From a virus: a DNA stretch of 64,000 nt. The stretch is taken from positions 1 through 64,000 of IMG/VR virus record IMGVR_UViG_3300045919_000635, one strand, 5' to 3'. The notes under the pieces were generated by a model. It did no database searches. It was not told where the DNA came from and worked only from the letters and a program-made list of their open reading frames with translations. Below are positions 1 through 64,000 of this stretch, one piece after another. The translations under genes were made by a program, and so were the position numbers. Positions within the stretch are counted from its first letter, which is position 1; each line of letters begins with the position of its first letter.

Positions 1-29
1 GGAGAGGATCGCGCTTCGGGCTTCGGTGA

Positions 30-215
30 TTATTCGTCAAAATCAATGAATGGTAAATTAGGATTTGTTTCACCAAAAATGAAAACCAAATTGGCGATCG
101 CAAATGAATATCCGATTCTATCAGCTTGTTTCCATTTCCAGTAATGGATAAAACCAAAAGCTTCCCACAAGCCATTTTCGTTATAAAGAATTTCGATGTG
201 TTTGCACAATTTCAT
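30..215 (-). CDS. hypothetical small protein (61 aa)
   Basis: Open frame starting at the ATG at 215 and ending at 30. The product is aromatic-rich (ILYNENGLWEAFGFIHYWKW) with an acidic C-terminus ending FIDFDE, which looks like real protein rather than an antisense shadow. I recognise no family. The frame stays open upstream to 413, but that part overlaps the TnpB relic in another frame, so I prefer the internal ATG. The relic lies directly upstream, so the gene may have lost its own promoter. Confidence 0.4.
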   Translation of the reverse strand: MKLCKHIEILYNENGLWEAFGFIHYWKWKQADRIGYSFAIANLVFIFGETNPNLPFIDFDE

Positions 216-237
216 GACTTCAAATATTCTGATACTT

Positions 238-537
238 TTAACCGAGACATTCTCCGACATTTGAGATATCGTGAACATCCAGTACAACATCACCAACTGA
301 GTTAGTGAAGGTGGTATCCCACATTGCCTTGAGGAAAATCCCCACGGCTCCATTAAAATCTCGTGGTATTTCATAACCACAGCTAGGGCATTTAAAGTTC
401 TTAGAACTACCAAGTTTTCTATGAACGTGACCGCATTTTGTGCAGGTCTTCGATGTATATTCTTCAGTTATTCTTACCAATTTGGAACCATAGCGGTTAC
501 ACAAATGTTCAAGGGTTTGAGAGAACTGATAGAACGC
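238..537 (-). pseudogene. tnpB: TnpB (IS200/IS605 family) C-terminal remnant
   Basis: The frame reads AFYQFSQTLEHLCNRYGSK and then RITEEYTSKTCTKCGHVHRK, followed by KCPSCG and RDFNGAVGIFLKA. This is the end of the TnpB RuvC fold: a four-cysteine zinc ribbon (CTKCG, then CPSCG about 17 residues later) and the last RuvC aspartate in the RDFNGA motif. A TAG stop at about 540 precedes it and the first roughly 300 residues of a normal TnpB are missing, so it cannot be an active RNA-guided nuclease. It marks an old IS605-type insertion at the left edge of the window. Confidence 0.75.
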
Positions 538-623
538 CTATAAATTACTCCATACGCATCAAGGAATTTTAGGCGTAAATTCTCTGGTAATTTATCAGCC
601 AATTCTTCTATTGTTTTAAACAT
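474..623 (-). CDS. short ORF fused onto the TnpB relic (49 aa)
   Basis: It begins MFKTIEELADKLPENLRLKF and continues LDAYGVIYRRSI before running out of frame through the TnpB remnant to a TAA at 474. The first about 28 residues look like the start of a real helical protein, and the tail is the relic read in the wrong frame. It is probably the 5' end of a gene truncated by the transposon relic. Between here and 740 there are only HIP1 octamers. Confidence 0.3.
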   Translation of the reverse strand: MFKTIEELADKLPENLRLKFLDAYGVIYRRSISSLKPLNICVTAMVPNW

Positions 624-739
624 TTTTTCATCCTTGAAAATGGTAATTATTTCCGCCGCGATCGCAGTTGGGAGATGCCTCTATACGTATATTGTTGAGG
701 CGATCGCGTCGGGATTCTATATATTGATGCGATCACACT

Positions 740-958
740 TCATTCGCCCTCATTGGTAATATGAAAGCCCCATGCGTAATAGCCATGCACCCAGCCCCAC
801 TCTTTCATCTGCGAATATTCAGATTCAGACATTTCGGAACAAACATCAAGCCCCCCTAAATGGACAAAACTGCTGTTGATGTCCATTGCAGGATCTGGAT
901 CGTACTTTTTGATAAGCTCTGCCCCAAGAATAAATCGGTCTAATTTAGTAATAATCAT
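740..958 (-). CDS. hypothetical protein (72 aa), coupled to the gene upstream
   Basis: The ATG at 958 overlaps the TGA of the upstream gene (955-957) as ATGA, a translational-coupling arrangement that supports both frames. The product is small and acidic (DPDPAMDINSSFVHLGGLDV, then EYSQMKEWGWVHGYYAWGFH) with a Trp/Tyr-rich C-terminal half. No family is recognised. It belongs to the leftward operon that also carries the GIY-YIG and XRE genes. Confidence 0.6.
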   Translation of the reverse strand: MIITKLDRFILGAELIKKYDPDPAMDINSSFVHLGGLDVCSEMSESEYSQMKEWGWVHGYYAWGFHITNEGE

Positions 959-1155
959 TCTCTAAACAGTAAATGAGATGCAATACTTGGGAACACACGC
1001 AATGCTTCCATCTGACTTACCTTGCTTCCGTGGTGGTAAACAGTAGAAAGTTTTGAGCAATTCTCCAAAACATAAACGGCGTAATCGTTGACAGCACCTA
1101 CGTGCGCGATGGGATTTTTACGAGCAATATCAAAAATAAGTTTCGGTGTGAGCAT
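955..1155 (-). CDS. hypothetical protein (66 aa)
   Basis: I chose the ATG at 1155 (MLTPKLIFDIARKNPIAHVG) rather than the longer frame to 1203, because the extra N-terminal residues (RQRTPSTNTTTQRK) look like leader sequence. The rest is a plausible mixed alpha/beta small domain (VGAVNDYAVYVLENCSKLST). It is followed by an ATGA overlap with the next gene. Function unknown. Confidence 0.55.
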   Translation of the reverse strand: MLTPKLIFDIARKNPIAHVGAVNDYAVYVLENCSKLSTVYHHGSKVSQMEALRVFPSIASHLLFRE

Positions 1156-1277
1156 AGTTTTTCTTTGCGTAGTGGTATTGGTGGATGGGGTGCGTTGGCG
1201 CAAGCCTTGTCGTCAGACATCGCGGTAGATTTTATGTTGGTGCGATCGCTGTGGATTTTATATTGATGCGATCGCAT

Positions 1278-1868
1278 TTAACCGGGGTCTGATAGTTGCT
1301 CAATTCTCCGATTTTCTAGCCACTGCTTAATCTCGGCAAAATCTTGCTCTAACTTATCGATGCGATCGCGAAGTGCTCCACAATCGCTATCTGATTTTTC
1401 GTAGACTTCCCCCAAGCAATCCCTCATATGGGCTTCAATCGCATCGGTGATTGAAATTCCCTCAATTCTCAATTTTGTTTTGTACCTCTCGTATAAGGCA
1501 GAATCTACCTTGACACCTACCTGTGCCGTTCGCGCTCGCGTTCGCCGTGCCGCCCATTCCTGCGCCTCGGTATTGTTTAAAAGGGGCTGGAAGTATTCAA
1601 TTAATGCAGATTCAATACCGGGTAATAGTAAGCTATCGCTTACTTGAAGCCAAGCTATTTGGACGCTTCCCAAGGCTTTTAACTGAGTGTAACGGTGATG
1701 CTGTAGCCATCGTTGGCGAATATTGGTCGAGCGTCCAATATATTGTATTTCTCCGGCGCTATTGATAGCAAAGTAGATACCCGAACACTCTGGCAGGTTT
1801 TTGCGCTCATCCAAGGGGATAGATGGCAACGATGAGAGGTTGAGTTGCTTTGGTGTGAATATTGTCAT
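1278..1868 (-). CDS. GIY-YIG nuclease-fold protein with C-terminal ribbon-helix-helix-like region
   Basis: Residues 29-60 carry the GIY-YIG signature: SGIYFAI (Gly30-Ile31-Tyr32), QYIGRS (Tyr43-Ile44-Gly45), and the following arginine-rich turn NIRQRW. The downstream acidic helix ESALIEYFQPLLN is in the place of the catalytic glutamate. Such domains nick or cut DNA in homing endonucleases, UvrC and R-M enzymes. From about residue 117 (VGVKVDSALYERYKTKLR) the sequence resembles a short DNA-binding ribbon-helix-helix, then a coiled-coil tail (LRDRIDKLEQDFAEIKQWLE). It is the first gene after the XRE regulator in the leftward operon. Target and role (accessory nuclease or homing-like) are unknown. 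Confidence 0.75.
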   Translation of the reverse strand: MTIFTPKQLNLSSLPSIPLDERKNLPECSGIYFAINSAGEIQYIGRSTNIRQRWLQHHRYTQLKALGSVQIAWLQVSDSLLLPGIESALIEYFQPLLNNTEAQEWAARRTRARTAQVGVKVDSALYERYKTKLRIEGISITDAIEAHMRDCLGEVYEKSDSDCGALRDRIDKLEQDFAEIKQWLENRRIEQLSDPG

Positions 1869-1887
1869 TTTTCGTCCTTAAAAATAA

Positions 1888-2091
1888 TTACTTTACCTGA
1901 TTTGCCGCTTCAACAAGTTCGTCAAAGGAGCAGCCATAGACTTGCATTAACTTTTCAAATCCGTCAGCGGTCATTCTAGGTGCAGTTTTTAGCTGCTCCC
2001 AATTGCGGACAGTAGACATGGCTACGCGCAACTCGTAAGCCACATCCTCAACCCGTTTGCCTGACCTTATCCTTAGTTCTTTCATACTCAT
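1888..2091 (-). CDS. XRE-family helix-turn-helix regulator (Cro/CI-like, 67 aa)
   Basis: The product is a single XRE domain: MKELRIRSGKRVEDVAYELR, then VAMSTVRNWEQ as recognition helix and CSFDELVEAANQVK at the end. It reads leftward and is divergent from the early block starting at 2263. The intergenic region contains inverted repeats overlapping promoter motifs. This is the position and size of a phage Cro/CI-type switch protein. Start codons at 2091 and 2085 are both possible. Confidence 0.75.
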   Translation of the reverse strand: MSMKELRIRSGKRVEDVAYELRVAMSTVRNWEQLKTAPRMTADGFEKLMQVYGCSFDELVEAANQVK

Positions 2092-2118
2092 ATAGATAAA
2101 CTACACCATTAGTCTATC

Positions 2119-2168
2119 ACAAGTAATTAGTACCAAGCACTTGACAAGTACTAATTAATTAGTTATCT
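2119..2168. promoter_or_regulatory. divergent operator/promoter between XRE gene and early block
   Basis: A perfect 9-bp inverted repeat AATTAGTAC (2125-2133) / GTACTAATT (2148-2156) surrounds TTGACA (2141-2146). A good -10, TTATCT, lies at 2163-2168 after a 16-bp spacer, giving a rightward promoter for the 2263 gene. A second dyad CAAG-CA-CTTG (2134-2143) overlaps the -35. The arrangement fits repression of the early promoter by the neighbouring XRE protein. Confidence 0.6.
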
Positions 2169-2262
2169 TAAATACATGGCAACCGAAAAGTCGCCATTAA
2201 AAAGCGATCGCCCTCCCTGAGAAAGAATGCGATCGCTAACCACCCCAAAACAAAAGGATGAC

Positions 2263-3411
2263 ATGAATCAATCTTACACCCGTGCCCAACTCGAATCCAA
2301 GCAAAGACCCCAACTTTGGGCAATCTGCCAAACATTAGGACTACCCAAGCACGCCAGTAACGCTAAATGTGTAGAAGCGATTTTGGCGGTTCAGCCCGTC
2401 AAAGTTGAAGTTAAAGCCGAAATCACAACCGAAGAAGTTAATGACGCTACGATTGTTTACGCTGGTGAGGTTGCGATCGCAGCGATCGCCCACAACGACG
2501 ATAACCACTTACCCTACGCGGTAATGGTTGGCGGAATTGAAATTCACGCCGCTGCTACTTGGGCGGCGTGTTACGGCTTCGTAACTTGGCACCACAAGCA
2601 AGGAACTTTACCGATCGCACAGCCGACCGAAATCGACGAACAAGCAATACCTGCGGCACACTTCGTGAACGCGCAGTGCGAATTCAATACATATATTGAG
2701 AAACAATCGGAAACCGTCGCACCAACAATCCAAGTTTTGTCCCAACACGGTGACGAATACCTAGTCGTCAATAACGAGAACGGGAACCGCTATACAGTAC
2801 GTCCCAATCACCCTAATTTACACCGCCGTTGCGAGTGCTTACGTTCTTGGTACAACGGCGTAAAGTGCAAGCATCAAGCAGCTGTCGCGGAATACCGAGC
2901 CGCTGCACCAATTAAAAGCACCCCGGCTAAGACATATACAGAAAATGGGTATGAGATGGCGATCGCGGCAGGGTTCACATTCTACCAAAGGCAGTGCGGC
3001 GACGCACTCTGCTGGATCGGCAAAAAGGACAGCTACAAAACAATAGCCTATCCTCAGATTGAGGATGCTGTTGCAGCTGCCTTAGTCCGGGTAAAAAAGG
3101 AGGCGGGAAATCAATCCGTAATCAAGGTAGCAGCTGCTGCGGTTGTAGCTAGTGCGTTGGCACTTGCTCAATTCCTCCCATCAAGTGCGATCGCTGCTGG
3201 TCAATGCCGACCTACCAGCACAGACCCGCAGTGCAAAGTGGTTCCGGTTAAGAAGCCTGCCAGACCGAAACCCGTCCAGGTGACTAAGTGTGATTTCTTG
3301 CGAGCGGGAACCATCCGGGAAGGATGCCCAAAACCTTCGGCGGCACCAACGCCAAAACCGAATGATGGCAAGTGCCCTGTAGATCGCGGTGGCAGCCGTC
3401 GCGATTGCTAG
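2263..3411 (+). CDS. SWIM zinc-finger protein with N-terminal SAP-like and C-terminal membrane segments
   Basis: I start at MNQSYTRAQLESKQ (2263) rather than 2227, since the longer N-terminus is HIP1 leader. The first 45 residues resemble a short SAP/Rho-N-like DNA-binding helix pair. Around residues 189-205 (numbered from 2263) is RCECLRSWYNGVKCKH, which fits the SWIM zinc motif CxC...CxH. A hydrophobic stretch VAAAAVVASALALAQFLP near residue 305 precedes a Pro/Lys/Cys-rich tail, so it may be membrane-tethered or secreted. It is the first gene of the rightward block behind a strong promoter, so probably an early gene. The pairing of SWIM finger and membrane helix is unusual. Function unknown. 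Confidence 0.65.
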   Translation: MNQSYTRAQLESKQRPQLWAICQTLGLPKHASNAKCVEAILAVQPVKVEVKAEITTEEVNDATIVYAGEVAIAAIAHNDDNHLPYAVMVGGIEIHAAATWAACYGFVTWHHKQGTLPIAQPTEIDEQAIPAAHFVNAQCEFNTYIEKQSETVAPTIQVLSQHGDEYLVVNNENGNRYTVRPNHPNLHRRCECLRSWYNGVKCKHQAAVAEYRAAAPIKSTPAKTYTENGYEMAIAAGFTFYQRQCGDALCWIGKKDSYKTIAYPQIEDAVAAALVRVKKEAGNQSVIKVAAAAVVASALALAQFLPSSAIAAGQCRPTSTDPQCKVVPVKKPARPKPVQVTKCDFLRAGTIREGCPKPSAAPTPKPNDGKCPVDRGGSRRDC

Positions 3412-3424
3412 ATTTAAATTGAAG

Positions 3425-3500
3425 CGCGATCGCATTGATAGTGCGATCGCACCTAAAACACCGATTGCGCGATCGCACCTCAACAAAGCGATCGCACCAC
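3425..3500. repeat. HIP1 cluster (GCGATCGC)
   Basis: Four GCGATCGC octamers lie within about 75 bp between two genes. HIP1 is the dominant short repeat of many cyanobacterial chromosomes and is associated with host DNA methylation. Its density in phage-type DNA points to long residence in the host. Confidence 0.85.
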
Positions 3501-3529
3501 ACCGTTATTCACAATTGCTGGAGTTCAAA

Positions 3530-3802
3530 ATGCTTAACTTTCTTTCTTTCTCGGAATTTGAATCACAAGTTTCAAAGGTTTTTAAAGGCGATTTCAACAC
3601 TGTAAATTTTACCGACAAAAGCCACTTCGGTTGCAGTGATACGGTCTACACAGCAGAAAAGGGATTCTATGCGATTGAATACACACTTTTAAGGGTGTGG
3701 AAGTATCACTTTAACGGAACAATCGGAGAGGGTGAAACGTTGGATAGTGCGATCGCTAATCACGCAGAACAGTACGGAGGCATCTGTAATCCCAACAATT
3801 AA
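3530..3802 (+). CDS. hypothetical protein (90 aa)
   Basis: Start at ATG 3530 (MLNFLSFSEFESQVSKVF), because the longer frame from 3389 only translates the HIP1 cluster. It is a compact acidic and aromatic protein with AEKGFYAIEYTLLRVWKYHF in the centre and a HIP1-encoded AIA near the end. No family is recognised. It lies in the early block and is followed by another HIP1 pair. Confidence 0.6.
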   Translation: MLNFLSFSEFESQVSKVFKGDFNTVNFTDKSHFGCSDTVYTAEKGFYAIEYTLLRVWKYHFNGTIGEGETLDSAIANHAEQYGGICNPNN

Positions 3803-3857
3803 TTAAGTGCGATCGCATTGATAGGGCGATCGCACTCCAATAAAGCACATAAAAAAC

Positions 3858-4952
3858 ATGGCAATCATCGGACTAACAGACCAACGGAAAGGCTTTGATT
3901 CTCTCGGTAGAATTGAAATCTCGGTTTTTAAAGGCGGTAGGAAATCTGAAAGATCGGCGGGTGCCGATTTAAAAAACTTGTTGAGAATTACCACTACTAA
4001 CAAAGTAGTTCCCCACATTCTCAAACAATACTCACCCCCTGACAGCAATGGAGATTACTTTGCAGAAGCGCTTAATATTTATCTTCCCTACGACGAAGTT
4101 GATCGCACTTTCAATTGCTCCATGAAGTTGCATTCAGCTTCTGGATTAGAGATTGTGTGCGATCGCCACACCATCTCTAAACGCTGCACCCCTGAAACCG
4201 ACGCTAAGGGTAATGTGTGGCGACCGCTAGTTGACGTTGAAGAACCTTGCCCGATGCGTGACAAGGGCTTTGCTGGGGAATGCCCCAATAAATGCGTCAA
4301 GGAAGGTCAATTTGTTTTTTACATCCGGGAATTGCTTGACCGCGACTTGATGCTGCCTGCGCGTCTCACTGTGCATGGATTTGAAGACTTAACTTACCTC
4401 ACTACCAAACTAGCTGAGTACGCTGCAATGTTTGGAAGTTTGACGCGATCGCCCTTCCCCGCGCACCAGTATAGGCACAAAATACCCTTTATTTTGTCCC
4501 GTACTGAAGTCGCAATTAAAAGACCAATTGTGCAGAAATCGGGCAGTGATTATTTACGCACTGGCAAAAAAACCAGTGGAACGACTCACGCACTAACCCT
4601 GCAAATCGATCCAATTTGGATGGATTTGTATCGGCGATGGCAGCTGATAGAGGAAATGAAATTTAGACAATTACCTATTTCTCAGAGTGCTGTATTAGGC
4701 TTGTTGCGGGGTGACACCTCGGTAATTGATGCTGAGGTAGTTAGAGAAATCTCCACAACATTGGCTTTACCCTCACGCCTGGATAGGATGCGATCGCGCA
4801 TCCAACAGTTAGCTACTGAGTATGAAAGGCTAACTAACATCCCCTACGAAGTACCTGATTTGGGCGGGATGAATGAGGAGGCGATCGCGGCATTCGGGAA
4901 GGAACTCAAAAGTACTTTAGACGCAATCAAATTAAAGTCTGAGGAGATTTAA
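3858..4952 (+). CDS. Gp3-like / recombination-directionality-factor-like protein (364 aa)
   Basis: The N-terminus MAIIGLTDQRKGFDSLGRI and the motif NIYLPYDEVDRTFNCSMK resemble the Gp3-like family, which includes proteins annotated as recombination directionality factors. A cysteine cluster follows (EPCPM, then ECPNKC about 11 residues on), and then the conserved stretch LPARLTVHGFEDLTYLTTKL. In serine-integrase phages such proteins bind the integrase and switch it to excision. No large serine recombinase is visible here, so either it lies outside the window or this cyanobacterial branch does something else. The C-terminus has a helical, Arg-rich extension (RLDRMRSRIQQLATEYERL). The assignment rests on sequence style, not alignment. 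Confidence 0.5.
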   Translation: MAIIGLTDQRKGFDSLGRIEISVFKGGRKSERSAGADLKNLLRITTTNKVVPHILKQYSPPDSNGDYFAEALNIYLPYDEVDRTFNCSMKLHSASGLEIVCDRHTISKRCTPETDAKGNVWRPLVDVEEPCPMRDKGFAGECPNKCVKEGQFVFYIRELLDRDLMLPARLTVHGFEDLTYLTTKLAEYAAMFGSLTRSPFPAHQYRHKIPFILSRTEVAIKRPIVQKSGSDYLRTGKKTSGTTHALTLQIDPIWMDLYRRWQLIEEMKFRQLPISQSAVLGLLRGDTSVIDAEVVREISTTLALPSRLDRMRSRIQQLATEYERLTNIPYEVPDLGGMNEEAIAAFGKELKSTLDAIKLKSEEI

Positions 4953-4956
4953 AAAC

Positions 4957-5370
4957 ATGAAATTAGAATGCGTTGAAAAATATACGAAAAATGGATGCAA
5001 TATCCAAGCCTCCCCTGATAGATATCTCTTAGTCATTAACTATTGGGAAGACGTAAAGAGGCATCCATCATATAGTTCATTTAATCGTCCTTCTTCAGTT
5101 TATGATCCTTTGGATAATGCCAGGAAAACCGCAGCAGAAATATTGGCAGGAAAAGAATATATGACTATGTTAGATATGCCCGATTTAGTTATCAGCTATA
5201 AACTTCCGGCGATACCTTCAAAATTTCGCACGCGGCGCGACCTATTTAAAATGGGCAAAGCCGCAATGATTATTGAATATGTAAGGACTTCTTGCCCAGT
5301 CACATTTGATGCATCTTTTGATGAACTTGTCGATATGATAATTGCATGGCAGGAGGAAAAATCCGAATGA
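4957..5370 (+). CDS. hypothetical protein (137 aa)
   Basis: It starts 4 nt after the previous stop. The first half reads MKLECVEKYTKNGCNIQASP and the C-terminus is TFDASFDELVDMIIAWQEEK. No family is recognised. AGGAGG just before its stop serves the next, truncated frame through an ATGA overlap. Confidence 0.6.
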   Translation: MKLECVEKYTKNGCNIQASPDRYLLVINYWEDVKRHPSYSSFNRPSSVYDPLDNARKTAAEILAGKEYMTMLDMPDLVISYKLPAIPSKFRTRRDLFKMGKAAMIIEYVRTSCPVTFDASFDELVDMIIAWQEEKSE

Positions 5371-5411
5371 AAATCCCATTCTGCGACATTGACGGCACCT
5401 TAACTGAATAG
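5367..5411 (+). pseudogene. HAD-phosphatase N-terminal stub (14 aa)
   Basis: A good AGGAGG ribosome site and an ATGA overlap lead into MKIPFCDIDGTLTE and then TAG. DIDGTLT is motif I of HAD-superfamily phosphatases and kinases, where the first Asp is the nucleophile. The frame stops right after it and nothing downstream in any frame resumes the family, so this looks like a gene cut away shortly after its first motif. Confidence 0.45.
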
Positions 5412-5465
5412 GAAAAAGTGGGTTGCCGCGATCGCACCCCATCCGCATACTCGCAAGAAAACTTT

Positions 5466-5500
5466 ACACCCAAAGTCAAACAACGTTCGACTTTGGGTGT
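5466..5500. terminator. 12-bp perfect hairpin (possible terminator)
   Basis: ACACCCAAAGTC (5466-5477) pairs with GACTTTGGGTGT (5489-5500) across an 11-nt loop. Only a weak T-tract follows (ATTTCG). It ends the 2.2-5.4 kb gene group and precedes the next gene's ribosome site. Confidence 0.5.
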
Positions 5501-5538
5501 ATTTCGTGGTATTCTACAAAACTAATAGGGGGGAAATC

Positions 5539-6000
5539 ATGCGGATAAGAAAAAAGCAGATAAAAAATTTATTGTACGACAAGACGCTTTATTGCCCAAC
5601 CCCAGAGCATTATCACGCGGTGCAAATATTCGCGGCATTTGGCAATCTGCCAATTCGCGTTCTTGTGCTTAATGCCGGGAATAAACATATTGTCAACTTA
5701 GTGCCATCAGACTTGAGCGGGGCTAGAAAAGATGCGCTAGGAAAAACTACTAATCCTGTTGGTGGCTGCGTTGATGTGGATTTACACGAGCAATTGAAGC
5801 GGTTTGAGGGAATTCCCCCCTCGCGTGTTCTAGAGAAGTGCTTGCTTCTAGAGATTGATGAGCGAATTAAAATGTGGGGGTGCAGCCATCCTGCCGAATT
5901 TATTACGCTTGTAAATTCCTCTAACCCACTGGGGCTATATAGTCCCAAATTTTCACTTGATTTAAATACGAAAAAGAATTATGAGGCGATCGCGGCATGA
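5539..6000 (+). CDS. hypothetical protein (153 aa)
   Basis: ATG 5539 follows a strong GGGGGGAAA ribosome site and is preferred to the GTG at 5497, which lies in the hairpin. The sequence is basic at the start (MRIRKKQIKNLLYDKTLYCP), then mixed, with KHIVNLVPSDLSGARKDALG and a conserved-looking EKCLLLEIDERIKMWG. No recognised family. It overlaps a 26-codon frame by ATGA. Confidence 0.6.
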   Translation: MRIRKKQIKNLLYDKTLYCPTPEHYHAVQIFAAFGNLPIRVLVLNAGNKHIVNLVPSDLSGARKDALGKTTNPVGGCVDVDLHEQLKRFEGIPPSRVLEKCLLLEIDERIKMWGCSHPAEFITLVNSSNPLGLYSPKFSLDLNTKKNYEAIAA

Positions 6001-6078
6001 CCAAACCAAGTAGACGATATTCAAACTGTCCATTCCGAACAGATAACAAACATCTGATAGGAATTAACAGCGAATAGT
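5998..6078 (+). CDS. very short ORF (26 aa)
   Basis: An ATGA overlap with the preceding stop gives MTKPSRRYSNCPFRTDNKHL ending GINSE. It could be a real micropeptide or the remnant of a longer gene. Only the coupling supports it. A terminator follows 14 nt downstream. Confidence 0.3.
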
Positions 6079-6091
6079 TCCCAAAATAAAA

Positions 6092-6132
6092 CTAGGTTGC
6101 GAACGTCCAATCCGCAACCTAGAAATTTTATT
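6092..6132 (+). terminator. rho-independent terminator
   Basis: CTAGGTTGCG (6092-6101) pairs perfectly with CGCAACCTAG (6113-6122), followed by AAATTTTATTATTT. This is a convincing stem and U-rich tail closing the preceding group. Confidence 0.7.
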
Positions 6133-6144
6133 ATTTCCATACGT

Positions 6145-6222
6145 AAAAACCTAAAATCCAGACACTGCATAGCGAGCGCTATGTGATAGGCGGTTGCTTC
6201 CCAGTCTTTCTTTTAGGTTTTT
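6145..6222. other. closed stem-loop element with internal hairpin
   Basis: AAAAACCTAAAA (6145-6156) pairs perfectly with TTTTAGGTTTTT (6211-6222), enclosing 54 nt. Inside is a second hairpin, CATAGC-GAGC-GCTATG (6168-6183). The element lies between a terminator and the gene at 6290. It could be a small RNA, a leader element or an imperfect terminator. It does not match a tRNA. Confidence 0.5.
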
Positions 6223-6289
6223 ATTATCTCACAAAATTTCGACTTTTAACAATCAGTACGTATCTACTTAAAAACAGGAGTTGTAAATA

Positions 6290-7192
6290 GTGACCGTATC
6301 TACCAACACAAGATTAAGTTACAACGAAGAGGGTAAAAAGCAGCAATTAGAGGTTTCGATAAAGGAAGGGATAGAAGCTGGTAAAAAAGGATTTCAGCAA
6401 GCCGCGATCGCGCTGATGGAGATTGATAACCTTACCCTGTGGCGGAATGAGGCGAAGTCCTTTGATGCCTACCGCCAGAAGTTTAAAGCGCTACTAGAAG
6501 ATATGGAAATTTCACCCTCGTATCTGAATAGGTTGATAGCCGCACAGAAATGTGTACAAATGTTAACGCCAATTGGCGTTAACATTTCGCAACAAAAGGA
6601 AAGTCACGTCCGACCGCTGACTCAACTTAAAGAGCCAAAACAAGTGCAGCAGGCTTACAAGCGAGCTGTCGAGATGGCAGAAATTCAAGGAGAGGAACCG
6701 AAAGCAAAGCACTTTGAGGCAGCTGTAGCCGAAATCAAGCCGCCAAAAGTGAAACTCCCCAAATCACCCCGTATTCCAATTGGCTCATTAGTGGAAGTGC
6801 GATCGCAGTTCCCAGATGAAGAGGTGGTGGGTTGTCAGGGAACCGTAACACAACACCCTAGTAGCGATCGCTGCATAGTGCGGATCAAGGAAAACAGCAT
6901 ACTCATCCCCGACAATATGCTTGAAGTTGTTCACGAGACAAAAGAATTTACATCGACTGCTACAGAAGACAAAGAAATAGGGCGATCGCTGGGCTTGCGA
7001 TGTCGAGGCGACAAGGCTTCGCCAACGCACCTACAAATATTGCCAGACGTGGCTAGAAACCAGGGGGAAATGTCTGAAAGCGATCGGCTTGAGGTAGAGA
7101 TTGCGATCGCGTCTTTCTTGCGGATACTGCCCAGATTAACACATTCGCAGAAGGGAATGATTTGTGAACAACTCATGAAGGTGGCAGTATGA
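6290..7192 (+). CDS. ParB/DUF3102-like DNA-binding protein with C-terminal SH3-like domain (300 aa)
   Basis: GTG start at 6290, behind AGGAG. Residues about 25-130 (AAIALMEIDNLTLWR, SFDAYRQKFKALLEDM, SPSYLNRLIAAQKCV, then VRPLTQLKEPKQVQQAYKRA) match the helix-turn-helix region common in plasmid and phage ParB-like or DUF3102-type proteins, including the typical pattern of an IG(V)NI segment followed by R-P-L-x-x-L. A KOW/SH3-like module follows (IPIGSLVEVRSQFPDEEVVG). It is probably a sequence-specific DNA-binding protein for partition or replication control. The last codons overlap the next gene by ATGA. Confidence 0.6.
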   Translation: MTVSTNTRLSYNEEGKKQQLEVSIKEGIEAGKKGFQQAAIALMEIDNLTLWRNEAKSFDAYRQKFKALLEDMEISPSYLNRLIAAQKCVQMLTPIGVNISQQKESHVRPLTQLKEPKQVQQAYKRAVEMAEIQGEEPKAKHFEAAVAEIKPPKVKLPKSPRIPIGSLVEVRSQFPDEEVVGCQGTVTQHPSSDRCIVRIKENSILIPDNMLEVVHETKEFTSTATEDKEIGRSLGLRCRGDKASPTHLQILPDVARNQGEMSESDRLEVEIAIASFLRILPRLTHSQKGMICEQLMKVAV

Positions 7193-7980
7193 GTCAGATA
7201 ATAAGAGATAATATAAATACCCCCGCATCGTTGAAAGCGATCGGAGGCACGGCAACCTATTTAGCAGGTTACAGAATGATTATATCAAGGACTCTACATG
7301 GATACATCTATTTAATCCATGCGATCGGAACATCACGCTACAAGATTGGTAAAACAAGGCGAGAGCCATCTAAAAGATTTCTAGAACTGAATAGTTCGCA
7401 AAGCCCCTATCCATTAAGGCTACTAAGTTTTTTTGAAACAGATAATATAGACTACCAGGAAGGCAGGCTTCATCATCTCGCAAAGCAGTATAGGGTACAT
7501 GGTGAGTGGTTTGAGTTGCCCGGTTGGTGGTTAGAAAAACTTGATCAGTGGTTTTATAACATAAAAAGATTGGCACCTCCTGTCAAAGATTTATTGCTAG
7601 AACTTGTTCCAGGAAAAAATCAGCATAGCCAAGTAAAAGATTTTGCATATATCGACGTATATCAAAAAGCTATTGATTTATGCCTGTCTCTGAGCGAGAA
7701 AGACCGTTGTAAGTTACTTAGCCATATTGGTAATTATATTGACGCACCAACAGCGAAAGCGCAGAAGAGAGTTGAGGCAATATTAAAGTTCAAAATTCTC
7801 TCGGTAACGTATGCGATCGCTTTAAAAAAGAGCATCAAGATTGCCAAGAATAATCTAAACAATCCTGTCTTGGTTTCATCTGAGAGAGCAACTAAATTTC
7901 TTCAATCGCAATGCGAAAAAGAAATTAACAAAAAGTTACTCCAAGATCCAGTAGTAGAAGAAGCAGTTGGTGAGGTTTAA
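7189..7980 (+). CDS. T5orf172/MUG113-type GIY-YIG superfamily protein (263 aa)
   Basis: Residues 38-108 read GYIYLIHAIGTSRYKIGKTR, then PSKRFLELNSSQSPYPLRLL and GRLHHLAKQYRVHGEWFEL. These are the GYIY...YKIG...R core and the GEWF end of the T5orf172/Mug113 branch of GIY-YIG proteins. The branch is widespread in phages and often fused to DNA-binding domains. The C-terminal 120 residues are helical and unassigned. It is in an operon with the DNA-binding gene upstream (ATGA overlap) and the replication-like gene directly downstream. Confidence 0.65.
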   Translation: MSQIIRDNINTPASLKAIGGTATYLAGYRMIISRTLHGYIYLIHAIGTSRYKIGKTRREPSKRFLELNSSQSPYPLRLLSFFETDNIDYQEGRLHHLAKQYRVHGEWFELPGWWLEKLDQWFYNIKRLAPPVKDLLLELVPGKNQHSQVKDFAYIDVYQKAIDLCLSLSEKDRCKLLSHIGNYIDAPTAKAQKRVEAILKFKILSVTYAIALKKSIKIAKNNLNNPVLVSSERATKFLQSQCEKEINKKLLQDPVVEEAVGEV

Positions 7981-9123
7981 ATGTCACAAACTAGCTGCAT
8001 CAACCATCCTAGCGGTTCTCGCTTCGTTGTAATCTACGACTGGCAAGTAGAGCTATGTGAAGGCAACACAACAACAGCCGCGTTGCTTTCATTTTTTGAG
8101 CGCTGGCATAATCTCAAGCTAGCTATGCGCCCTAAAAATATTCACTCGAATAATATTGCATCCGCTCATGGTGACGAGCGATCGCAAGATGAAAGCACTT
8201 TACAGTTTCACTCTGAGCAAGAACTGATTGATGGGATTCAGAGTATAGGCAAGCGTGACTCTGTAAGAAAGTCTATTAACTGGTTAGAGTCCAGAGGTTT
8301 TATCTCCATCCATAGCAACCCTAACAAGCGTTACGCCTTTGATAAAACTAGATACTTCCAGTTTTATCCAGACGTTGTTAACGAATGGCTTAAAACGGGA
8401 ATGTCGATTAATCGTCCGCCCATGTCGGAAAAGCAATCACGGTCATCGGAAAAACAATCACGGTCATCGGAAAAACAACAACCGTCGTCGGAAATCACCT
8501 CAGCAATAACTGATCATGCATCTAAAGAAACTTCTGATCATACTTCCAATGAGGAAGACTCCCCCTCCCCTCATGCGATCGCAGTCGTGATTGAAAGTGT
8601 TTTAGAGCAAAATCCAGTAGCACCAGATTCAACGCCCATAATTACCCAAGATTTAAGCACGGTAATAGTTGAAAGTGTTTTAGATCAAAACGTTCCGGCG
8701 AATGAGAATAATAATCAAAATTACCCATTATCCGAGCAAGAGCGTGAGGCTTTAAAACAAGCCCAAATCTATGCGTTTAATCCTGCGATCGCACCCTGGC
8801 GGGATGCTGCAACCATTGTCAACGCAAAGGTACAGAAAGCCATTTTTGATGCAAATCCTAAATGGTACTCAACCGGCAGCGGGTCTGTGAACGTGAAGAA
8901 AATCAATGATCGCATCAAATCGTTAGAGCGACAGATGAGAGGCATCGGAGTGGAAGCCATAGAAGCCTATAGCGAATTGATGAATTACGTCACTATGGCG
9001 CAAATACCAAATAGTGCCGAGATTGTAAAAAAAGCGGATGAGGGTATCAAGCGGGTATCCGTGATTAACAATCTCCGATCGCACCTCGAACAATCAAAAG
9101 GTAAGGAATGGTGGCAAGGATGA
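7981..9123 (+). CDS. probable replication initiator / replisome-organiser-like protein (380 aa)
   Basis: The first 130 residues form a winged-helix-like domain: VIYDWQVELCEGNTTTAALL, then DSVRKSINWLESRGFISIHS, as in phage replisome organisers and DnaD-like initiators. A low-complexity linker with 7-residue tandem repeats (SEKQSRS twice, then a degenerate copy) and a duplicated VIESVL(E/D)QN segment follows. The C-terminal helical part (RIKSLERQMRGIGVEAIEAY) may contact a partner. It ends in an ATGA overlap with a helicase-loader-like gene, the classic initiator/loader order. The assignment comes from fold pattern and context, not a firm family match. Confidence 0.5.
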   Translation: MSQTSCINHPSGSRFVVIYDWQVELCEGNTTTAALLSFFERWHNLKLAMRPKNIHSNNIASAHGDERSQDESTLQFHSEQELIDGIQSIGKRDSVRKSINWLESRGFISIHSNPNKRYAFDKTRYFQFYPDVVNEWLKTGMSINRPPMSEKQSRSSEKQSRSSEKQQPSSEITSAITDHASKETSDHTSNEEDSPSPHAIAVVIESVLEQNPVAPDSTPIITQDLSTVIVESVLDQNVPANENNNQNYPLSEQEREALKQAQIYAFNPAIAPWRDAATIVNAKVQKAIFDANPKWYSTGSGSVNVKKINDRIKSLERQMRGIGVEAIEAYSELMNYVTMAQIPNSAEIVKKADEGIKRVSVINNLRSHLEQSKGKEWWQG

Positions 9124-9827
9124 GACTTACTCAAGAGGATTTTTTGAAAGGGCTTGATTTACTTTCCAGCGTGTACGGCGATGATTACCCGGTTTTCAAG
9201 CATCCTGATATCGCTCAAATCTGGCTAGAGTTTTTTGTAACTAGATGCACCCCTGGTAAGTTTTTCAAGCTAATCAAGCATTATGTTCAGATGTGTCCCT
9301 TTTTCCCTAGAGTGCCAAACGACATTTGCAAAGTTTGGTCAGAGTCGGGGGATGAAAGACCGCCTGGGGAAAATTGGTTGATGAACCAACAGCGATCGCT
9401 CCTAGCATTACCATCACAAGAAGCGGCTGACAAGGTTAGGGAGATGGAAGAGCTTGCTAATTTGTCGCCTGAAAAGTTGGCAGAAAACAGAAAACGTGCG
9501 ACTCTCCTGTATCTGATCATCAATAACCTGAAGTCAATGGCAGTTGATGAAGAAAAAATTAAATACTTGCACACTGCCCCATTGCATGAGGTAGAGGCGA
9601 TCGCTTCTACTTGCGAGAAAGCCAAGCAGTTGGCAGTAGTAGGAGACAAGCATGGCAACTTAAAAGCCAATCCTGATGCCCTTTTTGAAGATATGCGTAA
9701 ATACTTTCATTCTGGCAGCGAGAAGTATCGCCAAGTCGCTATTGACTGGGCTAGCAATCCCAACAATGGCTGTCAACTGATTAGAGACGGCGGACGAGTA
9801 GTCGATCTAGAACTTGTAGATTTTTAA
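9120..9827 (+). CDS. helicase-loader-like protein (235 aa)
   Basis: I start at ATG 9120 (MRLTQEDFLKGLDLLSSVYG), which overlaps the preceding stop as ATGA. The N-terminal 70 residues show the small helical pattern of phage loader/inhibitor proteins: IAQIWLEFFVTRCTPGKFFK, then CPFFPRVPNDICKVW. The rest is helical and charged (KVREMEELANLSPEKLAENR). Its position after an initiator-like gene supports a role in loading the host DnaB helicase. No ATPase motif is visible. Confidence 0.45.
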   Translation: MRLTQEDFLKGLDLLSSVYGDDYPVFKHPDIAQIWLEFFVTRCTPGKFFKLIKHYVQMCPFFPRVPNDICKVWSESGDERPPGENWLMNQQRSLLALPSQEAADKVREMEELANLSPEKLAENRKRATLLYLIINNLKSMAVDEEKIKYLHTAPLHEVEAIASTCEKAKQLAVVGDKHGNLKANPDALFEDMRKYFHSGSEKYRQVAIDWASNPNNGCQLIRDGGRVVDLELVDF

Positions 9828-9839
9828 TGGAAGAGTCAA

Positions 9840-10241
9840 ATGGTTAGCAACAAAGCATACAACCACAAATGCACCCGTTACACGGTTGATCCCGACTTGC
9901 TTAAGGCAGGCATCCCAGTTGAGCAATTAGAAAAAAGTGATACTGAAGAATTTCAGTCTCAAGAAACAGAAGCGCACTTGAGCAAATACGCCCAAGGCAC
10001 AGATAGCTTGCGTTTCTCCTCGCCAGCCGAATACTACCCAGAACCGGAAGTGCGATCGCATCCCCCAGAAATCGAATTAACAGCCGAAGACTACAAAAAA
10101 GTTTTATCCGGTGCCCTAATCAAACTACCCACCAATGCCGCCCAGTATCAGGGCAAGAGAATCAAAATAGTAAACAAGGATACAGGTAGTTACGTACATC
10201 GAGTTTTGGTTTTGTTCGGCGATCGCGGGTATTGGAGATGA
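9840..10241 (+). CDS. hypothetical protein (133 aa)
   Basis: It follows the loader-like gene after 12 nt. The middle is acidic and disordered (EEFQSQETEAHLSKYAQGTD), and the C-terminal part is better ordered, with KLPTNAAQYQGKRIKIVNKD and a HIP1-encoded GDRGYWR end. No family recognised. It is coupled to the next gene by ATGA. Confidence 0.6.
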   Translation: MVSNKAYNHKCTRYTVDPDLLKAGIPVEQLEKSDTEEFQSQETEAHLSKYAQGTDSLRFSSPAEYYPEPEVRSHPPEIELTAEDYKKVLSGALIKLPTNAAQYQGKRIKIVNKDTGSYVHRVLVLFGDRGYWR

Positions 10242-10441
10242 GACAACTTACTGAAAGCCAACAAGAAATGGCGTGGAGGATCGCCCAATACGATGTCAAG
10301 TCGGCATCCAGGTATTGCAAGTACGCGATCGCCTTCAACGACATGAAATGCCCGATATGTGGCAGCGAATTAATCAAACGCAGCGCATTCGATCAGAATT
10401 TCCTTTGTCCAAATTCCCGGAAGAGGAAACATGCTAAATAA
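10238..10441 (+). CDS. small zinc-ribbon protein (67 aa)
   Basis: ATG 10238 overlaps the previous stop. The C-terminal half has MKCPICGSELIKR and then FLCPNSRKRK, a CPxC...CP arrangement suggestive of a half or degenerate zinc ribbon. The last 11 nt overlap the methyltransferase start. It is probably a small nucleic-acid-binding or accessory protein translated together with the methyltransferase. Confidence 0.55.
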   Translation: MRQLTESQQEMAWRIAQYDVKSASRYCKYAIAFNDMKCPICGSELIKRSAFDQNFLCPNSRKRKHAK

Positions 10442-13400
10442 AAAACCAACACTACCCCCCAATGCACCCATTGCCGTAATCCTATTTTCTGGCGGTGGTG
10501 GAATTGAAACCGGAATGGTAGAAGCGGGAATTCGCCCATTCATTGCCGTAGAGTGTGATCCAGAAAAACCCAAACTAAGCAGTGCGATCGCGGACAATCA
10601 CGATCGCAACTTCAGTGAATACGGCTGTAGGCTGATTCGGCAAACAGTCCAGGAAGTAGCGGCGGCGGGTTTTCCAGGCTTCCCCCACGCACCCGACTAC
10701 TTACATGCTTCCCCAGTTTGCAGTAACTTTAGTAACGCGAAAAGCGATCGCATAGAATCGACGTGCGACATCGATTGTGCGATCGCAGTGGGAGATGCGA
10801 TCAAACACCTCCAACCTAAAAACTTCACACTTGAGAATGTCCCGGCTTACAAAAAATCTGAGAGCTTCCAAATAATACTGGGCGCACTGGAAGCAGAATA
10901 TTACGAAGTCGATTGGGACATTGTAAACCTTGCAGACTACGGGCTGCCCCAGGCACGGGAACGCCTGATTTTAAGAGCTTCCAAGGTAAGAGCATCAAAA
11001 GGTGTTCCCATTCCCCTTCCCCCAAAAACTGCTCATGTCGGTTGGTTCGAGGCGATCGCACACCTCATCCCTACGATGACTGCCTCGCAGTTATTACCCG
11101 ATCAACAAAAGGCTTTATCCAAATTCTTAGAAACCAACGAACCAACCCCTTTACTTATCAACCGAGTAGGAGCAAGGAGAAAACAATCAAGGTGTAAGCC
11201 AGGGCATTTACCTTGTGACACCATCATGCGATCGCACTTCACGGACGGCAAGGGAAGCAACCGTAATAAGTTTGCAGATATTTGGTTGCCAGATGGAACT
11301 AACGTGCGATCGCTTTCAATTGAGGCAGCGGCGATTCTTCAGGGCTTCCCTGATTGGTACGAATTTCCCGCCGATACTGCCACTGCCGGATCAATTATTG
11401 GTTACTCTGTTCCCCCTAGTTTTGGGAGGCAGTTGTTTCAATCCGCTGAGAATCAACTGCCAATTGACAACCCTCAATTAACAACTACCAAGTCTAAAGA
11501 GTCTAAAGAAACGGACAAGTGGTACACGCCGCCTAATATTCAAGATTTGATTATCCAAACCCTGGGAGAAATCGACCTTGACCCGTGCGCTGATGACGGG
11601 CATCACATAAAAGCGCGATCGCACTACACAGTAACAGACGATGGGTTAAACCGCGAATGGGAAGGACGGGTATTTATGAACCCGCCATACTCTTGCCCCG
11701 GTGTGTGGATGACCAAACTACAAGCAGAAATTGAAGCAGGACGGGTGAGTGAAGCGATCGCACTCGTTCCCGCATCCACCGATACCACTTGGCTATCTCC
11801 CGTCCTTGCCACACAGCCCGTGTGTTTTTGGAAGGGGCGCATCAAGTTTCTCGATACCGATTACCAACCCAAATTATCCGCACGACAATCTCACGTACTG
11901 GTTTATTGGGGTACGCGATCGCAACAATTTAAAGAAGTTTTTCAAGAGCACGGAATTGTAATGTATGCAAACACAGACCGTTGGGATGCTGCTGATTTTG
12001 GCGAGGTGGCGCGAAAAGCTGATGGCGACCAGATGACGATTTTTTATGACAATAGCGCCGAGCCACCTGCGCCCGATGATTTTGCAACAATTGCGGATTA
12101 CGAACGAGCCTGGTCTGAGTGGGAATCAGCCAATGAAGAATCAATTAATAATTATCAACTACCAGAAAAGGCAGAGGAAAAAATTATGGCAACCTTCCAA
12201 TTTTCTACAACTCAACAAATTACCGAGCAGATCGCCCAACTACAAGCCCAGCTTAATCAACTAACTGATACATTGAAGCCTTACCAAGAGTACGAAGAGA
12301 GCGCAGAGGAATTGCGGCTACAAGTGGCTGAATACGGATCTAAAATGTCTAAAGCTGGAATCCCCCAATCTGAGGTTCTTAAATGGGCTAAAGCCCTTTA
12401 TGCCTCCGTCAGCGGCATGGAATTTATAGAGAGCAATAATAGTGTAGTTGCTGCCCAAAACGAAGTTATTGCCCAGTTGAAGAATGATTTAGCGATCGCG
12501 AAGTGTGCCGTAGGTATCGCCAATTCGGAGCGAGACAAAGCAACACTGCTCCTAGAAACCGCAATTCCTATTGCCCAAGAACGCGCAGAAGAGATAAGGG
12601 ATGAACGACTAAAATTAATGGCAGATCTGACAAGTGCGATCGCTGAACGAGATGAAGCTATTGCCGTGAAAATGAATGAGTCAATACGCGCAGTAGAAAA
12701 AATAATGAAGCTGGAAGATGAAAACGCAGAGTTAAAAAGTTTATCTCAGCAAACAGATGCATCAACGATTGAAGTCTTACAAAAAGAAAATGCTTCTTTA
12801 ATTACTAAAATCGAGAAGCTAGAATTAGCAGAATTGAAGACTCAATCAGTTATTGGCACTGAGGAATTGGATGCTAACGACCTAGAGTTGACTGACGATG
12901 CACCTATTCCCCAGCAAGACCATAACTTTCAATTAAGCGATACTTTTGGCTTACCGAGCGATGATCACGTTGAAGTTACAAATGTGGAACAAGGATTGGT
13001 AGTTGGAATACATGGCAATGCGATCGCGCCAGATAAGGATAAACATCCCGATATCAAATCGCAAGGTAGAGCAGATAAATTTCTTGCTAGTGTTCGGTCT
13101 AAAGGCAGAGTGAATAGTGTTGTTTGGCAAGATATAAGCGAAGCTTGTCAAGGCGATCGCGACACCTTAAAAGAAATCCACCTTCAGGCAACTACAAAAT
13201 ATCAAAAAGATTTGATTGAAAAACTGCCTACTCTCATGGCAGATCACATTACCGAAACTGGCGATATCACAGATATGCAGTGGGTTGGTAATCATTTTAA
13301 ATCCAAAGTTGAGGCGTTGTTAGAAGTAAAAAAGTCGCTACCGTACCATTCTAAAGATTCGGTGCGGTGCGTTGAGACAGGCGAAATTTGGGAAGTAAAA

Positions 13401-13499
13401 AGCTTTGACGGGGCATGGCTGTCATTAACACAAGGAAATAGAGTTACATCACTGCATGAATCAGAGGTTGAGCCAACAGCAGTAGAAGTAGCTGCTTGA
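10431..13499 (+). CDS. fused cytosine-C5 and adenine-N6 DNA methyltransferase with coiled coil (1022 aa)
   Basis: Residues 13-340 are a C5 methyltransferase: motif I ILFSGGGGIE, motif IV ASPVCSNFS (Cys97 in the nucleophile position, with SPVC instead of the usual PPC), motif VI ENV (135-137), motif VIII QARER (174-178), and a motif IX/X region at 290-335. Residues 361-550 form a phage-type Dam N6-adenine methyltransferase (KWYTPPNIQDL, DPC at 384-386, NPPY at 417-420). From about residue 585 there is a long coiled coil, then an unassigned C-terminal domain ending around GNRVTSLHESEVEP. An internal ATG (12186, M586) with AGAGGA upstream may also produce the tail alone. The likely role is modifying the element's own DNA against restriction. 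Neither nuclease motifs nor a partner restriction gene are seen. Confidence 0.85.
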   Translation: MLNKKPTLPPNAPIAVILFSGGGGIETGMVEAGIRPFIAVECDPEKPKLSSAIADNHDRNFSEYGCRLIRQTVQEVAAAGFPGFPHAPDYLHASPVCSNFSNAKSDRIESTCDIDCAIAVGDAIKHLQPKNFTLENVPAYKKSESFQIILGALEAEYYEVDWDIVNLADYGLPQARERLILRASKVRASKGVPIPLPPKTAHVGWFEAIAHLIPTMTASQLLPDQQKALSKFLETNEPTPLLINRVGARRKQSRCKPGHLPCDTIMRSHFTDGKGSNRNKFADIWLPDGTNVRSLSIEAAAILQGFPDWYEFPADTATAGSIIGYSVPPSFGRQLFQSAENQLPIDNPQLTTTKSKESKETDKWYTPPNIQDLIIQTLGEIDLDPCADDGHHIKARSHYTVTDDGLNREWEGRVFMNPPYSCPGVWMTKLQAEIEAGRVSEAIALVPASTDTTWLSPVLATQPVCFWKGRIKFLDTDYQPKLSARQSHVLVYWGTRSQQFKEVFQEHGIVMYANTDRWDAADFGEVARKADGDQMTIFYDNSAEPPAPDDFATIADYERAWSEWESANEESINNYQLPEKAEEKIMATFQFSTTQQITEQIAQLQAQLNQLTDTLKPYQEYEESAEELRLQVAEYGSKMSKAGIPQSEVLKWAKALYASVSGMEFIESNNSVVAAQNEVIAQLKNDLAIAKCAVGIANSERDKATLLLETAIPIAQERAEEIRDERLKLMADLTSAIAERDEAIAVKMNESIRAVEKIMKLEDENAELKSLSQQTDASTIEVLQKENASLITKIEKLELAELKTQSVIGTEELDANDLELTDDAPIPQQDHNFQLSDTFGLPSDDHVEVTNVEQGLVVGIHGNAIAPDKDKHPDIKSQGRADKFLASVRSKGRVNSVVWQDISEACQGDRDTLKEIHLQATTKYQKDLIEKLPTLMADHITETGDITDMQWVGNHFKSKVEALLEVKKSLPYHSKDSVRCVETGEIWEVKSFDGAWLSLTQGNRVTSLHESEVEPTAVEVAA

Positions 13500-13570
13500 T
13501 TGACATCCTCCCTTAGTTAGAAGCGCAGTCCGTATGCTTGAAGGTATTCTTTCAAAAAAAGGAATTAGTT

Positions 13571-13804
13571 ATGCGATTACGCGGAAGGGATGCTTATATT
13601 GTGCCGAGCGCATCAACCGACGGGTTCCGGTGTGCAAGCGATCGCAACATGCAAAGCGTTATCGATAACTTGCGATCGCCAAAAACAATCGAGCAGTTAT
13701 GTGAAAAAACTGTGCTGACTACAGGCGAGGTTCGCTTGTGTTTGCGCGAGTTGGAGGAGGAGGGTAGTTTAGTTGTTGACGGCGATCACTACTTGGTTTT
13801 ATGA
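13571..13804 (+). CDS. winged-helix-like DNA-binding protein (77 aa)
   Basis: Start at ATG 13571 (MRLRGRDAYIVPSASTDGFR). The C-terminal part reads TIEQLCEKTVLTTGEVRLCL followed by RELEEEGSLVVDGDHYLVL, a compact winged helix with recognition helix and beta-wing. It is probably a small transcription regulator at the end of the methyltransferase group. Confidence 0.6.
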   Translation: MRLRGRDAYIVPSASTDGFRCASDRNMQSVIDNLRSPKTIEQLCEKTVLTTGEVRLCLRELEEEGSLVVDGDHYLVL

Positions 13805-13912
13805 GTAGGGGTGTGATCGCGCTACGCCACATGCCTGCCTATCACGAATGAGCTTTTCCCAACCTGTAAAACCCATGCATGGTAAAGTGTTCGTTTCAAG
13901 GTTGAGTAATCC

Positions 13913-14035
13913 TTTGACATACTCCTCGTGCGTTCACGAGAGGAATTTAGTAAGTGTGGAAGCCCCTGAGGTACAGTTCGTAGCAACGTTTACCGTGCTT
14001 TAGCCAGGGGAGGAAACGCCGAGGAGTATGTCAAA
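13913..14035. mobile_element. miniature element with 16-bp terminal inverted repeats and subterminal hairpin (IS605-like)
   Basis: TTTGACATACTCCTCG (13913-13928) is the exact reverse complement of 14020-14035. Just inside the left end is CTCGTG-CGTT-CACGAG (13925-13940), a hairpin like the structured ends of IS200/IS605 elements. An internal GCCCCTG...CAGGGG pairing lies at about 13971-14010. There is no ORF inside its 123 bp. It is best read as a non-autonomous element or a structured RNA gene derived from one. Confidence 0.5.
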
Positions 14036-14429
14036 ACCGCACAAAAATATTTGAAGTTTTTATGGTTAATCATAAAAACCTTGCGATCGCCCTTCAGATA
14101 AGAAAAGTAGATGCGTCAAATTGCCTCATTTTTTGGATGCAAAAAACCTACAGCCTTTTATTGCCAAGGGAAGTTTTGGGTGCGTCAAACTCTGTTGAAT
14201 ATATAAACAAATCTTATGTTGCCATTGATCGTGATCGCCATATTTAATTTAAGTTTAAATGCGATCGCTATGCCCAATTAAAAATTCTTGATTGCATAGA
14301 CACCATTGCATCCATGCAATGACTACCCGGCAATTACCTTTTTTTCTTTGCAGAGATAAAACGGAAGTCCAAATCGAAGTCCCGTTTATAATCGCGGAAA
14401 ATTTTTCAGTCTAAAAAGTTCGCCTAAAA
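14036..14429. other. intergenic stretch without convincing genes
   Basis: About 390 bp. It holds two HIP1 octamers, an 8-bp inverted repeat CATTGCAT/ATGCAATG (14304-14321), and AAACGG...CCGTTT flanking a pair of GAAGTCC direct repeats near 14360-14390. A 61-codon plus-strand frame at 14062 lacks coding character. Confidence 0.6.
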
Positions 14430-14759
14430 TCAACTAAAGAAATTAGGCACATAAACGATCGCATTCACAACCCATTCTTCCTCTATAGGCATTGAAGACG
14501 CGATCGCATTCAATAATTGCTCTCTCAGTTCGGATGGTAGAATTTGAATGCGATCGCCTAAAATTCGCAACAAATCCACAGCAGAATATTGCATTGGTGG
14601 ATTTTCGATATAATTGCCAGCGACTATTGGGGTAGAGGTTACGGATGCTGTTATTACTTCGCTGTAGTCATAGTCGGGGAATGATGAAGCAACATCCGGA
14701 GTCCCAAATAGCGATACTCTTCCCGCTGTAATGTTGTCGTCGTCGCGGTAGTTTGGCAT
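14430..14759 (-). CDS. hypothetical protein (109 aa)
   Basis: ATG at 14759. The N-terminal half looks like a flexible acidic segment (MPNYRDDDNITAGRVSLFGT), and the C-terminal half is helical (AVDLLRILGDRIQILPSELR, then EQLLNAIASSM). No family recognised. It is an isolated leftward gene between a miniature element and the IscB relic. Confidence 0.55.
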   Translation of the reverse strand: MPNYRDDDNITAGRVSLFGTPDVASSFPDYDYSEVITASVTSTPIVAGNYIENPPMQYSAVDLLRILGDRIQILPSELREQLLNAIASSMPIEEEWVVNAIVYVPNFFS

Positions 14760-14903
14760 TATAAGATAAAATTATGTTGGTGTATGCCTAAATTATCGCA
14801 GATAGAGTATTGGTAACTCGATAGAATCGAACTCTACGAAAACAATGCCAAGCTGCACCCTGATACCTATGTTGATGCGATCGCATCAATATGGAAAATT
14901 CAC

Positions 14904-15335
14904 TCAATAGATATTCGTGGAAAATGCATACATGTACCCATCGTTACGATGAATAAATTTACAGTACTTATGCCGAACTGGACTAACTTTTCCAATTAAT
15001 GTCCTCATCTCAAATACGCCGCTTTCGCGGACGGCTAATCTCCCAACATGAACACCTGCGAACTTTCCGGTAGGAAGAATTGCCCGTACCATGTCACCGG
15101 TCTGGAAACCGAAGAAAGTCTTGCAGCGCGTTCGATGACGAACCGGGAAACCATATTTATTGGTCGTACACATTTGACGATTCCCCCACCCCTTAGCGAC
15201 AATCAGCAAGGGTATAGAGGTAACAATTTGCAAGCTTTCCACATCCCCCACGCAGGCAGCATCCAACCAATGCGCTTTAGGTAAGTTAAACCGGACGCGG
15301 TTGTATTTAGTCCTACCACCCGTCGCGGTTTCTAC
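14904..15335 (-). pseudogene. iscB: IscB C-terminal remnant
   Basis: From about 15335 downward the frame reads VETATGGRTKYNRVRFNLPK and continues to HRNDGYMYAFSTNIY. This matches residues about 288-432 of the intact IscB at 60914-62212 with few changes. It retains the last RuvC motif (AHWLDAACVG) and the C-terminal domain but has lost the N-terminal RuvC-I, bridge helix, RuvC-II and HNH regions. The frame continues upstream to 15389 only by reading into the neighbouring gene. It is a dead copy of the same element family. Confidence 0.85.
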
Positions 15336-15640
15336 ACCTCGTTTTCTGGCGCTTGGTTTGGCTTGAGCATATTTGACGGGCGGTAACACAGAACTACCAT
15401 TGTTGGTAAAGCAAGGTTTTGTGGTTCATAAATTTCATGATGACTGAATTCCCATTCGTGTTCAGCTTCTCCATAATGCCCTGCGGTATAAGTTTCTTTG
15501 TAATCGTCAAGATGTAATAGATAGAAGTTAGCGATCGCCTCATCTACAGACAAAAAAGATGTCAAGACGTGGGACAAATGCAAAGATTTTCCTTCATCAA
15601 ACTCAAGTTCTGGGAGCATGTAAAATAATACTTCTTTCAT
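15332..15640 (-). CDS. hypothetical protein (102 aa), 3' end altered by the IscB relic
   Basis: ATG 15640 gives MKEVLFYMLPELEFDEGKSL, then LTSFLSVDEAIANFYLLHLD, a plausible acidic globular protein. The last about 15 residues (MLKPNQAPENEV) are the IscB relic boundary read in another frame, so the original C-terminus was probably replaced when the relic formed. Function unknown. Confidence 0.5.
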   Translation of the reverse strand: MKEVLFYMLPELEFDEGKSLHLSHVLTSFLSVDEAIANFYLLHLDDYKETYTAGHYGEAEHEWEFSHHEIYEPQNLALPTMVVLCYRPSNMLKPNQAPENEV

Positions 15641-15888
15641 CGTCAGCCGGAGGTGAAAAAGTTGGAACAAGCGTAGCAATTGATAGTGCAATAGCAATAC
15701 TTGATTGTATCTTCAGCTTGATTTTTGGCATAATACCATTACTAGTTTTCTTGCATAGAGATGCGGTTCGTTTTCCAGGCAAGCCGCTTTCTCTACTGCT
15801 ATTAACTATAAATGCTTGCCTTATGCTTGTCAAGTAACTACTTTGCACTTATAGTAAGTTATGAAAAGTAAATTAAACATAGCAAAGC

Positions 15889-16125
15889 ATGAAAGTTAGG
15901 AAAATTGAACGCAAAGAGGTTGAAGTACCAGACCTCTCTAAACGAATTGCTCAGGCTCACAAAAAAACTGGCAAACCTGTTTCAGAGGTATGTAAAGCTG
16001 TTGGTTTTAGTCGAGCCTACTGGTATCAAGTTGTGAATGGACGCGAAGACGCGATCGCCGAAGATACGCTTCGCAAAATAGAAAAGATACTAGACGTTAG
16101 TTTTGGAGTGAATTTTAATGATTAA
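15889..16125 (+). CDS. XRE-family helix-turn-helix protein (78 aa)
   Basis: MKVRKIERKEVEVPDLSKRI leads into AHKKTGKPVSEVCKAVGFSR and AYWYQVVNGREDAIAEDTLR, a standard XRE domain with its recognition helix at FSRAYWYQVV. It stands alone before the terminase genes, behind an AT-rich stretch with TTGCAC at about 15842, and may regulate late genes. A HIP1 octamer encodes DAIAE inside the domain. Confidence 0.75.
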   Translation: MKVRKIERKEVEVPDLSKRIAQAHKKTGKPVSEVCKAVGFSRAYWYQVVNGREDAIAEDTLRKIEKILDVSFGVNFND

Positions 16126-16244
16126 TTTACCATTGTTTTAGCATGGTCACGCCCAAGCGATCGCACTACCACCTTCTCACTCATTAGTTGCGATCGCTCT
16201 TAAAATTAGCTAACAATTAAAAAGTCTAATTACGCTGAATTACC

Positions 16245-16799
16245 TTGACTAACTTTTGGAGAAGATGGAAGCAACCTTGGTCGCGATCGCAAGCAGCTAG
16301 GCGGTACATTGAAGCGGACGATAATATTACCATAAAAGCGCTCTCAGTGGACAGCGGGTTAGCAGAGCGTACCCTTGAACGATGGGCAGAGAAAGAGGGT
16401 TGGCTTGAGCAACGGCGGACGTTTGGCGGAAGTTTGGCGGAGACAACCCAAGCCAAAATTATTGAAAAAACCTCTGAAGTACTAAGCAACGAATTTTCTA
16501 ATATTGCGATCGCTAACTACAATGCACATCGGTTAGTCCGCGATTATGCGATCGCTGTATTTCAAGTTAAAGCAGCGGATATGCAGAATATTTTACAATC
16601 AAATGCAGGCGATCGCATGGCTATGTTAAAGGCTAACCATAGCCCACATGAGATGAATTATTGGTCACAAATCCTCATGAGAGCGACGCAAGGCATCGAA
16701 AACGCTACGGGACTGCCATATTACATAAACATCAATACAGCCGCCCAGAAACTAAATTCTGCCGGGTATGTTGTAATGGAAGCAACAGAGGAGGTCTAA
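16245..16799 (+). CDS. terS: terminase small subunit-like protein (184 aa)
   Basis: The TTG at 16245 is the only workable start, and no clear ribosome site is seen. The N-terminal domain is a helix-turn-helix typical of small terminases: SQAARRYIEADDNITIKALS, then GLAERTLERWAEKEGW. The middle is helical (the oligomerisation region) and the C-terminus is short. It lies two genes upstream of terL in the same direction. It would recognise the packaging site and recruit the large subunit. Confidence 0.6.
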   Translation: MTNFWRRWKQPWSRSQAARRYIEADDNITIKALSVDSGLAERTLERWAEKEGWLEQRRTFGGSLAETTQAKIIEKTSEVLSNEFSNIAIANYNAHRLVRDYAIAVFQVKAADMQNILQSNAGDRMAMLKANHSPHEMNYWSQILMRATQGIENATGLPYYININTAAQKLNSAGYVVMEATEEV

Positions 16800-16800
16800 G

Positions 16801-17319
16801 GTGACAAATCAAGAACTGGAAGAATGGTTTGTATTTGACATGGTTTCCGAGCATGTCGATCCACGTTTTTTGCATTGGCTGGCACAACATGGAATTACTG
16901 CAAAGGTAAACGCAGCCGGACTCAGGGGATTAATTGCTAATGCACACTCAGCGCTACCCGCATATCTAGTCGATAAGCCAGATGATCAAGCGATTACAGT
17001 CATGATCCCTTTTTCGTTAAAAATAGGGTCAAGCGAGCTTTTTCCTAATTTTGGAGAATGTCTAGATTCTCACGATTCAATTAACGGAAAGCCAAAAAGG
17101 TTTAAGTCCAATCCCCTTGACTTTAATTATGGTAGACCAACACGGAAAATATTAATAGAATATTTGGTAAATACACTTGCGATCGCGGTTGAGTCTATGG
17201 AGCGAATTGAGGAGTGCGATCGCATTGGATTAAGAGAAGAATTCTCAGAACAAATCAAATTAATTTCATCACACATAAAAGAATTGGAATTAGTTCTGAG
17301 AAACGAAAATGTAGAGTGA
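16801..17319 (+). CDS. hypothetical protein between terminase genes (172 aa)
   Basis: GTG start 16801, directly behind AGAGGAGG and one base after the previous stop. The sequence reads VFDMVSEHVDPRFLHWLAQH, then GLRGLIANAHSALPAYLVDK, with a C-terminal coiled coil (EQIKLISSHIKELELVL). Its stop abuts the terL ATG. No family recognised, but its position suggests a packaging or late function. Confidence 0.65.
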   Translation: MTNQELEEWFVFDMVSEHVDPRFLHWLAQHGITAKVNAAGLRGLIANAHSALPAYLVDKPDDQAITVMIPFSLKIGSSELFPNFGECLDSHDSINGKPKRFKSNPLDFNYGRPTRKILIEYLVNTLAIAVESMERIEECDRIGLREEFSEQIKLISSHIKELELVLRNENVE

Positions 17320-20300
17320 ATGTTGAATTTTGCACTTCCTCATAAAAACATTGCCCCACTACCCGGCATTGCTAGTCCTAAACTCGCTGCTAAAATTCGT
17401 AACGCAGTGCGATCGCAGCAAATCAACCAAGATTGGCGGAATTGGGAAACTTGGAATAGCGCGATCGCATCTTCATCTAGCACTCAAAACCTTGCTTGGA
17501 ACTCTTTTGAGCAGTATCGCTTATTAATAAATAATCATAAAACATTTGACCACATGCGAGTGTGGGAAGCTGCCCTAAATACTGGGGAAGAATCCCGTTA
17601 TTTGTGGGATATAGCGGGTAAAGATACACTGATACTGGCTCCCCGTGAAAGTGCCAAAGCACAGCCTTTAACTGAGCTAGTTCTAACGCCTGATGGTTGG
17701 CGATGCATGGGCGAATTAAAGGTGGGTGATGAGGTTATCGCAGGTGATGGAACATTTACCCGAATTACGAAGATAACGCCCCAAGGAATAAAACCTAGCT
17801 ACCGAGTAAGCTTTACAGATGGTGCCAGTACTGAATGTTCTGACGATCACTTGTGGGCAGTTAGAAACCTGGCAGGTTCCAACCCTGGTGAGTTTAAAAC
17901 AATATCTCTTAATCAAATCAGAACTAAAGTTTTTGTTAGTGCCAAGACTTTAACAACTAAGTCAGTTCGCATTACCGAGATTACTTATAGGGACGCGACT
18001 CCCGAAGAAAAACCGTGGCTTGATTATCGCGGTTATTCTAAATTTTTCATTCCTATTGTTCAGCCAATTCAGTTTTATAGTAAAAGTTTAGGTATACACC
18101 CTTATTTAATGGGTGTATTAATTGGTGATGGGAGTTTGAAAGGGCAATGTATCCCAGCTTTTTCGACGGGCGATCAAGAGATAATCCAACTTGTTGAGCA
18201 GTGCTTACCAATTGGGTACAGTGTTAAACAAAAAGGCAGCGGGAACAATTATTCTATTACCAAAACAGTTGTAAAGGGGCATCCTCTTGAAAATATTTTA
18301 ACCTCGCAGTTGAGGAAAGTAGGATTATTTGAGCGTGGTTCCGTAGATAAATTCATTCCCAAAGATTATTTATTTAGCTCAGTTAGCGATCGCATAGCAT
18401 TACTGCAAGGACTAATGGACACAGATGGCACTGTAGCTACAAATAGTAAAGGCGGTGGTAATATAAGTTATTGCACAATCTCTACACAATTAGTTGAGGA
18501 CGTTGTTGATTTAGTGCGATCGCTTGGTGGTATAGCAACAGTTCAAAAACCCCAACGTAATTGGTATACACATAATGGAGAAAAAAGACAAGGGCAAGTT
18601 AGCTATAAAATTGGCATTAAGTTACCAGAAAATATTCAACCATTTCGCTTAAAAAGAAAGGCTTTATTATATACACCATGCACTCAGTATAAACCTACAA
18701 GAGGAATAACTAATATTGAATATGTGGGCGACACTGAAATGCAATGCATTACTGTTGCTCACCCATCTGGTTTATATATCACCAAAAATTATATTGTTAC
18801 TCACAATTCAACTTATTTGGCGCAGTGGGTAAGTTACCAATTTGGGATGCACACCTCACCCTGGCGGCGACTTGCTCTTAAGTGTTTGGGAGTAAGTTAC
18901 AACATTGACACGGCGATGCCCCGTAGTCGCCAAATCCAATCAATTATGGAGAGTTCTAAATATCAAGAAATCTTTCCTTGGGTGCGCCCTTCAAAAAAGA
19001 AGTGGGGGGAAAAGGAATGGATGATTGATTTGGAGTGGGCAGGATTGGCAACTACTGAGGAGCAATACTCTTACGTATGTGCTGGATTAACTGGTGCTAT
19101 CAACTCTCGCCGATGCCTTCTTGGTAACACCAAAATTGAAACAAGATGGAACGGCAAGATTCCCATAGCAAGTATTCGAGTGGGGATGGAAGTGCTAACT
19201 TTCAATGATGCTCGATTTGAAATGGAGTGGAAATTAGTTAAAGCGATCGCATCCCAGCCTGCCACAGAAATTTTACATATTGAAACAATCTACGGCTGCA
19301 CTCTTTCTTGCACTTTCGACCATTTAATCAAAAGCACCCAAGGATATATTGAGGCAGAAAATTTAAAACTTGGCGATCGCTTAGTCGGATATTACCGCGA
19401 AAATGACTATAGCGATTTTCCGTTTACTAGCGTTATTGACACTGTTAAATTAATCACTTCATCTAGAAGAAATTGCCTAGTCTACGATATCGAAGTTGAG
19501 GACAATCACAACTTTTTCGCTAATAATATTCTTTGCCACAATTGTCACCTAGTGCTACTCGATGATCTAATAAAGTCTCCCGAAGCTATTCGCGCTCAAT
19601 CAGTACGCGGGGCAATGGTTTCAAACTGGGAAAACGTCATCCAGTTTACCCGTTACGACGGCTCACGCGCTGTGTGTTTAGGCACTCGTATGACCGCTGA
19701 CGATATATACTGCACCACCTTTCTCAAAGAAAAGGGGTGGAATGTAATTGAGCAGTCAGCACTACTAGAACACCCAGACGGTACTGAATACAGTTTTTGG
19801 GAACCAGAAGACGATAAAGCCCCCGGTATCCCTTTGCGACGGCTGCAAGAGGAGCGGGAAACAACGCCTATCGCATTCGCATTCCAACGTCAAAATAAAA
19901 TTGTTCGGGTAAAAGAGCAGTCGTTATCTCCCGATTTAATTGTGCGGGGTATTCTGCCAACACAGTTTTCGCATTTGGTACTTGGCGTCGATTTATCAGC
20001 TGGCTTGAAAGAATCCAACGACTACACAGCTTTTGTATTGGGAGGGGTTCTCATTGAAGGCGAGGTTTTCTCCTATTGGATTATTGACGCTTGGGAAGAT
20101 CGGATTATGGGGAACACGCCAAAATTAGACGCGATGATTGAAGTTTGGGATTCCTGGAAACATTTACTACCTCAAACTAGACGCTACAACCCAGCATCTG
20201 GGGATTGGGACTTATCTCCAGTTCTGGGCTTGGAATTGTGGTTTGATTCGAGCGCTTATGGTTTATCGCTTCAAGGCGACTACGAGGATCACATTATCAA

Positions 20301-20580
20301 GCGAAACCACATCCTTGACTGGCATGTAAAGCCAGTACCAGCATCAGGCAGGGGTGGAAAATTGGAAAGGTTGCGGAGACACACCGGATTGTTCCACAAC
20401 CGTCTGATAAAATTTAACATGTATGGGCGGACAATGGCTGATGGTCGCAAACCACTGGGGAGGCTAATTCAGCAGATTACTGAATTTGGGTCAACCAGCC
20501 ACGACGACCTCTGCGATGCCTTCGAGTTGTGCGTTAGTGGGATGCGATCGCACTTACCATTAACCAAGGGGAATTACTAG
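17320..20580 (+). CDS. terL: terminase large subunit with two inteins (1086 aa precursor)
   Basis: Removing the two inteins leaves about 560 residues, a normal TerL. Spliced Walker A is APRESAK-STYLAQW (residues 107-113 joined to 497). Walker B is HLVLLDDL (743-750), joined after GAINSRR. The RNase-H-like nuclease carries LGVDLSAG, LWFDSSA and the terminal acidic motif HDDLCDAF. It cuts concatemers and pumps DNA into the prohead through the portal. The inteins sit at 114-496 and 599-741, that is, in Walker A and just before Walker B, both highly conserved sites. Activity therefore depends on protein splicing. HIP1 sites occur in exteins and inteins alike. Confidence 0.92.
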   Translation: MLNFALPHKNIAPLPGIASPKLAAKIRNAVRSQQINQDWRNWETWNSAIASSSSTQNLAWNSFEQYRLLINNHKTFDHMRVWEAALNTGEESRYLWDIAGKDTLILAPRESAKAQPLTELVLTPDGWRCMGELKVGDEVIAGDGTFTRITKITPQGIKPSYRVSFTDGASTECSDDHLWAVRNLAGSNPGEFKTISLNQIRTKVFVSAKTLTTKSVRITEITYRDATPEEKPWLDYRGYSKFFIPIVQPIQFYSKSLGIHPYLMGVLIGDGSLKGQCIPAFSTGDQEIIQLVEQCLPIGYSVKQKGSGNNYSITKTVVKGHPLENILTSQLRKVGLFERGSVDKFIPKDYLFSSVSDRIALLQGLMDTDGTVATNSKGGGNISYCTISTQLVEDVVDLVRSLGGIATVQKPQRNWYTHNGEKRQGQVSYKIGIKLPENIQPFRLKRKALLYTPCTQYKPTRGITNIEYVGDTEMQCITVAHPSGLYITKNYIVTHNSTYLAQWVSYQFGMHTSPWRRLALKCLGVSYNIDTAMPRSRQIQSIMESSKYQEIFPWVRPSKKKWGEKEWMIDLEWAGLATTEEQYSYVCAGLTGAINSRRCLLGNTKIETRWNGKIPIASIRVGMEVLTFNDARFEMEWKLVKAIASQPATEILHIETIYGCTLSCTFDHLIKSTQGYIEAENLKLGDRLVGYYRENDYSDFPFTSVIDTVKLITSSRRNCLVYDIEVEDNHNFFANNILCHNCHLVLLDDLIKSPEAIRAQSVRGAMVSNWENVIQFTRYDGSRAVCLGTRMTADDIYCTTFLKEKGWNVIEQSALLEHPDGTEYSFWEPEDDKAPGIPLRRLQEERETTPIAFAFQRQNKIVRVKEQSLSPDLIVRGILPTQFSHLVLGVDLSAGLKESNDYTAFVLGGVLIEGEVFSYWIIDAWEDRIMGNTPKLDAMIEVWDSWKHLLPQTRRYNPASGDWDLSPVLGLELWFDSSAYGLSLQGDYEDHIIKRNHILDWHVKPVPASGRGGKLERLRRHTGLFHNRLIKFNMYGRTMADGRKPLGRLIQQITEFGSTSHDDLCDAFELCVSGMRSHLPLTKGNY
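17659..18807 (+). other. TerL intein 1: class 3 (WCT) intein with LAGLIDADG endonuclease, residues 114-496
   Basis: It starts at Ala114 (AQPLTELVLTPDGW) with no Cys/Ser nucleophile and ends VTHN496 before Ser497. Block B is SDDHLWAV (Trp179), block F is MQCITV (Cys476), and block G is YIVTHN (Thr494). This Trp-Cys-Thr triplet is the mark of class 3 inteins, which start splicing from the block F cysteine. The two homing-endonuclease motifs are LMGVLIGDGS (263-272) and LQGLMDTDGT (362-371), with both acidic residues present, so homing may be active. Confidence 0.85.
19114..19542 (+). other. TerL intein 2: class 1 mini-intein without endonuclease, residues 599-741
   Basis: It begins CLLGNTKIETRWNGKIPIAS (Cys599), has CTFDHLIKS as block B, NCLVYDIEVEDNHNFFANN as block F, and ends CHN741 followed by Cys742. 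All residues for standard splicing are present. At 143 residues there is no room for a LAGLIDADG domain. The host site lies between GAINSRR and CHLVLLDD. Confidence 0.85.
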
Positions 20581-20583
20581 TTT

Positions 20584-20796
20584 ATGAAGAATGAAATTGT
20601 TGAAAATTATTTAGCAGAATCTGGCTGGGCTGTTTTTAACGATAATCAACCCGTGCGATGCAAATACGGGAAACGAGCGATTAATAGTGAAACTGGAGAA
20701 GAAGTCCCAATTATTCGGAGATTTAATCCCAAACTTGATCAATCGAAAATCACTATTCACGCAGAATCCGAAGTAATTGTAGATAGGGAAGCTTGA
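20584..20796 (+). CDS. hypothetical protein (70 aa)
   Basis: It follows terL by 3 nt behind AAGGGG. The product reads MKNEIVENYLAESGWAVFND, then YGKRAINSETGEEVPIIRRF. It is a small charged protein with no recognised family. The leader containing its ribosome site is the first of three related leader copies in this region. Confidence 0.6.
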   Translation: MKNEIVENYLAESGWAVFNDNQPVRCKYGKRAINSETGEEVPIIRRFNPKLDQSKITIHAESEVIVDREA

Positions 20797-20885
20797 TACG
20801 CACTTTCTCCGACGCTATTCACCAAACAGTGGACAGAGCTAGACAGATCGCACCTACCGTTAACAAAAGGAAATTATTAAATTTT

Positions 20886-21341
20886 ATGACAAATCAAGAG
20901 TCGAAAAGTGAAGAAGTTATTGAAGTAATTCACGATGCCGTTGAATTTCTTTACGAACAACTGGTTAAGTTATTAATGGATTGCAAAGTTAAACCCGGCA
21001 CACTTACAAAATATACGTTGGGGATGAAAATTATAAATGAGTGCTGGTGGACTGAAGAATCTATATTACGCGAGGATATTAATCAACCAATCAAGCGTGA
21101 CTTCACTAATGCCACCTCGATTCCTGCATCTGACGTAGATGGAAGTTCTAGCCGAACTGATTCAGCATTATTAGCTAAATTAATAGAAGAAAGAAATCAA
21201 CGTAAAAAGGCAGATATTGATAATGTAATTTCTTACATGGTTGATACAGCACTATTAACCAAATCATTAGAAGAAAAAACTCATCGTATCGCATACCTTG
21301 AAAAGCTTATTGTCGAATCCGGGATAATTGTAGATCAATAA
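20886..21341 (+). CDS. hypothetical protein, paralogue A of a tandem pair (151 aa)
   Basis: ATG 20886, behind AAAGGAAA. It begins MTNQESKSEEVIEVIHDAVE and ends EEKTHRIAYLEKLIVESGII. The next gene has the same start, a matching middle (KPGTLTKYTLGMKIINECWW versus KPSTLRNYISGIEIINQCWF) and the same coiled-coil end, so the two are tandem duplicates. The frame is open back to 20793, but that part resembles the terL tail. Function unknown; the coiled coil suggests oligomers. Confidence 0.65.
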   Translation: MTNQESKSEEVIEVIHDAVEFLYEQLVKLLMDCKVKPGTLTKYTLGMKIINECWWTEESILREDINQPIKRDFTNATSIPASDVDGSSSRTDSALLAKLIEERNQRKKADIDNVISYMVDTALLTKSLEEKTHRIAYLEKLIVESGIIVDQ

Positions 21342-21406
21342 GATCAAGTGGAGTGCGATCGCACTTACAATCGACCAAAGGAAACTATTAGTTTTTGCCT
21401 AAATTT

Positions 21407-21808
21407 ATGACAAACCAAGAATCAAAAAGCGAAGAAATTATTCAAGTAATTCATGGTGTCGTTGAATCTCTTTATCAACAGATTAAACTATTGGTAGATG
21501 CTAAAGCTAAACCCAGTACACTCAGAAATTACATTTCAGGGATAGAGATTATAAACCAGTGCTGGTTTGATGAGTCTATACGAAGTGAAAGTCCTAGTCG
21601 ATTTATTGATTCTCCTACTATTGGTGCTGCTGCTGGCGCTTATCGTTCAATGGGTTTAAGTGGAAGTTTCAGTCAAAACGCAAATATTGATAACGAGATT
21701 TTTGCTGCTTTAGAATCAACAACTAAGATGCTAGAAGAAAGAAATCATCGTATAGCGTACCTCGAAAAGCTTGTTGCCGATGCCGGAATAGCAGATCAAC
21801 AAACTTGA
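21407..21808 (+). CDS. hypothetical protein, paralogue B of a tandem pair (133 aa)
   Basis: ATG 21407 (MTNQESKSEEIIQVIHGVVE). N- and C-termini match paralogue A, while the linker is different (Gly/Ser/Ala-rich, GAAAGAYRSMGLSGSFSQN). The upstream leader is also duplicated. Divergence of the central linker with conserved ends suggests two related subunits or recent duplication and drift. Confidence 0.65.
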   Translation: MTNQESKSEEIIQVIHGVVESLYQQIKLLVDAKAKPSTLRNYISGIEIINQCWFDESIRSESPSRFIDSPTIGAAAGAYRSMGLSGSFSQNANIDNEIFAALESTTKMLEERNHRIAYLEKLVADAGIADQQT

Positions 21809-21857
21809 TAGCGCGATACTCATAATTGAGTCACTTCGTGAACGCACTAAATAAAAC

Positions 21858-22592
21858 ATGGGAACTAGAGAAACCGCTTATTTAAAGTATCTGTCCGGTG
21901 ACAATACCAGCCTCACCGAAAATCAAATCAACCCCGCCGACATTCCACAATTCCAAAGGATGGCAGCGATCGCCACACAACAGGACGGTAATTTAAATTA
22001 CGCTGATTACCCCGAAGGTGAGGATAATACCCAGTTCCGGCAAACCGTAGGGCGAACTGGGGCAGGGGGAGTAAGTCGGGATGGCAATACATACATAATC
22101 AAAGACCACTACGACTTTAACTCAAAAACCGCTTCACCGGTAGATAGATTGAAGGCGATCGCATCCTCTATCGGCAGCGGCAATCCTCTGGCTGCATTGT
22201 CGCATAGCTCAACTTTTGTTGGTAACGAATTTGACACAAATGCTAGAGTTCCCGTCCCTCTCAATCAACGCGAAAAAGCCCCGGCATACAACCCAGAAAA
22301 TACGGTAATTGGAGGACAGCAGTATCGGTGGGAGGCTTCCCTTGCTCAACCTGGGGAAGGGTATGAAGATGTAGCAAAGACGGCTTTTGCTGGCAATAAA
22401 TACGCACCAGACGGCAGCAACCTTGCTCGATATACCCAGATGATTATCAAGCAAAATCAGGGCAATAGCTCTAATATTATTTATAAGCCGGTAGCCGTAA
22501 ATCAAGAGCAGCCCAACCAATTGGCAAGTTTATTTGGGAACGTAGCCAGTGGAGTATCAAGCGGAATATCAAGTTTATTTGGACAGAGTTGA
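21858..22592 (+). CDS. hypothetical phage protein, possible virion component (244 aa)
   Basis: ATG 21858. N-terminal helices (TAYLKYLSGDNTSLTENQIN), a Gly/Asn-rich middle (GRTGAGGVSRDGNTYIIKDH), and a Ser/Gly-rich C-terminus (LASLFGNVASGVSSGISSLF). The end resembles the SLFG segments of the small proteins at 23.9-25.2 kb, hinting at one virion-associated family. No enzymatic motif. Confidence 0.6.
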   Translation: MGTRETAYLKYLSGDNTSLTENQINPADIPQFQRMAAIATQQDGNLNYADYPEGEDNTQFRQTVGRTGAGGVSRDGNTYIIKDHYDFNSKTASPVDRLKAIASSIGSGNPLAALSHSSTFVGNEFDTNARVPVPLNQREKAPAYNPENTVIGGQQYRWEASLAQPGEGYEDVAKTAFAGNKYAPDGSNLARYTQMIIKQNQGNSSNIIYKPVAVNQEQPNQLASLFGNVASGVSSGISSLFGQS

Positions 22593-22613
22593 TAGTGCGA
22601 TCGCATAAACATT

Positions 22614-22729
22614 ATGAATTACCAGCAAGGATACAGAGATGCTATCAACAACCGCCCCCCCGTTTAGATGCATCCTCAGATTATAATAAAGGTTACGAAC
22701 GAGGTAGGAAAAGTCTTTATGGCTACTAA
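22614..22729 (+). CDS. small protein split by a C7 run (38 aa if frameshifted)
   Basis: Frame 0 gives MNYQQGYRDAINNRPPV and then TAG at 22665. A -1 shift on the run of seven C (22655-22661, C-CCC-CCC) continues as R-LDASSDYNKGYERGRKSLYG-Y to TAA at 22727. The two halves share YxxGY and R-rich character and read as one small protein. This may be programmed slippage, phase variation, or a sequencing or mutational loss of one C. Confidence 0.45.
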
Positions 22730-22770
22730 ACGCCACCGCGCTAATCAATATCTATATTTGTTAAATCAAT

Positions 22771-23097
22771 ATGGCTCATGATGCTGAGTATCACGAAAAA
22801 CTATCTAATGCCACAGCTAAAGGCGTAGATGCTTTAACCGCAATAAGAGAATATATCAGTTGTTTGATGTTATTAGGAAACGATATTTCTGTAACATCAA
22901 TTGCTCCAATACTCAACGGGATTACATTAATTCAAGATTTAAACGGGTCGCTAGAAACTCTATTACGGTTTAAGCGCGAACAACTTAATATTAAGGAATC
23001 ATGGCAACTAAACGCACCCACTCATTCACAAAACGCACCACAGGCGGGGATACCGATATATATAGAAAAGAGCGAATTAAAGCCCTTGAATCCTTAA
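22771..23097 (+). CDS. hypothetical protein (108 aa)
   Basis: ATG 22771. Mostly helical: MAHDAEYHEKLSNATAKGVD, then GITLIQDLNGSLETLLRFKR. The last 30 codons overlap the next gene (23001) in another frame and look less natural (SQNAPQAGIPIYIEKSE). No family recognised. Confidence 0.55.
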   Translation: MAHDAEYHEKLSNATAKGVDALTAIREYISCLMLLGNDISVTSIAPILNGITLIQDLNGSLETLLRFKREQLNIKESWQLNAPTHSQNAPQAGIPIYIEKSELKPLNP

Positions 23098-23171
23098 AGC
23101 GATCGCTCTCCACCGAAGAAATCGAAGAACTTCGCAAACTCTTACAAAACGATGGAAACTCAGCCGATTAA
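23001..23171 (+). CDS. small basic protein (56 aa)
   Basis: ATG 23001, after AAGGAATC. The product MATKRTHSFTKRTTGGDTDI then YRKERIKALESLKRSLSTEE has a basic N-terminus and an amphipathic helix (EIEELRKLLQ). It overlaps the genes on both sides (97 nt upstream, 20 nt downstream), typical of compact phage operons. It is too short for many gene finders. Confidence 0.5.
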   Translation: MATKRTHSFTKRTTGGDTDIYRKERIKALESLKRSLSTEEIEELRKLLQNDGNSAD

Positions 23172-23364
23172 TTCCACAACAATCAAATCAGTCACGTATA
23201 ACGAATTAGACCAAATCTGCCAAATCAACTTTCTCGATGGGGGAGTTTATTGGTATTTTGGCGTACCCCAAGATATTTATGATGACTTCCTTAAAGCTAA
23301 ATCAAAGGGTCAATATTTAACTCAAATTATCAAGCCAAGATATCAGGTGCAAAAAATTGGGTAA
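23152..23364 (+). CDS. KTSC-domain protein (70 aa)
   Basis: The whole protein fits the KTSC domain, a short beta-rich domain of phages and bacteria: IKSVTYNELDQICQINFLDG, GVYWYFGVPQDIYDDFLKAK, then SKGQYLTQIIKPRY, which includes the KSKGQY element. Its function in other proteins is not established (often linked to RNA or replication genes). It is the last gene of the rightward block. Confidence 0.7.
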   Translation: METQPINSTTIKSVTYNELDQICQINFLDGGVYWYFGVPQDIYDDFLKAKSKGQYLTQIIKPRYQVQKIG

Positions 23365-23394
23365 AGTTCTTAGCCTGGAAAACGGTAGTAAAAG

Positions 23395-23413
23395 CACCAA
23401 AGTGTTTTTGGTG
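23395..23413 (+). terminator. short hairpin after the rightward block (weak terminator)
   Basis: CACCAAA (23395-23401) pairs with TTTGGTG (23407-23413) with a 5-nt loop, followed by TATTATG. It is short, but lies where the rightward genes end, before the convergent leftward genes. Beyond it, to 23560, there are only HIP1 sites and a weak frame. Confidence 0.35.
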
Positions 23414-23559
23414 TATTATGCTACTGACACTTATATTGCTGTTAACGTAACTGGCTTATCCAAGTCGGATGCGATCGCGCGTCTCCCGTCTCCCACACCA
23501 AATTTTGTCTATCAATCAGCTCGTAGTAGTGTGAATGCGATCGCACTGGTAAAAGAAAC

Positions 23560-23931
23560 TCAAGCTGAATCACTGCTTTCCAGCCCTTTGTAGTGTGGTG
23601 GTAATTGAGCTTCAACCGCACGTTCTGATATCTTCTTGACTTTCTTGCTGAATACCGCTTTCAATTCACTGCCATCTAAAAAGCCAATTCTGATTTCTGT
23701 CGGCATAGTGAATTTCTTTTCTCGCAGCATCTTTGTGATTTCATCAACCCTAGCCGGGGAGATGCCTAAAACAATAATTACCGCTGTTAGAAATCTTTTG
23801 TCTTGATGTGATCGCAAAACCTTATCTATATAGATACTGAGATTATTATCTTTAAGATGCCCCCATTGGCGATCGCACTCCTGGTTGATCTCCATAATAA
23901 ATTTAGCTTCGACTAGCCCATCTTCCTTCAC
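23560..23931 (-). CDS. hypothetical protein (123 aa)
   Basis: GTG 23931 overlaps the upstream TGA as GTGA, a coupled start. The product reads YIDKVLRSHQDKRFLTAVII, then ISPARVDEITKMLREKKFTM and IRIGFLDGSELKAVFSKKVK, a small alpha/beta protein. No family recognised. It is the last gene of a leftward set of five coupled or adjacent small genes. Confidence 0.6.
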   Translation of the reverse strand: MKEDGLVEAKFIMEINQECDRQWGHLKDNNLSIYIDKVLRSHQDKRFLTAVIIVLGISPARVDEITKMLREKKFTMPTEIRIGFLDGSELKAVFSKKVKKISERAVEAQLPPHYKGLESSDSA

Positions 23932-24539
23932 CTTAACCCCCTTGACGCTAGCGCGGCTGATTGCGATCTATATAAGTTTTGTTGGTCAAACCCGTGCTGC
24001 TGCATCAGCTGCTGAGAAGTTAATTGAGCGTTTAACCTTCCCGTCGTCGCATTTTGGCGACGGTCTTCTAAGCCAAATTGCCCTTGGATTTGTTGATCAG
24101 CTAATTTGGTGTTTCGCCCAAAATCAGCCTGCGATTCATCTTCTCTTAGTCCGCGTGAAAATGTCGCTTGCTGCTGATCTAAACCTAGTCTGAATTTAGC
24201 CAAATCCTTTGATTGGTCAACAAGGCTTGAAAGGCTCCCGTCAGTGCCAAATAAGCTATTTGAACCAGAACCAAACAAACTGCTAGAACTATTGCTAGAA
24301 CTATTGCTTGTACCCCCGCTACCGGATGCACCCGCATCCCCGCTGCCGGATGCCAAATAATCAATCCTATTACTACCTGAATCTCTAACATTGGCAGTTC
24401 CGCCAGTCCCGTCAACTCCACTCCAGCTATACCAACCTTTTCCTTGTTTAATGGCTTGGTCTTTAGCTTGTTGCTCACGCTGATTATTTAATTCATTATT
24501 TCTTAGTTGCTGTTGCCATTGCTCATCAGTGACTGCCAT
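23928..24539 (-). CDS. Gln/Ser-rich probable virion protein (203 aa)
   Basis: A Gln/Asn-rich N-terminus (QWQQQLRNNELNNQREQQAK), a Ser/Gly low-complexity middle (SSNSSSSLFGSGSNSLFG), and a helical Gln-rich C-terminus (NAQLTSQQLMQQHGFDQQN). This composition is typical of internal virion or ejection proteins of short-tailed phages. It shares SLFG segments with its neighbours. No catalytic motif seen. Confidence 0.6.
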   Translation of the reverse strand: MAVTDEQWQQQLRNNELNNQREQQAKDQAIKQGKGWYSWSGVDGTGGTANVRDSGSNRIDYLASGSGDAGASGSGGTSNSSSNSSSSLFGSGSNSLFGTDGSLSSLVDQSKDLAKFRLGLDQQQATFSRGLREDESQADFGRNTKLADQQIQGQFGLEDRRQNATTGRLNAQLTSQQLMQQHGFDQQNLYRSQSAALASRGLR

Positions 24540-24542
24540 AAA

Positions 24543-25187
24543 TTAATTCCAATATCTATAATTTGCACTACCACTACCAACCGAACCAAATAAAGAGCCT
24601 AAAATAGACCCCTGTGCCCCAATTCCCGCCGCTGTAATACGAGCATTTGCATCAATTGATGCTAGCTTCTCAGCATTAGATTGCTGTGCCCTAGCGAGCG
24701 CAGATTGATTTTGATAATCAGTTCCTGCTAGTAGTTGCTGATTGTATCTAGCATGATCGGCAGCTGATAGCTGATGCTGAAATTGCTGATTTCGTACAGT
24801 ATCATCATGTTCTTCTTTTTCTATATCAACAAAATCCCTACCAGCGATATCACGTTTTGTCGTATCGACACTATACGCATAGCTAGGTATTTGTGAGTTT
24901 TGTAAAGCAGCGGTTGTATTAACTTTGCTTTGATAATCGGTCTGTGCTTTTTGCGAGTAAGCATCACTTGCTAATTTTGCTCCTTCACGAGCTGCACTTA
25001 ATTGAGTTGAATAACTGTTATTGCTCGCATTTTGCGCCGCTTGATTTTGTGCGCTTAAATTTTCAGCAACCGTTGGGGATGATGGCACACTAGGAGCATC
25101 AAAAGAATATTTATTTGAGCCACCAAAAGCCGAAGTAACGAAATCCTGTAAATCCTTTGCCGTACTGCCAAATAAACTATCTGCCAT
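24543..25187 (-). CDS. Ala/Gln-rich probable virion protein (214 aa)
   Basis: I use ATG 25187 (MADSLFGSTAKDLQDFVTSA), not the longer frame to 25226. The body is a long Ala/Ser/Gln helix region (LSAQNQAAQNASNNSYSTQL), and the end is Gly-rich (GAQGSILGSLFGSVGSGSAN). It is probably an internal or tail-tube-associated virion protein, partner of the gene downstream. Function inferred from composition and position only. Confidence 0.6.
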   Translation of the reverse strand: MADSLFGSTAKDLQDFVTSAFGGSNKYSFDAPSVPSSPTVAENLSAQNQAAQNASNNSYSTQLSAAREGAKLASDAYSQKAQTDYQSKVNTTAALQNSQIPSYAYSVDTTKRDIAGRDFVDIEKEEHDDTVRNQQFQHQLSAADHARYNQQLLAGTDYQNQSALARAQQSNAEKLASIDANARITAAGIGAQGSILGSLFGSVGSGSANYRYWN

Positions 25188-25188
25188 A

Positions 25189-25668
25189 CTATATTTGCTC
25201 AACTTTAATTTTGAAAGTAAGCTCAAACACCAATGGAATTACAATTGGTTGGACTTGTGTATTTTGGGATGCGGGTAAAGCTACTGAGTACGATTGAGGA
25301 AGCGATACTCCTGCGGAGTCACTTCGTGAACGCGCTTCTGTGTTTGGGTTTTGTGCATACCCACCATTACCTTGCATCTGGCTTTTGAATGCGATCGCAT
25401 TCTGTAAAGCTTGCAATAATTCCATCTGTGGCATCGAAGGTAGATTATGAAATTCCCGTGGTTGCGGAGTTGGGTTATTTTGCTGCATCACGGGTGGTGG
25501 CTGCATAGGTCGATTTGTATCCCCCGGTGACATGGGTACTTGGGTAGGATCAATAAAACCCGGATAAGCTTGATTTAACCAAGCATCGCCTAAGTCACCG
25601 CTTTGGACATTTGGGTTATACCTTGGTTGCCCCGGTATTATATGAGAATTAGGATTGTCTTGATTCAC
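25189..25668 (-). CDS. Pro/Gln-rich hypothetical protein (159 aa)
   Basis: GTG 25668 overlaps the previous TGA (GTGA). Pro/Asn/Gln-rich and probably disordered (QPPPVMQQNNPTPQPREFHN) with a short helical centre (MPQMELLQALQNAIAFKSQM) and a beta-like end (IVIPLVFELTFKIKVEQI). The stop lies one base before the ATG of the next gene. A virion-associated linker protein is plausible. Confidence 0.55.
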   Translation of the reverse strand: MNQDNPNSHIIPGQPRYNPNVQSGDLGDAWLNQAYPGFIDPTQVPMSPGDTNRPMQPPPVMQQNNPTPQPREFHNLPSMPQMELLQALQNAIAFKSQMQGNGGYAQNPNTEARSRSDSAGVSLPQSYSVALPASQNTQVQPIVIPLVFELTFKIKVEQI

Positions 25669-25970
25669 GAAAAATCATCCCCTAGAGACGACGGATTTTG
25701 TAGCTTTGTTATAACTCTATCTTGTTGGGGATTCAGTAGGGGTGGCACCGGTAAATCTGTCGGCAACCCATCCGGGAACGCCAAATCTATTTCTTTCCTA
25801 GTTCTTAACACTGCCATTTCATGTATACAGTATCCGCCTACTGATTTTATCCCCGTAAATCCACTGCTCCAATCGCTTCTATATTGTTCAGATAATGCAG
25901 ATGCTCCTGCGATCGCACCACGAGATGCGATCGCATCGGGGCAGTTGCATTTGGGGGGTCGAAAAGCCAT
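25665..25970 (-). CDS. hypothetical protein (101 aa)
   Basis: ATG 25970 (MAFRPPKCNCPDAIASRGAI). HIP1 octamers encode two AIA stretches near the N-terminus. The rest reads YCIHEMAVLRTRKEIDLAFP, then PVPPLLNPQQDRVITKLQNP. No family recognised. GTGA coupling to the downstream gene supports the frame. Confidence 0.55.
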   Translation of the reverse strand: MAFRPPKCNCPDAIASRGAIAGASALSEQYRSDWSSGFTGIKSVGGYCIHEMAVLRTRKEIDLAFPDGLPTDLPVPPLLNPQQDRVITKLQNPSSLGDDFS

Positions 25971-25975
25971 AAAAG

Positions 25976-26161
25976 TTATTCTTCAAAGTGTTCAATCTTC
26001 AGTAATTTGCCGTTTACAAATTCCCATCGGCTTACTAAGTGTGCGTAGTCTGACCCTGGCGAAGTGTAAATTTTGATTTTGTCTTCTTCAATTTCAAAGT
26101 TTTGATTACTGGCTTGAAGCATGGAAATAATTTGTTCTTTATCAGAAAAAGATTTGCTCAT
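25976..26161 (-). CDS. hypothetical protein (61 aa)
   Basis: ATG 26161. MSKSFSDKEQIISMLQASNQ, then FEIEEDKIKIYTSPGSDYAH: a helix followed by a beta-rich half. It is the first gene of this leftward set and divergent from the gene at 26204, with about 40 bp of AT-rich DNA between that must hold both promoters. Confidence 0.55.
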   Translation of the reverse strand: MSKSFSDKEQIISMLQASNQNFEIEEDKIKIYTSPGSDYAHLVSRWEFVNGKLLKIEHFEE

Positions 26162-26203
26162 GGTTTATTATTCTTAAAAATATACCTTTATTAATATTTT
26201 GAC

Positions 26204-26584
26204 ATGGATGCTAACATTATTAATTCTCAATCCCAAATTATCGTTACGCTGCAAGAAAAATTAGTGGAAGCGATCGCCAAAGGGGATTGGAGCGCAACAG
26301 ACAATTGGGGGAAATACCTATATAATGCGGTATTAGTTTACGGTAATCTCGCCCAGGAAAACTTTATGACATTAAAAGAAAATATCGAATATCTCGCTAA
26401 AGCGATCGCCGACAAAGATGCTCTGATTGCCAACCTTCGGACAGAAAACACCAACCTCAAAACAGAGAATGAACTGCTGAAATCGGATGATGCTACCGAT
26501 AAAACTCAAATTTTAGATTTTGCAGAAGGGCAAAAAGCAGCAGAAGCGCTAGTTGTTAGCCTGCAATCTATCCAACCAGGTTAG
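26204..26584 (+). CDS. coiled-coil protein (126 aa)
   Basis: ATG 26204. Helical throughout, with a leucine-zipper-like coiled coil (NLRTENTNLKTENELLKSDD) and a HIP1-encoded AIA. It is followed directly by a terminator, so it is a one-gene rightward unit inside the leftward structural region. Function unknown. Confidence 0.65.
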   Translation: MDANIINSQSQIIVTLQEKLVEAIAKGDWSATDNWGKYLYNAVLVYGNLAQENFMTLKENIEYLAKAIADKDALIANLRTENTNLKTENELLKSDDATDKTQILDFAEGQKAAEALVVSLQSIQPG

Positions 26585-26590
26585 TTAGTT

Positions 26591-26630
26591 CCCGCCGACT
26601 AGCATTTAACTAGTTAGCGGGTTTATTCGG
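26591..26630 (+). terminator. terminator after the coiled-coil gene
   Basis: CCCGC (26591-26595) pairs with GCGGG (26617-26621), with an inner CTAG/CTAG pairing, followed by TTTATT. A good stem with a modest U-tract, 6 nt after the stop codon. Confidence 0.6.
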
Positions 26631-26688
26631 ATTTTAAACGTAGAGCTTTAGTAACGTGTAATAATTCTACCATGTATGAATAATAGTT

Positions 26689-27111
26689 ATGCCAAAGTAT
26701 TACGATTCTCCAGACCAGATAAGGGAAACACTTGGTTTAAAACCTTGGGATGAGTTTAAGAAAAAGATTAAGGATGATACAAGTAACCTTGGAATCAGTT
26801 CCATTCCCCGTGAGTTTATAGATAAAAATAGGCGCACTGGGCGAACAACTAAAATGCTTGTAGATGCAGTATACGAGGCTCAATCAAAGATAGTTGCCAT
26901 CTCAGCGTATAATGAAAAATATGAAAAAAGCTTAGTCTCACAAGCCAGATTAATGTGCGATAGAGTGGGAATTACGAGAGACAATATCCACTCTTATCAA
27001 GAAGCAAAACGAAATAATGTAAGAGAGTTTAGTTTATTTTCTGACCATTATTCAGGGATGCCACAGGGTGACATTCCCATACAGTCTAGTATTCTCCACC
27101 GTATAGCGTGA
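26689..27111 (+). CDS. truncated P-loop-like protein (140 aa)
   Basis: RREFIDKN-type lead-in then RRTGRTTKMLVDAVYEAQSK and IVAISAYNEKYEKSLVSQAR. GRTTKML resembles a nucleotide-binding loop and the strand KIVAISA could follow it, as in small helicase-like phage proteins. The frame ends after 140 residues, overlapping the convergent structural gene by 26 nt, so the C-terminal part of a longer ATPase may be missing. Assignment is tentative. Confidence 0.45.
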   Translation: MPKYYDSPDQIRETLGLKPWDEFKKKIKDDTSNLGISSIPREFIDKNRRTGRTTKMLVDAVYEAQSKIVAISAYNEKYEKSLVSQARLMCDRVGITRDNIHSYQEAKRNNVREFSLFSDHYSGMPQGDIPIQSSILHRIA

Positions 27112-27574
27112 CATGAATGGGGGATGCGATCGCCGTCGTCAACGCAAACCCCCACTGAATCGGACGCAAAGTAGAATTTATCCGCAGTCCTTGAAAGCTT
27201 GACAAGTCACCATTTTGAGGCACGGGAAACAAGATATCTTTCAACGGCATTTTATAACTTGGTAGTTCAACCGCTGCATCATAACTAGCCGCCGCGATCG
27301 CTCTAGATGCAGCCTTCCTCCACTTGGGCGATGTCTCATCTAATAACTGATAAAACATCATTACAGTGGTAGCCACAATCGTCCCTGTCAGTTGTAAATC
27401 AATCATTTCGACTAATGCCCCATTCCCTTGGCTATAAGTATCACTGGTGCTGTATGCAATTACAGGAGTAGTGCCAGGGGTTGAAGGGGTGCAAACTTGG
27501 GTTGTTAAATCAACAACTCCCAATATCCCCATTGTTTGCATGAATGCGGGGGAGGTGTTTGGTGCATCAGACAT
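27086..27574 (-). CDS. probable virion structural protein (162 aa)
   Basis: ATG 27574. Beta-rich, Thr/Val-rich sequence (VVDLTTQVCTPSTPGTTPVI, then MIDLQLTGTIVATTVMMFYQ) and an end rich in aromatic and Gly residues (PIHVTLYGGEY). It is the last gene of the portal-capsid leftward series, where head-completion or tail-tip proteins are usual. No family match. Confidence 0.55.
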   Translation of the reverse strand: MSDAPNTSPAFMQTMGILGVVDLTTQVCTPSTPGTTPVIAYSTSDTYSQGNGALVEMIDLQLTGTIVATTVMMFYQLLDETSPKWRKAASRAIAAASYDAAVELPSYKMPLKDILFPVPQNGDLSSFQGLRINSTLRPIQWGFALTTAIASPIHVTLYGGEY

Positions 27575-27728
27575 TTATTTCTCCCAACAAATAAATAGCC
27601 CAAACCAAGAAAATTCTATTACCTTGGGCGTTGCTATCATTCGAGGTCGGTATTCTTTATACCAAGAATATCCCTTCATTCCCCAAGAATTAGCAATATA
27701 TAGCTTGTTTAAAAACATAATAATTTTT

Positions 27729-28214
27729 CTATGCACAATTTATCGCCATCCAGATGCGATCGCTCACACATGTATCGGCTGCCCCCGGTGGAGCGAGAAC
27801 ATAGCTATTGCCTAGATTAGCAAACAAGTACGCTGCATCCCCAGGACGGCGCAAATTAGGGACATTTAATTGAAATGCGAGGTCGTCGCAAGCTTTATAA
27901 TAAATCTCCCGATTCTTCTTTAAAACATCATCAATTGTTGCTGTGCGAGTTTGCCGATTGACATCCCCTAATATTTGTTGAAACTGACTAAAAACTAAGG
28001 AGTCGGTCGGGTCAGACATCCGAAATAACTTATCACATCTATTTAACAAGTTGATAATAGTGGGACCCGTTTTTCCCCACAGCGAATGATTATTCATTAT
28101 TGAATTAAGATGCGTTTCAAACATTTGGAGTGTCGCAGGGTTGATTCCTCGCGGTCTGTCGTAGCCTAAATGTGATGCAATCCTATCTCTAATATCGGTG
28201 GGGACTACTGGCAT
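27729..28214 (-). CDS. probable head-tail connection protein (161 aa)
   Basis: ATG 28214 (MPVVPTDIRDRIASHLGYDR). Helical protein with INLLNRCDKLFRMSDPTDSL and AFQLNVPNLRRPGDAAYLFA. Its size and place after the capsid gene fit a connector/adaptor, and the RDRIASHLGY start resembles adaptors that begin with a short helical bundle. Assignment by context only. It is followed by about 150 bp without a clear gene. Confidence 0.5.
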   Translation of the reverse strand: MPVVPTDIRDRIASHLGYDRPRGINPATLQMFETHLNSIMNNHSLWGKTGPTIINLLNRCDKLFRMSDPTDSLVFSQFQQILGDVNRQTRTATIDDVLKKNREIYYKACDDLAFQLNVPNLRRPGDAAYLFANLGNSYVLAPPGAADTCVSDRIWMAINCA

Positions 28215-28218
28215 AATT

Positions 28219-28929
28219 TCAATGACTAAAATCTAGGGTTTGAGCAAATTCCCGCCAAGGGAAACTCTCGTATGTAATATTCATCCGCAATACAAAGTTT
28301 TCAATTCCCTCATAATTCCCGTGGGAAGATAACCTCTCATCCTCAATAATTTTTGCTAATCCTTTATGACGACTTTTCGCCAAAGTATCCATTTCTGCCC
28401 GGACTTGGGAAGCTGTCTTATCTTGTTGTTTTTCCCAAGGGTAGGAAGAAATAAATTTATCACAAATATGTGCTTTAATTTCTGCCCAAGTTGCCGTATT
28501 AACCCTCAATAAATCGGTAGAAGGTGCATTTATAGGAGCCTGTTCTTTCAATACTAATTCACTTCCCTTTACTTGATAATAGCGGAAGCTGGCATCCCCC
28601 AATCTTGATACTCGATAAAATCCATTAATATCTAAATCCCCCGTTAACCGCACAAAAAACCCTAAGCGATCGCACCAAAACTCGCGTTTATCATGGGGTT
28701 CCCAAGGGGTCAAATTCTCTTCATTGACTACAAGTTCCATCTTTTGTTTATACTCCCCATCAATTAAATAATAAATTGTGTCGCCAATGTTAACTTTATC
28801 ATCTAATAAATACCCCTTTTGTTGTAGTAATTTGGTTGCGATCGCATACTCTTCTTGGGCGGGTAAAGGTTCTAGATTTTGACCTTCACGCCAATTTCTA
28901 ATATATTTTATCGCCCAAGAAATCATCAT
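28219..28929 (-). CDS. hypothetical structural-region protein (236 aa)
   Basis: ATG 28929 or 28926. N-terminal helices (MISWAIKYIRNWREGQNLEP), a beta-rich middle (GFFVRLTGDLDINGFYRVSR) and a charged helical end. It is four bases before the next gene, so co-transcribed. A purine-rich repeat lies directly upstream of its start. No family recognised. Confidence 0.55.
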   Translation of the reverse strand: MMISWAIKYIRNWREGQNLEPLPAQEEYAIATKLLQQKGYLLDDKVNIGDTIYYLIDGEYKQKMELVVNEENLTPWEPHDKREFWCDRLGFFVRLTGDLDINGFYRVSRLGDASFRYYQVKGSELVLKEQAPINAPSTDLLRVNTATWAEIKAHICDKFISSYPWEKQQDKTASQVRAEMDTLAKSRHKGLAKIIEDERLSSHGNYEGIENFVLRMNITYESFPWREFAQTLDFSH

Positions 28930-28930
28930 G

Positions 28931-29051
28931 AAGTTCGGGGGAAGAGGGAAGGAGGAAGAAGGATGAAATATTTCTCAACCAATACGACTCCGCATCGAAT
29001 TTTCTTTTTTCTTGTCAACCTTCTTCCCTCTTCCATCTTCCTTCTTCCTTC
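28931..29051. repeat. purine/pyrimidine-rich dispersed repeat, copy A
   Basis: A near-palindrome: a purine arm (AAGTTCGGGGGAAGAGGG and more), an AT-rich centre, and a pyrimidine arm made of CTTC/TTCC units. Related copies lie at 31071, 38545 and 51926. This copy fills the gap between two structural genes. Confidence 0.75.
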
Positions 29052-29052
29052 A

Positions 29053-29721
29053 TTAATACCCTGGAAATGGCAAATCAAAATTCCAAGGCTTAATTCCAGT
29101 ACCATCTAACCGATAAACCACATGAGCATAGATATAAGCTGTTGCCTTGGCTGAACTCAGCTTAATTCCGGTTCCTACTGCGGTATTTCCGGCGTTTGAC
29201 ACAGATATTTGCAAAGTCAACACCGAACCAGAAACCGTTTGCAATAACGAGGGGGATGCAGCATCCACAACTCCCGCACCCCTTTGCAAAACTGCCCACG
29301 AATTAGGAGTATAAAGGCTACTAGCAGCAGTAACCAAAGGAGATGTAACGGTGTGGGTAGTTCCACTACTTGGTGAAACTTTTAAATTTTCCCCAGTCGT
29401 CCCCACAATTGTACAATTCCTGGGTAAATCAATACCTGGGGTAACATCACTTCCTAACGGCTGCAAGTTTGGTAAGCGAAAATCAACTCGTTGAATTTGC
29501 GCTCCAATTGGAACAGTTAACGGCACATCTGGATACGTATCTTGAAAGTAAATAGGTTTTGAAACAGATACGTATAAGGGAATAACTGTTTGCAAAGTGT
29601 CGGTTATCTTGGCTCTAGCCCACTTCCAAACATACCGATTCCCATCGGGGGCAATGATTACTTGCGTATCTGGTTTGTACGGATCTGGATGAAAAATTAC
29701 GTTACCAACTGCTAAACTCAT
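29053..29721 (-). CDS. probable virion structural protein (222 aa)
   Basis: ATG 29721 (MSLAVGNVIFHPDPYKPDTQ). Strongly beta-rich with Thr/Ser/Val strands (GTTHTVTSPLVTAASSLYTP, then GSVLTLQISVSNAGNTAVGT), ending WNFDLPFPGY. It comes directly after the capsid gene, where head decoration or neck proteins are common. The purine-rich repeat directly downstream may have replaced its terminator. Confidence 0.55.
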   Translation of the reverse strand: MSLAVGNVIFHPDPYKPDTQVIIAPDGNRYVWKWARAKITDTLQTVIPLYVSVSKPIYFQDTYPDVPLTVPIGAQIQRVDFRLPNLQPLGSDVTPGIDLPRNCTIVGTTGENLKVSPSSGTTHTVTSPLVTAASSLYTPNSWAVLQRGAGVVDAASPSLLQTVSGSVLTLQISVSNAGNTAVGTGIKLSSAKATAYIYAHVVYRLDGTGIKPWNFDLPFPGY

Positions 29722-29773
29722 TTGTTGCGGTTCCTAGAATATTTAATGCGATCGCTCTTATACGAGAATTAAA

Positions 29774-31159
29774 TTAATCTCCATAAGTCCGCCCAACAAT
29801 GATGAAATCATCATTCAGCTTGCTTAATCCCATGAAGGCTTGCCAAATCACTATTAAATAGCGCCCGTAGTCATCGTTTAAATTGCGCTTAATCTTGACT
29901 GGAATTCCATCTTGAGAATCCCCGCCAAAAATCTCACCTACCGCATGTTGACCAAAGAAGTAGCCAGGATAAGCAGTTCGCAACTGACTACCCGTAGGAT
30001 GGCGTGTGGTGTCAGTAGAGGCAGTATATGTTAGCTGCACTTGCTTCAGGGGGATATTATTTGTTACCCAAATGCGGAATTGATTGTACACATACCCACC
30101 AGGCAACCCATTTTGAGAGGGACCGGGCATTGCCTGATTGTAGTAAGGCAAGAAACCGCCGATATTTGGTTGGGCGATGTAATTCAAGTCGGCAGGAGGC
30201 ATGAAGCCGGGTCCGTATAACCACTCCTGGGAGGACATGACCATCGGCACTGAATAATAAGCACTGCTGCTTACCAATTCCCGAAACCGGGCATCTTGCC
30301 GTAAGTGCGTCCACATTTTCGGGCTAATCAGCGCGTGATACAAATTATCTGGGAATGTGGGCGCTCGATTAATAATTAGCTGTTCTAATATTATGTCGAG
30401 GTCGTTAACGCCAAATTTTGGGGGTCCAGAGGCGTAAGTTCCCCCGTCAAGTACGCCACCAGGATTGTATTTGTTAGTAGAAGAATCTAGGGCATTGAGA
30501 TAAAATCTATCCGTGGTTAACCGGAAATCTTGTAATAGTGTTGTTGCCCCTACACTCGCATGAAATTGCGGTTGCACTAATGGTTCAGCGTAGCCCATAT
30601 CCCAGATGAGTCTCTGTTGATACTGCATTGCCGGAATTGAGAAACGGAAGTTTCCGGGTAGCGCTGGATTGTTTGGATCTCCCCCACCTGGTCCCGTTAT
30701 TTCTCGTAAAATAATCGGTATTTTTGACTTAGGAATTTGGCGAGTGTTGGCGGTTCCCAGTATCTCAACTTCGCTACGAGTGCGACTTTCTAGATCCATG
30801 TCTCCCGTATCTGGCAAATAGCCGAAACGGTCTGCCATGTAGACTTGTCCAGGGCGCATCCTGGGGTCTGCTAAGAAATCTGGCTGCACTGCCCACCGCG
30901 AAATTGTCGCAGCAGTAGGACGGTACAGCATCTCTGAAAGGACGTAAGGATAGTCCGTAAGTGCTAAAGTATTAGACAAAGTATTCCCAGATTGATGGAC
31001 TTCTGGGTAATAGCTTTCAAGACGTGGGAGCGCAATGCATACTTTGCTTCTACGTCTTTTTTTTAATAAAGGAAGGAGTTCGTGGGAAGAAGGAAGAAGG
31101 TTGAAAAGGAAAGAAATAAATAGAGATTTTTCATCCTTCTTCCCTCTTCCTTCGTTCAA
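29774..31159 (-). CDS. probable major capsid protein (461 aa frame)
   Basis: The body from ALTDYPYVLSEMLYRPTAAT resembles N4-gp56-type major capsid proteins: long N-arm, LIINRAPTFPDNLYHALISP, KMWTHLRQDARFRELV, and FGQHAVGEIFGG near the end. Size and place downstream of the portal fit. The first about 45 residues (NEGRGKKDEKSLFISFLFNL and on) are translated purine-rich repeat, and the only in-frame canonical start is a TTG at 31159 without a ribosome site. The natural N-terminus may start near CIALPRLESYYPEVHQ from a rare codon. Its own promoter (-10 TATAAT at 31180-31185) suggests high, separate expression. Confidence 0.65.
   Translation of the reverse strand: MNEGRGKKDEKSLFISFLFNLLPSSHELLPLLKKRRRSKVCIALPRLESYYPEVHQSGNTLSNTLALTDYPYVLSEMLYRPTAATISRWAVQPDFLADPRMRPGQVYMADRFGYLPDTGDMDLESRTRSEVEILGTANTRQIPKSKIPIILREITGPGGGDPNNPALPGNFRFSIPAMQYQQRLIWDMGYAEPLVQPQFHASVGATTLLQDFRLTTDRFYLNALDSSTNKYNPGGVLDGGTYASGPPKFGVNDLDIILEQLIINRAPTFPDNLYHALISPKMWTHLRQDARFRELVSSSAYYSVPMVMSSQEWLYGPGFMPPADLNYIAQPNIGGFLPYYNQAMPGPSQNGLPGGYVYNQFRIWVTNNIPLKQVQLTYTASTDTTRHPTGSQLRTAYPGYFFGQHAVGEIFGGDSQDGIPVKIKRNLNDDYGRYLIVIWQAFMGLSKLNDDFIIVGRTYGD
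31071..31157. repeat. purine/pyrimidine-rich dispersed repeat, copy B, inside the capsid frame
   Basis: On the plus strand: GGAAGGAGTTCGTGGGAAGA, an AT-rich centre, then CATCCTTCTTCCCTCTTCC. It lies within the 5' end of the capsid reading frame and keeps it open. Confidence 0.75.
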
Positions 31160-31179
31160 AAGATGAGGTATTCGTTGTC

Positions 31180-31185
31180 ATTATA
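31180..31185 (-). promoter_or_regulatory. -10 element (TATAAT) upstream of the capsid gene
   Basis: TATAAT on the minus strand, with a poor -35 (TAAACG region) about 17 bp upstream. It lies between the terminator at 31251 and the capsid frame, so it could give the capsid gene its own transcript. Confidence 0.4.
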
Positions 31186-31250
31186 AAATACGTTTTTAGG
31201 GCGTTTACTCGTATTTGTGTTTTTTACATTTATGCAAAGTTAAATACATT

Positions 31251-31290
31251 AAAAAAATAAAAAACTACCCAAAATTATTTTCAATTTGGG
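31251..31290 (-). terminator. minus-strand terminator upstream of the capsid gene
   Basis: On the minus strand CCCAAATT...AATTTTGGG forms a stem followed by a long T-run (plus-strand A-run at 31251-31265). It would end transcripts from the genes at 31.6-35.7 kb before the capsid gene. Confidence 0.55.
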
Positions 31291-31396
31291 CAGCTAATAA
31301 TTATTAATTGAGGTAGCGCGTTCGCGAAGCGTTGCCGTACTCGGCATCGCATTAATTGAGATGCGATCGCATTGATCCATCCTTACGGTAAAGATT

Positions 31397-31420
31397 TGTT
31401 AAGACCAATTGGTCTTAACA
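31397..31420. promoter_or_regulatory. 24-bp perfect palindrome (operator candidate)
   Basis: TGTTAAGACCAA followed by its exact reverse complement TTGGTCTTAACA. There is no spacer and no T-run, so it is a protein-binding dyad rather than a terminator. It lies in the roughly 430-bp intergenic region in front of the capsid gene. Confidence 0.55.
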
Positions 31421-31435
31421 ATACGCAACAACTCA

Positions 31436-31565
31436 AGAAAAGCGATGTCGTTCGCGCTTGCGTCCGATCTGCGGAGGCGACAAAGCTTCTCTTCTCCTGT
31501 CGGAGACGCCAAGGGCGAACGAGAGGCACGCGGCTACGCTAACGCACTTCGATTCATGCGATCGC
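31436..31565. repeat. GC-rich cyanobacterial intergenic repeat cluster
   Basis: Alternating palindromic pieces such as CTTCTCCTGTCGGAGACGCC, GGGCGAACGAGAGG and GGCTACGCTAACGCAC, ending in a HIP1 site. Similar fragments occur at 1197-1224, 7000-7025 and 58430-58450. They look like dispersed host-type repeats and carry no gene. Confidence 0.6.
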
Positions 31566-31587
31566 ACTCAATCAACAAGAGAAAAAA

Positions 31588-31995
31588 TTATCTAAACATT
31601 CCGGCAGTCGTTTGCATTGCTTGCCCGATTTGGTTGGCGTTTGTACTACGTGCATTACTTAATGCTTGAAGTTGGTTTGCAGCATTTTGGGCTGCATTCG
31701 CTTGGGCATTTAAAACCATAGCCCGTTGGGTGTTGACATTAGCAGCGGCATTGCCTAATCCAGCCGTCATCCCCTGTACCATACCGCTTTGATTTATCTG
31801 GGATTGGGCAGCCTCATTCGCCATCTGCTGTTGTAATGCCGTTTCTTGCTGAGGTGATAACGTAACACCTTGCTGTTTGAGCATATTGTAAGTTTGGGTA
31901 GCGCTTAATTGCCCTCCGGCATTATTGCCAGCCATCATTCCCGCTGTCATAGCGTTTGAAGTTTGACCATTCATGGGATTTTGTAGTGGAAACAT
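31588..31995 (-). CDS. Gln/Ala-rich virion-type protein, paralogue 1 (135 aa)
   Basis: ATG 31995. Helical, Gln/Asn/Ala-rich: LSPQQETALQQQMANEAAQS, then NTQRAMVLNAQANAAQNAAN, ending QTTAGMFR. It shares an order of motifs with the next gene upstream (see 32029-32490), so the two are tandem paralogues. Composition suggests internal virion or ejection proteins. A scaffold role is also possible. Confidence 0.65.
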   Translation of the reverse strand: MFPLQNPMNGQTSNAMTAGMMAGNNAGGQLSATQTYNMLKQQGVTLSPQQETALQQQMANEAAQSQINQSGMVQGMTAGLGNAAANVNTQRAMVLNAQANAAQNAANQLQALSNARSTNANQIGQAMQTTAGMFR

Positions 31996-32028
31996 GTTTT
32001 TCTTCCTTAATTATTTAGCGTTCAACGA

Positions 32029-32490
32029 TTACTTAAATAGTGACGTACTAGCATTTATGGCGTTGCTGATTGCAGCCGCATTGGTTGCCCTAGCAGCTTG
32101 TAAATTATTCAGTTGGTTAGCAACATTGTCGGCGTTGTATTTTTGGGCACTTACAACCATGTTTCTTTGGGTATTTGCGTTAGCGATTTCATTATTGAGT
32201 GGTGCTACTCGCTGCAATGTATCTAGTTGCAAATCCGCTTGACGTTGAGCCGCGTCATTCGCGTTATTTTGCATTAGCTCGGTTTCATCCTGGGCGCTGA
32301 GAGTTATATTTTTCTTAGCCGCCCACTGCCTAAGAGAGCCTATAGTTAGCTTTGGATTACCGTCTTTGTCGCGGGTTGGATCTTGTCCATTCCGGGAATT
32401 TAGATCAGCGGAATTATTGCCACCCATGAAACTGCCGGCAGCAGCTTGAACACTGCGACCAACAGCCCCGATAGCATCAGGAATACTCAT
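32029..32490 (-). CDS. Gln/Asn/Ala-rich virion-type protein, paralogue 2 (153 aa)
   Basis: ATG 32490 (MSIPDAIGAVGRSVQAAAGS). The C-terminal half, LSAQDETELMQNNANDAAQR then NTQRNMVVSAQKYNADNVAN ending NASTSLFK, aligns motif by motif with the 135-residue neighbour. The longer N-terminus adds a charged linker (DPTRDKDGNPKLTIGSLRQW). Probably an oligomeric helical virion protein. Confidence 0.65.
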   Translation of the reverse strand: MSIPDAIGAVGRSVQAAAGSFMGGNNSADLNSRNGQDPTRDKDGNPKLTIGSLRQWAAKKNITLSAQDETELMQNNANDAAQRQADLQLDTLQRVAPLNNEIANANTQRNMVVSAQKYNADNVANQLNNLQAARATNAAAISNAINASTSLFK

Positions 32491-32499
32491 TTTTTACCT

Positions 32500-32763
32500 C
32501 TAATAAACGGGACCATTCTGAGTCATCAAAACTACCCGCTGCTGCCCACTCCCATTACTCATGGGTTGCCCACCTTGGGTTTGTCCCGGTTGAGACTGCC
32601 CTCCCCACCGTTGAACATTTTGAACAACCCCAGTTATGCCACCAACCGTCGCGTCTCCTGCACCTTTTCCAATAACATTCCCGAACGCCTTAGCAGCTCC
32701 TACGGCAAGCCCGGTTACAGCGGCGGGTGCAGCTGCCAACAATAGCGGTAACATTATATCCAT
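32500..32763 (-). CDS. small membrane-active-type protein (87 aa)
   Basis: ATG 32763. It starts with a hydrophobic segment MDIMLPLLLAAAPAAVTGLA and a Gly/Ala-rich continuation (VGAAKAFGNVIGKGAGDATV), then a hydrophilic Gln/Gly tail. It could be a virion protein that inserts into the host membrane at DNA entry, or a holin-like peptide. It abuts the upstream gene's stop. Confidence 0.5.
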   Translation of the reverse strand: MDIMLPLLLAAAPAAVTGLAVGAAKAFGNVIGKGAGDATVGGITGVVQNVQRWGGQSQPGQTQGGQPMSNGSGQQRVVLMTQNGPVY

Positions 32764-33849
32764 CTACCAAACCTCCTGAGTAGGCATCATCTGCTGTCTT
32801 TGCATGACGTGCGCTCTTTGCAAATCCTGCCCTAAGTTGGGATTTCCCGACTTCTGCGCTTCAATCCGCTGCCTCAATTGATCCATCGGAGTTCCGCCCA
32901 TACTAGCGCCAGGGATGGCGGGCATTGGCGGAACTTGGGAGCTAGGATTTATTAAGGTGGTCGCTGGCGTGTAAAAGCTTTGGCTGTCGGGAGTCCCACT
33001 AATAGGGGTTTTATTTTGCAACTGAGAGAACCAAATCTGGGAATGACCCCCGTTTACTCGCATGTACTCTTGCTCGTAAGCGTTTATCAACTCGTTAAAT
33101 TCATCCTTAATCCATTCTAAAGCGGGTTGCCCATCAGCCTTAATTGCCTTTTTCCATGCTAGGAATGACCAATAAATCAAGAATTCTGGGTCACAGAATT
33201 GAGTACAGATATAGTCAAGCGTCCTTTCGTGCGCGATCGCATCCCCTGCCCAAATTTGCGATATTTCCACAAATGGTAACAAGGTATTGATTGTTTTATC
33301 CATCCACTCAATCTCTTGATTCAGCATCGCGTTAATCTGAACAAAAGGCACCAAAGCAGCAACCGCATCTTCCGCCGCATCAACATGCTGATTCAATAAA
33401 ACTGATGTTTCTACAAAAGGCATCAAAGTATTAATTAGTTGATACGACTTAGTATTTTCATCTATTGCCGCCGCAAACCCTGCCGCTAGTGTCGCCACTT
33501 GTTGCTGCAAACTAGCGATCGCGGAGGAGGGATCGAAGTTGGTCTGCGTATAAGGCAAGGAGGCTGGGGTCGATGTCGCCAACGCTGCCAACCGCCGTTC
33601 CTGTTCGGCTATCGTTTGCGCCGTTTGAGGTGCGAAGTTCTCCACCGAATACTGAGAGGGGGTAGCCGCCGCCTCCTGTTGCGGTTGCCCCTTTGCTGCC
33701 TCCTTCCCCCGCAATGCCTCCGCGAAGTTCAGGATTCTCGTAGCCTGATCTATAAAATCTCCCTGCGGCTGCATCGAAGATGCTTGAGGGTAGCCCCATG
33801 CTGGTGAGAACGGGGCTTGTGGGGATGTTCCTTGAAATAAGTTGTTCAT
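32764..33849 (-). CDS. scaffold-like protein with three internal repeats, overlapping portal (361 aa)
   Basis: ATG 33849. Pro/Gln-rich N-terminus, then helices with a threefold repeat: INTLMPFVETSVLLNQH, VAALVPFVQINAMLNQE and INTLLPFVEISQIW. The end is disordered (PPMPAIPGASMGGTPMDQLR). Location between portal and capsid genes, and the helical, low-complexity make-up, fit a scaffold or assembly protein. The first 113 codons lie inside the 3' end of the portal gene in another frame. A later start is possible, but the N-terminal sequence looks natural. Confidence 0.55.
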   Translation of the reverse strand: MNNLFQGTSPQAPFSPAWGYPQASSMQPQGDFIDQATRILNFAEALRGKEAAKGQPQQEAAATPSQYSVENFAPQTAQTIAEQERRLAALATSTPASLPYTQTNFDPSSAIASLQQQVATLAAGFAAAIDENTKSYQLINTLMPFVETSVLLNQHVDAAEDAVAALVPFVQINAMLNQEIEWMDKTINTLLPFVEISQIWAGDAIAHERTLDYICTQFCDPEFLIYWSFLAWKKAIKADGQPALEWIKDEFNELINAYEQEYMRVNGGHSQIWFSQLQNKTPISGTPDSQSFYTPATTLINPSSQVPPMPAIPGASMGGTPMDQLRQRIEAQKSGNPNLGQDLQRAHVMQRQQMMPTQEVW

Positions 33850-35707
33850 TTTCGGTTGTTATTGCTCCTGGATTTAATTGAGAAATAATATCGGCTAATG
33901 CTAGTGGTTCTGAGTTGGCGGGTTCGTAAACTGGTCTTCCGTAAGATATCTCCTTATTTAAAGTCAACATTGCTTGCTCAACTAATGCAGGCAATCCCAG
34001 AGAAACCCCCCACGGTGCCTTGGGATTCTTGGGGTCGGGTATCTGCATAAACTGGGAGAAAAGTTGCATTAATATTTGTAAACCTGCTGCCGCATTTTGA
34101 ACAACGCGAGGAGAGAAACCAGACATGGCATTCTTGATTTCTTGGTCGGTCATGTTTGGATACTGTTTCCTCAGTACCCACTCTTGACTTAACCCGTCCT
34201 CTCTCTCGTTTCTGGCGCTTATACTTAGGTCAAGCTGTTCCCGCGTCGTATTATTAAACACTTCACGAGTAAAACGCCAAATTACAGTGCGATCGCCACC
34301 CGGTACAATTCCGATATTCGTATCAGGCAGCGGTAATTTACGTTCTTTCTTCATCTGCCACAATGCCTGAGAGATATCGTCAGTCAACTGGTCGAGAGAA
34401 GTTAAAGCCGCAAATTCACGGGCATAATTAGTTTTTAAAGTAGCGAACAACCAGGATTTAAATATCCTTTCTTCCCTTTCTAATATCCGCTCAAAAACTT
34501 TAGCGAGTCCCGTATGCCCATACAAAGCCTCAGCTTTTTTATCTGCGGTATTTTGCACCCTCCCAAAAAGCGTTTTCACCTCCCCAAAAGTGGCACCGGC
34601 GGAAATGCCCGAAAGTGGATCTACTCCTCCTAATATCCAGTGAATTAATTCCCGAAGTTGTCGTATCCACAAGTTTTGGTCGCCAGAAACTGGATCAGCT
34701 TGAATAAAAGCAAACCGTTCCCCATCCCCCACATTGCCAAAAATTGTATCTAAACTCCCTTCGGAAGTGTTCGCTTGCCACATTCCCTGTGGCGATCGCT
34801 GCATTCCCCAGCTAGGCACATCAACTGGATTAGTCGAACCAGAGTAATTTCCCCCTCCTAAATCAACATAACGATTAGCACTTGCCCAAGTATTACTCCA
34901 CCCCGATGCTTGCTGCATTACTTCGTTAGCACTGCGGGTAGTAATGAGGATGGGGTTACTGAACATCCGCAAATTCTTGTGTGCCTTTTCTACCAAGACC
35001 TCGTGTGTCTCAATCAATCCTTGGTGCAAGTAAAAATCATCGCTGCCTTGTTGCCCCAGTTGCCGGGAATTATTCTTGCTTAAAACAATTGGCAGATGTG
35101 GCTTGAAAGGATTCTCATATTTCTGCGATCGCTCCATCCAAGCAAATTCGCTGTCTCCTTGGGGGCTATATGTAGCAAAACTCCCCCCATTAAATGATGC
35201 ATCGAATTGTGGCTTAATTAACGATTCTGACTGATTTATCCAATCAGCCGTAATAATAATCTTTACCCACCGTTGCTGTTTAATCAGCGTTCCCGGTGTT
35301 TCGTTTTCGTAAGAATATCTAACAAATACTTTTTCAATTTCTCGCCCACCCAACTTGTAATAAATCTTAAATTGGGGGTCTGGGTGATTCAGTCCACCCG
35401 TGAAAAATTCAATTTGGTACATTCCCAAGTTTTCATTGTCTGGCGTGAAATACCATAGAACTTCACCCCGACTAACGAAGGAATCCATAATAAAGTCAAG
35501 TCTATGTTGTAAAGAATTGTGTTGCCAAAGCCTAGTAAAAAGCTTCATCCTTGCCCCGCTCTCATCCTGAAGGGGGCGCATTTCTACATTTCCGCCTCTT
35601 ACCCCCCATTCCCGCATTTGAGCGCAATGCAAAGCTACTACAGTACTCTGGCTGCCTGAAGTGCCATCGCGATCTAAAATTGCTTTGATTTGGGTTTCTA
35701 AAGCCAA
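33512..35707 (-). CDS. portal protein (731 aa)
   Basis: ATG 35707. Portal-like pattern: VRGGNVEMRPLQDESGARMK, LDFIMDSFVSRGEVLWYFTP, then a long helical stem with GGVDPLSGISAGATFGEVKT and a C-terminal Gly-rich crown (GGIAGEGGSKGATATGGGGY). Length is at the upper end for portals, as in short-tailed phages. It would form the dodecameric ring through which TerL packs DNA. It is first in the leftward structural series. The last 338 nt are also read as the neighbouring gene. Confidence 0.75.
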   Translation of the reverse strand: MALETQIKAILDRDGTSGSQSTVVALHCAQMREWGVRGGNVEMRPLQDESGARMKLFTRLWQHNSLQHRLDFIMDSFVSRGEVLWYFTPDNENLGMYQIEFFTGGLNHPDPQFKIYYKLGGREIEKVFVRYSYENETPGTLIKQQRWVKIIITADWINQSESLIKPQFDASFNGGSFATYSPQGDSEFAWMERSQKYENPFKPHLPIVLSKNNSRQLGQQGSDDFYLHQGLIETHEVLVEKAHKNLRMFSNPILITTRSANEVMQQASGWSNTWASANRYVDLGGGNYSGSTNPVDVPSWGMQRSPQGMWQANTSEGSLDTIFGNVGDGERFAFIQADPVSGDQNLWIRQLRELIHWILGGVDPLSGISAGATFGEVKTLFGRVQNTADKKAEALYGHTGLAKVFERILEREERIFKSWLFATLKTNYAREFAALTSLDQLTDDISQALWQMKKERKLPLPDTNIGIVPGGDRTVIWRFTREVFNNTTREQLDLSISARNEREDGLSQEWVLRKQYPNMTDQEIKNAMSGFSPRVVQNAAAGLQILMQLFSQFMQIPDPKNPKAPWGVSLGLPALVEQAMLTLNKEISYGRPVYEPANSEPLALADIISQLNPGAITTENEQLISRNIPTSPVLTSMGLPSSIFDAAAGRFYRSGYENPELRGGIAGEGGSKGATATGGGGYPLSVFGGELRTSNGANDSRTGTAVGSVGDIDPSLLALYADQLRSLLRDR

Positions 35708-35811
35708 TTAACTAAGTGGAATTAAGTGTACGCTAACTATAAAGTATAGAGTATTCAGTAAATTTATTTTCTTGCTCATTTACACTGAAATGATGTATTT
35801 CACGCTAATGC

Positions 35812-36120
35812 ATGGTTAACAATATTATGGCTTCAGTAAATATTCGCAAACCAGTAGAATTCCCATTACCAGAAGAGGAAGAAATTTTTGGGGAAGACTC
35901 CCCTAGCGGTCGAGTTGCTTACAATATTTATATTCATAGATGCCGTCTAGGATGGAGTCAGAAAGAGTTAGCTGATTATGCGAATGCCTTTAAACTTGCT
36001 AGATTCTCTCAGCAAAAAATAAGTCAAATTGAAAACCGACAAGCATCGCCAAAGTTTTTAGAAGTTGCTGCGATCGCCCGTGCAATGAGTTGTCAATTAG
36101 CAGAGTTTGATGTCCAATAA
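35812..36120 (+). CDS. XRE-family regulator (102 aa)
   Basis: ATG 35812 or 35827. The N-terminal 30 residues are acidic (EFPLPEEEEIFGEDSPSGRV), then an XRE domain: GWSQKELADYANAFKLARFS, QQKISQIENRQASPKFLEVA and AIARAMSCQLAEF. It is divergent from the portal gene, with about 100 bp between. Probably controls one or both directions. Confidence 0.75.
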   Translation: MVNNIMASVNIRKPVEFPLPEEEEIFGEDSPSGRVAYNIYIHRCRLGWSQKELADYANAFKLARFSQQKISQIENRQASPKFLEVAAIARAMSCQLAEFDVQ

Positions 36121-36256
36121 TTCAAGCCCCCAAGTTGTAATAGTTCCCGTGTATCAAACCGATACGCGGCTATTAGGAGTAACCCGCTATGCTCTTTTTG
36201 GGATTGGCAAGAGCGGAAATTTATTTGGTTTAACTAGAAAAAGCCTGTTTGGTTAA
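36110..36256 (+). CDS. small protein downstream of the XRE gene (48 aa)
   Basis: ATG 36110, overlapping the end of the regulator gene by 11 nt. MSNNSSPQVVIVPVYQTDTR, then ALFGIGKSGNLFGLTRKSLF. Coupling to a regulator suggests a linked small partner. No family recognised. Confidence 0.45.
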   Translation: MSNNSSPQVVIVPVYQTDTRLLGVTRYALFGIGKSGNLFGLTRKSLFG

Positions 36257-36292
36257 AATGCTATAAACCGCCTAACTTATGATGCGATCGCA

Positions 36293-36616
36293 CTATTCCA
36301 GTAGTTTCTGTTCAACTACTTGTTCGGCTGCAACTTCTAAAACATCAACAGCAAACCAATGAGCATCACAATTGCCTTCAGCATTTAATGGATGATGATA
36401 AACTATCAAATACATTGGCGATTCACCAACCCATTTTCCGCCACCAGGACGAGGGTCATCCGGCTTGATTAATCCATTGAATACAATCCTACCTTTGGGG
36501 TGTAAATACGTGGCTGGTGCGCCATCTTCGTCAGTTGTCCACACTGTAACTTCGGTACAATCTTCAATTGCTTTTAATAATTTTTGAGCGGCAATAGGAA
36601 TTGAGTTAGTTAACAT
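36293..36616 (-). CDS. hypothetical protein (107 aa)
   Basis: ATG 36616. A beta-rich core (VTVWTTDEDGAPATYLHPKG, RIVFNGLIKPDDPRPGGGKW, then MYLIVYHHPLNAEGNCDAHW) and an acidic helical end. It starts one base after the stop of the upstream leftward gene. No family recognised. Confidence 0.6.
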   Translation of the reverse strand: MLTNSIPIAAQKLLKAIEDCTEVTVWTTDEDGAPATYLHPKGRIVFNGLIKPDDPRPGGGKWVGESPMYLIVYHHPLNAEGNCDAHWFAVDVLEVAAEQVVEQKLLE

Positions 36617-36617
36617 A

Positions 36618-37226
36618 TCAAAGTTCTATAAAGCTAACTATAGTGTTTTGACTAACATCAACTTTTAACCCGTAATATTCTTCTATTGTTGATGTTCCAG
36701 AAATAAAATAGGGGGTAGAGAAAAGTTTTTGCTTTAATTTAATGTAATCTCTTTGCGTTACAACTAATCGACGAGGGGGTAAATTATTGCTTTTAAATAT
36801 TTCAATAACATTATAAATACTCTCTGCTAGCTTGTCTGGAGTATTACCGTAAACGGCTATTCTGCACCATTCCCCATAACTTGGTTCCATCCAAGAAACT
36901 CTATTAACATCTAAAGGCAATGGATAAACATGATAATGATTGATAGTACTATGCTCGTGTTTGATTGCGATCGCTTGCGCCCCATACTCAGGTTTCAACC
37001 AACCAAATTGTAAATTTGAAGGTAGCAAAGATTTAAAATAATCCCATCCAGACTTAGGAATATGATAGTAGCGCTCGTCCTTGGTGCTTTCAGTTTTCGT
37101 TGTTATTTTAATATCCTTACTAAGAAAGTTAACCAAAATCTGATATCGATCAATTCTGCTATAACGGTCAACTTCTCTCATTGATTCAGCGTAATCATAT
37201 CCCAGTGTTAATCTTATTGGTTCCAT
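36618..37226 (-). CDS. hypothetical protein (202 aa)
   Basis: ATG 37226. An alpha/beta protein: MEPIRLTLGYDYAESMREVD, a histidine-rich piece KHEHSTINHYHVYPLPLDVN, then KLAESIYNVIEIFKSNNLPP. Its start codon is separated by only two bases from the divergent ATG at 37229, so its promoter must lie within the neighbouring tail gene. No family recognised. Confidence 0.6.
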   Translation of the reverse strand: MEPIRLTLGYDYAESMREVDRYSRIDRYQILVNFLSKDIKITTKTESTKDERYYHIPKSGWDYFKSLLPSNLQFGWLKPEYGAQAIAIKHEHSTINHYHVYPLPLDVNRVSWMEPSYGEWCRIAVYGNTPDKLAESIYNVIEIFKSNNLPPRRLVVTQRDYIKLKQKLFSTPYFISGTSTIEEYYGLKVDVSQNTIVSFIEL

Positions 37227-37228
37227 AC

Positions 37229-38542
37229 ATGCCTAGACGATCTGGTATCGGTTCAAGTAATAACGATGATTTTAACTTTAAGAAGTCGCAAATTCCCAAG
37301 GTTCAAAAACTGGAACAATTGCGACCAGGCGATCGCACTTCTTTCTACTTACGTCCCAATAAAACTTTATACCCAAAAGACCCATGTGACAACCTCCATA
37401 TAAACGATGTACCTAGTTTATTAAATAAAAAGGGGAGACAGCCAGGGGAGATTATTCAATATGATCCAGTTCAAGAAAAGAACTATTTATCAATTTCGGC
37501 AAGGTACGAGCGATCGCTTTACTTAATCCCCGCAAATGTTGAAAAACGCGGCAACACAATTATTTACTCGTTTTGTTCATCTGGTTCCCCTACTGGATAC
37601 TGGGAAGTTGCGGTAACAGGAGGCGCAACAACTCTAACTTTCGTCAACCCAATTTTAACAATTATCTGCCCGCGTCCCTTCCAACTCAAGGATTTTACCG
37701 AAATAGATACAGACGCAGAATTTATCCTTTGGGAACAACTGCAAGGACGCACAGCTATAATTTTCCCGAAGAGTGGGGATGGCAGCTTAAACCCCTATAT
37801 CAGCATCACTGGCGCTCCTTCTGACTTAGATCCCCCAATCTTAATTAAGGGGGACGCGGAGGCAGATGCAACCGTCACAGATACGCTATTAATTTACACT
37901 TCCCCCACTAGCAATTATTCGGGAACTACGTTTTCAGAAGTTGGGGAAGTGCAGCCAAGATGTTATTCTCCTCTCCCGTACCTTGCCCCCACGTCGTATC
38001 AATCAGTGTATGTATATGACTCTCGTTCGCTTTCCCTAACTTGGTTAAATCCTGAGTGCGATCGCGGCTATGTTGTCAGTTATAAATTGCTGCAAAATAC
38101 TACGGGTGAGTATGTGGCGTTGGCGACTCTAAGCAAGGAAGAAAATCGACTAGTTGAAATTCAACCAAATATACATTACAGAATTGAAACAACTTTTGAA
38201 TATCGAGAAAAGCAAATATTAAAACGTAGTGATTTAATCTATTTCCCCTATAGTGAAACCAGCTTTATTAAAAACATCTTCGGGGATGATTCTATTCGCG
38301 GGTTTGCTTTTTCTGCCGTGGAATCAGTTTCCTCTAAAATAGATTTGAAGGTGACGACGCTACTCTATGAAGATTCTTGTAGCTCCACACCATCATTCAG
38401 TTATGTAGAGAATACTTATTCTCAAGTCGAATTATCAGCAAATAGACAAATATTAGAAGATAGCTACAACGCCCAATTATCTTATACTTTTATCGAAAAT
38501 AAAATTACCAAAGTTGATTTAGGAGGCGTAATAATTGGCTAA
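37229..38542 (+). CDS. tail/adhesion protein (437 aa)
   Basis: ATG 37229 (MPRRSGIGSSNNDDFNFKKS) is preferred to the TTG at 37181, which lies within the divergent gene. Beta-rich throughout with Ig-like or fibre-like character (VAVTGGATTLTFVNPILTII, then SYKLLQNTTGEYVALATLSK). It is the first of six adjacent rightward tail genes ending in the GH74-like spike. Its end overlaps the TTG start of the next gene, and AGGAGG lies in its last codons. Confidence 0.6.
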   Translation: MPRRSGIGSSNNDDFNFKKSQIPKVQKLEQLRPGDRTSFYLRPNKTLYPKDPCDNLHINDVPSLLNKKGRQPGEIIQYDPVQEKNYLSISARYERSLYLIPANVEKRGNTIIYSFCSSGSPTGYWEVAVTGGATTLTFVNPILTIICPRPFQLKDFTEIDTDAEFILWEQLQGRTAIIFPKSGDGSLNPYISITGAPSDLDPPILIKGDAEADATVTDTLLIYTSPTSNYSGTTFSEVGEVQPRCYSPLPYLAPTSYQSVYVYDSRSLSLTWLNPECDRGYVVSYKLLQNTTGEYVALATLSKEENRLVEIQPNIHYRIETTFEYREKQILKRSDLIYFPYSETSFIKNIFGDDSIRGFAFSAVESVSSKIDLKVTTLLYEDSCSSTPSFSYVENTYSQVELSANRQILEDSYNAQLSYTFIENKITKVDLGGVIIG

Positions 38543-41168
38543 CACGGAAGGAAGAGGGAAGAGGGAAGAGGGAAGAAGGTTGAGTGAAGGAGAAAGAAAT
38601 CATCCTTCTTCCTCCTTCCTCCTTCCTACGAACTTCATTATCAAAGGAGAAATAGAAATAGTAAAAACTAACTTTATCACGGGTGAAGTTACAACAATTA
38701 CCCAAGAGAATTTAATCCCAGATAATACCTTATTAGAATTGTTAAGCTGGGATGTTCCTAATAATTATTTTGGCAGTAAGAAGATTTCTATCTCCTCACA
38801 AACTGATTCCCCAAGTTACGGGAATGCGACAGTAGCTGACATTATTGCCACCGGGTATGTACCAAGTAGTATCACATCTCCTATTTGGATTGAATCCGTA
38901 GAACCCCCTTACGGCATTATCAAAAATAGAATTGATTTTATCGGGTTAGCGCGAACATTTTACACGGTTGCGTTAACTACCCTAAGTTCAAACAATGACG
39001 CCCCAAACGAAACAACAACGGCATCCGCTTACTTATTGCTGACACTCCCCTGTACCCAAGGAGAGTTTGAATATTTGGATATTCAATACCGCATCCAATT
39101 TTTAAGTAGTGGTGGGCAGAAGTTTATTAATGAAAAATTAGCCCGTTACGACTTCGGCAGAGAGTGCTTTAACCCATCCCCAAGCGACAATCTCGGATTC
39201 AGAATATCGTGGCTGTATGCATCCTTGTTTACCCCTCCACAGTCAATTTATGCGATCCTTTCCCCAAGTGGAAAAAGGGTAGCGCGATCGCCTTCTGCGA
39301 ATATCGAAGAACAACCATTTTGGACGTCAGGGATAAGAATTGACAGCCATTATAAATGGAAATATTTGCTTGCATTGACTAGGGATGAATCCATAGGGCA
39401 GATTTTCAACTTAATGTCCCAAGGAGTCAGTAACGACGGCTTTTCGGCTTACGCTTACTCCAAATTTAGCTATGTGGGGGAACCATTTCAAACGGGTTTT
39501 TGGCATTCAGAAGCGGCAAACAAGCCATTTTTTGACCCCACTTTCGCAGCTGCTAGCGGGGGCAAGATTTATTTAGGAGGGACTTGGAACGGGAGTTTCC
39601 CAGAACTTTACAAAGTCATAATTGCTGGCAGCGGTGCCACTGGGGTTGCCACTTACAAGTTTTCGATGTTGAAGCATTTAGGGTTTATTGGCAACTCTTT
39701 CAATTCCCAAGATACTAGCTGCCCCTTCATCCAAACGGCATTGCAACCCGCAGAAAATGTACATGGATGGAGGGAAGAAAACTTTGATAAGCACCGTTAC
39801 AGCAACACCCAAATTGTGCAGTACGACGATAACGGCGTTACTTTGCTTAATACTTTTAATGGCGATCGCACCAACTGGGAAACCTCCACAACCCCACCCC
39901 TAAATGCAACCCAAATTAGGCAGATAGCAGTTGATTCAACTAATAATAAAATTTACGTTGGTTGTCGTCAAACGGGATTATGGACAATTAATGTTACTGC
40001 AAATACTGTTACTTTAACTGTGCCTACTCCTTGCTACGGTGTCGATGTGGGGAGAAATGACGTCGCGATCGCACTACTTCAAGGAGGACTATTTACTAGT
40101 AGCAATTGGGCAGTTCCCGTAACTTTTACTTATTCTGGGATAACAGATGGCAACTGGAATAAAGTTCAATTCCTCAAGGCAGATTCAGAAAATGTCAATG
40201 ATAATATTGCTATTGTAATTGAGGACGGTAGCGCAAACAAAGTTGTTTGGTACGATTTTACATCTACTACTGCCACCACGGGTTACGCCGGAGATATCCC
40301 CAAATACTGCGCGGCTTTAGACTGTTCCGATAGTGGTGGTGTTTGGTTTTTTGCAAATACAAACGATGCTAATTTATCACGCATCCATTTTGGCGACAAC
40401 TCGGTAGAAATTAACAGATATAACGGACTAGGCAAAACTTTCATTCACTCACTTTACAGTTATTCATATTATCAAAAAGTCTGTTTTTACCAAAAACTAA
40501 TTTACACTTTCAACGCATTGCAAGACGCGGACGATTCCGGCAATGATATTGATTATCCCAACATTGCCAATACTATTTATGCCATATATTTAGATACCGG
40601 GATAACCCTATTTGGAAAAGTATTAAGACAAGCATTTAATGATTCTGCATTTAAATGGCTTGATTACGGATGGAATGGCACTAACTGGGTAAAAGATAAC
40701 CCCGGAAGCAAAACAACCCACATCACAGCAGACACAATTCTTAATGGTTTAACTATTCGATTCCAAGATGGGGATACGGCACAACAATTCGTAATAACAG
40801 ACGAATTTACCCAAGGGGTTAACTACGGGCTATTGAAAGACAACGCGACATCAATTGATAGCTACATTTCCCAGTGGTACACCCGCGAAGTTATTTTTGA
40901 TGCTGTTTCTAGTGCCACCATCCCCAGCGCTGCCCCTTACACCCTTACACTGAGTGCAGCAAGCCTACCGCTATTTCTCCGAATAGAAACCGACACACCC
41001 CAACTGCATGAATTCAAGATTATGTCAATATTGGTTGCAGCAGTATATGTAAATGGGGAACCGCCTGCACCGAATGAAGTTGCGATCAATTCCAACGGGA
41101 TTGTGACATTCAATGCTGCCGACGCTGGTAAAACTTTTAACGCAAAATACACTTATATAAAAATATGA
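38535..41168 (+). CDS. large tail-fibre/virion protein with repeat-derived N-terminus (877 aa)
   Basis: TTG 38535, eight bases after AGGAGG. The first about 33 residues (EGRGKREEGRRLSEGERNHP and on) are translated purine-rich repeat. The normal protein resumes at FIIKGEIEIVKTNFITGEVT, a common beginning of phage tail-fibre proteins. The body is beta-rich with repeated WxxG-type turns (DTSCPFIQTALQPAENVHGW, then STNNKIYVGCRQTGLWTINV), possibly a propeller. The end is a beta-sandwich-like KIMSILVAAVYVNGEPPAPN. It overlaps the next gene by ATGA. Confidence 0.65.
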   Translation: MANTEGRGKREEGRRLSEGERNHPSSSFLLPTNFIIKGEIEIVKTNFITGEVTTITQENLIPDNTLLELLSWDVPNNYFGSKKISISSQTDSPSYGNATVADIIATGYVPSSITSPIWIESVEPPYGIIKNRIDFIGLARTFYTVALTTLSSNNDAPNETTTASAYLLLTLPCTQGEFEYLDIQYRIQFLSSGGQKFINEKLARYDFGRECFNPSPSDNLGFRISWLYASLFTPPQSIYAILSPSGKRVARSPSANIEEQPFWTSGIRIDSHYKWKYLLALTRDESIGQIFNLMSQGVSNDGFSAYAYSKFSYVGEPFQTGFWHSEAANKPFFDPTFAAASGGKIYLGGTWNGSFPELYKVIIAGSGATGVATYKFSMLKHLGFIGNSFNSQDTSCPFIQTALQPAENVHGWREENFDKHRYSNTQIVQYDDNGVTLLNTFNGDRTNWETSTTPPLNATQIRQIAVDSTNNKIYVGCRQTGLWTINVTANTVTLTVPTPCYGVDVGRNDVAIALLQGGLFTSSNWAVPVTFTYSGITDGNWNKVQFLKADSENVNDNIAIVIEDGSANKVVWYDFTSTTATTGYAGDIPKYCAALDCSDSGGVWFFANTNDANLSRIHFGDNSVEINRYNGLGKTFIHSLYSYSYYQKVCFYQKLIYTFNALQDADDSGNDIDYPNIANTIYAIYLDTGITLFGKVLRQAFNDSAFKWLDYGWNGTNWVKDNPGSKTTHITADTILNGLTIRFQDGDTAQQFVITDEFTQGVNYGLLKDNATSIDSYISQWYTREVIFDAVSSATIPSAAPYTLTLSAASLPLFLRIETDTPQLHEFKIMSILVAAVYVNGEPPAPNEVAINSNGIVTFNAADAGKTFNAKYTYIKI
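38545..38636. repeat. purine/pyrimidine-rich dispersed repeat, copy C, inside a tail gene
   Basis: GGAAGGAAGAGGGAAGAG and related units, a centre with GAAATCATCC, then CTTCTTCCTCCTTCC ending CGAACTTC. It is inserted just after the start codon of the 38535 gene without breaking the frame. Confidence 0.75.
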
Positions 41169-43177
41169 CAATTCCTCCAGAGTATCAAAAAGCTGGTTAC
41201 AGAACAATTTACGGAGACGATGAGGCGAAGCTGGCGATCGCGCAAAAGGAGATAGTTGGTAGTGGCGGCGGTGGCAGCGGTGGTGGTGATGCCAGCGCTG
41301 ATAATCAAACTATTGAGATAACGAAGCTTACTTCAATTGATACTAAATTTCCTATTCAAGGGCAAGCGTTACCCGCTGCATCTATACCCGTAGTTTTACC
41401 GGCTGCACAAATTACAAGTCTTACGCCTTTAAGCAGTATAAGTGTCAGCAACTTTCCTTCTACTCAAAATGTAACTTTTAGTAATAGCTCTATACAAGTA
41501 TCAAGCTTGCCAGCTTTAGCAACAGGAGCAAACGCAATTGGAAGTATAACTAATACTTCATTTGCTAGTACTCAATCTGGTACTTGGAATGTTAATAACA
41601 TTTCGGGAACTATTAGTTTGCCAACATTAGCTGCAACATCGACTTTGCAAGCTACGGGCAATACTTCATTAGGCAGTATTGATACTAAAATTCCGACATC
41701 TATTAATAGTAGGTTGCCAATTACATCTATTGCTGATAGTTTAATCGTTACAGGTTCTGCAAATAGCTTGAACGGAGACGTGATCGCTAGTACAGATATT
41801 AGTAATTACAGCAGTTTAATTCTACAGCTTACCGGAATTTGGGTTGCAACAGTATATATTCAATTTTCTAATGATAATAGTAACTGGCAAACAGGGACAG
41901 CTTCACAAATTGGATTAGGTGCTACCACGCCATTTCTTATAACTGGAAATGGCATATACTGCTTTCCCAGACAAGGAAAATATTTCAGAGCAAGGCTTAT
42001 TAGCTATATCTCTGGCACTACATCAGGAACTTTATTCCTGAGTAATGATACAGCAGAGCATATCAAAACTGTAGCGCCTATCAGTGTGGCATCTCAACAA
42101 CAAACTTTTTATGATTCTGTTACAGCAAAACTTCCAAGTGCTGTGAGTGGCGATCGCATTAAAGCAAATACTGTTGGCGCAACTTTAGATTTATCTGGTT
42201 CGGCTTCAGCAATCAATACTGATGTAATTGCCTCTACAGATATTTCTGATTACAGTTGGGTTTGCTTTCAGCTAACTGGAACTTGGGTTGCAAATATCCA
42301 AGTTCAGTTCTCTTACGATAACGTTAATTTCCAAGCTTGTTACTTTTACAACACTAGTGGCGTAACTATTCTCAACCTTTCTACTGCTGCGATTTACGCT
42401 GTTCCCAAGCAAGGCAAATATTTTAAACTTCGCATAGTTTCGTATACTTCTGGTACTGTTGTTGCTACTGGGCAAGCTACTAACAACGCACCAGCTATAC
42501 TGCCGATTCAAACAGTAGCTTTTAATACGGCTCAAAACGTTACACTTACTTCAGCCGTTGTTGATACGGAATTGCCAGCAGCTATATCTTTAGGGGATAC
42601 TATAGCCCCAAGCTCATCTCCTACTATTGGAAATATTACTTACGCTTACAATACTACAACTAGTTTGTATACACGAATTAAAAGTAGTAATAATGGATTA
42701 TTTATAGATGGAAGTAATTTCACACAATCTATTTCTGCAAGTAGCTTACCTCTCCCTACATTAGCTGCAACTAGCACTTTACAAACCACTGGAAATACTT
42801 CCTTAAGTACAATTCAGCAGCGCTTAATGCCTGCGGGGAGTAGTAGTACTTTATATATTTCAATGGGTACTGCTGTTAGTGGAAATCTTAAAGCTTCTGC
42901 GGGAAATGTTTATGCCTTAGATTGCATAAACGTAAGCACCGGATTAAGATTTCTTCAACTATTTGATAGTACCGCTGCACCAACGGCAGGAGCAGTACCG
43001 AAGATTCCACCTTTTCCAATTCCAGCCAATAATGGATTGCTGTTAGTTGGGCAAGATGTTTTAGGTGGAGAAGGAATTAATTTTACAACTGGAATTAGCT
43101 TTGGAATTTCTACAACTGCTCTAACTTATACTGCTGCAACAGCAACAGATGTAGCGGTAAGCATTAGATATGCCTAA
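41165..43177 (+). CDS. tail-fibre protein with internal duplication (670 aa)
   Basis: ATGA overlap with the gene before. After a Gly-rich linker (GSGGGGSGGGDASAD) the sequence is Ser/Thr/Ile-rich. Two copies of a beta domain contain DVIASTDIS(N/D)YS, LTG(I/T)WVA and VQFS(N/Y)DN (about residues 195-300 and 345-450), and the motif LPTLAATSTLQ(A/T)TGNTSL occurs twice. Probably a trimeric fibre shaft with receptor-binding lobes. Confidence 0.65.
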   Translation: MTIPPEYQKAGYRTIYGDDEAKLAIAQKEIVGSGGGGSGGGDASADNQTIEITKLTSIDTKFPIQGQALPAASIPVVLPAAQITSLTPLSSISVSNFPSTQNVTFSNSSIQVSSLPALATGANAIGSITNTSFASTQSGTWNVNNISGTISLPTLAATSTLQATGNTSLGSIDTKIPTSINSRLPITSIADSLIVTGSANSLNGDVIASTDISNYSSLILQLTGIWVATVYIQFSNDNSNWQTGTASQIGLGATTPFLITGNGIYCFPRQGKYFRARLISYISGTTSGTLFLSNDTAEHIKTVAPISVASQQQTFYDSVTAKLPSAVSGDRIKANTVGATLDLSGSASAINTDVIASTDISDYSWVCFQLTGTWVANIQVQFSYDNVNFQACYFYNTSGVTILNLSTAAIYAVPKQGKYFKLRIVSYTSGTVVATGQATNNAPAILPIQTVAFNTAQNVTLTSAVVDTELPAAISLGDTIAPSSSPTIGNITYAYNTTTSLYTRIKSSNNGLFIDGSNFTQSISASSLPLPTLAATSTLQTTGNTSLSTIQQRLMPAGSSSTLYISMGTAVSGNLKASAGNVYALDCINVSTGLRFLQLFDSTAAPTAGAVPKIPPFPIPANNGLLLVGQDVLGGEGINFTTGISFGISTTALTYTAATATDVAVSIRYA

Positions 43178-43206
43178 TTATTTTATAACTTTATTGATAA
43201 ATTATT

Positions 43207-44103
43207 ATGAGCGGCGCTTATTCAACAACTACCACTGGTAGTGCTTCCATTACTATTTATTCAACGCCTGGAACTTACGTTTTAACACTACCTACAAACT
43301 ATACCTTTGTTCGGATTTTTCTTTGTGGCGCTGGAGGCAGTGGGGCGAGCGGAAGAAGGGGTGCTGCTGCTTCTACTAGATATGGTGGCGGTGGCGGTGG
43401 CGGTGCTGGAAGTTCTGAAGCTACTTTTTTGATTGCAGATATTTTAGCTGTTAGCACACAAATAACAATTACTGTGGGTGCGGGTGGCGCGATCGCACCT
43501 TCACCTACAACAGATGATACCAACGGAGTTACTGGAACCAATGGAGGCATCACACAAGTAATAAGAACTGCGGATTCAGCTCAGATGCTATCAGCAGCAG
43601 GCGGTAATGCTGGGGCAGGTGGTACTGCTAGTACTAGTTCTGGTGGTACTGCTGGAAGTTCCCCAGCTTTATTTCCAGGAGGAGGCGGCACTAGCAGCAG
43701 CCCTAGTGCGGCATCTGCTGCGGGAACTGGTGCTACTTTAGGCGCAGGTGGTGGTAGTGGCGGCGGTGGCGTTGATAGCTCTAATGTTGCCCGTAGTGGA
43801 GGTAACGGCGGTATAGGTGCAAGAGTCAAATTTGGCACAAGCATCACAATTACTGTTGCCGCAGGCGCAGCTTCTAGTAGCACTACTGGCGGAACGGGTG
43901 CATCCGATACAGCAGATACTTACTTTTCTTATCCCGGCAATGGTGGAGGTGGTGGAGGTGGTAGCAGCGTTGCTGGCGGCGGTAACGGAGGCAACGGAAA
44001 TAAAGGTGGTGGCGGTGGCGGTGGTGGTGCTTGTCCAAATGGCTTCTCCCCTGGCATTGGTGGAAAAGGTGGGGATGGATATGCAATTTTATACTTTTAT
44101 TAA
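43207..44103 (+). CDS. glycine-rich tail tip/adhesin (298 aa)
   Basis: ATG 43207. A beta start (SASITIYSTPGTYVLTLPTN) is followed by many poly-Gly clusters (GGGGGGGAGSS, GGGGGGGSSVAGGGNGG) separated by short strands, ending GIGGKGGDGYAILYFY. This matches Gly-rich distal adhesins, in which polyglycine helices pack into a receptor-binding tip. It sits between two fibre genes. The antisense frames over this gene are artefacts of its codon bias. Confidence 0.7.
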   Translation: MSGAYSTTTTGSASITIYSTPGTYVLTLPTNYTFVRIFLCGAGGSGASGRRGAAASTRYGGGGGGGAGSSEATFLIADILAVSTQITITVGAGGAIAPSPTTDDTNGVTGTNGGITQVIRTADSAQMLSAAGGNAGAGGTASTSSGGTAGSSPALFPGGGGTSSSPSAASAAGTGATLGAGGGSGGGGVDSSNVARSGGNGGIGARVKFGTSITITVAAGAASSSTTGGTGASDTADTYFSYPGNGGGGGGGSSVAGGGNGGNGNKGGGGGGGGACPNGFSPGIGGKGGDGYAILYFY

Positions 44104-44118
44104 TAAGGATAAATTATT

Positions 44119-44694
44119 ATGAGTGGTAGTTCAATAACGCAACAACCAACTACTTTAAATGCGATCGCAACAGGAACTGTAAACATAAGACAAGATCCAA
44201 CTGATTTATTAACAGTTGGACTTAGGGCAGGAACAGCAGTTATAGGGACAGCAAATATTAAGCCAGCAGATTGGAGTGCTGCTATATATTCTGCCTTAAG
44301 TCTAACTATCCCTAGTAGCATTGCTGTTAACACTTGGGTAAATGGTGATTATGAAATAGAATTACATAATATTCAATTTATTAAATTAATTCCAGCGATT
44401 ACAACCGCAGCAAGTATTACTGGTACTAACTTAGATTTGCGCTTTGCCTGGAGTGCGGATGCAACTCCTTCTACAAGGACTTACGTAACAAAAGAAATAG
44501 AAGGAACTCCAAGCGGGGGATTGATTGGAATTACTCAAGCAATTAAATATTGGACAATTAGTGCAGATGCAATTGCTACAATAACTACTCCGATTATTAT
44601 CCCAGTACAAGGAACTTGGCTGCAATTTAGTGGAAGAAGAAATATGATTTCTACTACTAATTTAGTTGCAAATTTCAATGCTCAAACAGTATGA
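44119..44694 (+). CDS. tail-associated beta-rich protein (191 aa)
   Basis: ATG 44119. A repetitive Thr/Ile/Ala beta structure (LTVGLRAGTAVIGTANIKPA, then SLTIPSSIAVNTWVNGDYEI), ending MISTTNLVANFNAQTV. The stop overlaps the start of the spike gene (ATGA). It is probably a spike-anchoring or distal tail component. No family recognised. Confidence 0.6.
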   Translation: MSGSSITQQPTTLNAIATGTVNIRQDPTDLLTVGLRAGTAVIGTANIKPADWSAAIYSALSLTIPSSIAVNTWVNGDYEIELHNIQFIKLIPAITTAASITGTNLDLRFAWSADATPSTRTYVTKEIEGTPSGGLIGITQAIKYWTISADAIATITTPIIIPVQGTWLQFSGRRNMISTTNLVANFNAQTV

Positions 44695-46886
44695 CTTATT
44701 TATACTGGAATCAATTACGAATGGATGGTGGAGGGTTCTTTCAAGGAACTTATCCTCACCCCACTGTAGCTAATAAAATTATTGCCCGATGTGACGTTGC
44801 TGGATTTTATTCTCTTTTAAATGGCAAGTGGCAATTAATAGGGAACTTTTCTCAAGGGCAAGATAATAATTGGGGAGGTGCTAGTTTTGCATGGCATCCA
44901 ACCGATAACAATACTTTCTTTATTATGTGTGGAAAGTATCTTACTGGAAGTAATGCTACAGCAGGAAGTATTTATAAAAGTACAGATAATGGAGTTACGC
45001 TAACCAAAATAACTTCGTTCCCTTCTCTTCTATTTGGTGCTAACGAGAATCAAAGAAGATTAGCGGGTGAAAGAATTGCAATATGTCCGACGCTACCTAA
45101 CATTATTTTGGTTGGCACTTACAGCGATTCTAGTAGCGCTGGAAAAGGAATTTATCGCAGCACTGACGGGGGAACTAGTTGGAATCAAATTACTTTAACT
45201 AATCTTGCACCAAGTCAAACTATAAGTTCCCTTAACTTAAATAACGGACAAACAAGTATAGTATTTGATATCGCAAATTCAGGGACTTGTTACTGTGCAG
45301 TATTTGGAAATGGAGTTAGTAAGTCTACGGATTATGGTGCAACTTGGACTTTTATTGGAGGTGCTAAATATGTTTACAGACTTGTTTGTTATAACTCTAA
45401 TTTATACAGTGCTGCAATTGTTTCTGGAAGTGGAGAGTTACCAGCAGACACTTCTGGGTATGCAGGAGTCAGTGTTTACATCGGCAGTTCTTGGACTAAT
45501 AAACTAAGTTTAGATATTGCTTGGCTAGATATTTCAAGCTTTACTGGAGAAATTACAGCCGGATATCATTATGACAGCTATTGGCGCAAAAGTTCTAATG
45601 GCGGGACTACCTGGAATACCTATAATATTGGAAATAGCTATGCCAATGCAGTAAGCTATCAAGATAATATTCCATATCCAGTAGGCTATGGGATTGGTTG
45701 TTTTGCTTACGATAAAGTTACCACAAACAGTGTTTGGGCGGGAGATTTTTATTATGTCTGGAAGAACACTGCATACTCTACAGTTAATTCTACTTGGATA
45801 AATTATGCAAAAGGAATTGAAAATACAGTAGCATACGCATCTTGTTTTGTTGGCAGTGATTTCTATAGTGGGTGGTATGATATATATGCGTTTAAACATG
45901 ACTTAGGATTAGCTAAACCACCTACTACAAAGTTAGGCGGAGGTGGAAATGCATCACCTAAATATCCAAGTGGATTAAGTATTGCTTATTGTGCAGCAAC
46001 TCCAACAACTATTGCAGTAGTGGGAAGTGATTATGCAAATACTAGTGATGTGGTTGCAACTAAAGATGGTAGTACTTGGAATAAATATACGGGTTTAAAT
46101 CTGCCTTCTCGTATTGCAATTTCTTCCACTAATCCCAACTTATGGGTTGCAACATGTCGGGGATACGCTCCATATTTCTCTGATAATGGTGGCGCTAGTT
46201 GGAGTGCGATCGCTTTAGAATCTTGCGTACCAACTGGAATTTATTATGTTGGTGCGCCGCTAGTTGCTGATGCTAGTAACGGAAATAGATTTTGGTTAAC
46301 TAACGACGACTTAAGTAGTGGAAACTATGGTAATTTATATAGATTAGATTACAACGCTGGTGCGATCGCAGTCACAACAGTTAATGCTGGCACACCTAAG
46401 AGTTACGACGGAACAAAGTTTTATAATTTAAAATCTATTTCTGGATATTTATTTTTAAGTTGTTTCGATACCGGACTTTATTACTCAACAAATAATGGGG
46501 TAAGTTTTACACAAATTACAGCAGTGCAGAATGCTAAGGCTATTTGTTTTGGCATGGCTAAAACCGGAAGTAGTAACCCTACTTTATATATGTACGGAAA
46601 GATTTCTGGAACTGAATCTTTATACGAATCAAATGACTTAGGTATTACTTGGGATGCAAAATTAGACTCAGATCCAAGTAGCAGTTTTAACGTAAATTCA
46701 GTGGGCATATTTCAACCCATTACACACATTTCAGCTTCTCAAATTGAATATAATAAAGTTTTTATTGGCACAGATGGACATGGGGGCTTTTATAGCTCCG
46801 CGACATTGCTATCATCTGGCGGGGGCGCGATCGCACCTGGGTTAGAAATACCGGGGCAAACTACGTTGTACTTAAATTTTGTTTGA
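44691..46886 (+). CDS. Asp-box beta-propeller tailspike, GH74-like (731 aa)
   Basis: It opens MTYLYWNQLRMDGGGFFQGT and then NKIIARCDVAGFYSL, close to the GH74 start (GGGxxxG...DVGGxY). At least seven Asp-box motifs (S-x-D/N-x-G-x-T-W) follow: STDNGVTL, STDGGTSW, STDYGATW, SSNGGTTW, SDNGGASW, STNNGVSF and SNDLGITW. GH74 enzymes are two-propeller endo-glucanases, and as a tailspike this would cut the host sheath or exopolysaccharide. The catalytic aspartates cannot be assigned with certainty, so a binding-only role is possible. The C-terminus has an anchor-like end (EIPGQTTLYLNFV). Confidence 0.75.
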   Translation: MTYLYWNQLRMDGGGFFQGTYPHPTVANKIIARCDVAGFYSLLNGKWQLIGNFSQGQDNNWGGASFAWHPTDNNTFFIMCGKYLTGSNATAGSIYKSTDNGVTLTKITSFPSLLFGANENQRRLAGERIAICPTLPNIILVGTYSDSSSAGKGIYRSTDGGTSWNQITLTNLAPSQTISSLNLNNGQTSIVFDIANSGTCYCAVFGNGVSKSTDYGATWTFIGGAKYVYRLVCYNSNLYSAAIVSGSGELPADTSGYAGVSVYIGSSWTNKLSLDIAWLDISSFTGEITAGYHYDSYWRKSSNGGTTWNTYNIGNSYANAVSYQDNIPYPVGYGIGCFAYDKVTTNSVWAGDFYYVWKNTAYSTVNSTWINYAKGIENTVAYASCFVGSDFYSGWYDIYAFKHDLGLAKPPTTKLGGGGNASPKYPSGLSIAYCAATPTTIAVVGSDYANTSDVVATKDGSTWNKYTGLNLPSRIAISSTNPNLWVATCRGYAPYFSDNGGASWSAIALESCVPTGIYYVGAPLVADASNGNRFWLTNDDLSSGNYGNLYRLDYNAGAIAVTTVNAGTPKSYDGTKFYNLKSISGYLFLSCFDTGLYYSTNNGVSFTQITAVQNAKAICFGMAKTGSSNPTLYMYGKISGTESLYESNDLGITWDAKLDSDPSSSFNVNSVGIFQPITHISASQIEYNKVFIGTDGHGGFYSSATLLSSGGGAIAPGLEIPGQTTLYLNFV

Positions 46887-46962
46887 CACTCCCCCGACTG
46901 ACCAAGTTTCGCTTCGCTTCGGGTTATTTTGTATAATCAGAATAATTTAAATTAAAAAAATC

Positions 46963-47250
46963 ATGAATCTTACATGGCAGCTTATTATTGGCGACACATC
47001 TATAGTTGACCCTCCTAATATCAATCCTGATTATTGGCAATTAGAGATGGGGAATTGGAGAATCAGATGTTTCTATATTGCGGAAACCGAATTGCAGCCT
47101 GCTATGTGGGAAGCTTACGTTTATCAATACGATACTAATGCTACTTCCTGGAGCCAGTATACTAGCTTTAATAATGTTGGCTATGAAACAATAAAAGCAC
47201 TTTCAGAAAAAGCATTGTACTTTTATTTAGTTGGGTATGAAATCAGTTAA
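46963..47250 (+). CDS. hypothetical protein (95 aa)
   Basis: ATG 46963, with TATAAT at 46932-46937 upstream. The product is aromatic and acidic (MNLTWQLIIGDTSIVDPPNI, then WRIRCFYIAETELQPAMWEA). Convergent with the small gene at 47243. No family recognised. Confidence 0.6.
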   Translation: MNLTWQLIIGDTSIVDPPNINPDYWQLEMGNWRIRCFYIAETELQPAMWEAYVYQYDTNATSWSQYTSFNNVGYETIKALSEKALYFYLVGYEIS

Positions 47251-47413
47251 TTGTTTTCTGTTTTTTAATTTCTGAAACAAAGGCAGTAATATCCTTGCAA
47301 GTATCTTCTGGAATTTCAACATTAATCCTTCCAGTATAACTACCACCAGAAGGAAGGTATAAGGTACTTGCAGAAGCAATCACTTTAAGAACAGGTTCTT
47401 TTTGGCTTGTCAT
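47243..47413 (-). CDS. hypothetical protein (56 aa)
   Basis: ATG 47413 (MTSQKEPVLKVIASASTLYL) chosen over 47524, where the longer frame is leader-like. The sequence reads PSGGSYTGRINVEIPEDTCK and DITAFVSEIKKQK. A small, possibly DNA-binding or antitoxin-sized protein. Divergent from the ribbon-helix-helix gene at 47504, so the two may share the operator between them. Confidence 0.5.
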   Translation of the reverse strand: MTSQKEPVLKVIASASTLYLPSGGSYTGRINVEIPEDTCKDITAFVSEIKKQKTIN

Positions 47414-47477
47414 ATTAACTCCTGGGATGTTATATGAGTCGAGTGGGTAGGTCAACAACCATTTATATATTACCATA

Positions 47478-47502
47478 AATATGTCCACAATATAGACATA
47501 TT
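47478..47502. promoter_or_regulatory. operator-like inverted repeat before the RHH gene
   Basis: AATATGTC (47478-47485) and GACATATT (47495-47502) form a perfect 8-bp dyad with 9 bp between, ending one base before the ATG at 47504. This is the usual place for autoregulation by a ribbon-helix-helix protein. Confidence 0.55.
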
Positions 47503-47503
47503 C

Positions 47504-47683
47504 ATGAAAACAAAGGAAGTACATATCCGTATATCAGGAAAGCGTTTCAACAAACTAAAAACCTATGCCACTTTGAAAGAAAAAACAGTGACTCAAATGA
47601 TTGAAGATTACATTGACAAATTGCCTAGTTACAAGATTGACGATTCCTCAATCATCCCACTCCCTAATCAACCTGACGGTTGA
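47504..47683 (+). CDS. ribbon-helix-helix DNA-binding protein (59 aa)
   Basis: ATG 47504. KTKEVHIRISGKRFNKLKTY, then ATLKEKTVTQMIEDYIDKLP is a textbook ribbon-helix-helix: a basic strand, then two helices with the T-V-T-Q turn. A short acidic/proline tail follows. Probably a small regulator or the antitoxin-type half of a pair with the divergent 56-residue gene. It falls below common ORF length cut-offs. Confidence 0.7.
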   Translation: MKTKEVHIRISGKRFNKLKTYATLKEKTVTQMIEDYIDKLPSYKIDDSSIIPLPNQPDG

Positions 47684-47784
47684 TGTTGGTCGGAGATGTT
47701 TTCGTCATCGTCCGCTCCCTATCCCCACCTTATGAGTACAATGAAGAGCGTGATTAGAGGTGTAGCGATCGCACTCTTCCAACC

Positions 47785-48081
47785 ATGCCATCCGCCATTT
47801 TAACTACTGAATTTTTAATCCCAACCACCATTCCCCAACAATGGTTTGACGACTTGAAACGGGTTTGGAACGAGTCGCTATTTTACCTAAATTGGCTACA
47901 ACACTACAAAAAACTACAACGTTTTAACTGCGCCGATCTTCCCCCCGTGGAAATCAAGTTATGTACGGCATCCGAGATAAACCCAAATACAAAAAGCCGC
48001 ACTCAACAACGACGAAATTTTAATCTTTTCGGCGGACAAACAGACATACAGATAATCCCCCGTGTCTCAATTACTGGGTAG
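47785..48081 (+). pseudogene. possible transposase (TnpB-type) N-terminal remnant (98 aa)
   Basis: MPSAILTTEFLIPTTIPQQW, then FDDLKRVWNESLFYLNWLQH and YKKLQRFNCADLPPVEIKLC resemble the N-terminal helical part of some cyanobacterial IS605-type transposases. The frame ends in unrelated sequence that overlaps the 3' end of the convergent gene. I cannot exclude an ordinary small protein. Confidence 0.3.
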
Positions 48082-49067
48082 TCAAGTGATATTGAGTCGG
48101 TCATCACGTCACCTATTGTATGAAGATTGCCACAAGCATCATACAAAAATCCTCCGTTTGTTTCAAGCTTGCGCTTCCAAAATACGTCAATTGAACAGTA
48201 GCGCAGATTTTTACGGATAATTCGAGCTTCGTACAAATCAGAAATTTCTTCTCCTTGCGATCGCCTGTAAGTCAAAATCCAAGCAGCCCGTAACAGGCGA
48301 TCGCGCTTCTCATCCTCCACAGCAGTATCAATTTGGGGATAGTTAAGTTCGGTTAAGGGTAGATATTTTATAAGCAGTTCCCCGGCTTCTTGGGGGTATG
48401 GGTTAGGCGTGGGAGGATATTCTAGATATCGTTCTGGGTGTTGAGTGCGATCGCCGCAATTGATGCGGATACCGTAATATTCATGCGTTCTAATTTGAGA
48501 AAGTGATTTTTCGCATCTGCTACCACAATCGCACTGCATCTTCCAAGTTGGTTTTTTGTAGTTATCTTTTTTGCCAGTTAATGCGATCGCAGTCAGCGTC
48601 CCAAACTTCCAACCAGTAATATCAAAAGGATGACGATTGTTATCAATTAATCCTAGTTTTCGCGCACAACCACAAGATATTTGCCCCTTATCTTCAAAGC
48701 TATTTCTAGGGATTTGAATAAGTTTCCCGCAGTCACATTGCAGTTTCCACAATTGCCGATAACTATCTCTGTCTGGAATGCGATCGCCCATTCCTAATAC
48801 TGTTAATCGTCCAAACTTCTGCCCGGTACAGTCGGATTTTCGTCTGCTGGCAGTCATCGCCAAATTTATTTCTTTTCTGAAGCACCCGCAAGATGGTGTT
48901 TTAATTTCTTTGCGATCAAAAGAATTTCTTGTACGGACAACTGTATTGCCACAATCGCATAATAATTGCCATAATTCTTTGTGCGATCGCGGGCATCTAC
49001 CACTTTTGTCAATTACAGTTAATCGCCCAAATTTCTGCCCAATACAATCAGGTTTTTTCGCTACCAT
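48003..49067 (-). CDS. protein with three CDCG/SCGC zinc-motif repeats (354 aa)
   Basis: ATG 49067. The motif GQKFGRLTV...W.L.CDCG....R.NSF....SCGC occurs at about residues 10-62 and 81-133, and in a degenerate third form (GWKFGTLTA...MQCDCG...NCG) at 150-205. Such modules accompany phage homing-endonuclease and AP2-type proteins and bind DNA with zinc. The C-terminal 150 residues are unrelated (EDEKRDRLLRAAWILTYRRS). The last about 25 residues overlap the transposase-like remnant, so the C-terminus may be altered. It is the last of three leftward genes. Confidence 0.65.
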   Translation of the reverse strand: MVAKKPDCIGQKFGRLTVIDKSGRCPRSHKELWQLLCDCGNTVVRTRNSFDRKEIKTPSCGCFRKEINLAMTASRRKSDCTGQKFGRLTVLGMGDRIPDRDSYRQLWKLQCDCGKLIQIPRNSFEDKGQISCGCARKLGLIDNNRHPFDITGWKFGTLTAIALTGKKDNYKKPTWKMQCDCGSRCEKSLSQIRTHEYYGIRINCGDRTQHPERYLEYPPTPNPYPQEAGELLIKYLPLTELNYPQIDTAVEDEKRDRLLRAAWILTYRRSQGEEISDLYEARIIRKNLRYCSIDVFWKRKLETNGGFLYDACGNLHTIGDVMTDSISLDYPVIETRGIICMSVCPPKRLKFRRC

Positions 49068-49386
49068 CTTCTACCACAAAATTATCAATTTCTGAGCAAA
49101 ATTGTAAGCCAAAAATCCTCACGCCTTCGGGGACGAAAGCCATGATTGCCAGCGCTTTAACCAAGACGAATAATCCGTGATTAAACGTTTTTTCGTCACG
49201 CGGATAAAACAGATATTTATCCGCGTGGTTAATTACATGCAGTGGGTAATCCGCATCTTCCTCCTCGCATCGCAACCAGCGCCACTCTTCCTCGATTAAA
49301 CCACGGGACTTGATGTGGCTAATAAATCGGGGGACGTTGTGGTGTAGGAGCGATCGCACTTGATTCAACCGTTGTTCTGACCTCAT
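49048..49386 (-). CDS. hypothetical protein (112 aa)
   Basis: ATG 49386, overlapping the upstream stop as ATGA. HHNVPRFISHIKSRGLIEEE, then WRWLRCEEEDADYPLHVINH: an acidic, aromatic alpha/beta protein. It overlaps the following gene by 20 nt. No family recognised. Confidence 0.6.
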   Translation of the reverse strand: MRSEQRLNQVRSLLHHNVPRFISHIKSRGLIEEEWRWLRCEEEDADYPLHVINHADKYLFYPRDEKTFNHGLFVLVKALAIMAFVPEGVRIFGLQFCSEIDNFVVEDGSEKT

Positions 49387-49826
49387 GGCTTTCTAACACT
49401 CCACCATTTGCCCTGCCTATCAAATATAAACCCACGCATCGCAAATGGCGATCGCGGCAACCTCTTCAACTTAACCAACTCTTTTAACTCATGCGATCGC
49501 AATAACCACCCGCGATCGCAACAACGTTCCAGATCCTCAAGGTGTGTAAGCCTTGATTCAGATGACAACTTTTTTACTTCATCTAATAAGTAAGTCATCA
49601 TCTGCAATAATATTTCTTCTTTCTGAGATTGCTTCTCAGTCTCCTCGTTCACCACGATTGACCGATGTACGGGTGTCGATTGTTCGCGCTTCAACCATTC
49701 AACTTCCGATTGGTCAAATATAGCTTCGCGGTTAATATACACAATTTTCAGCTTTCCTTGCTTCACGTACCGATTAACGGTTCTAGGTGTGCAACCCAGG
49801 TAATCAGCAACCTCATTCTTATCCAC
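49383..49826 (-). CDS. excisionase/MerR-type helix-turn-helix protein (147 aa)
   Basis: ATG 49826. The N-terminal domain MDKNEVADYLGCTPRTVNRY, then VKQGKLKIVYINREAIFDQS and EVEWLKRE, is the winged helix of excisionase/MerR-like regulators (HTH_17 type). The rest is helical (ILLQMMTYLLDEVKKL) with an Arg-rich end. It is the first gene of a three-gene leftward operon behind an operator-like dyad. An RDF/excisionase or regulator role is plausible. Confidence 0.65.
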   Translation of the reverse strand: MDKNEVADYLGCTPRTVNRYVKQGKLKIVYINREAIFDQSEVEWLKREQSTPVHRSIVVNEETEKQSQKEEILLQMMTYLLDEVKKLSSESRLTHLEDLERCCDRGWLLRSHELKELVKLKRLPRSPFAMRGFIFDRQGKWWSVRKP

Positions 49827-49843
49827 TACGGTTCACCATTGAC

Positions 49844-49881
49844 AATCATTGACAAGGGCTGACATTAACCCGTCAATGATT
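49844..49881. promoter_or_regulatory. operator-like inverted repeat between divergent genes
   Basis: AATCATTGAC (49844-49853) and GTCAATGATT (49872-49881) form a perfect 10-bp dyad with an 18-bp spacer. An extra CATTGAC copy lies just to the left (49837-49843). It is shared by the leftward HTH operon and the rightward lysis genes. Confidence 0.55.
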
Positions 49882-49941
49882 AAATTCTCTCAGCCATTGG
49901 GAATAATTAAACTACTGAATTGAAGGTTAGTTTTATCACCC

Positions 49942-50847
49942 ATGTCCGTAATATTATACGAAATCGCGACGCAAAAAAGGACTTACTTGGATGACAATGC
50001 GATCGCACTAGATAAAGATTTCGCACTTCAGCTACAGCAGCGACTCTGCGACTTCCACCTCCTCTCTAACCCCGATGGGAGGTGGGGTGAAAAGTCAGCC
50101 GCAGCCCTAGCCAAATTTAAATCTTTCCGAGGATTGAAGGAGGCTGGATGCGGTAACTTGACGGCATCACAACTGATAAATATCACACCATCAGGCTTAA
50201 TTAACGGATACAAACTTGATGGCAGTCTAGCTAGTCGTGCCTTGATGTTTTTTATCGACCGAGGCTTTAAAATCGCCACAAACAAGAGCGAATGTAACAT
50301 TTTCTATTTAGAGGGCGTAAACCGCGACGGTTCCCTAAACGACAATAACCGGTTTGTTTATAATGACCGCCGCTGCATTCTCCAATTCGATAATAATAAC
50401 GGACTCCTTACGCCCAAATTAACAGGGAACTGGTTAGCGACATGTGACCCCGGACAATACTACTGGGACAACCCACTCAATGAGAACGGGTGCGCGAACA
50501 TCAAGAAAAACACCCAATATAAGGCTTGGACAACCGGGAAACATCATGACCAATATGCTTTAGTTCAGGCAGCGGATATTACAGTTTTGCGCGGAGAGAA
50601 ACAAACTGCTTTTGATGGTGATGACTTTGGAGTAAACCAACACTCTGTAGGGAAGGGGCAGGATTTCTCCTTTGGGGAGGCGATCGGTAAGTGGAGTGCT
50701 GGCTGTTGTGTGGGTGCGAACCGCGCAGAACATGAGAGCTTCATGCGACAAGTTGACGCAGACCCACGAGAGAAAGCGAATAAAGGCAATTATTTGCACT
50801 ACACAGCATTTATTAAAGGGGTTAGTTTGGAGGCGACGTTCCCATAA
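49942..50847 (+). CDS. endolysin-like protein: peptidoglycan-binding domain plus SxGC hydrolase/transpeptidase-like domain (301 aa)
   Basis: Residues 28-80 form a PG_binding_1-like repeat (LQQRLCDFHLL, DGRWGEKSAAALAKFKSFRG). The C-terminal domain has VNQH (231-234) and WSAGCCVG (SAGC, 252-255), the His and Ser-x-Gly-Cys pattern of L,D-transpeptidase-like and related phage cell-wall enzymes. It starts a rightward cassette of four overlapping genes that looks like a lysis module. Whether it cuts or cross-links peptidoglycan cannot be told from sequence alone. Confidence 0.65.
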   Translation: MSVILYEIATQKRTYLDDNAIALDKDFALQLQQRLCDFHLLSNPDGRWGEKSAAALAKFKSFRGLKEAGCGNLTASQLINITPSGLINGYKLDGSLASRALMFFIDRGFKIATNKSECNIFYLEGVNRDGSLNDNNRFVYNDRRCILQFDNNNGLLTPKLTGNWLATCDPGQYYWDNPLNENGCANIKKNTQYKAWTTGKHHDQYALVQAADITVLRGEKQTAFDGDDFGVNQHSVGKGQDFSFGEAIGKWSAGCCVGANRAEHESFMRQVDADPREKANKGNYLHYTAFIKGVSLEATFP

Positions 50848-51113
50848 TGTGTAAAGCCCGTAGCTTGTTCCAAACCAAAACCTTTCAGAGTAGCGCGATC
50901 GCACTTCTAGGCGGACTTGCCCCGATTGCGATCGCATGTAGCTACCAACACAGATTGCCTACACAAAACGAAGCGATCGCAACAGCTGCCCTAATGAGTG
51001 TTTTTTCATCTGCTCTTGTAGGGCGTGTCGAAACCTCGCCCGTATTTACACCCGATGGGTTCCCCGGTCCCAATGAAAGTGACATCAAAGAATCATCAAT
51101 TAACTCTAATTAA
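50847..51113 (+). CDS. holin-like/lipoprotein-like small protein (88 aa)
   Basis: It overlaps the preceding stop by one base. A hydrophobic N-terminal stretch SAIALLGGLAPIAIACSYQH has a cysteine in a lipobox-like setting (IAIAC). A second hydrophobic segment is TAALMSVFSSALVG. Either a two-helix holin or a lipoprotein/spanin-like protein. The lysis-cassette position supports a role in membrane disruption. Confidence 0.5.
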   Translation: MCKARSLFQTKTFQSSAIALLGGLAPIAIACSYQHRLPTQNEAIATAALMSVFSSALVGRVETSPVFTPDGFPGPNESDIKESSINSN

Positions 51114-51483
51114 AGGGGGAGAAAAGATAGCCGCGATCGCACTACAAGGCAACTATATAATCGGCAGATCGAAATTTAGATGCTCTGAACTTGCGATCGC
51201 ATTTGATGAATCCCCTACCCTGATTATTTTCAATGGGGCTAAGTGCCTTTCGGCGATGCATTGTGTGCTTTATCAAGATTCAATCGGGTATCAACTAATT
51301 GATGGTTGGGGGCTGAAGTACAGCACAAATGGCGTATTCTGCAACGGGCATAAAGTTGATAATACCGCCATAAAACATGGCGATGAGATTACCCTTGGTT
51401 CTGATGAAATAAGCTTACTATATGAATCCGAGCAAGATGCACAAACTGAGGAAGAGACTTTTTCTAATTTTAAAAAAGTATGA
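51073..51483 (+). CDS. FHA-domain protein (136 aa)
   Basis: I start at ATG 51073 (MKVTSKNHQLTLIKGGEKIA), since the longer frame is the overlapping gene. The fold is a full FHA domain: GR at residues 31-32 (NYIIGRSK), SAMH with Ser60 and His63, and NG at 86-87 (STNGVFCNG), then GDEITLG. FHA domains bind phosphothreonine. Within a lysis cassette this is unusual, and it may target a host kinase-regulated partner. The ends overlap both neighbours. Confidence 0.75.
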   Translation: MKVTSKNHQLTLIKGGEKIAAIALQGNYIIGRSKFRCSELAIAFDESPTLIIFNGAKCLSAMHCVLYQDSIGYQLIDGWGLKYSTNGVFCNGHKVDNTAIKHGDEITLGSDEISLLYESEQDAQTEEETFSNFKKV

Positions 51484-51925
51484 AAAAAACTTAATTCGGC
51501 TGATTCTAACCTTGGTGTTTTCTGCTGTAATCATGTGGCTAGCAAAGCACATTTTTGATATTTACTTACCTTTTGCAACTTGGAAAGCATCATTAGAATC
51601 AGTAGGTATTATATCTGTCTTATTCTCAATCTTTACCTTTTGGATTACCCAACAAACCGAAAAACGTCAATCATCAGCTGTCGCGATCGCTCGTAAAGAA
51701 GAGAAGGATAAAGCAATTATTGAGAGTCACGCGATCGCCATTGTGCGACTAGAATCAGTGGAAGAAACCTTGAGGAGTGCGATCAATTCCAATACTAAAG
51801 CCATTGAGGAGGTGCGATCGCACTTGGGGAGACTATCAGCGCAAGTACAGCAAACAGAAGCTGAAGCTATTATGCAGAGGAAAATAGCGAGGCTTGAAGA
51901 TAAAGTAGAAAGTTTAATGGCTTGA
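51422..51925 (+). CDS. membrane protein with two TM segments and coiled coil, holin-like (167 aa)
   Basis: ATG 51422 or 51437, overlapping the FHA gene by about 60 nt. A basic start (KLRKRLFLILKKYEK), TM1 LIRLILTLVFSAVIMWLA, TM2 LESVGIISVLFSIFTFWI, then a long coiled coil (EEKDKAIIESHAIAIVRLES onward). It could be a holin or spanin-type protein of the lysis cassette. The stop codon falls in the 8-bp repeat flanking repeat copy D. Confidence 0.6.
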   Translation: MNPSKMHKLRKRLFLILKKYEKNLIRLILTLVFSAVIMWLAKHIFDIYLPFATWKASLESVGIISVLFSIFTFWITQQTEKRQSSAVAIARKEEKDKAIIESHAIAIVRLESVEETLRSAINSNTKAIEEVRSHLGRLSAQVQQTEAEAIMQRKIARLEDKVESLMA

Positions 51926-52014
51926 CGGAAGGAGGAAGAGCTTCTAAGAGGGAAGAAGGATGAAAATATTTCTTTTCAACCTTCTTCCTACTTCCTCCTT
52001 CCCCCCGAACTTCA
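51926..52014. repeat. purine/pyrimidine-rich dispersed repeat, copy D, with 8-bp flanking duplication
   Basis: GGAAGGAGGAAGAGCTTC, centre GATGAAAATATTTC, then CTTCTTCCTACTTCC and CCCCCCGAACTTC. GCTTGACG occurs immediately left (51920-51927) and right (52015-52022), which looks like a target-site duplication and shows that this repeat can move. Confidence 0.75.
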
Positions 52015-52077
52015 GCTTGACGAATTGATTTTTTAAAGCTAGGGTAAAAACAATTGATTAAGTTTTTGTTCACAAAG

Positions 52078-52115
52078 AAAGCGCTTTTTGTTTAACGTCA
52101 AAAGGCGCTTTTTAT
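52078..52115. terminator. bidirectional terminator between convergent genes
   Basis: AAAGCGCTTTT (52078 on) pairs with AAAAGGCGCTTT (52100 on, one bulge), with T-runs on both strands. It lies between the rightward lysis genes and the leftward genes from 52156. Confidence 0.65.
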
Positions 52116-52155
52116 TGACAATTTTAGATGTCGTGGTTAAGCTTAAAGCAACATT

Positions 52156-52428
52156 TTATTTATTCTCCACGCCTTCAATCCCAGGACTTGAAGGCGTTTT
52201 GTTTAGCTGCTCATCAGAATGTGATTGCTCGTAGAATGCGATGTCTGACGACAAGGCGTGTGCGGACAACGCGATCTCGATGCCTTCCGTTATGCTGCCA
52301 TTTCCTAACTTTTTAGCTATCTCCCTGGCAGACAAAGAAAGCTGCACAAGTGTTTTTTTTGAATTGGGCTTTTTATTTTTCCCAGCAATTAAATTGCGCT
52401 GAGAGTTGGGATTTTCACCTTTAGGCAT
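52156..52428 (-). CDS. hypothetical basic protein (90 aa)
   Basis: ATG 52428, directly at the stop of the upstream gene. A basic N-terminus (MPKGENPNSQRNLIAGKNKK), then LVQLSLSAREIAKKLGNGSI, TEGIEIALSAHAL, a pattern near ribbon-helix-helix (LSAREIAKKLG) but with no firm match. Last gene of a three-gene leftward operon. Confidence 0.55.
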   Translation of the reverse strand: MPKGENPNSQRNLIAGKNKKPNSKKTLVQLSLSAREIAKKLGNGSITEGIEIALSAHALSSDIAFYEQSHSDEQLNKTPSSPGIEGVENK

Positions 52429-52632
52429 TTAATTGTACTGTGCTTGCATTGGCTGATTAAAAGAGAGCTTTTCGAGCTTACCATCAAAATCATTAATGGC
52501 TTTTTTGAGTGAGGGAGAATCTAGTGCGAACATCCCGGCGCACTCAATACGAGGGGTGAATTCAGCATTTCCACCCCACCCGCCAACCCAATAGCCGCGA
52601 TTGGGAACATAGCAAAATCCGTAAGTTCTCAT
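52429..52632 (-). CDS. hypothetical protein (67 aa)
   Basis: ATG 52632, preceded by GGAAAAAG. A Gly/Trp/Tyr-rich beginning (RTYGFCYVPNRGYWVGGWGG), then SLKKAINDFDGKLEKLSFNQ. A small globular protein of unknown role, in operon with its neighbours. Confidence 0.55.
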   Translation of the reverse strand: MRTYGFCYVPNRGYWVGGWGGNAEFTPRIECAGMFALDSPSLKKAINDFDGKLEKLSFNQPMQAQYN

Positions 52633-52658
52633 TTTTCCTTTCTTTTTCCTTTAAAAAT

Positions 52659-53087
52659 TTAGTGGACGTAACCCTGCCTCGTGCCATCCCAAGAAGAAAG
52701 CGAATCGTAAGATCCTGGAATTGTTTTTTCTAACTCGAAGTGTTGATTTACTTCGTCCTCCGAATAAGATCCACCTTGCCATACGTGATAAATATTTACT
52801 TCAGGCATAAAAGGCGCTGCTTGATTTTCAATTTTTACCCAAACTTCTATTGGGGAAATACCAGATAATGCGGATAAAGCATTTTTCAGTTGAGAGTAAG
52901 GCTTGTTGTAGCCACTTTTTTTTGGAGGATTTTCCATTTTAATTACCTTCTTGCTAACAAATCGAGGGCGAAAACCAGTGACACGTACCCACAACACGCT
53001 TGCCCATTCCCGAACTTCTGTGACTAGCTCTTGCGCTACATTTAAAAATTCGCTTACTGGTCTTTGTGCTGCTGTTGTGATGTCCAT
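52659..53087 (-). CDS. hypothetical protein (142 aa)
   Basis: ATG 53087, behind AGGAG and a good promoter (see 53114). The N-terminal helix VSEFLNVAQELVTEVREWAS, a basic stretch (RPRFVSKKVIKM), and a C-terminal beta-rich part (EVWVKIENQAAPFMPEVNIY, then HVWQGGSYSEDEVNQHF). No family recognised. First gene of the operon. Confidence 0.6.
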   Translation of the reverse strand: MDITTAAQRPVSEFLNVAQELVTEVREWASVLWVRVTGFRPRFVSKKVIKMENPPKKSGYNKPYSQLKNALSALSGISPIEVWVKIENQAAPFMPEVNIYHVWQGGSYSEDEVNQHFELEKTIPGSYDSLSSWDGTRQGYVH

Positions 53088-53113
53088 TGGTTTCTCCTTT
53101 CTGGTATATATCT

Positions 53114-53142
53114 ACTATATATTTAGCAGAAAGAAGTGTCAA
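53114..53142 (-). promoter_or_regulatory. sigma70-type promoter for the 53087 operon
   Basis: On the minus strand TTGACA (53142-53137), a 17-bp spacer, then TATAGT (53119-53114), 26 bp before the ATG at 53087 with AGGAG between. Near consensus. Confidence 0.65.
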
Positions 53143-53230
53143 GGGATTTTAGGAAAGTTTTTCGTTTTAGCGATCGCGTGACTACAGCTATATGCGATCG
53201 CATACCCGCCCTCATGCGTGCGATCGCATT

Positions 53231-53258
53231 AAAAAACGCCCCTATATTTATAGGAGCG
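53231..53258 (-). terminator. terminator of the csx3/Nudix-like operon
   Basis: On the minus strand CGCTCCTATA...TATAGGGGCG is a nine-pair stem with one mismatch, followed by TTTTTT (plus-strand A-run at 53231-53236). It lies 19 nt after the stop at 53277. Confidence 0.7.
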
Positions 53259-53276
53259 CATGAACTTTTTTGTAAA

Positions 53277-53825
53277 TTACCGCCAAACAAAATAAGTCTT
53301 TTTCACGTCATCATCGGACTCCTCAACGAACTCCTCCTGCCAGAATTCGATGGGGTAGTAGGCGATAAAATCGTGAAATTGATATTGAGTAACCAACCCT
53401 GGATAACTGGGGCTTTCTTTCTCCTCAGTATCAATCCCGCCAGGGCGAATGGGAGTGAGTGCGATCGCTTCACTACTCATCCCTAATTCTTCCTTCAGAG
53501 CACGTTCCGCTGCATCTTCCGGATTTTCGTTGGGGAGGAATTTTTCGGCTAATCCTTCAATTCTACGTTTACGGATGCGCCCATCCGCGAAAACTTGGCG
53601 ATCTTCGTAAAGGCTTAATTCATTATCCAGGGAGATAACTTTCACTCGACACACCTTGATTAGGCGGATAGGCTTATCGCCCTCCCAAACAATCTCAGAT
53701 TCGCCTTTCTCTATTTCTTTAACTAAGGATGCAAAATCTTTCGCTCGCCTTTTTCCGTATAATTCCAAGGGAAGATATTCTTGAAGCCTAGAAGTTTGAG
53801 CTATTTGCATAATTTTATCAACCAA
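53277..53825 (-). CDS. Nudix-like protein with unusual 5' end (182 aa from TTG)
   Basis: IEGLAEKFLPNENPEDAAER and ALKEELGM match a Nudix box (Gx5Ex7RExxEEL-like, partly degenerate). The N-terminal part has KVCRVKVISLDNELSLYEDR. The first canonical start is the TTG at 53825, but the frame is open to 53954, and this upstream part looks coding (SRGRGRPSTGQGRTVYLPFK, then LLQILNSNSDEE). It overlaps the end of csx3 and contains no ATG, GTG or TTG. Expression may therefore use a rare start or a frameshift from csx3. Nudix proteins cleave nucleoside-diphosphate-linked compounds. The substrate here is unknown. Confidence 0.6.
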   Translation of the reverse strand: MVDKIMQIAQTSRLQEYLPLELYGKRRAKDFASLVKEIEKGESEIVWEGDKPIRLIKVCRVKVISLDNELSLYEDRQVFADGRIRKRRIEGLAEKFLPNENPEDAAERALKEELGMSSEAIALTPIRPGGIDTEEKESPSYPGLVTQYQFHDFIAYYPIEFWQEEFVEESDDDVKKTYFVWR

Positions 53826-53926
53826 CTCTTCATCTGAATTTGAATTCAGGATTTGTAGTAGCTTAAAAGGCAGATAAACGGTTCTGCCTTGCCCCGTGGA
53901 AGGACGACCACGCCCACGGGACTTGA

Positions 53927-54250
53927 TTAAGCTACTACTTCCGTTTTTGGGATTTCAATGATATCCCCTACTCTCACGCCAGGGAAATGGGATTGAACAA
54001 CGACCGCGCCTAAGCGGGGATCTAAATGTGCTACCCACACCGCGATATGGCAGTGATGCGCGATCGCACTATGCAACCAAATTGCTCCACGGTGGGAGAT
54101 AATGACACCCTTTTTGAAATCTATAGCTAAGGCATCGACAGCGGCGATCGCGCTTATAATCGCGCTGGTATCGTAGCTAGCTTCAGTGGATAAAATTTCA
54201 ATTACTTGAAATTGCTCATTTGACTGAGCGATATTTGCTGTAATGGTCAT
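53927..54250 (-). CDS. csx3: Csx3/Crn3-like ring nuclease (107 aa)
   Basis: ATG 54250. Residues 47-100 read KKGVIISHRGAIWLHSAIAH, HCHIAVWVAHLDPRLGAVVV, QSHFPGVRVGDIIEI. The run G-V-(I/V)-I-S-x-R-G-x-I-W-L-H...A-H..H, then D-P-R-L-G-A-V-V-V-x-S-H and a final VGD-(V/I)-I is characteristic of Csx3 from type III CRISPR loci. These proteins (Crn3) degrade the cyclic tetra-adenylate (cA4) signal. Length (about 110) fits. No cas gene or CRISPR array is in the window. In a phage context it could switch off type III immunity. It is co-transcribed with a Nudix-like gene. Confidence 0.8.
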   Translation of the reverse strand: MTITANIAQSNEQFQVIEILSTEASYDTSAIISAIAAVDALAIDFKKGVIISHRGAIWLHSAIAHHCHIAVWVAHLDPRLGAVVVQSHFPGVRVGDIIEIPKTEVVA

Positions 54251-54335
54251 TTGTTTTAAAGGGATATGTGACTATTTTCCCAGGCGATCGCTACCCATTC
54301 GATGAGTGGCATCACGCTTTATGCGATCGCGCTAA

Positions 54336-55118
54336 TTATTTATTCCAAAACCCGTCGGATTCCATTGATGTTTGGGTACTGCCACCTCCCGCTGAGGGAA
54401 CACGAACTCTGTAGGATTGCCCATTTTTAAGCTTTGCCATTTCCGCTTCACATATCCGGATTTGGCTCATTTCTTCCCCCTCGAAAACTTTTATCCCATC
54501 ATCATTTACGACGATTCGATAAGCCTTTCTATAGTGATTGGAGAAGAAACAATCTGGATCTCCCAGAAACATCCCTCGACAAAATCCAGACTCGACCTTA
54601 AAGACTTTTGAACTTCGCCAAAAAGCTTCAAAACGATAATCGGACTTCCGAATACCCTCCTGAATCTTCACAACTTCCTCAATTTCTATGTTGAGATATG
54701 AGCCTATTTTTTGAGCCTCAGCCAAGGCTTGAACTTCAGATACGCGCTTGAATTCTAGCTTGTCCGGGAATGATAGCAATTCAGACTTTTGCTTTATCCT
54801 CAAAACAGCTTTAGCCACTGAAAACGAACAACCATACTTACCTTTTAATGTTTTGGTTCCCGATGCTGGCATATCTTCTAATCTCAAGCCTAATGCGCTC
54901 GCATCGCTTGCATTAGCAATCTTGGTGGGTAAATCGGAGATTGCTTCCTCTGGCGTTCCAAGCCAGAAAATTTCATACGCCTCCCAGCCTTCTACTTCCA
55001 GTACTGGGGCATTATTTTTTAATTCTTTATTCAGCTTTTCAATTTTTCTAACTGCCTCTTCCCACTCAGCAATAAGCTGCTTTTCGTTTTGGAACTCAAC
55101 GGTTTTGATTAATTTCAC
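54336..55118 (-). CDS. hypothetical protein (260 aa)
   Basis: ATG 55118. A coiled-coil-like N-terminus (EWEEAVRKIEKLNKELKNNA), then an ordered body (EGWEAYEIFWLGTPEEAISD, FKVESGFCRGMFLGDPDCFF) and a Ser/Gly tail. No family recognised. It has its own strong promoter with duplicated operator (55195-55245) and is probably first in the operon containing csx3. Confidence 0.65.
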   Translation of the reverse strand: MKLIKTVEFQNEKQLIAEWEEAVRKIEKLNKELKNNAPVLEVEGWEAYEIFWLGTPEEAISDLPTKIANASDASALGLRLEDMPASGTKTLKGKYGCSFSVAKAVLRIKQKSELLSFPDKLEFKRVSEVQALAEAQKIGSYLNIEIEEVVKIQEGIRKSDYRFEAFWRSSKVFKVESGFCRGMFLGDPDCFFSNHYRKAYRIVVNDDGIKVFEGEEMSQIRICEAEMAKLKNGQSYRVRVPSAGGGSTQTSMESDGFWNK

Positions 55119-55194
55119 TTACGACGCGATGCCCTCTTTTCATCGCTCCTAGCAAGGCTTTCTAGTTTGCCTCGGGTGATTGTTTTGCCTTGTG

Positions 55195-55245
55195 AATTTA
55201 TCTTAGATTAATTCATTTGGATTGTCAAGGAATTTATCTTAGATT
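55195..55245 (-). promoter_or_regulatory. promoter with duplicated 15-bp element (operator candidate)
   Basis: On the minus strand TTGACA (55228-55223), a 17-bp spacer, then TAAGAT (55205-55200). The 15-bp sequence AATTTATCTTAGATT (plus strand) covers the -10 (55195-55209) and occurs again exactly at 55231-55245, just upstream of the -35. Two equal sites framing one promoter suggest repressor binding with cooperation. Confidence 0.65.
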
Positions 55246-55253
55246 GAGCAACA

Positions 55254-55441
55254 GAAGGCATGACGGTAGGATAAATCCTACCGTCAGCCTTCATCCCCGG
55301 TCTGAAGCACAGAATGCGGAACTACGTTCCTGTTCTTCCGGGGTTTTCGCCATCCATCTTATAAACCTGGGATTTCTTATCTGCATGAGCAAGTTATGTC
55401 TTAGATTCAAGAATCCCCGTCTCTTTAGAGCGGGGAGTGTC
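55254..55441. mobile_element. IS200/IS605-type right-end relic
   Basis: It contains a long hairpin TGACGGTAGGAT/ATCCTACCGTCA (55261-55286), a CCCCGG...CCGGGG pair about 50 bp apart, and the typical IS605-family end ATCCCCGTCTCTTTAGAGCG then GGGAGTGTCAA (to 55441). No transposase frame remains. The rest of the 55119-55582 gap holds the promoter above, two direct repeats and HIP1 sites. Confidence 0.5.
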
Positions 55442-55582
55442 AACCGCTTCGATTTCGGATTCCGTGTACTGAACGGGAGGGTTGAATTGGATACTTGGGT
55501 CGTGCTTGTCAATGCGATCGTCGCAAGACGTGCCGGAGGTATCGCTGTTATGTGAGAAGAGTGCGATCGCTGTTTGGTTGCG

Positions 55583-56986
55583 TCATGTTTTAAATCTAAT
55601 AGCTGCGTGAGTGCGATTAATTTCAATTAGTTCCATTGCAGCCAGTTGCTCTACAAAGCTTGTAATTTCTGCTGCTGTATTCTTGCCTTTAAGCACTGCG
55701 TAATCTTTGCGACTAATATCACGGACGGCTAACCATTCCCCTTTAGCTTCTTTAGTTGCCTTCCAAATAGTTCGCAATGGTTCGGGTAATGCATCTGCCG
55801 CAGTCAGTTCACATATAGTCGGAATGGGTGTTAGTGTTGCAGTCGTTAAAACTTTATTTGGTGCAATTTGAGGAACTTTATTTTCAGATTCTCTAATTTT
55901 TTTCCCTTTATACTCCAGCAAGTTGGGCAATAATCCCGCCTTCGGTTTCCCACTGGTGCTAATTATTATTGGTACTTTATTCTGTGTTGAAAGCTTGATA
56001 TACTTAGCTACATCGATGACAAACTTTTCACGCATCGCACCATCGGGAAAGATGTAGGGGTTTCTGACAATTGACTGGATAACTTCAAAACCTCCTTGCT
56101 CATTGCCATCTTCATCAAGACTAATCAATCCTTGGCTGATAATATTCAAGTTGTTTCTGATGTTAGAATCTTCTGCCAGTCCCAAAGAAGCAATATTGTA
56201 AGTTTGGCTATCAACAAATAACGATACATTAAACTCACGGGCAACCGTTACAATATCCGCAAGTTTAGTTTGCACTTGGGACTCCCAAAGTTTCTTATGG
56301 GATTTCGTCAAACTGTTGTGGGTGCTGTACCAATCAGCAATTATCAACCGAACTGGTAAACTTTTTAGTTTGTCACGCTCTATACCCTCTGGTAATTGCG
56401 ATCGATCAAGAAATATTTCATAAACTTTTTGAAGTGCTTCAAGTGCGGTAGCTGGGTCGGATGAATCATACACCCACACTTTACCTTTTTCACTTAACCC
56501 ATTGAAGCTATCGTTTTTACGGGCAATCACATACACATCAGCACTTGGGTAGTTTTCAAACAACTTAGTCAGCCAGTATGACTGAGTGACTGACTTACCC
56601 GCACCACTGGGAGCTGCGAGCAAAGTGCTAAGTTTGGTGTGAACCAATTCGTCAATAATCCGTTGACCAGTTTCAGTGTGTGGTGAAACGTTGGTAGTTA
56701 TAGATTGAGCATTGGGCGCTAGTCTTATGTCACTGTCATGTGATTGAGCAGTCGCGTACTCTACGTGCGCTGGTTCTAGAACGGTTGGTATATATGAATC
56801 AGGTTGATTCACCAAATTGGATTTTATATTTTTTTCTTGTAACCCTTGCGGTTTTTCAACTCCAAACTTAGCGATCGCCAATCCAACAATAGCCCCCAAA
56901 ATAATAGAAACTTCCCACCCCGTTGGTATGGGTTGAGAAGTTTTAGGCTTTTGAGTTGCGAGTAATAAGCACAAAAGTAGATTCAT
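55583..56986 (-). CDS. HerA/FtsK/VirD4-like membrane ATPase (467 aa)
   Basis: ATG 56986. An N-terminal TM segment (VSIILGAIVGLAIAKF, residues 26-41), then a P-loop ATPase: Walker A APSGAGKS (125-132), Walker B RLIIAD (213-218), then VSLFVDSQTYN, a sensor-like strand. These DNA-pumping ATPases work in conjugation, chromosome segregation or virus packaging. The C-terminus (KEAKGEWLAVRDISRKDYAV) resembles a winged helix. It lies at the end of an operon of small membrane proteins, as in plasmid-type transfer or translocation modules. Not the phage terminase, which is separate. Confidence 0.7.
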   Translation of the reverse strand: MNLLLCLLLATQKPKTSQPIPTGWEVSIILGAIVGLAIAKFGVEKPQGLQEKNIKSNLVNQPDSYIPTVLEPAHVEYATAQSHDSDIRLAPNAQSITTNVSPHTETGQRIIDELVHTKLSTLLAAPSGAGKSVTQSYWLTKLFENYPSADVYVIARKNDSFNGLSEKGKVWVYDSSDPATALEALQKVYEIFLDRSQLPEGIERDKLKSLPVRLIIADWYSTHNSLTKSHKKLWESQVQTKLADIVTVAREFNVSLFVDSQTYNIASLGLAEDSNIRNNLNIISQGLISLDEDGNEQGGFEVIQSIVRNPYIFPDGAMREKFVIDVAKYIKLSTQNKVPIIISTSGKPKAGLLPNLLEYKGKKIRESENKVPQIAPNKVLTTATLTPIPTICELTAADALPEPLRTIWKATKEAKGEWLAVRDISRKDYAVLKGKNTAAEITSFVEQLAAMELIEINRTHAAIRFKT

Positions 56987-57249
56987 TTTGAGCGAAACTT
57001 ACATTGCATTCCAAACACTGCATCATTAGCAAAATTAGTCATACCAACCATTGTGTTGCGAATTGGGGTAGGAACTAAAGAATTTACAACTACTCCCCAA
57101 AGTAACGGGCTAACAATTAACCACAGTAAAAAAATAACTCCTATTTCTCTGAGTCCAACTTTAAATTTAGAGCGTTCTTCTTTTAACTTCAACTCTAAAC
57201 TTTCAACTTTATCCAGTAAATCAACTTGCTGCCAGTGGTGTGTCTGCAT
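56983..57249 (-). CDS. small coiled-coil membrane protein (88 aa)
   Basis: ATG 57249. A coiled-coil start (DLLDKVESLELKLKEERSKF) and one TM segment (IGVIFLLWLIVSPLLWGVVV). It overlaps the ATPase start by ATGA, hence co-translated with it. Likely a membrane partner of the ATPase. Confidence 0.6.
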   Translation of the reverse strand: MQTHHWQQVDLLDKVESLELKLKEERSKFKVGLREIGVIFLLWLIVSPLLWGVVVNSLVPTPIRNTMVGMTNFANDAVFGMQCKFRSK

Positions 57250-57361
57250 TGGGTTTCCACTTTATTAATGCATTGTCAACTTTGAAATAAGTCCCAACCA
57301 GTAAGGCTGAGACTAATGACAGAAATACAAAAAAAGAAAATATCTTACTTACGACGCTCAT
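57221..57361 (-). CDS. single-TM micro-protein (46 aa)
   Basis: ATG 57361. MSVVSKIFSFFVFLSLVSAL, then LVGTYFKVDNALIKWKP: one TM helix and a short polar tail. It overlaps the neighbours on both sides (17 and 29 nt). It belongs to the chain of small membrane genes before the ATPase. Confidence 0.55.
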   Translation of the reverse strand: MSVVSKIFSFFVFLSLVSALLVGTYFKVDNALIKWKPNADTPLAAS

Positions 57362-57455
57362 CTTTTGCTTGGTCTATTCTAATTAGCATAATCAAACCGT
57401 AGATAATAGCTATTCCAACTATTACCAGTACTCCACTTAATGAGGGAATCATCAT
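57345..57455 (-). CDS. single-TM micro-protein (36 aa)
   Basis: ATG 57455, overlapping the stop of the four-TM gene. MIPSLSGVLVIVGIAIIYGL, then IMLIRIDQAKDERRK: one TM helix with a charged end. Coupled to the genes on either side. Confidence 0.55.
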   Translation of the reverse strand: MMIPSLSGVLVIVGIAIIYGLIMLIRIDQAKDERRK

Positions 57456-57976
57456 CAAACTTTCCTCGCGTCTTGAACTTCTGCGTGATTAAAAATGTTG
57501 GCACATCCAAAAGCTATTTCACTGCCCAACACAAATACAGTGGCAAGTATTTGTATAAACTGTGGCAATCCCGCTGTATTACCTTTTGCTCCCATCTGAG
57601 CAAGGTTTACATTGTAATCAAACCAAAATACATATCCAGCCACCAAACAAAACGCAATGACCCCGGCAATGCTTGCTGCTGCACTAAAGTTTTTTAGTAG
57701 CGGGTCATGACTACCAAGTAAAGCTCTTGGTCTTTCCATTGTTTGCAGTAAAGCATTTGGGTCAAACATTACTGTCATCGCCGCCGCCTCAATGCCTAGT
57801 ATCAAAACTACAGCGCTAGAGCTACCAAATATTTGCTGAATCCAATTGCCTCCTGATAATACTTTGTAAAAGTAAGGCGTTAAAGTTACAGCATTGTAAC
57901 CAAGAATTAACCAGCCAGATGCTTTCATGATGTTACCAAGCTGGCTATTAGTCTTTTTGTCCCTTGTAAATAACAT
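57455..57976 (-). CDS. four-TM membrane protein (173 aa)
   Basis: ATG 57976. TM segments near GWLILGYNAVTLTPYFYKVL, SSSAVVLILGIEAAAMTVMF, AASIAGVIAFCLVAGYVFWF and FIQILATVFVLGSEIAFGCA. A basic N-terminus faces the cytoplasm (by the positive-inside rule). Start of the membrane-protein/ATPase set. No family recognised. Confidence 0.65.
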   Translation of the reverse strand: MLFTRDKKTNSQLGNIMKASGWLILGYNAVTLTPYFYKVLSGGNWIQQIFGSSSAVVLILGIEAAAMTVMFDPNALLQTMERPRALLGSHDPLLKNFSAAASIAGVIAFCLVAGYVFWFDYNVNLAQMGAKGNTAGLPQFIQILATVFVLGSEIAFGCANIFNHAEVQDARKV

Positions 57977-58018
57977 TATTTAATTGCTAGTAATCGTACT
58001 GCGACTGTTGAGGAATGG

Positions 58019-58138
58019 CTACACGTCTAAAATTTCATTGAGATTGTACACTGAGTTTTCTGGTTGTTCTTCTACAACTTCAATCTCTAGCTCTACACTT
58101 GCTAATTCTGGCGGTAATCCTTCCACTTCACAGTTCAT
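58019..58138 (-). CDS. acidic micro-protein (39 aa)
   Basis: ATG 58138, overlapping the upstream gene by 11 nt. MNCEVEGLPPELASVELEIE, then VVEEQPENSVYNLNEILDV. Strongly acidic; a possible protein-interaction peptide. Too short to classify. Confidence 0.4.
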   Translation of the reverse strand: MNCEVEGLPPELASVELEIEVVEEQPENSVYNLNEILDV

Positions 58139-58274
58139 TATTTTCTAACCAAACCATTCTTTGTGAAACTTGAACATCAGTGACAGGGAAGGGTTCGTTA
58201 CCGCCACTAATAACAACCTTCATCTTTTTGTTTTTGACTTCTGCCAACTTATCGATTAATTCTTGGACTGTCAT
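58128..58274 (-). CDS. small protein (48 aa)
   Basis: ATG 58274. MTVQELIDKLAEVKNKKMKV, then VISGGNEPFPVTDVQVSQRM: a strand-helix pattern like a small regulator domain. It is 5 nt after the upstream gene and overlaps the next, supporting real coding. Confidence 0.5.
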   Translation of the reverse strand: MTVQELIDKLAEVKNKKMKVVISGGNEPFPVTDVQVSQRMVWLENNEL

Positions 58275-58279
58275 AGTTT

Positions 58280-58498
58280 TTATTTTTGATTGGGTAAACA
58301 TTCAAACTTCTTGCCGTGCCAGTATATCCGAGGTTGATTAATTCCTTCAAAGTATATTTTGTATTGAGGTGGGTCTGTCTTTAACTCAATAATGTCACGC
58401 ACACACAAAATACCTTTTCCTTCTCCTTCGGAGACGCTAGCGCGAACAGGGTCTATAATATTCAACCCTAGATTAATGTCTTGAACTAATATTTCCAT
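58280..58498 (-). CDS. hypothetical protein (72 aa)
   Basis: I use ATG 58498 behind AAGGAG (MEILVQDINLGLNIIDPVRA) rather than the longer GTG frame, which runs through the upstream gene. The end IYFEGINQPRIYWHGKKFEC is beta-rich. A GC-rich host-type repeat fragment lies inside (ASVSEGEGKG). Function unknown. Confidence 0.5.
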   Translation of the reverse strand: MEILVQDINLGLNIIDPVRASVSEGEGKGILCVRDIIELKTDPPQYKIYFEGINQPRIYWHGKKFECLPNQK

Positions 58499-58685
58499 CA
58501 CAACTCCTTGTATTTGAAATGTTGTAAGTAATTGTGAGTGCTGATAAAGCAATTGCGATCGCACTCAATCCAATTACTAGTTGAAAAATCTGCGGGAACT
58601 TCTGCTCTACCTTTTTGTAGTAGCGTTTCTGAGTTCCATCGGGGTAATATTCAGCCTCAACTATGTGAGGCTGCTCTTGGTTCAT
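58473..58685 (-). CDS. single-TM protein (70 aa)
   Basis: ATG 58685. A polar basic start (MNQEQPHIVEAEYYPDGTQK), then TM FQLVIGLSAIAIALSALTIT. It overlaps the following start by 26 nt. Part of the leftward chain of small genes. Confidence 0.55.
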   Translation of the reverse strand: MNQEQPHIVEAEYYPDGTQKRYYKKVEQKFPQIFQLVIGLSAIAIALSALTITYNISNTRSCDGNISSRH

Positions 58686-58690
58686 ACAAC

Positions 58691-58909
58691 TTAATACCCA
58701 GGCGAATACCTTACGTAATCATTTTCATCAACAGTTATCACTATTTTTTGCTGCTCTATTAATCCTAGAACTAATAAATCAAATTCTGAAGAAGAAATAT
58801 CCCCTTCAAAGCAAGCTAAACACCTAATCAATGGGGCTATTTTCCCAGGACATTCATTAACTATTTTGATAATTAGGCTTTCCTTGTCGTTCACTTTCTC
58901 GTAACCCAT
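58691..58909 (-). CDS. hypothetical protein (72 aa)
   Basis: ATG 58909. VNDKESLIIKIVNECPGKIA, then LACFEGDISSSEFDLLVLGL and EQQKIVITVDENDYVRYSPG: a winged-helix-like order of helix, helix and beta-wing. Possibly DNA-binding. Overlaps the upstream gene by 19 nt. Confidence 0.5.
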   Translation of the reverse strand: MGYEKVNDKESLIIKIVNECPGKIAPLIRCLACFEGDISSSEFDLLVLGLIEQQKIVITVDENDYVRYSPGY

Positions 58910-59100
58910 GAATGCAAACCAATTGTTGCAACCAACGCCGCGATCGCACCACCAGCAGCGGGAATAAATGCAGCCAATAAAAACGCTGCGCCTCCAAATC
59001 CACCAACTACACTAGTAAGCCCTAATACTCCCGTAGCTCCTTTAATAACCATTTCTCCTTTCCCTCTAGTTTTTTGTTTCTCCAAAATTGAAACGATCAT
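58891..59100 (-). CDS. two-TM membrane protein (69 aa)
   Basis: ATG 59100, with ATGA overlap with the gene above, which rules out the longer frame to 59187. A basic N-terminus (EKQKTRGKGEMVIK) and two Gly/Ala-rich TM segments: GATGVLGLTSVVGGFGGAAF and LLAAFIPAAGGAIAALVATI. Small channel-like or virion-membrane protein. Confidence 0.6.
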   Translation of the reverse strand: MIVSILEKQKTRGKGEMVIKGATGVLGLTSVVGGFGGAAFLLAAFIPAAGGAIAALVATIGLHSWVTRK

Positions 59101-59489
59101 CAGCCACCTGATTCGACAGTAGATGGCATTTCGGATGGCAGTAGTGCGTACTTTGGGCTGTCCTGCCATGTCTCCAGGACATGACACTCTAGAGCTAAAG
59201 GGGCGTTTAATCCAGCAAACAACCCATCAAGCATCTCTGCTGATAAATCGCCAAAGTCCCCGTTTTCAAAATCTTGCACAACATCAGCGATCGCACCAGC
59301 CACAAGCTGAGTTTTGATGTTCTCTTTCAGCTGCCGACGACCTTCTGTCAGTTTCCCTTGTAGGGTGTTGCCTGCCGTCTGTGCTGACTCTGTAGCCCGT
59401 CCATTACCCTGCTTGCGTTGTCGGGTGTCGGGTTGTCGGTTATTTGGTTGCCCGACATTATCATCTTCTACTGCTTTCTTGAATGACAT
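59100..59489 (-). CDS. hypothetical protein (129 aa)
   Basis: ATG 59489. A Gln/Arg/Asn-rich disordered start (GQPNNRQPDTRQRKQGNGRA), a helical middle (LTEGRRQLKENIKTQLVAGA) and an acidic C-terminus. It overlaps the upstream HTH-like gene by 29 nt. No family recognised. Confidence 0.5.
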   Translation of the reverse strand: MSFKKAVEDDNVGQPNNRQPDTRQRKQGNGRATESAQTAGNTLQGKLTEGRRQLKENIKTQLVAGAIADVVQDFENGDFGDLSAEMLDGLFAGLNAPLALECHVLETWQDSPKYALLPSEMPSTVESGG

Positions 59490-59805
59490 AAAAATCCTCC
59501 ATGTGTTGTTTTATTCGAGCCGTCGCACCTACATACTGATACTTCTCTAGAAGTTGCTTGAATTGATACAAAGCTTCAAGGGTTCCCCTACTTAAGTATT
59601 GGTTGTATGGCTTGTAATCAAATCCTTTTGGTTGAGCTTTTTGTAAACAAGTCAAGTATCTCCAACAAGTAGTTGGACTAATTTCAAGCTCCTTTTCTGC
59701 TTTTTTTCTGGATAATTCAGTTTCAGCACTAAAGTGCAATGGTTCTGTTTTGGTATGAGTGAATTCTGAAGTAAACATGAATGAGATGTGAATGCGTTCA
59801 GACAT
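59461..59805 (-). CDS. helix-turn-helix-like protein (114 aa)
   Basis: ATG 59805. A segment LSRKKAEKELEISPTTCWRY, then LTCLQKAQPKGFDYKPYNQY is HTH-like, followed by helices (LEALYQFKQLLEKYQYVGAT). First gene of the leftward small-gene operon downstream of tandem 11-bp repeats. Probable regulator or replication-type DNA-binding protein. Confidence 0.5.
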   Translation of the reverse strand: MSERIHISFMFTSEFTHTKTEPLHFSAETELSRKKAEKELEISPTTCWRYLTCLQKAQPKGFDYKPYNQYLSRGTLEALYQFKQLLEKYQYVGATARIKQHMEDFYVIQESSRR

Positions 59806-59855
59806 CGTTCATACTTTGATAATAAAAAACTTGCACAGTGGCGGGTAGTCATATT

Positions 59856-59877
59856 TGTCGCAAAAGTGTCGCAAAAG
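59856..59877. repeat. tandem 11-bp repeat TGTCGCAAAAG x2
   Basis: Exact head-to-tail copies (59856-59866 and 59867-59877) just upstream of the 59805 start, inside the intergenic segment. They may be binding sites for one of the two flanking HTH-like proteins. Confidence 0.55.
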
Positions 59878-59882
59878 TGAAA

Positions 59883-60089
59883 TCAAAAGTCAAAAAAAAT
59901 TCCGTAACTTTTGCCCGATTTTTCCCACTTAGTATTAACTTCGCTTAAAATCCACCGAGCATATCGGGGGGTTTTTTGCTGCCATCGCTGAATCGTTCTT
60001 ATGTCGCGCTCAAAAAATGCTGCCAGCAAATTAAATATTTCGCAGTCCTGTGATAGACCCCATCTGGCTAAGAATTCAAGTAAGCTCAT
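59883..60089 (-). CDS. helix-turn-helix-like protein (68 aa)
   Basis: I use ATG 60089 (MSLLEFLARWGLSQDCEIFN), not the longer frame to 60164, which reads through a hairpin. AAFFERDIRTIQRWQQKTPR, then YARWILSEVNTKWEKSGKSY looks like an HTH with recognition helix RTIQRWQQ. A small DNA-binding protein at the start of the leftward set. Confidence 0.5.
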   Translation of the reverse strand: MSLLEFLARWGLSQDCEIFNLLAAFFERDIRTIQRWQQKTPRYARWILSEVNTKWEKSGKSYGIFFDF

Positions 60090-60128
60090 AGTTGCTCCTG
60101 CTACAGGTTGTGCTGTGGTTGGGGAAGT

Positions 60129-60160
60129 CCGACGGTGAAGGTTCAGAGCTTCACCGTCGG
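60129..60160. terminator. strong 12-bp hairpin
   Basis: CCGACGGTGAAG (60129-60140) pairs perfectly with CTTCACCGTCGG (60149-60160), 8-nt loop. Rightward it is followed by GCATCTTTATTT, a weak U-tract. There is no rightward gene before it, so it may block transcripts entering from the left or act in the leader of the leftward gene. Confidence 0.45.
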
Positions 60161-60248
60161 GCATCTTTATTTAATTTAATATAAAACCAGCCGACATAAA
60201 CCAACGGGTGATAATATATAACTAAGAATATACTACATTTTAAGTCGA

Positions 60249-60605
60249 ATGCCAAAGTTGAACATCAGTTCGGTTGACCTAACTGAAGATGAGATTGACT
60301 TCCTTAAGGCTATTTGCAACCTTTCGGGCGAATCTGTGAGAGCGCAAGTTCGCCAAATAATCAAAGGGCATTTAGTTAGGTTCAAGCCGCAATACCTTAA
60401 GCAGATAAACTATCTTGCACGAAAATACGGGCTGACATTTCAAGAAACTTTTCTTCGGCTAACCACCGGGCAGCCCCCATTTGGCGAAGTGGTGATGGAA
60501 GCGCCAGTTTTGGAAGAGGAAGAAATCACCAACTTTGGTTGTGAGGTTAAGGGTGCGATTCCAGGCAGCGGCAATGTGAAATACAAGCCAGGAGAGGAAG
60601 GGTAG
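60249..60605 (+). CDS. hypothetical protein with RHH-like start (118 aa)
   Basis: ATG 60249. VDLTEDEIDFLKAICNLSGE, then SVRAQVRQIIKGHLVRF is ribbon-helix-helix-like. The middle YLARKYGLTFQETFLRLTTG is a second helical element, and the end is acidic and Gly-rich. Probable DNA-binding protein. The IscB element inserted directly after it. Confidence 0.55.
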   Translation: MPKLNISSVDLTEDEIDFLKAICNLSGESVRAQVRQIIKGHLVRFKPQYLKQINYLARKYGLTFQETFLRLTTGQPPFGEVVMEAPVLEEEEITNFGCEVKGAIPGSGNVKYKPGEEG

Positions 60606-60649
60606 AGCGATCGCGTCTTCTCTTAATTAACCAATTTTTCTGATTATTG

Positions 60650-60913
60650 ACAGACTAATAGTGCTTTGTGGCGGGTTTCGGTGCTATTCACCAAGCAGTG
60701 TCAGCACTAGATATTTAGTACTGATACTGGACAGATAGCCAGCTTAAGCGAAAGCTACGTTTTGAGAATCATGACACCTACAGGTGCTTTCTAGCTTGTA
60801 GCTCTGTCGTCAACCATTAAACACCCGTATTTGGTTAAGGGAGTGTGTTTGGCTTAACAAGTTCTCAAAACTTTGGCGAGGAAAACATAACCTGAGAAAT
60901 CAGAGGACAATCA
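60650..60913 (+). ncRNA. probable omega RNA of the IscB element
   Basis: About 260 nt without an ORF directly upstream of iscB. It is rich in short inverted repeats, for example AGCTTAAGCGAAAGCT near 60741, ACACCTACAGGTG at about 60774, and TTAAACACCCGTATTTGG with its partner near 60830-60860. The TTTTGAGAA/TTCTCAAAA pair (about 60760 and 60862-60870) encloses a domain. IscB uses such a 5' guide-scaffold RNA. Exact ends are not visible. Confidence 0.6.
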
Positions 60914-62212
60914 ATGTCTAATTTTGTATTCGTGCTTGACACCAACTTTCAACCATTAAACCCAGTTCCACCGGGACAAGCTAGGCGATTACTGAAAGCA
61001 AAGCAAGCTGCTGTCTATCGTCGTTACCCATTCACAATCATCCTAAAATACGCGGTTCCAAGTCCTGATACAGAACCACACCAATTAAAAATAGATCCAG
61101 GCTCTAAGACTACTGGATTAGCAATTGTGCAGGGCGAGAAAGTTATCTGGGGTGCAGAATTGACCCACCGTGGGCAACAAATCAAAAACGATTTAGAGTC
61201 ACGCCGCGTTATTCGTCGCAGTCGTCGTAACCGCAAAACCCGTTACCGGAAACCAAGATTTCTAAACCGCACTCGCCAAAAAGATTGGTTAGCACCAAGC
61301 CTTAATTCCAGAGTTGAAAACATCCTAACTTGGGTCAATCGGATAACTCGATATGTGCCGATTACTGGCATATCTCAAGAGTTGGTTAAATTCGATCTGG
61401 CTGCAATGCAGAATCCTGAAATCTCAGGCAAGGAATACCAGCAAGGAGAATTAGCCGGCTACGAAGTCAGGGAGTATTTACTTGAAAAATGGGGCAGAAA
61501 GTGCGCTTATTGCGGTGTTGAAAACGTCCCATTTGAAGTTGAACATATTCGCCCGAAATCAAAGGGAGGAAGTGACAGAATTTCAAATCTCACGCTTGCT
61601 TGTCATGATTGCAATCAAGCAAAAGGGAGTAGAGATGTTAAAGATTTCTTAGCCAAAAAGCCCGATATTTTATCCCGTATCTTGAGGCAAGCTAAACTTC
61701 CACTCAAAGATGCAGCAGCGGTTAATTCAACCCGGTGGGCATTGTTTGAAAGACTAAAACAGACAGGGTATCCAGTAGAAACCGGGACGGGTGGCAAGAC
61801 AAAATACAACCGTGTCCGGCTTAACTTACCTAAAGCGCATTGGTTAGATGCTGCCTGCGTAGGGAATGTAGAAAGCCTACAAATTGTTACCTCTACACCC
61901 TTGCTGATTGCTGCTAAGGGGTGGGGGAATCGCCAAATGTGTACAACCAATAAATACGGCTTCCCGATTCGTCATAGAACACGCTGCAAGACTTTCTTTG
62001 GTTTCCAAACTGGTGATATGGCACGGGCAATTCTCCCCACTGGGAAGTTCGCAGGTGTTCATGTTGGCAGATTAACCGTCCGCGAAAGTGGTGTATTTGA
62101 AATGCGTACATTGATTGGTAAAGTTAGTCCGGTACGCCATAAGTACTGCGAATCTATCCATCGTAACGATGGGTACATGTATGCATTCCCTACTGACTCA
62201 GTGACTATTTGA
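60914..62212 (+). CDS. iscB: IscB RNA-guided nuclease, apparently intact (432 aa)
   Basis: Domains in order: PLMP-type start (VFVLDTNFQPLNPVPPGQAR), RuvC-I KIDPGSKTTGLAI (Asp61), arginine-rich bridge helix (RRVIRRSRRNRKTRYRKPRF, 97-116), RuvC-II ISQELVKF (Glu156), HNH with CAYC (197-200), VEHIRPKSKGGSD (His211) and CHDC (230-233), RuvC-III KAHWLDAA (His309, Asp312), then the C-terminal domain. Length is typical, and all catalytic residues are present. IscB is the likely ancestor of Cas9 and cuts DNA guided by omega RNA. No TnpA is next to it, so mobility would need help in trans. Confidence 0.92.
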   Translation: MSNFVFVLDTNFQPLNPVPPGQARRLLKAKQAAVYRRYPFTIILKYAVPSPDTEPHQLKIDPGSKTTGLAIVQGEKVIWGAELTHRGQQIKNDLESRRVIRRSRRNRKTRYRKPRFLNRTRQKDWLAPSLNSRVENILTWVNRITRYVPITGISQELVKFDLAAMQNPEISGKEYQQGELAGYEVREYLLEKWGRKCAYCGVENVPFEVEHIRPKSKGGSDRISNLTLACHDCNQAKGSRDVKDFLAKKPDILSRILRQAKLPLKDAAAVNSTRWALFERLKQTGYPVETGTGGKTKYNRVRLNLPKAHWLDAACVGNVESLQIVTSTPLLIAAKGWGNRQMCTTNKYGFPIRHRTRCKTFFGFQTGDMARAILPTGKFAGVHVGRLTVRESGVFEMRTLIGKVSPVRHKYCESIHRNDGYMYAFPTDSVTI

Positions 62213-62246
62213 ATCGCGATCGCAAACAACTTTATACTCAACACAA

Positions 62247-62540
62247 ATGATACAAGGAAAACTGGAATTAACTATCAAAATTAACGAATTGCCCGAAGCT
62301 ACAACGAACCGCGACGGGTGGTTTGAATTTAAGATCGATTGTGGCGATCGCGTTGCATCCGTATCACTCAAACCAAAAGTATGGCGGAAGCTAACTGACG
62401 CAAACATGGCGTACCCGCCTTGGGTAGCGTCAATCACCGGGAGCTATGCCGATGATACTGACGATGGTTTCATCATCGGTAATCCTAATGTGCAAGTTTT
62501 CGAGAGGAAGCCGAAAGCTGATGCGGGTAAGGAGGGGTAG
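62247..62540 (+). CDS. conserved-looking cyanobacterial hypothetical protein (97 aa)
   Basis: ATG 62247. MIQGKLELTIKINELPEATT, then WFEFKIDCGDRVASVSLKPK and NPNVQVFERKPK: a beta-rich protein with a strong pattern (VxxSLKPKVW). Similar proteins are sometimes labelled FinO-like in cyanobacteria, which I cannot confirm. It directly follows the IscB element. Confidence 0.55.
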   Translation: MIQGKLELTIKINELPEATTNRDGWFEFKIDCGDRVASVSLKPKVWRKLTDANMAYPPWVASITGSYADDTDDGFIIGNPNVQVFERKPKADAGKEG

Positions 62541-62579
62541 TGCGATCGCGTTGAAGTGTGGATGCGATCGCATTTCAAA

Positions 62580-62906
62580 TCAAGGAGAATCGTGATTAAA
62601 TTCCTTCCCTGTTACCTTGACGTATGGGTCCATCTCCTTGCGAAGCTTCAAGAATCTTGCACGTCTTTCTTCTTTTGTTAGCTTTTCCGCATTCAAATTA
62701 AAGAGCAAGCGATAAAAGAGGAAAGCCCCGCAATAAAAGGCTAGACGCATCTCTTGTATCTGTATTTTTGATGCATTAGGAGGCATCAATTGTCTCTCGA
62801 ATTCTTCCCACTGTTGCTTCAGTGTTGGATGTTTCTTTTTCACAATCCGCGATCGCTTTTGTTCCCGCTTCTGGTAAAATAATTTTGAACAGCAAAAAAC
62901 CTCCAT
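62580..62906 (-). CDS. hypothetical basic protein (108 aa)
   Basis: I choose ATG 62906 (MEVFCCSKLFYQKREQKRSR) over 62966, which would place both divergent start codons back to back. The body reads HPTLKQQWEEFERQLMPPNA, then MRLAFYCGAFLFYRLLFNLN, a helical protein with a hydrophobic centre. Its first codons lie in a terminator-like hairpin (62898-62930), so expression may be attenuated or the start may be later. Confidence 0.5.
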   Translation of the reverse strand: MEVFCCSKLFYQKREQKRSRIVKKKHPTLKQQWEEFERQLMPPNASKIQIQEMRLAFYCGAFLFYRLLFNLNAEKLTKEERRARFLKLRKEMDPYVKVTGKEFNHDSP

Positions 62907-62930
62907 ATGGTCGTCAAACTTTTGGAGGTT
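62898..62930 (-). promoter_or_regulatory. hairpin with T-run in the 5' end of the 62906 gene
   Basis: On the minus strand AACCTCC (62930-62924) pairs with GGAGGTT (62904-62898) followed by TTTT. The ATG at 62906 sits at the foot of the stem. Attenuator, or terminator of a leftward transcript. Confidence 0.4.
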
Positions 62931-62966
62931 CTGCCTTTCTTTTATGCCTACTTTCGGGGTAAACAT

Positions 62967-64000
62967 ATGACAACTTTAACATTGACCCGACCGATTGATC
63001 AAGAAATTTCCTCCCCATTTGAAGCCATCCAGCAATTAATCCCCTTATGTACGCCTGTTGAGCGGCTAAAAGTTGCTTCGTCCGCGTCACTGAGTGCCGG
63101 CGAAGAGTTTAGCGAGATAAAGGCTGACTGTGGCAAGCCTAAGAATTTTAAAGAAAAGCTCTCGGAACTGGGGTTAACGCTGAAAGAAGTTAACAAACAT
63201 GAGAAGGCTTACCAAAAACTCAATGGGTTTCGGCACTTGATTTTGGGGCTGGGTGCGAGCGCGATGTTTGCGCTAACGGCTCCTCGGATGGAGCCAGTGC
63301 TTCAGCACATAATTGAGGTAAATGAGCCTGTAGATCAAGAGATGTTTGAAGCACTAAAGAAAGAATTAATTCCCGCACCCCAGAAGAAAGCGAAATTGAA
63401 TGGCGTAGAGTGGGAGGCTTCCCCAGGCGGTGGCAATAGGAGCCTTCGCATTGCTGGGGCAATTCCAGATTCAGAGAATGCCCGGTGGCTTAACGAAAAA
63501 TTCGAGGCGAATAACGGACAGATATACGCCGTCGTCTCCGAGTTTATCCAAACTGAGCATGAGCTACTTTCGCTAAAATCTGAGGTGGCCGCGATCGCAC
63601 CCTCTCCCGAAATTGCGATCGCACAAACCACTGCGTCCCTACCCGAAATTGCGATCGCAAACCCTCCCGCGTCCTTACCCTCCGATGCGATCGCAACGAC
63701 TGCTCAATGCCCAATGCCCGATACCCAATGCCCGATACCGACTCTTATTGCGGTTGGCGATCGCGTGGTAGTAACTGAGCAAGATAGGGGATATTTCACG
63801 CATCAGGGCGTAGTTGTAGCTCCTATAGCCCTCATAGCCACACCAGAGATTAATGCATGGGAGGTGCAGCTTGACGGCTCGTGCGATACACTGTTTTTCA
63901 AGAGCAATCAGCTTGCGCCATTAACGCTTTTTGACATGGAGCGCCAAGACTCGCCAGTAATTGCCAAAGACTGCGAGCCGATGTCATTACTTCAAATCGA
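62967..64000 (+). CDS. DUF3102-like DNA-binding protein, runs off the window (344+ aa)
   Basis: ATG 62967, no stop before 64000. Residues 30-90 (LSAGEEFSEIKADCGKPKNF, KEKLSELGLTLKEVNKHEKA) resemble the DUF3102/ParB-like HTH region. The middle contains HIP1-encoded repeats (SPEIAIAQTT, LPEIAIANPP, SDAIATT), then an SH3-like module (LIAVGDRVVVTEQDRGYFTH). It has the same two-part plan as the 6290 gene. Probable partition- or replication-linked DNA-binding protein. The C-terminus lies outside. Confidence 0.6.
   Translation, partial: MTTLTLTRPIDQEISSPFEAIQQLIPLCTPVERLKVASSASLSAGEEFSEIKADCGKPKNFKEKLSELGLTLKEVNKHEKAYQKLNGFRHLILGLGASAMFALTAPRMEPVLQHIIEVNEPVDQEMFEALKKELIPAPQKKAKLNGVEWEASPGGGNRSLRIAGAIPDSENARWLNEKFEANNGQIYAVVSEFIQTEHELLSLKSEVAAIAPSPEIAIAQTTASLPEIAIANPPASLPSDAIATTAQCPMPDTQCPIPTLIAVGDRVVVTEQDRGYFTHQGVVVAPIALIATPEINAWEVQLDGSCDTLFFKSNQLAPLTLFDMERQDSPVIAKDCEPMSLLQI

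Follow-up and report, generated by a model that had tools for sequence, protein, structure and literature searches.

The DNA analysed here, a 64,000-nucleotide stretch referred to below as the window (bases 1-64000 of a 67,185-base IMG/VR record), contains a phage gene that probably encodes a Crn3-type ring nuclease serving as an anti-type III CRISPR protein; we infer both the activity and the anti-CRISPR effect from sequence, predicted fold and genomic context. The reading frame (Table 1) coincides exactly with the 107-residue frame described in the first-pass annotation, which had left the strand unstated. It lies on the minus strand, the plus strand holding several stops in this interval. 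The three Csx3 motifs quoted at the time are all found in the protein, and the profile search then proposed gave scores above the cut-off for both TIGR02579 (76.4 bits, cut-off 55.4) and PF09620 (69.4 bits, cut-off 21). The PADLOC Csx3 models also match the protein, as does the sequence of the solved Csx3 of Archaeoglobus fulgidus (AfCsx3, E 4e-16). In a six-frame reading of the complete record, the catalytic-motif pattern occurs a single time, indicating that the match is not due to chance. The Csx3/Crn3 identity of the protein and its location in a phage are firm. A tblastn search of INPHARED returned nothing.

Table 1. Position of csx3, its catalytic codons, its neighbours and the phage genes of the window.
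Feature	Position	Strand	Evidence or remarks
csx3/crn3-like gene, 107 aa, stand-alone (without AAA domain)	53927..54250	-	TIGR02579, PF09620, AlphaFold2, Foldseek
Codon of His65 (AfCsx3 His57, proposed Mn ligand)	54056..54058	-	alignment; role from PMC7371418
Codon of His68 (AfCsx3 His60, essential)	54047..54049	-	alignment; H60A inactive, PMC7371418
Codon of Asp77 (AfCsx3 Asp69, essential)	54020..54022	-	alignment; D69A inactive, PMC7371418
Codon of Arg79 (AfCsx3 Arg71, scissile-phosphate contact)	54014..54016	-	invariant in 37 sequences; PMC7371418
Codon of His88 (AfCsx3 His80, hydrogen bond to cA4)	53987..53989	-	alignment; PMC7371418
NUDIX-like gene just downstream (co-transcription with csx3 possible)	53277..53825	-	PF00293 E 3.4e-4, 21.1 bits, at cut-off
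Terminator-like hairpin after NUDIX-like gene	53236..53259	-	consensus scan only
260-aa gene upstream of csx3	54336..55118	-	ORF
Promoter-like site upstream of the 260-aa gene	55200..55228	-	consensus scan only; sites no commoner than chance
FtsK/HerA-like ATPase	55583..56986	-	alignment; 28 plasmid records; 64% identical in G401
Small probable membrane-protein genes beside ATPase	56983-57249 and 57455-57976		
Large terminase subunit with two intein-like insertions	17320..20580	+	phrog_38, phrog_19299; Hint and LAGLIDADG domains
Major head protein	29774..31159	-	phrog_1357 E 5e-13; 99% aa identity across 404 aa, G313
Portal-like virion structural protein	33512..35707	-	phrog_20475 E 1e-98
Endolysin-like gene	49942..50847	+	phrog_3000 E 3e-23; phrog_33083 endolysin E 1e-10

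An AlphaFold2 model of the phage protein, obtained with 36 relatives, reached a pLDDT of 93.7 and a pTM of 0.85. Comparison with the Archaeoglobus structure, which the first-pass annotation had suggested as a check, bore out the assignment: Foldseek aligned the model to the cA4 complex 6yud with E 3e-9 (TM 0.80/0.86, rmsd 1.6 Å), and each of the 13 PDB matches with E <= 0.001 is an AfCsx3 chain. The BFVD fold library gave no match to the model at E <= 0.001. The conserved His/Asp arrangement, on which the original assignment hinged, is present, the His, Asp and Arg residues being intact in the confidently predicted Csx3 fold. By alignment, the five functional residues kept are H65, H68, D77, R79 and H88. 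In AfCsx3, H60 and D69 are essential, R71 and H80 are important and H57 is a likely Mn ligand (Athukoralage et al. 2020, PMC7371418). Phage Csx3 is very likely to have ring nuclease activity. Its action might proceed as follows. Upon detecting phage RNA, host Cas10 would make cyclic tetra-adenylate (cA4), which would be sandwiched between Csx3 dimers arranged head to tail. Adjoining dimers would build a shared Mn-dependent site, one contributing its Asp77/Arg79 face and the other its His65/His68/His88 face, and there cA4 would be cut to linear A2-P. As a result, CARF effectors would not be activated and infection would proceed. The scheme presumes that csx3 is expressed during infection and that the phage benefits from it.

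The region surrounding csx3 is phage DNA, as judged from the terminase, portal-like, capsid and endolysin genes, and does not stem from a host chromosome next to a type III locus, an origin that the first-pass annotation had named as contrary to its reading. Two viral contigs encode relatives of the capsid protein, and Synechococcus phage S-EIVl encodes a more distant one (31%). As initially reported, cas genes and arrays are missing: the 67-kb record has no Cas10 and no CRISPR-like array, and no other cas gene was found among the neighbouring proteins scanned. Unlike Csx3 in its habitual setting, phage Csx3 is thus encoded outside any type III CRISPR locus in this record. The description of csx3 as lying near a lysis cassette with its own terminator holds only in part. 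On the opposite strand, about 3 kb from csx3, there is indeed an endolysin-like gene, but it is one gene and not a cassette. The sole terminator-like site able to serve csx3 comes after the next gene (53259-53236); sitting past the NUDIX-like gene, it is not csx3's own. The consensus scan for terminators found four sites in the region where about two are expected by chance. The product of the NUDIX-like gene, whose profile match barely reaches the cut-off, might process nucleotide products. On the other side of csx3, the 260-aa protein has no Pfam or PADLOC match and no relative in viral contigs.

Elsewhere in the window, the intein-like insertions of the terminase fall at about residues 182-461 and 602-741. 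In a sister contig present in a cyanobacterial assembly (G313, see below), the second insertion is missing and the first is shrunk to a short stretch. A full-length IscB gene (60914-62212; NF040563, 477.6 bits) is accompanied, about 46 kb away, by a copy of its 3′ part in inverted orientation (14904-15389; 413 bases, 88.6% identical), which suggests movement of the IscB element within the phage. The 1022-aa ORF at 10431-13499, in which a C5-cytosine methylase domain is joined to a Dam-like N6-adenine methylase domain, is possibly an anti-restriction enzyme. Short repeats frequent in cyanobacterial genomes are present at 55381-55451, 47433-47747, 38547-38600 and 29019-29052, some of them at the beginning of structural ORFs or within them (e.g., 38535-41168). 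Short matches between the phage and cyanobacterial genomes were considered as possible spacers; the pair examined (G093) is an interspersed repeat.

The window holds 162 copies of the sequence GCGATCGC. This signature and the relatives point to a cyanobacterial host. Assembly G313, from a cyanobacterium, includes a 17.9-kb contig with 84-87% DNA identity to the phage over most aligned blocks; protein identity in the sister contig is about 99% for TerL (over 345 aa) and for the capsid (over 404 aa). The same assembly has two type III loci, both with a Cas10 that keeps the GGDD cyclase motif, and one of them comprises, besides a CARF protein (Cas_APE2256 family), a protein that is Csx3-like but divergent. 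These loci support, without proving, cyclic oligoadenylate signalling in the relevant hosts. The arrays read from G313 contain no spacers against the phage. Two small Csx3-like proteins adjoin a type III locus of this assembly (L155, 11823-12545); one scores 24.0 bits, far below the TIGR02579 cut-off, and the other has no profile match.

Profile and pattern scans detected csx3 in five viral contigs (42.1, 41.8, 76.9, 272.6 and 44.9 kb) and in a 10.3-kb fragment. The csx3-bearing records include viral contigs L008, L010, L011, L012 and L013 and a phage-like record of Pyramidobacter YE332; besides the window phage, at least four other phage-like records carry the gene. The scans of IMG/VR, relying on short exact patterns, undercount csx3. 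Phage genes in the viral contigs specify terminases, integrase, RecT, RusA, DNA polymerase and a Dda-like helicase, and Cas10 is found in none of these contigs. The Pyramidobacter sp. YE332 record (L007), an 18-kb "plasmid" (NZ_CP133039.1), looks like a temperate-phage fragment, with genes for an integrase, a repressor, an HTH protein, Crn3, a DNA polymerase, VapE and a holin; csx3 follows the repressor and HTH genes. In Pyramidobacter C12-8, csx3 immediately follows a CI/Cro-like pair of divergent genes. The slot by such a pair is a frequent site of anti-CRISPR genes. The 272.6-kb record (L012; IMGVR_UViG_3300026484_000007, G005) is phage-like and has helicase genes beside csx3 (9869-10165), whose product is nearest to a Nautiliaceae protein. 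L010 (G003) was counted as phage by its terminase match, although the genes close to csx3 are not clearly viral. In the csx3 tree, phage copies are spread over at least three places, single-gene resolution being limited; their scatter suggests repeated capture. Two presumed viral relatives (L003 and L004) were discarded, a similar peptide (WLHSAIAHHC) being read opposite to another phage gene. Also set aside was an ATPase-csx3 module common to the window phage and phage G004, which have a similar gene order: the two ATPases are only 19% identical, and no common descent is claimed.

The recurrence of csx3 in phages, along with the intact cyclase motifs of the G313 type III systems, strengthens the view that the gene would act as a countermeasure to type III immunity. 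The first-pass annotation had proposed such a role for a mobile element, and none of the three outcomes that it named as contrary (lack of a Csx3 profile match, loss of the His/Asp arrangement, host-chromosome origin) occurred.

Cellular relatives of csx3 are found, at E <= 1e-6, in 31 of 386 cyanobacterial genomes, and in 23 of 32 places (hand count) the same contig has a Cas10 match no more than about 15 kb from the gene. In the tree, the phage copies of the window and L011 are grouped with stand-alone proteins of Thermoproteota. A cyanobacterial origin of the window csx3 was not rejected by the AU test (p 0.37), so no donor is claimed.

The ATPase gene near csx3 and the small genes beside it form a module common to cyanobacterial plasmids (28 records) and to the phage contig G401 (75.7 kb). 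Owing to this resemblance to plasmid modules, we had to consider that the contig is chimeric, a chromosomal or plasmid csx3 of a cyanobacterium having been joined to the phage by the assembly; one contig only unites the window csx3 with these structural genes. However, G401 independently joins relatives of the terminase, portal and capsid genes to a 64% identical ATPase with its neighbouring small gene, indicating that the two modules belong together. Moreover, the 386 cyanobacterial genomes contain no long DNA match to the csx3 neighbourhood (short repeats only), the base composition around the gene agrees with that of phage genes, and even the best csx3 matches in cyanobacteria cover just part of the protein, at about 50% identity. 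A chimera is therefore extremely improbable. In G401, the ATPase is followed by different genes and csx3 is absent, which indicates that csx3 occupies an accessory slot. The other two phage relatives examined, G008 and the G313 contig, either of which may be a fragment, likewise lack the gene. Relatives without csx3 and our failure to find a near-identical second copy mark the gene as accessory. Might csx3 be a cargo of lysogeny that keeps carrier cells alive by damping the host's own type III reaction to prophage or plasmid-like transcripts, with no help to lytic infection? The plasmid-typical ATPase and membrane-protein module would fit this idea, as would the phage relative within a cyanobacterial genome assembly and the integrases of two other csx3 phages (L007 and G004). 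Nonetheless, no integrase or partition gene was recognised among the proteins scanned in the record, and csx3 of the Pyramidobacter prophage has a lytic-side early position beside cro. We consider this role unlikely.

Two further explanations concern the activity itself. As first reported for AfCsx3, the protein could be a Mn-dependent RNase/deadenylase, acting here in phage RNA metabolism with no CRISPR link. Against this, the equivalents of D69, R71, H80 and H60, the residues needed for cA4 cleavage (PMC7371418), are kept in the phage protein, and Cas10 is present in all 31 csx3-bearing cyanobacterial genomes, leaving an RNA-directed function with little probability. Alternatively, the protein could bind cA4 without useful turnover, or the gene could be decaying. 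The window csx3 has a long tree branch (1.87 changes per column), published turnover of Crn3 is slow (0.075 per min at 70 C for AfCsx3; PMC7371418), and Csx15, a related ring nuclease, works well as a sponge and slowly as an enzyme (PMC13148439). Yet the reading frame is open, all catalytic residues are intact and model confidence is high throughout the fold, making a sponge or an inactive remnant highly doubtful. A precedent for the anti-type III reading is that, in E. coli, type III immunity against a plasmid was partly relieved by MmCsx3 (PMC7371418). Against it, the relief was less than with AcrIII-1 (PMC7371418), and this, together with the slow turnover of AfCsx3, means that Crn3 could be a weak countermeasure.

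Among known proteins, Crn3/Csx3 of Archaeoglobus (AF_1864; PDB 6yud, 3wzh, 6vjg) is like the phage protein in fold, stand-alone size and the five functional residues, with a core that is 50% identical; the phage protein differs in its divergent N-terminal third and in being phage-encoded, outside a type III CRISPR locus. Cyanobacterial Csx3-AAA fusions (e.g., Nostoc edaphicum pNe_2, Pseudanabaena) share with it the Csx3 domain and some N-terminal homology, but they have a C-terminal P-loop ATPase domain, which the phage protein lacks, and are usually encoded near cas10. AcrIII-1, the viral DUF1874 ring nuclease, has the same expected role, namely viral cA4 destruction. The distinction from AcrIII-1 drawn in the first-pass annotation is upheld, as the phage fold is unrelated to DUF1874, the DUF1874 profile does not match the 107-aa protein and the PDB matches are to Csx3; AcrIII-1, furthermore, is metal-independent (PMC7371418). 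AcrIII-2, from TGBSV, a virus with Thermocrinis as likely host, is likewise a viral cA4 ring nuclease that resembles a cellular type III protein and sandwiches cA4; unlike phage Csx3, it has 230 aa and a SAVED domain (PMC12751052), and the SAVED profile does not match the 107-aa protein. Phage homologues of Csx16, Csx20 and Crn4b are also type III ring nucleases, but of other protein families (PMC12409355, PMC12830947). Hoikkala et al. (2025), using ring-nuclease HMMs that included Crn3 on 28,114 phage genomes, found AcrIII-1 (36), Csx20 (4) and Csx16 (2), with Crn3 absent from the list (PMC12409355). Our literature search, with subscription journals mostly outside its scope, returned no report of a phage Crn3.

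Taking these data together, we lean towards the view that Crn3 is a further class of viral cA4 ring nuclease, and that csx3 was taken up separately, as an anti-type III gene, by tailed phages that are unrelated to one another and infect cyanobacteria, Synergistota and other hosts, the gene being carried in accessory or early slots. Among viral ring nuclease families, few are known to be capable of disarming type III CRISPR (AcrIII-1 and AcrIII-2, with Crn4b, Csx16 and Csx20 as candidates), and viral adoption of the Crn3 family would be demonstrated by a phage Crn3 whose cooperative Mn-dependent site is intact. The "CRISPR-associated" label attached to crn3 can misname phage genes. Many cyanobacteria have type III loci, and a phage Crn3 would extend anti-CRISPR enzymes to the phages of these organisms.
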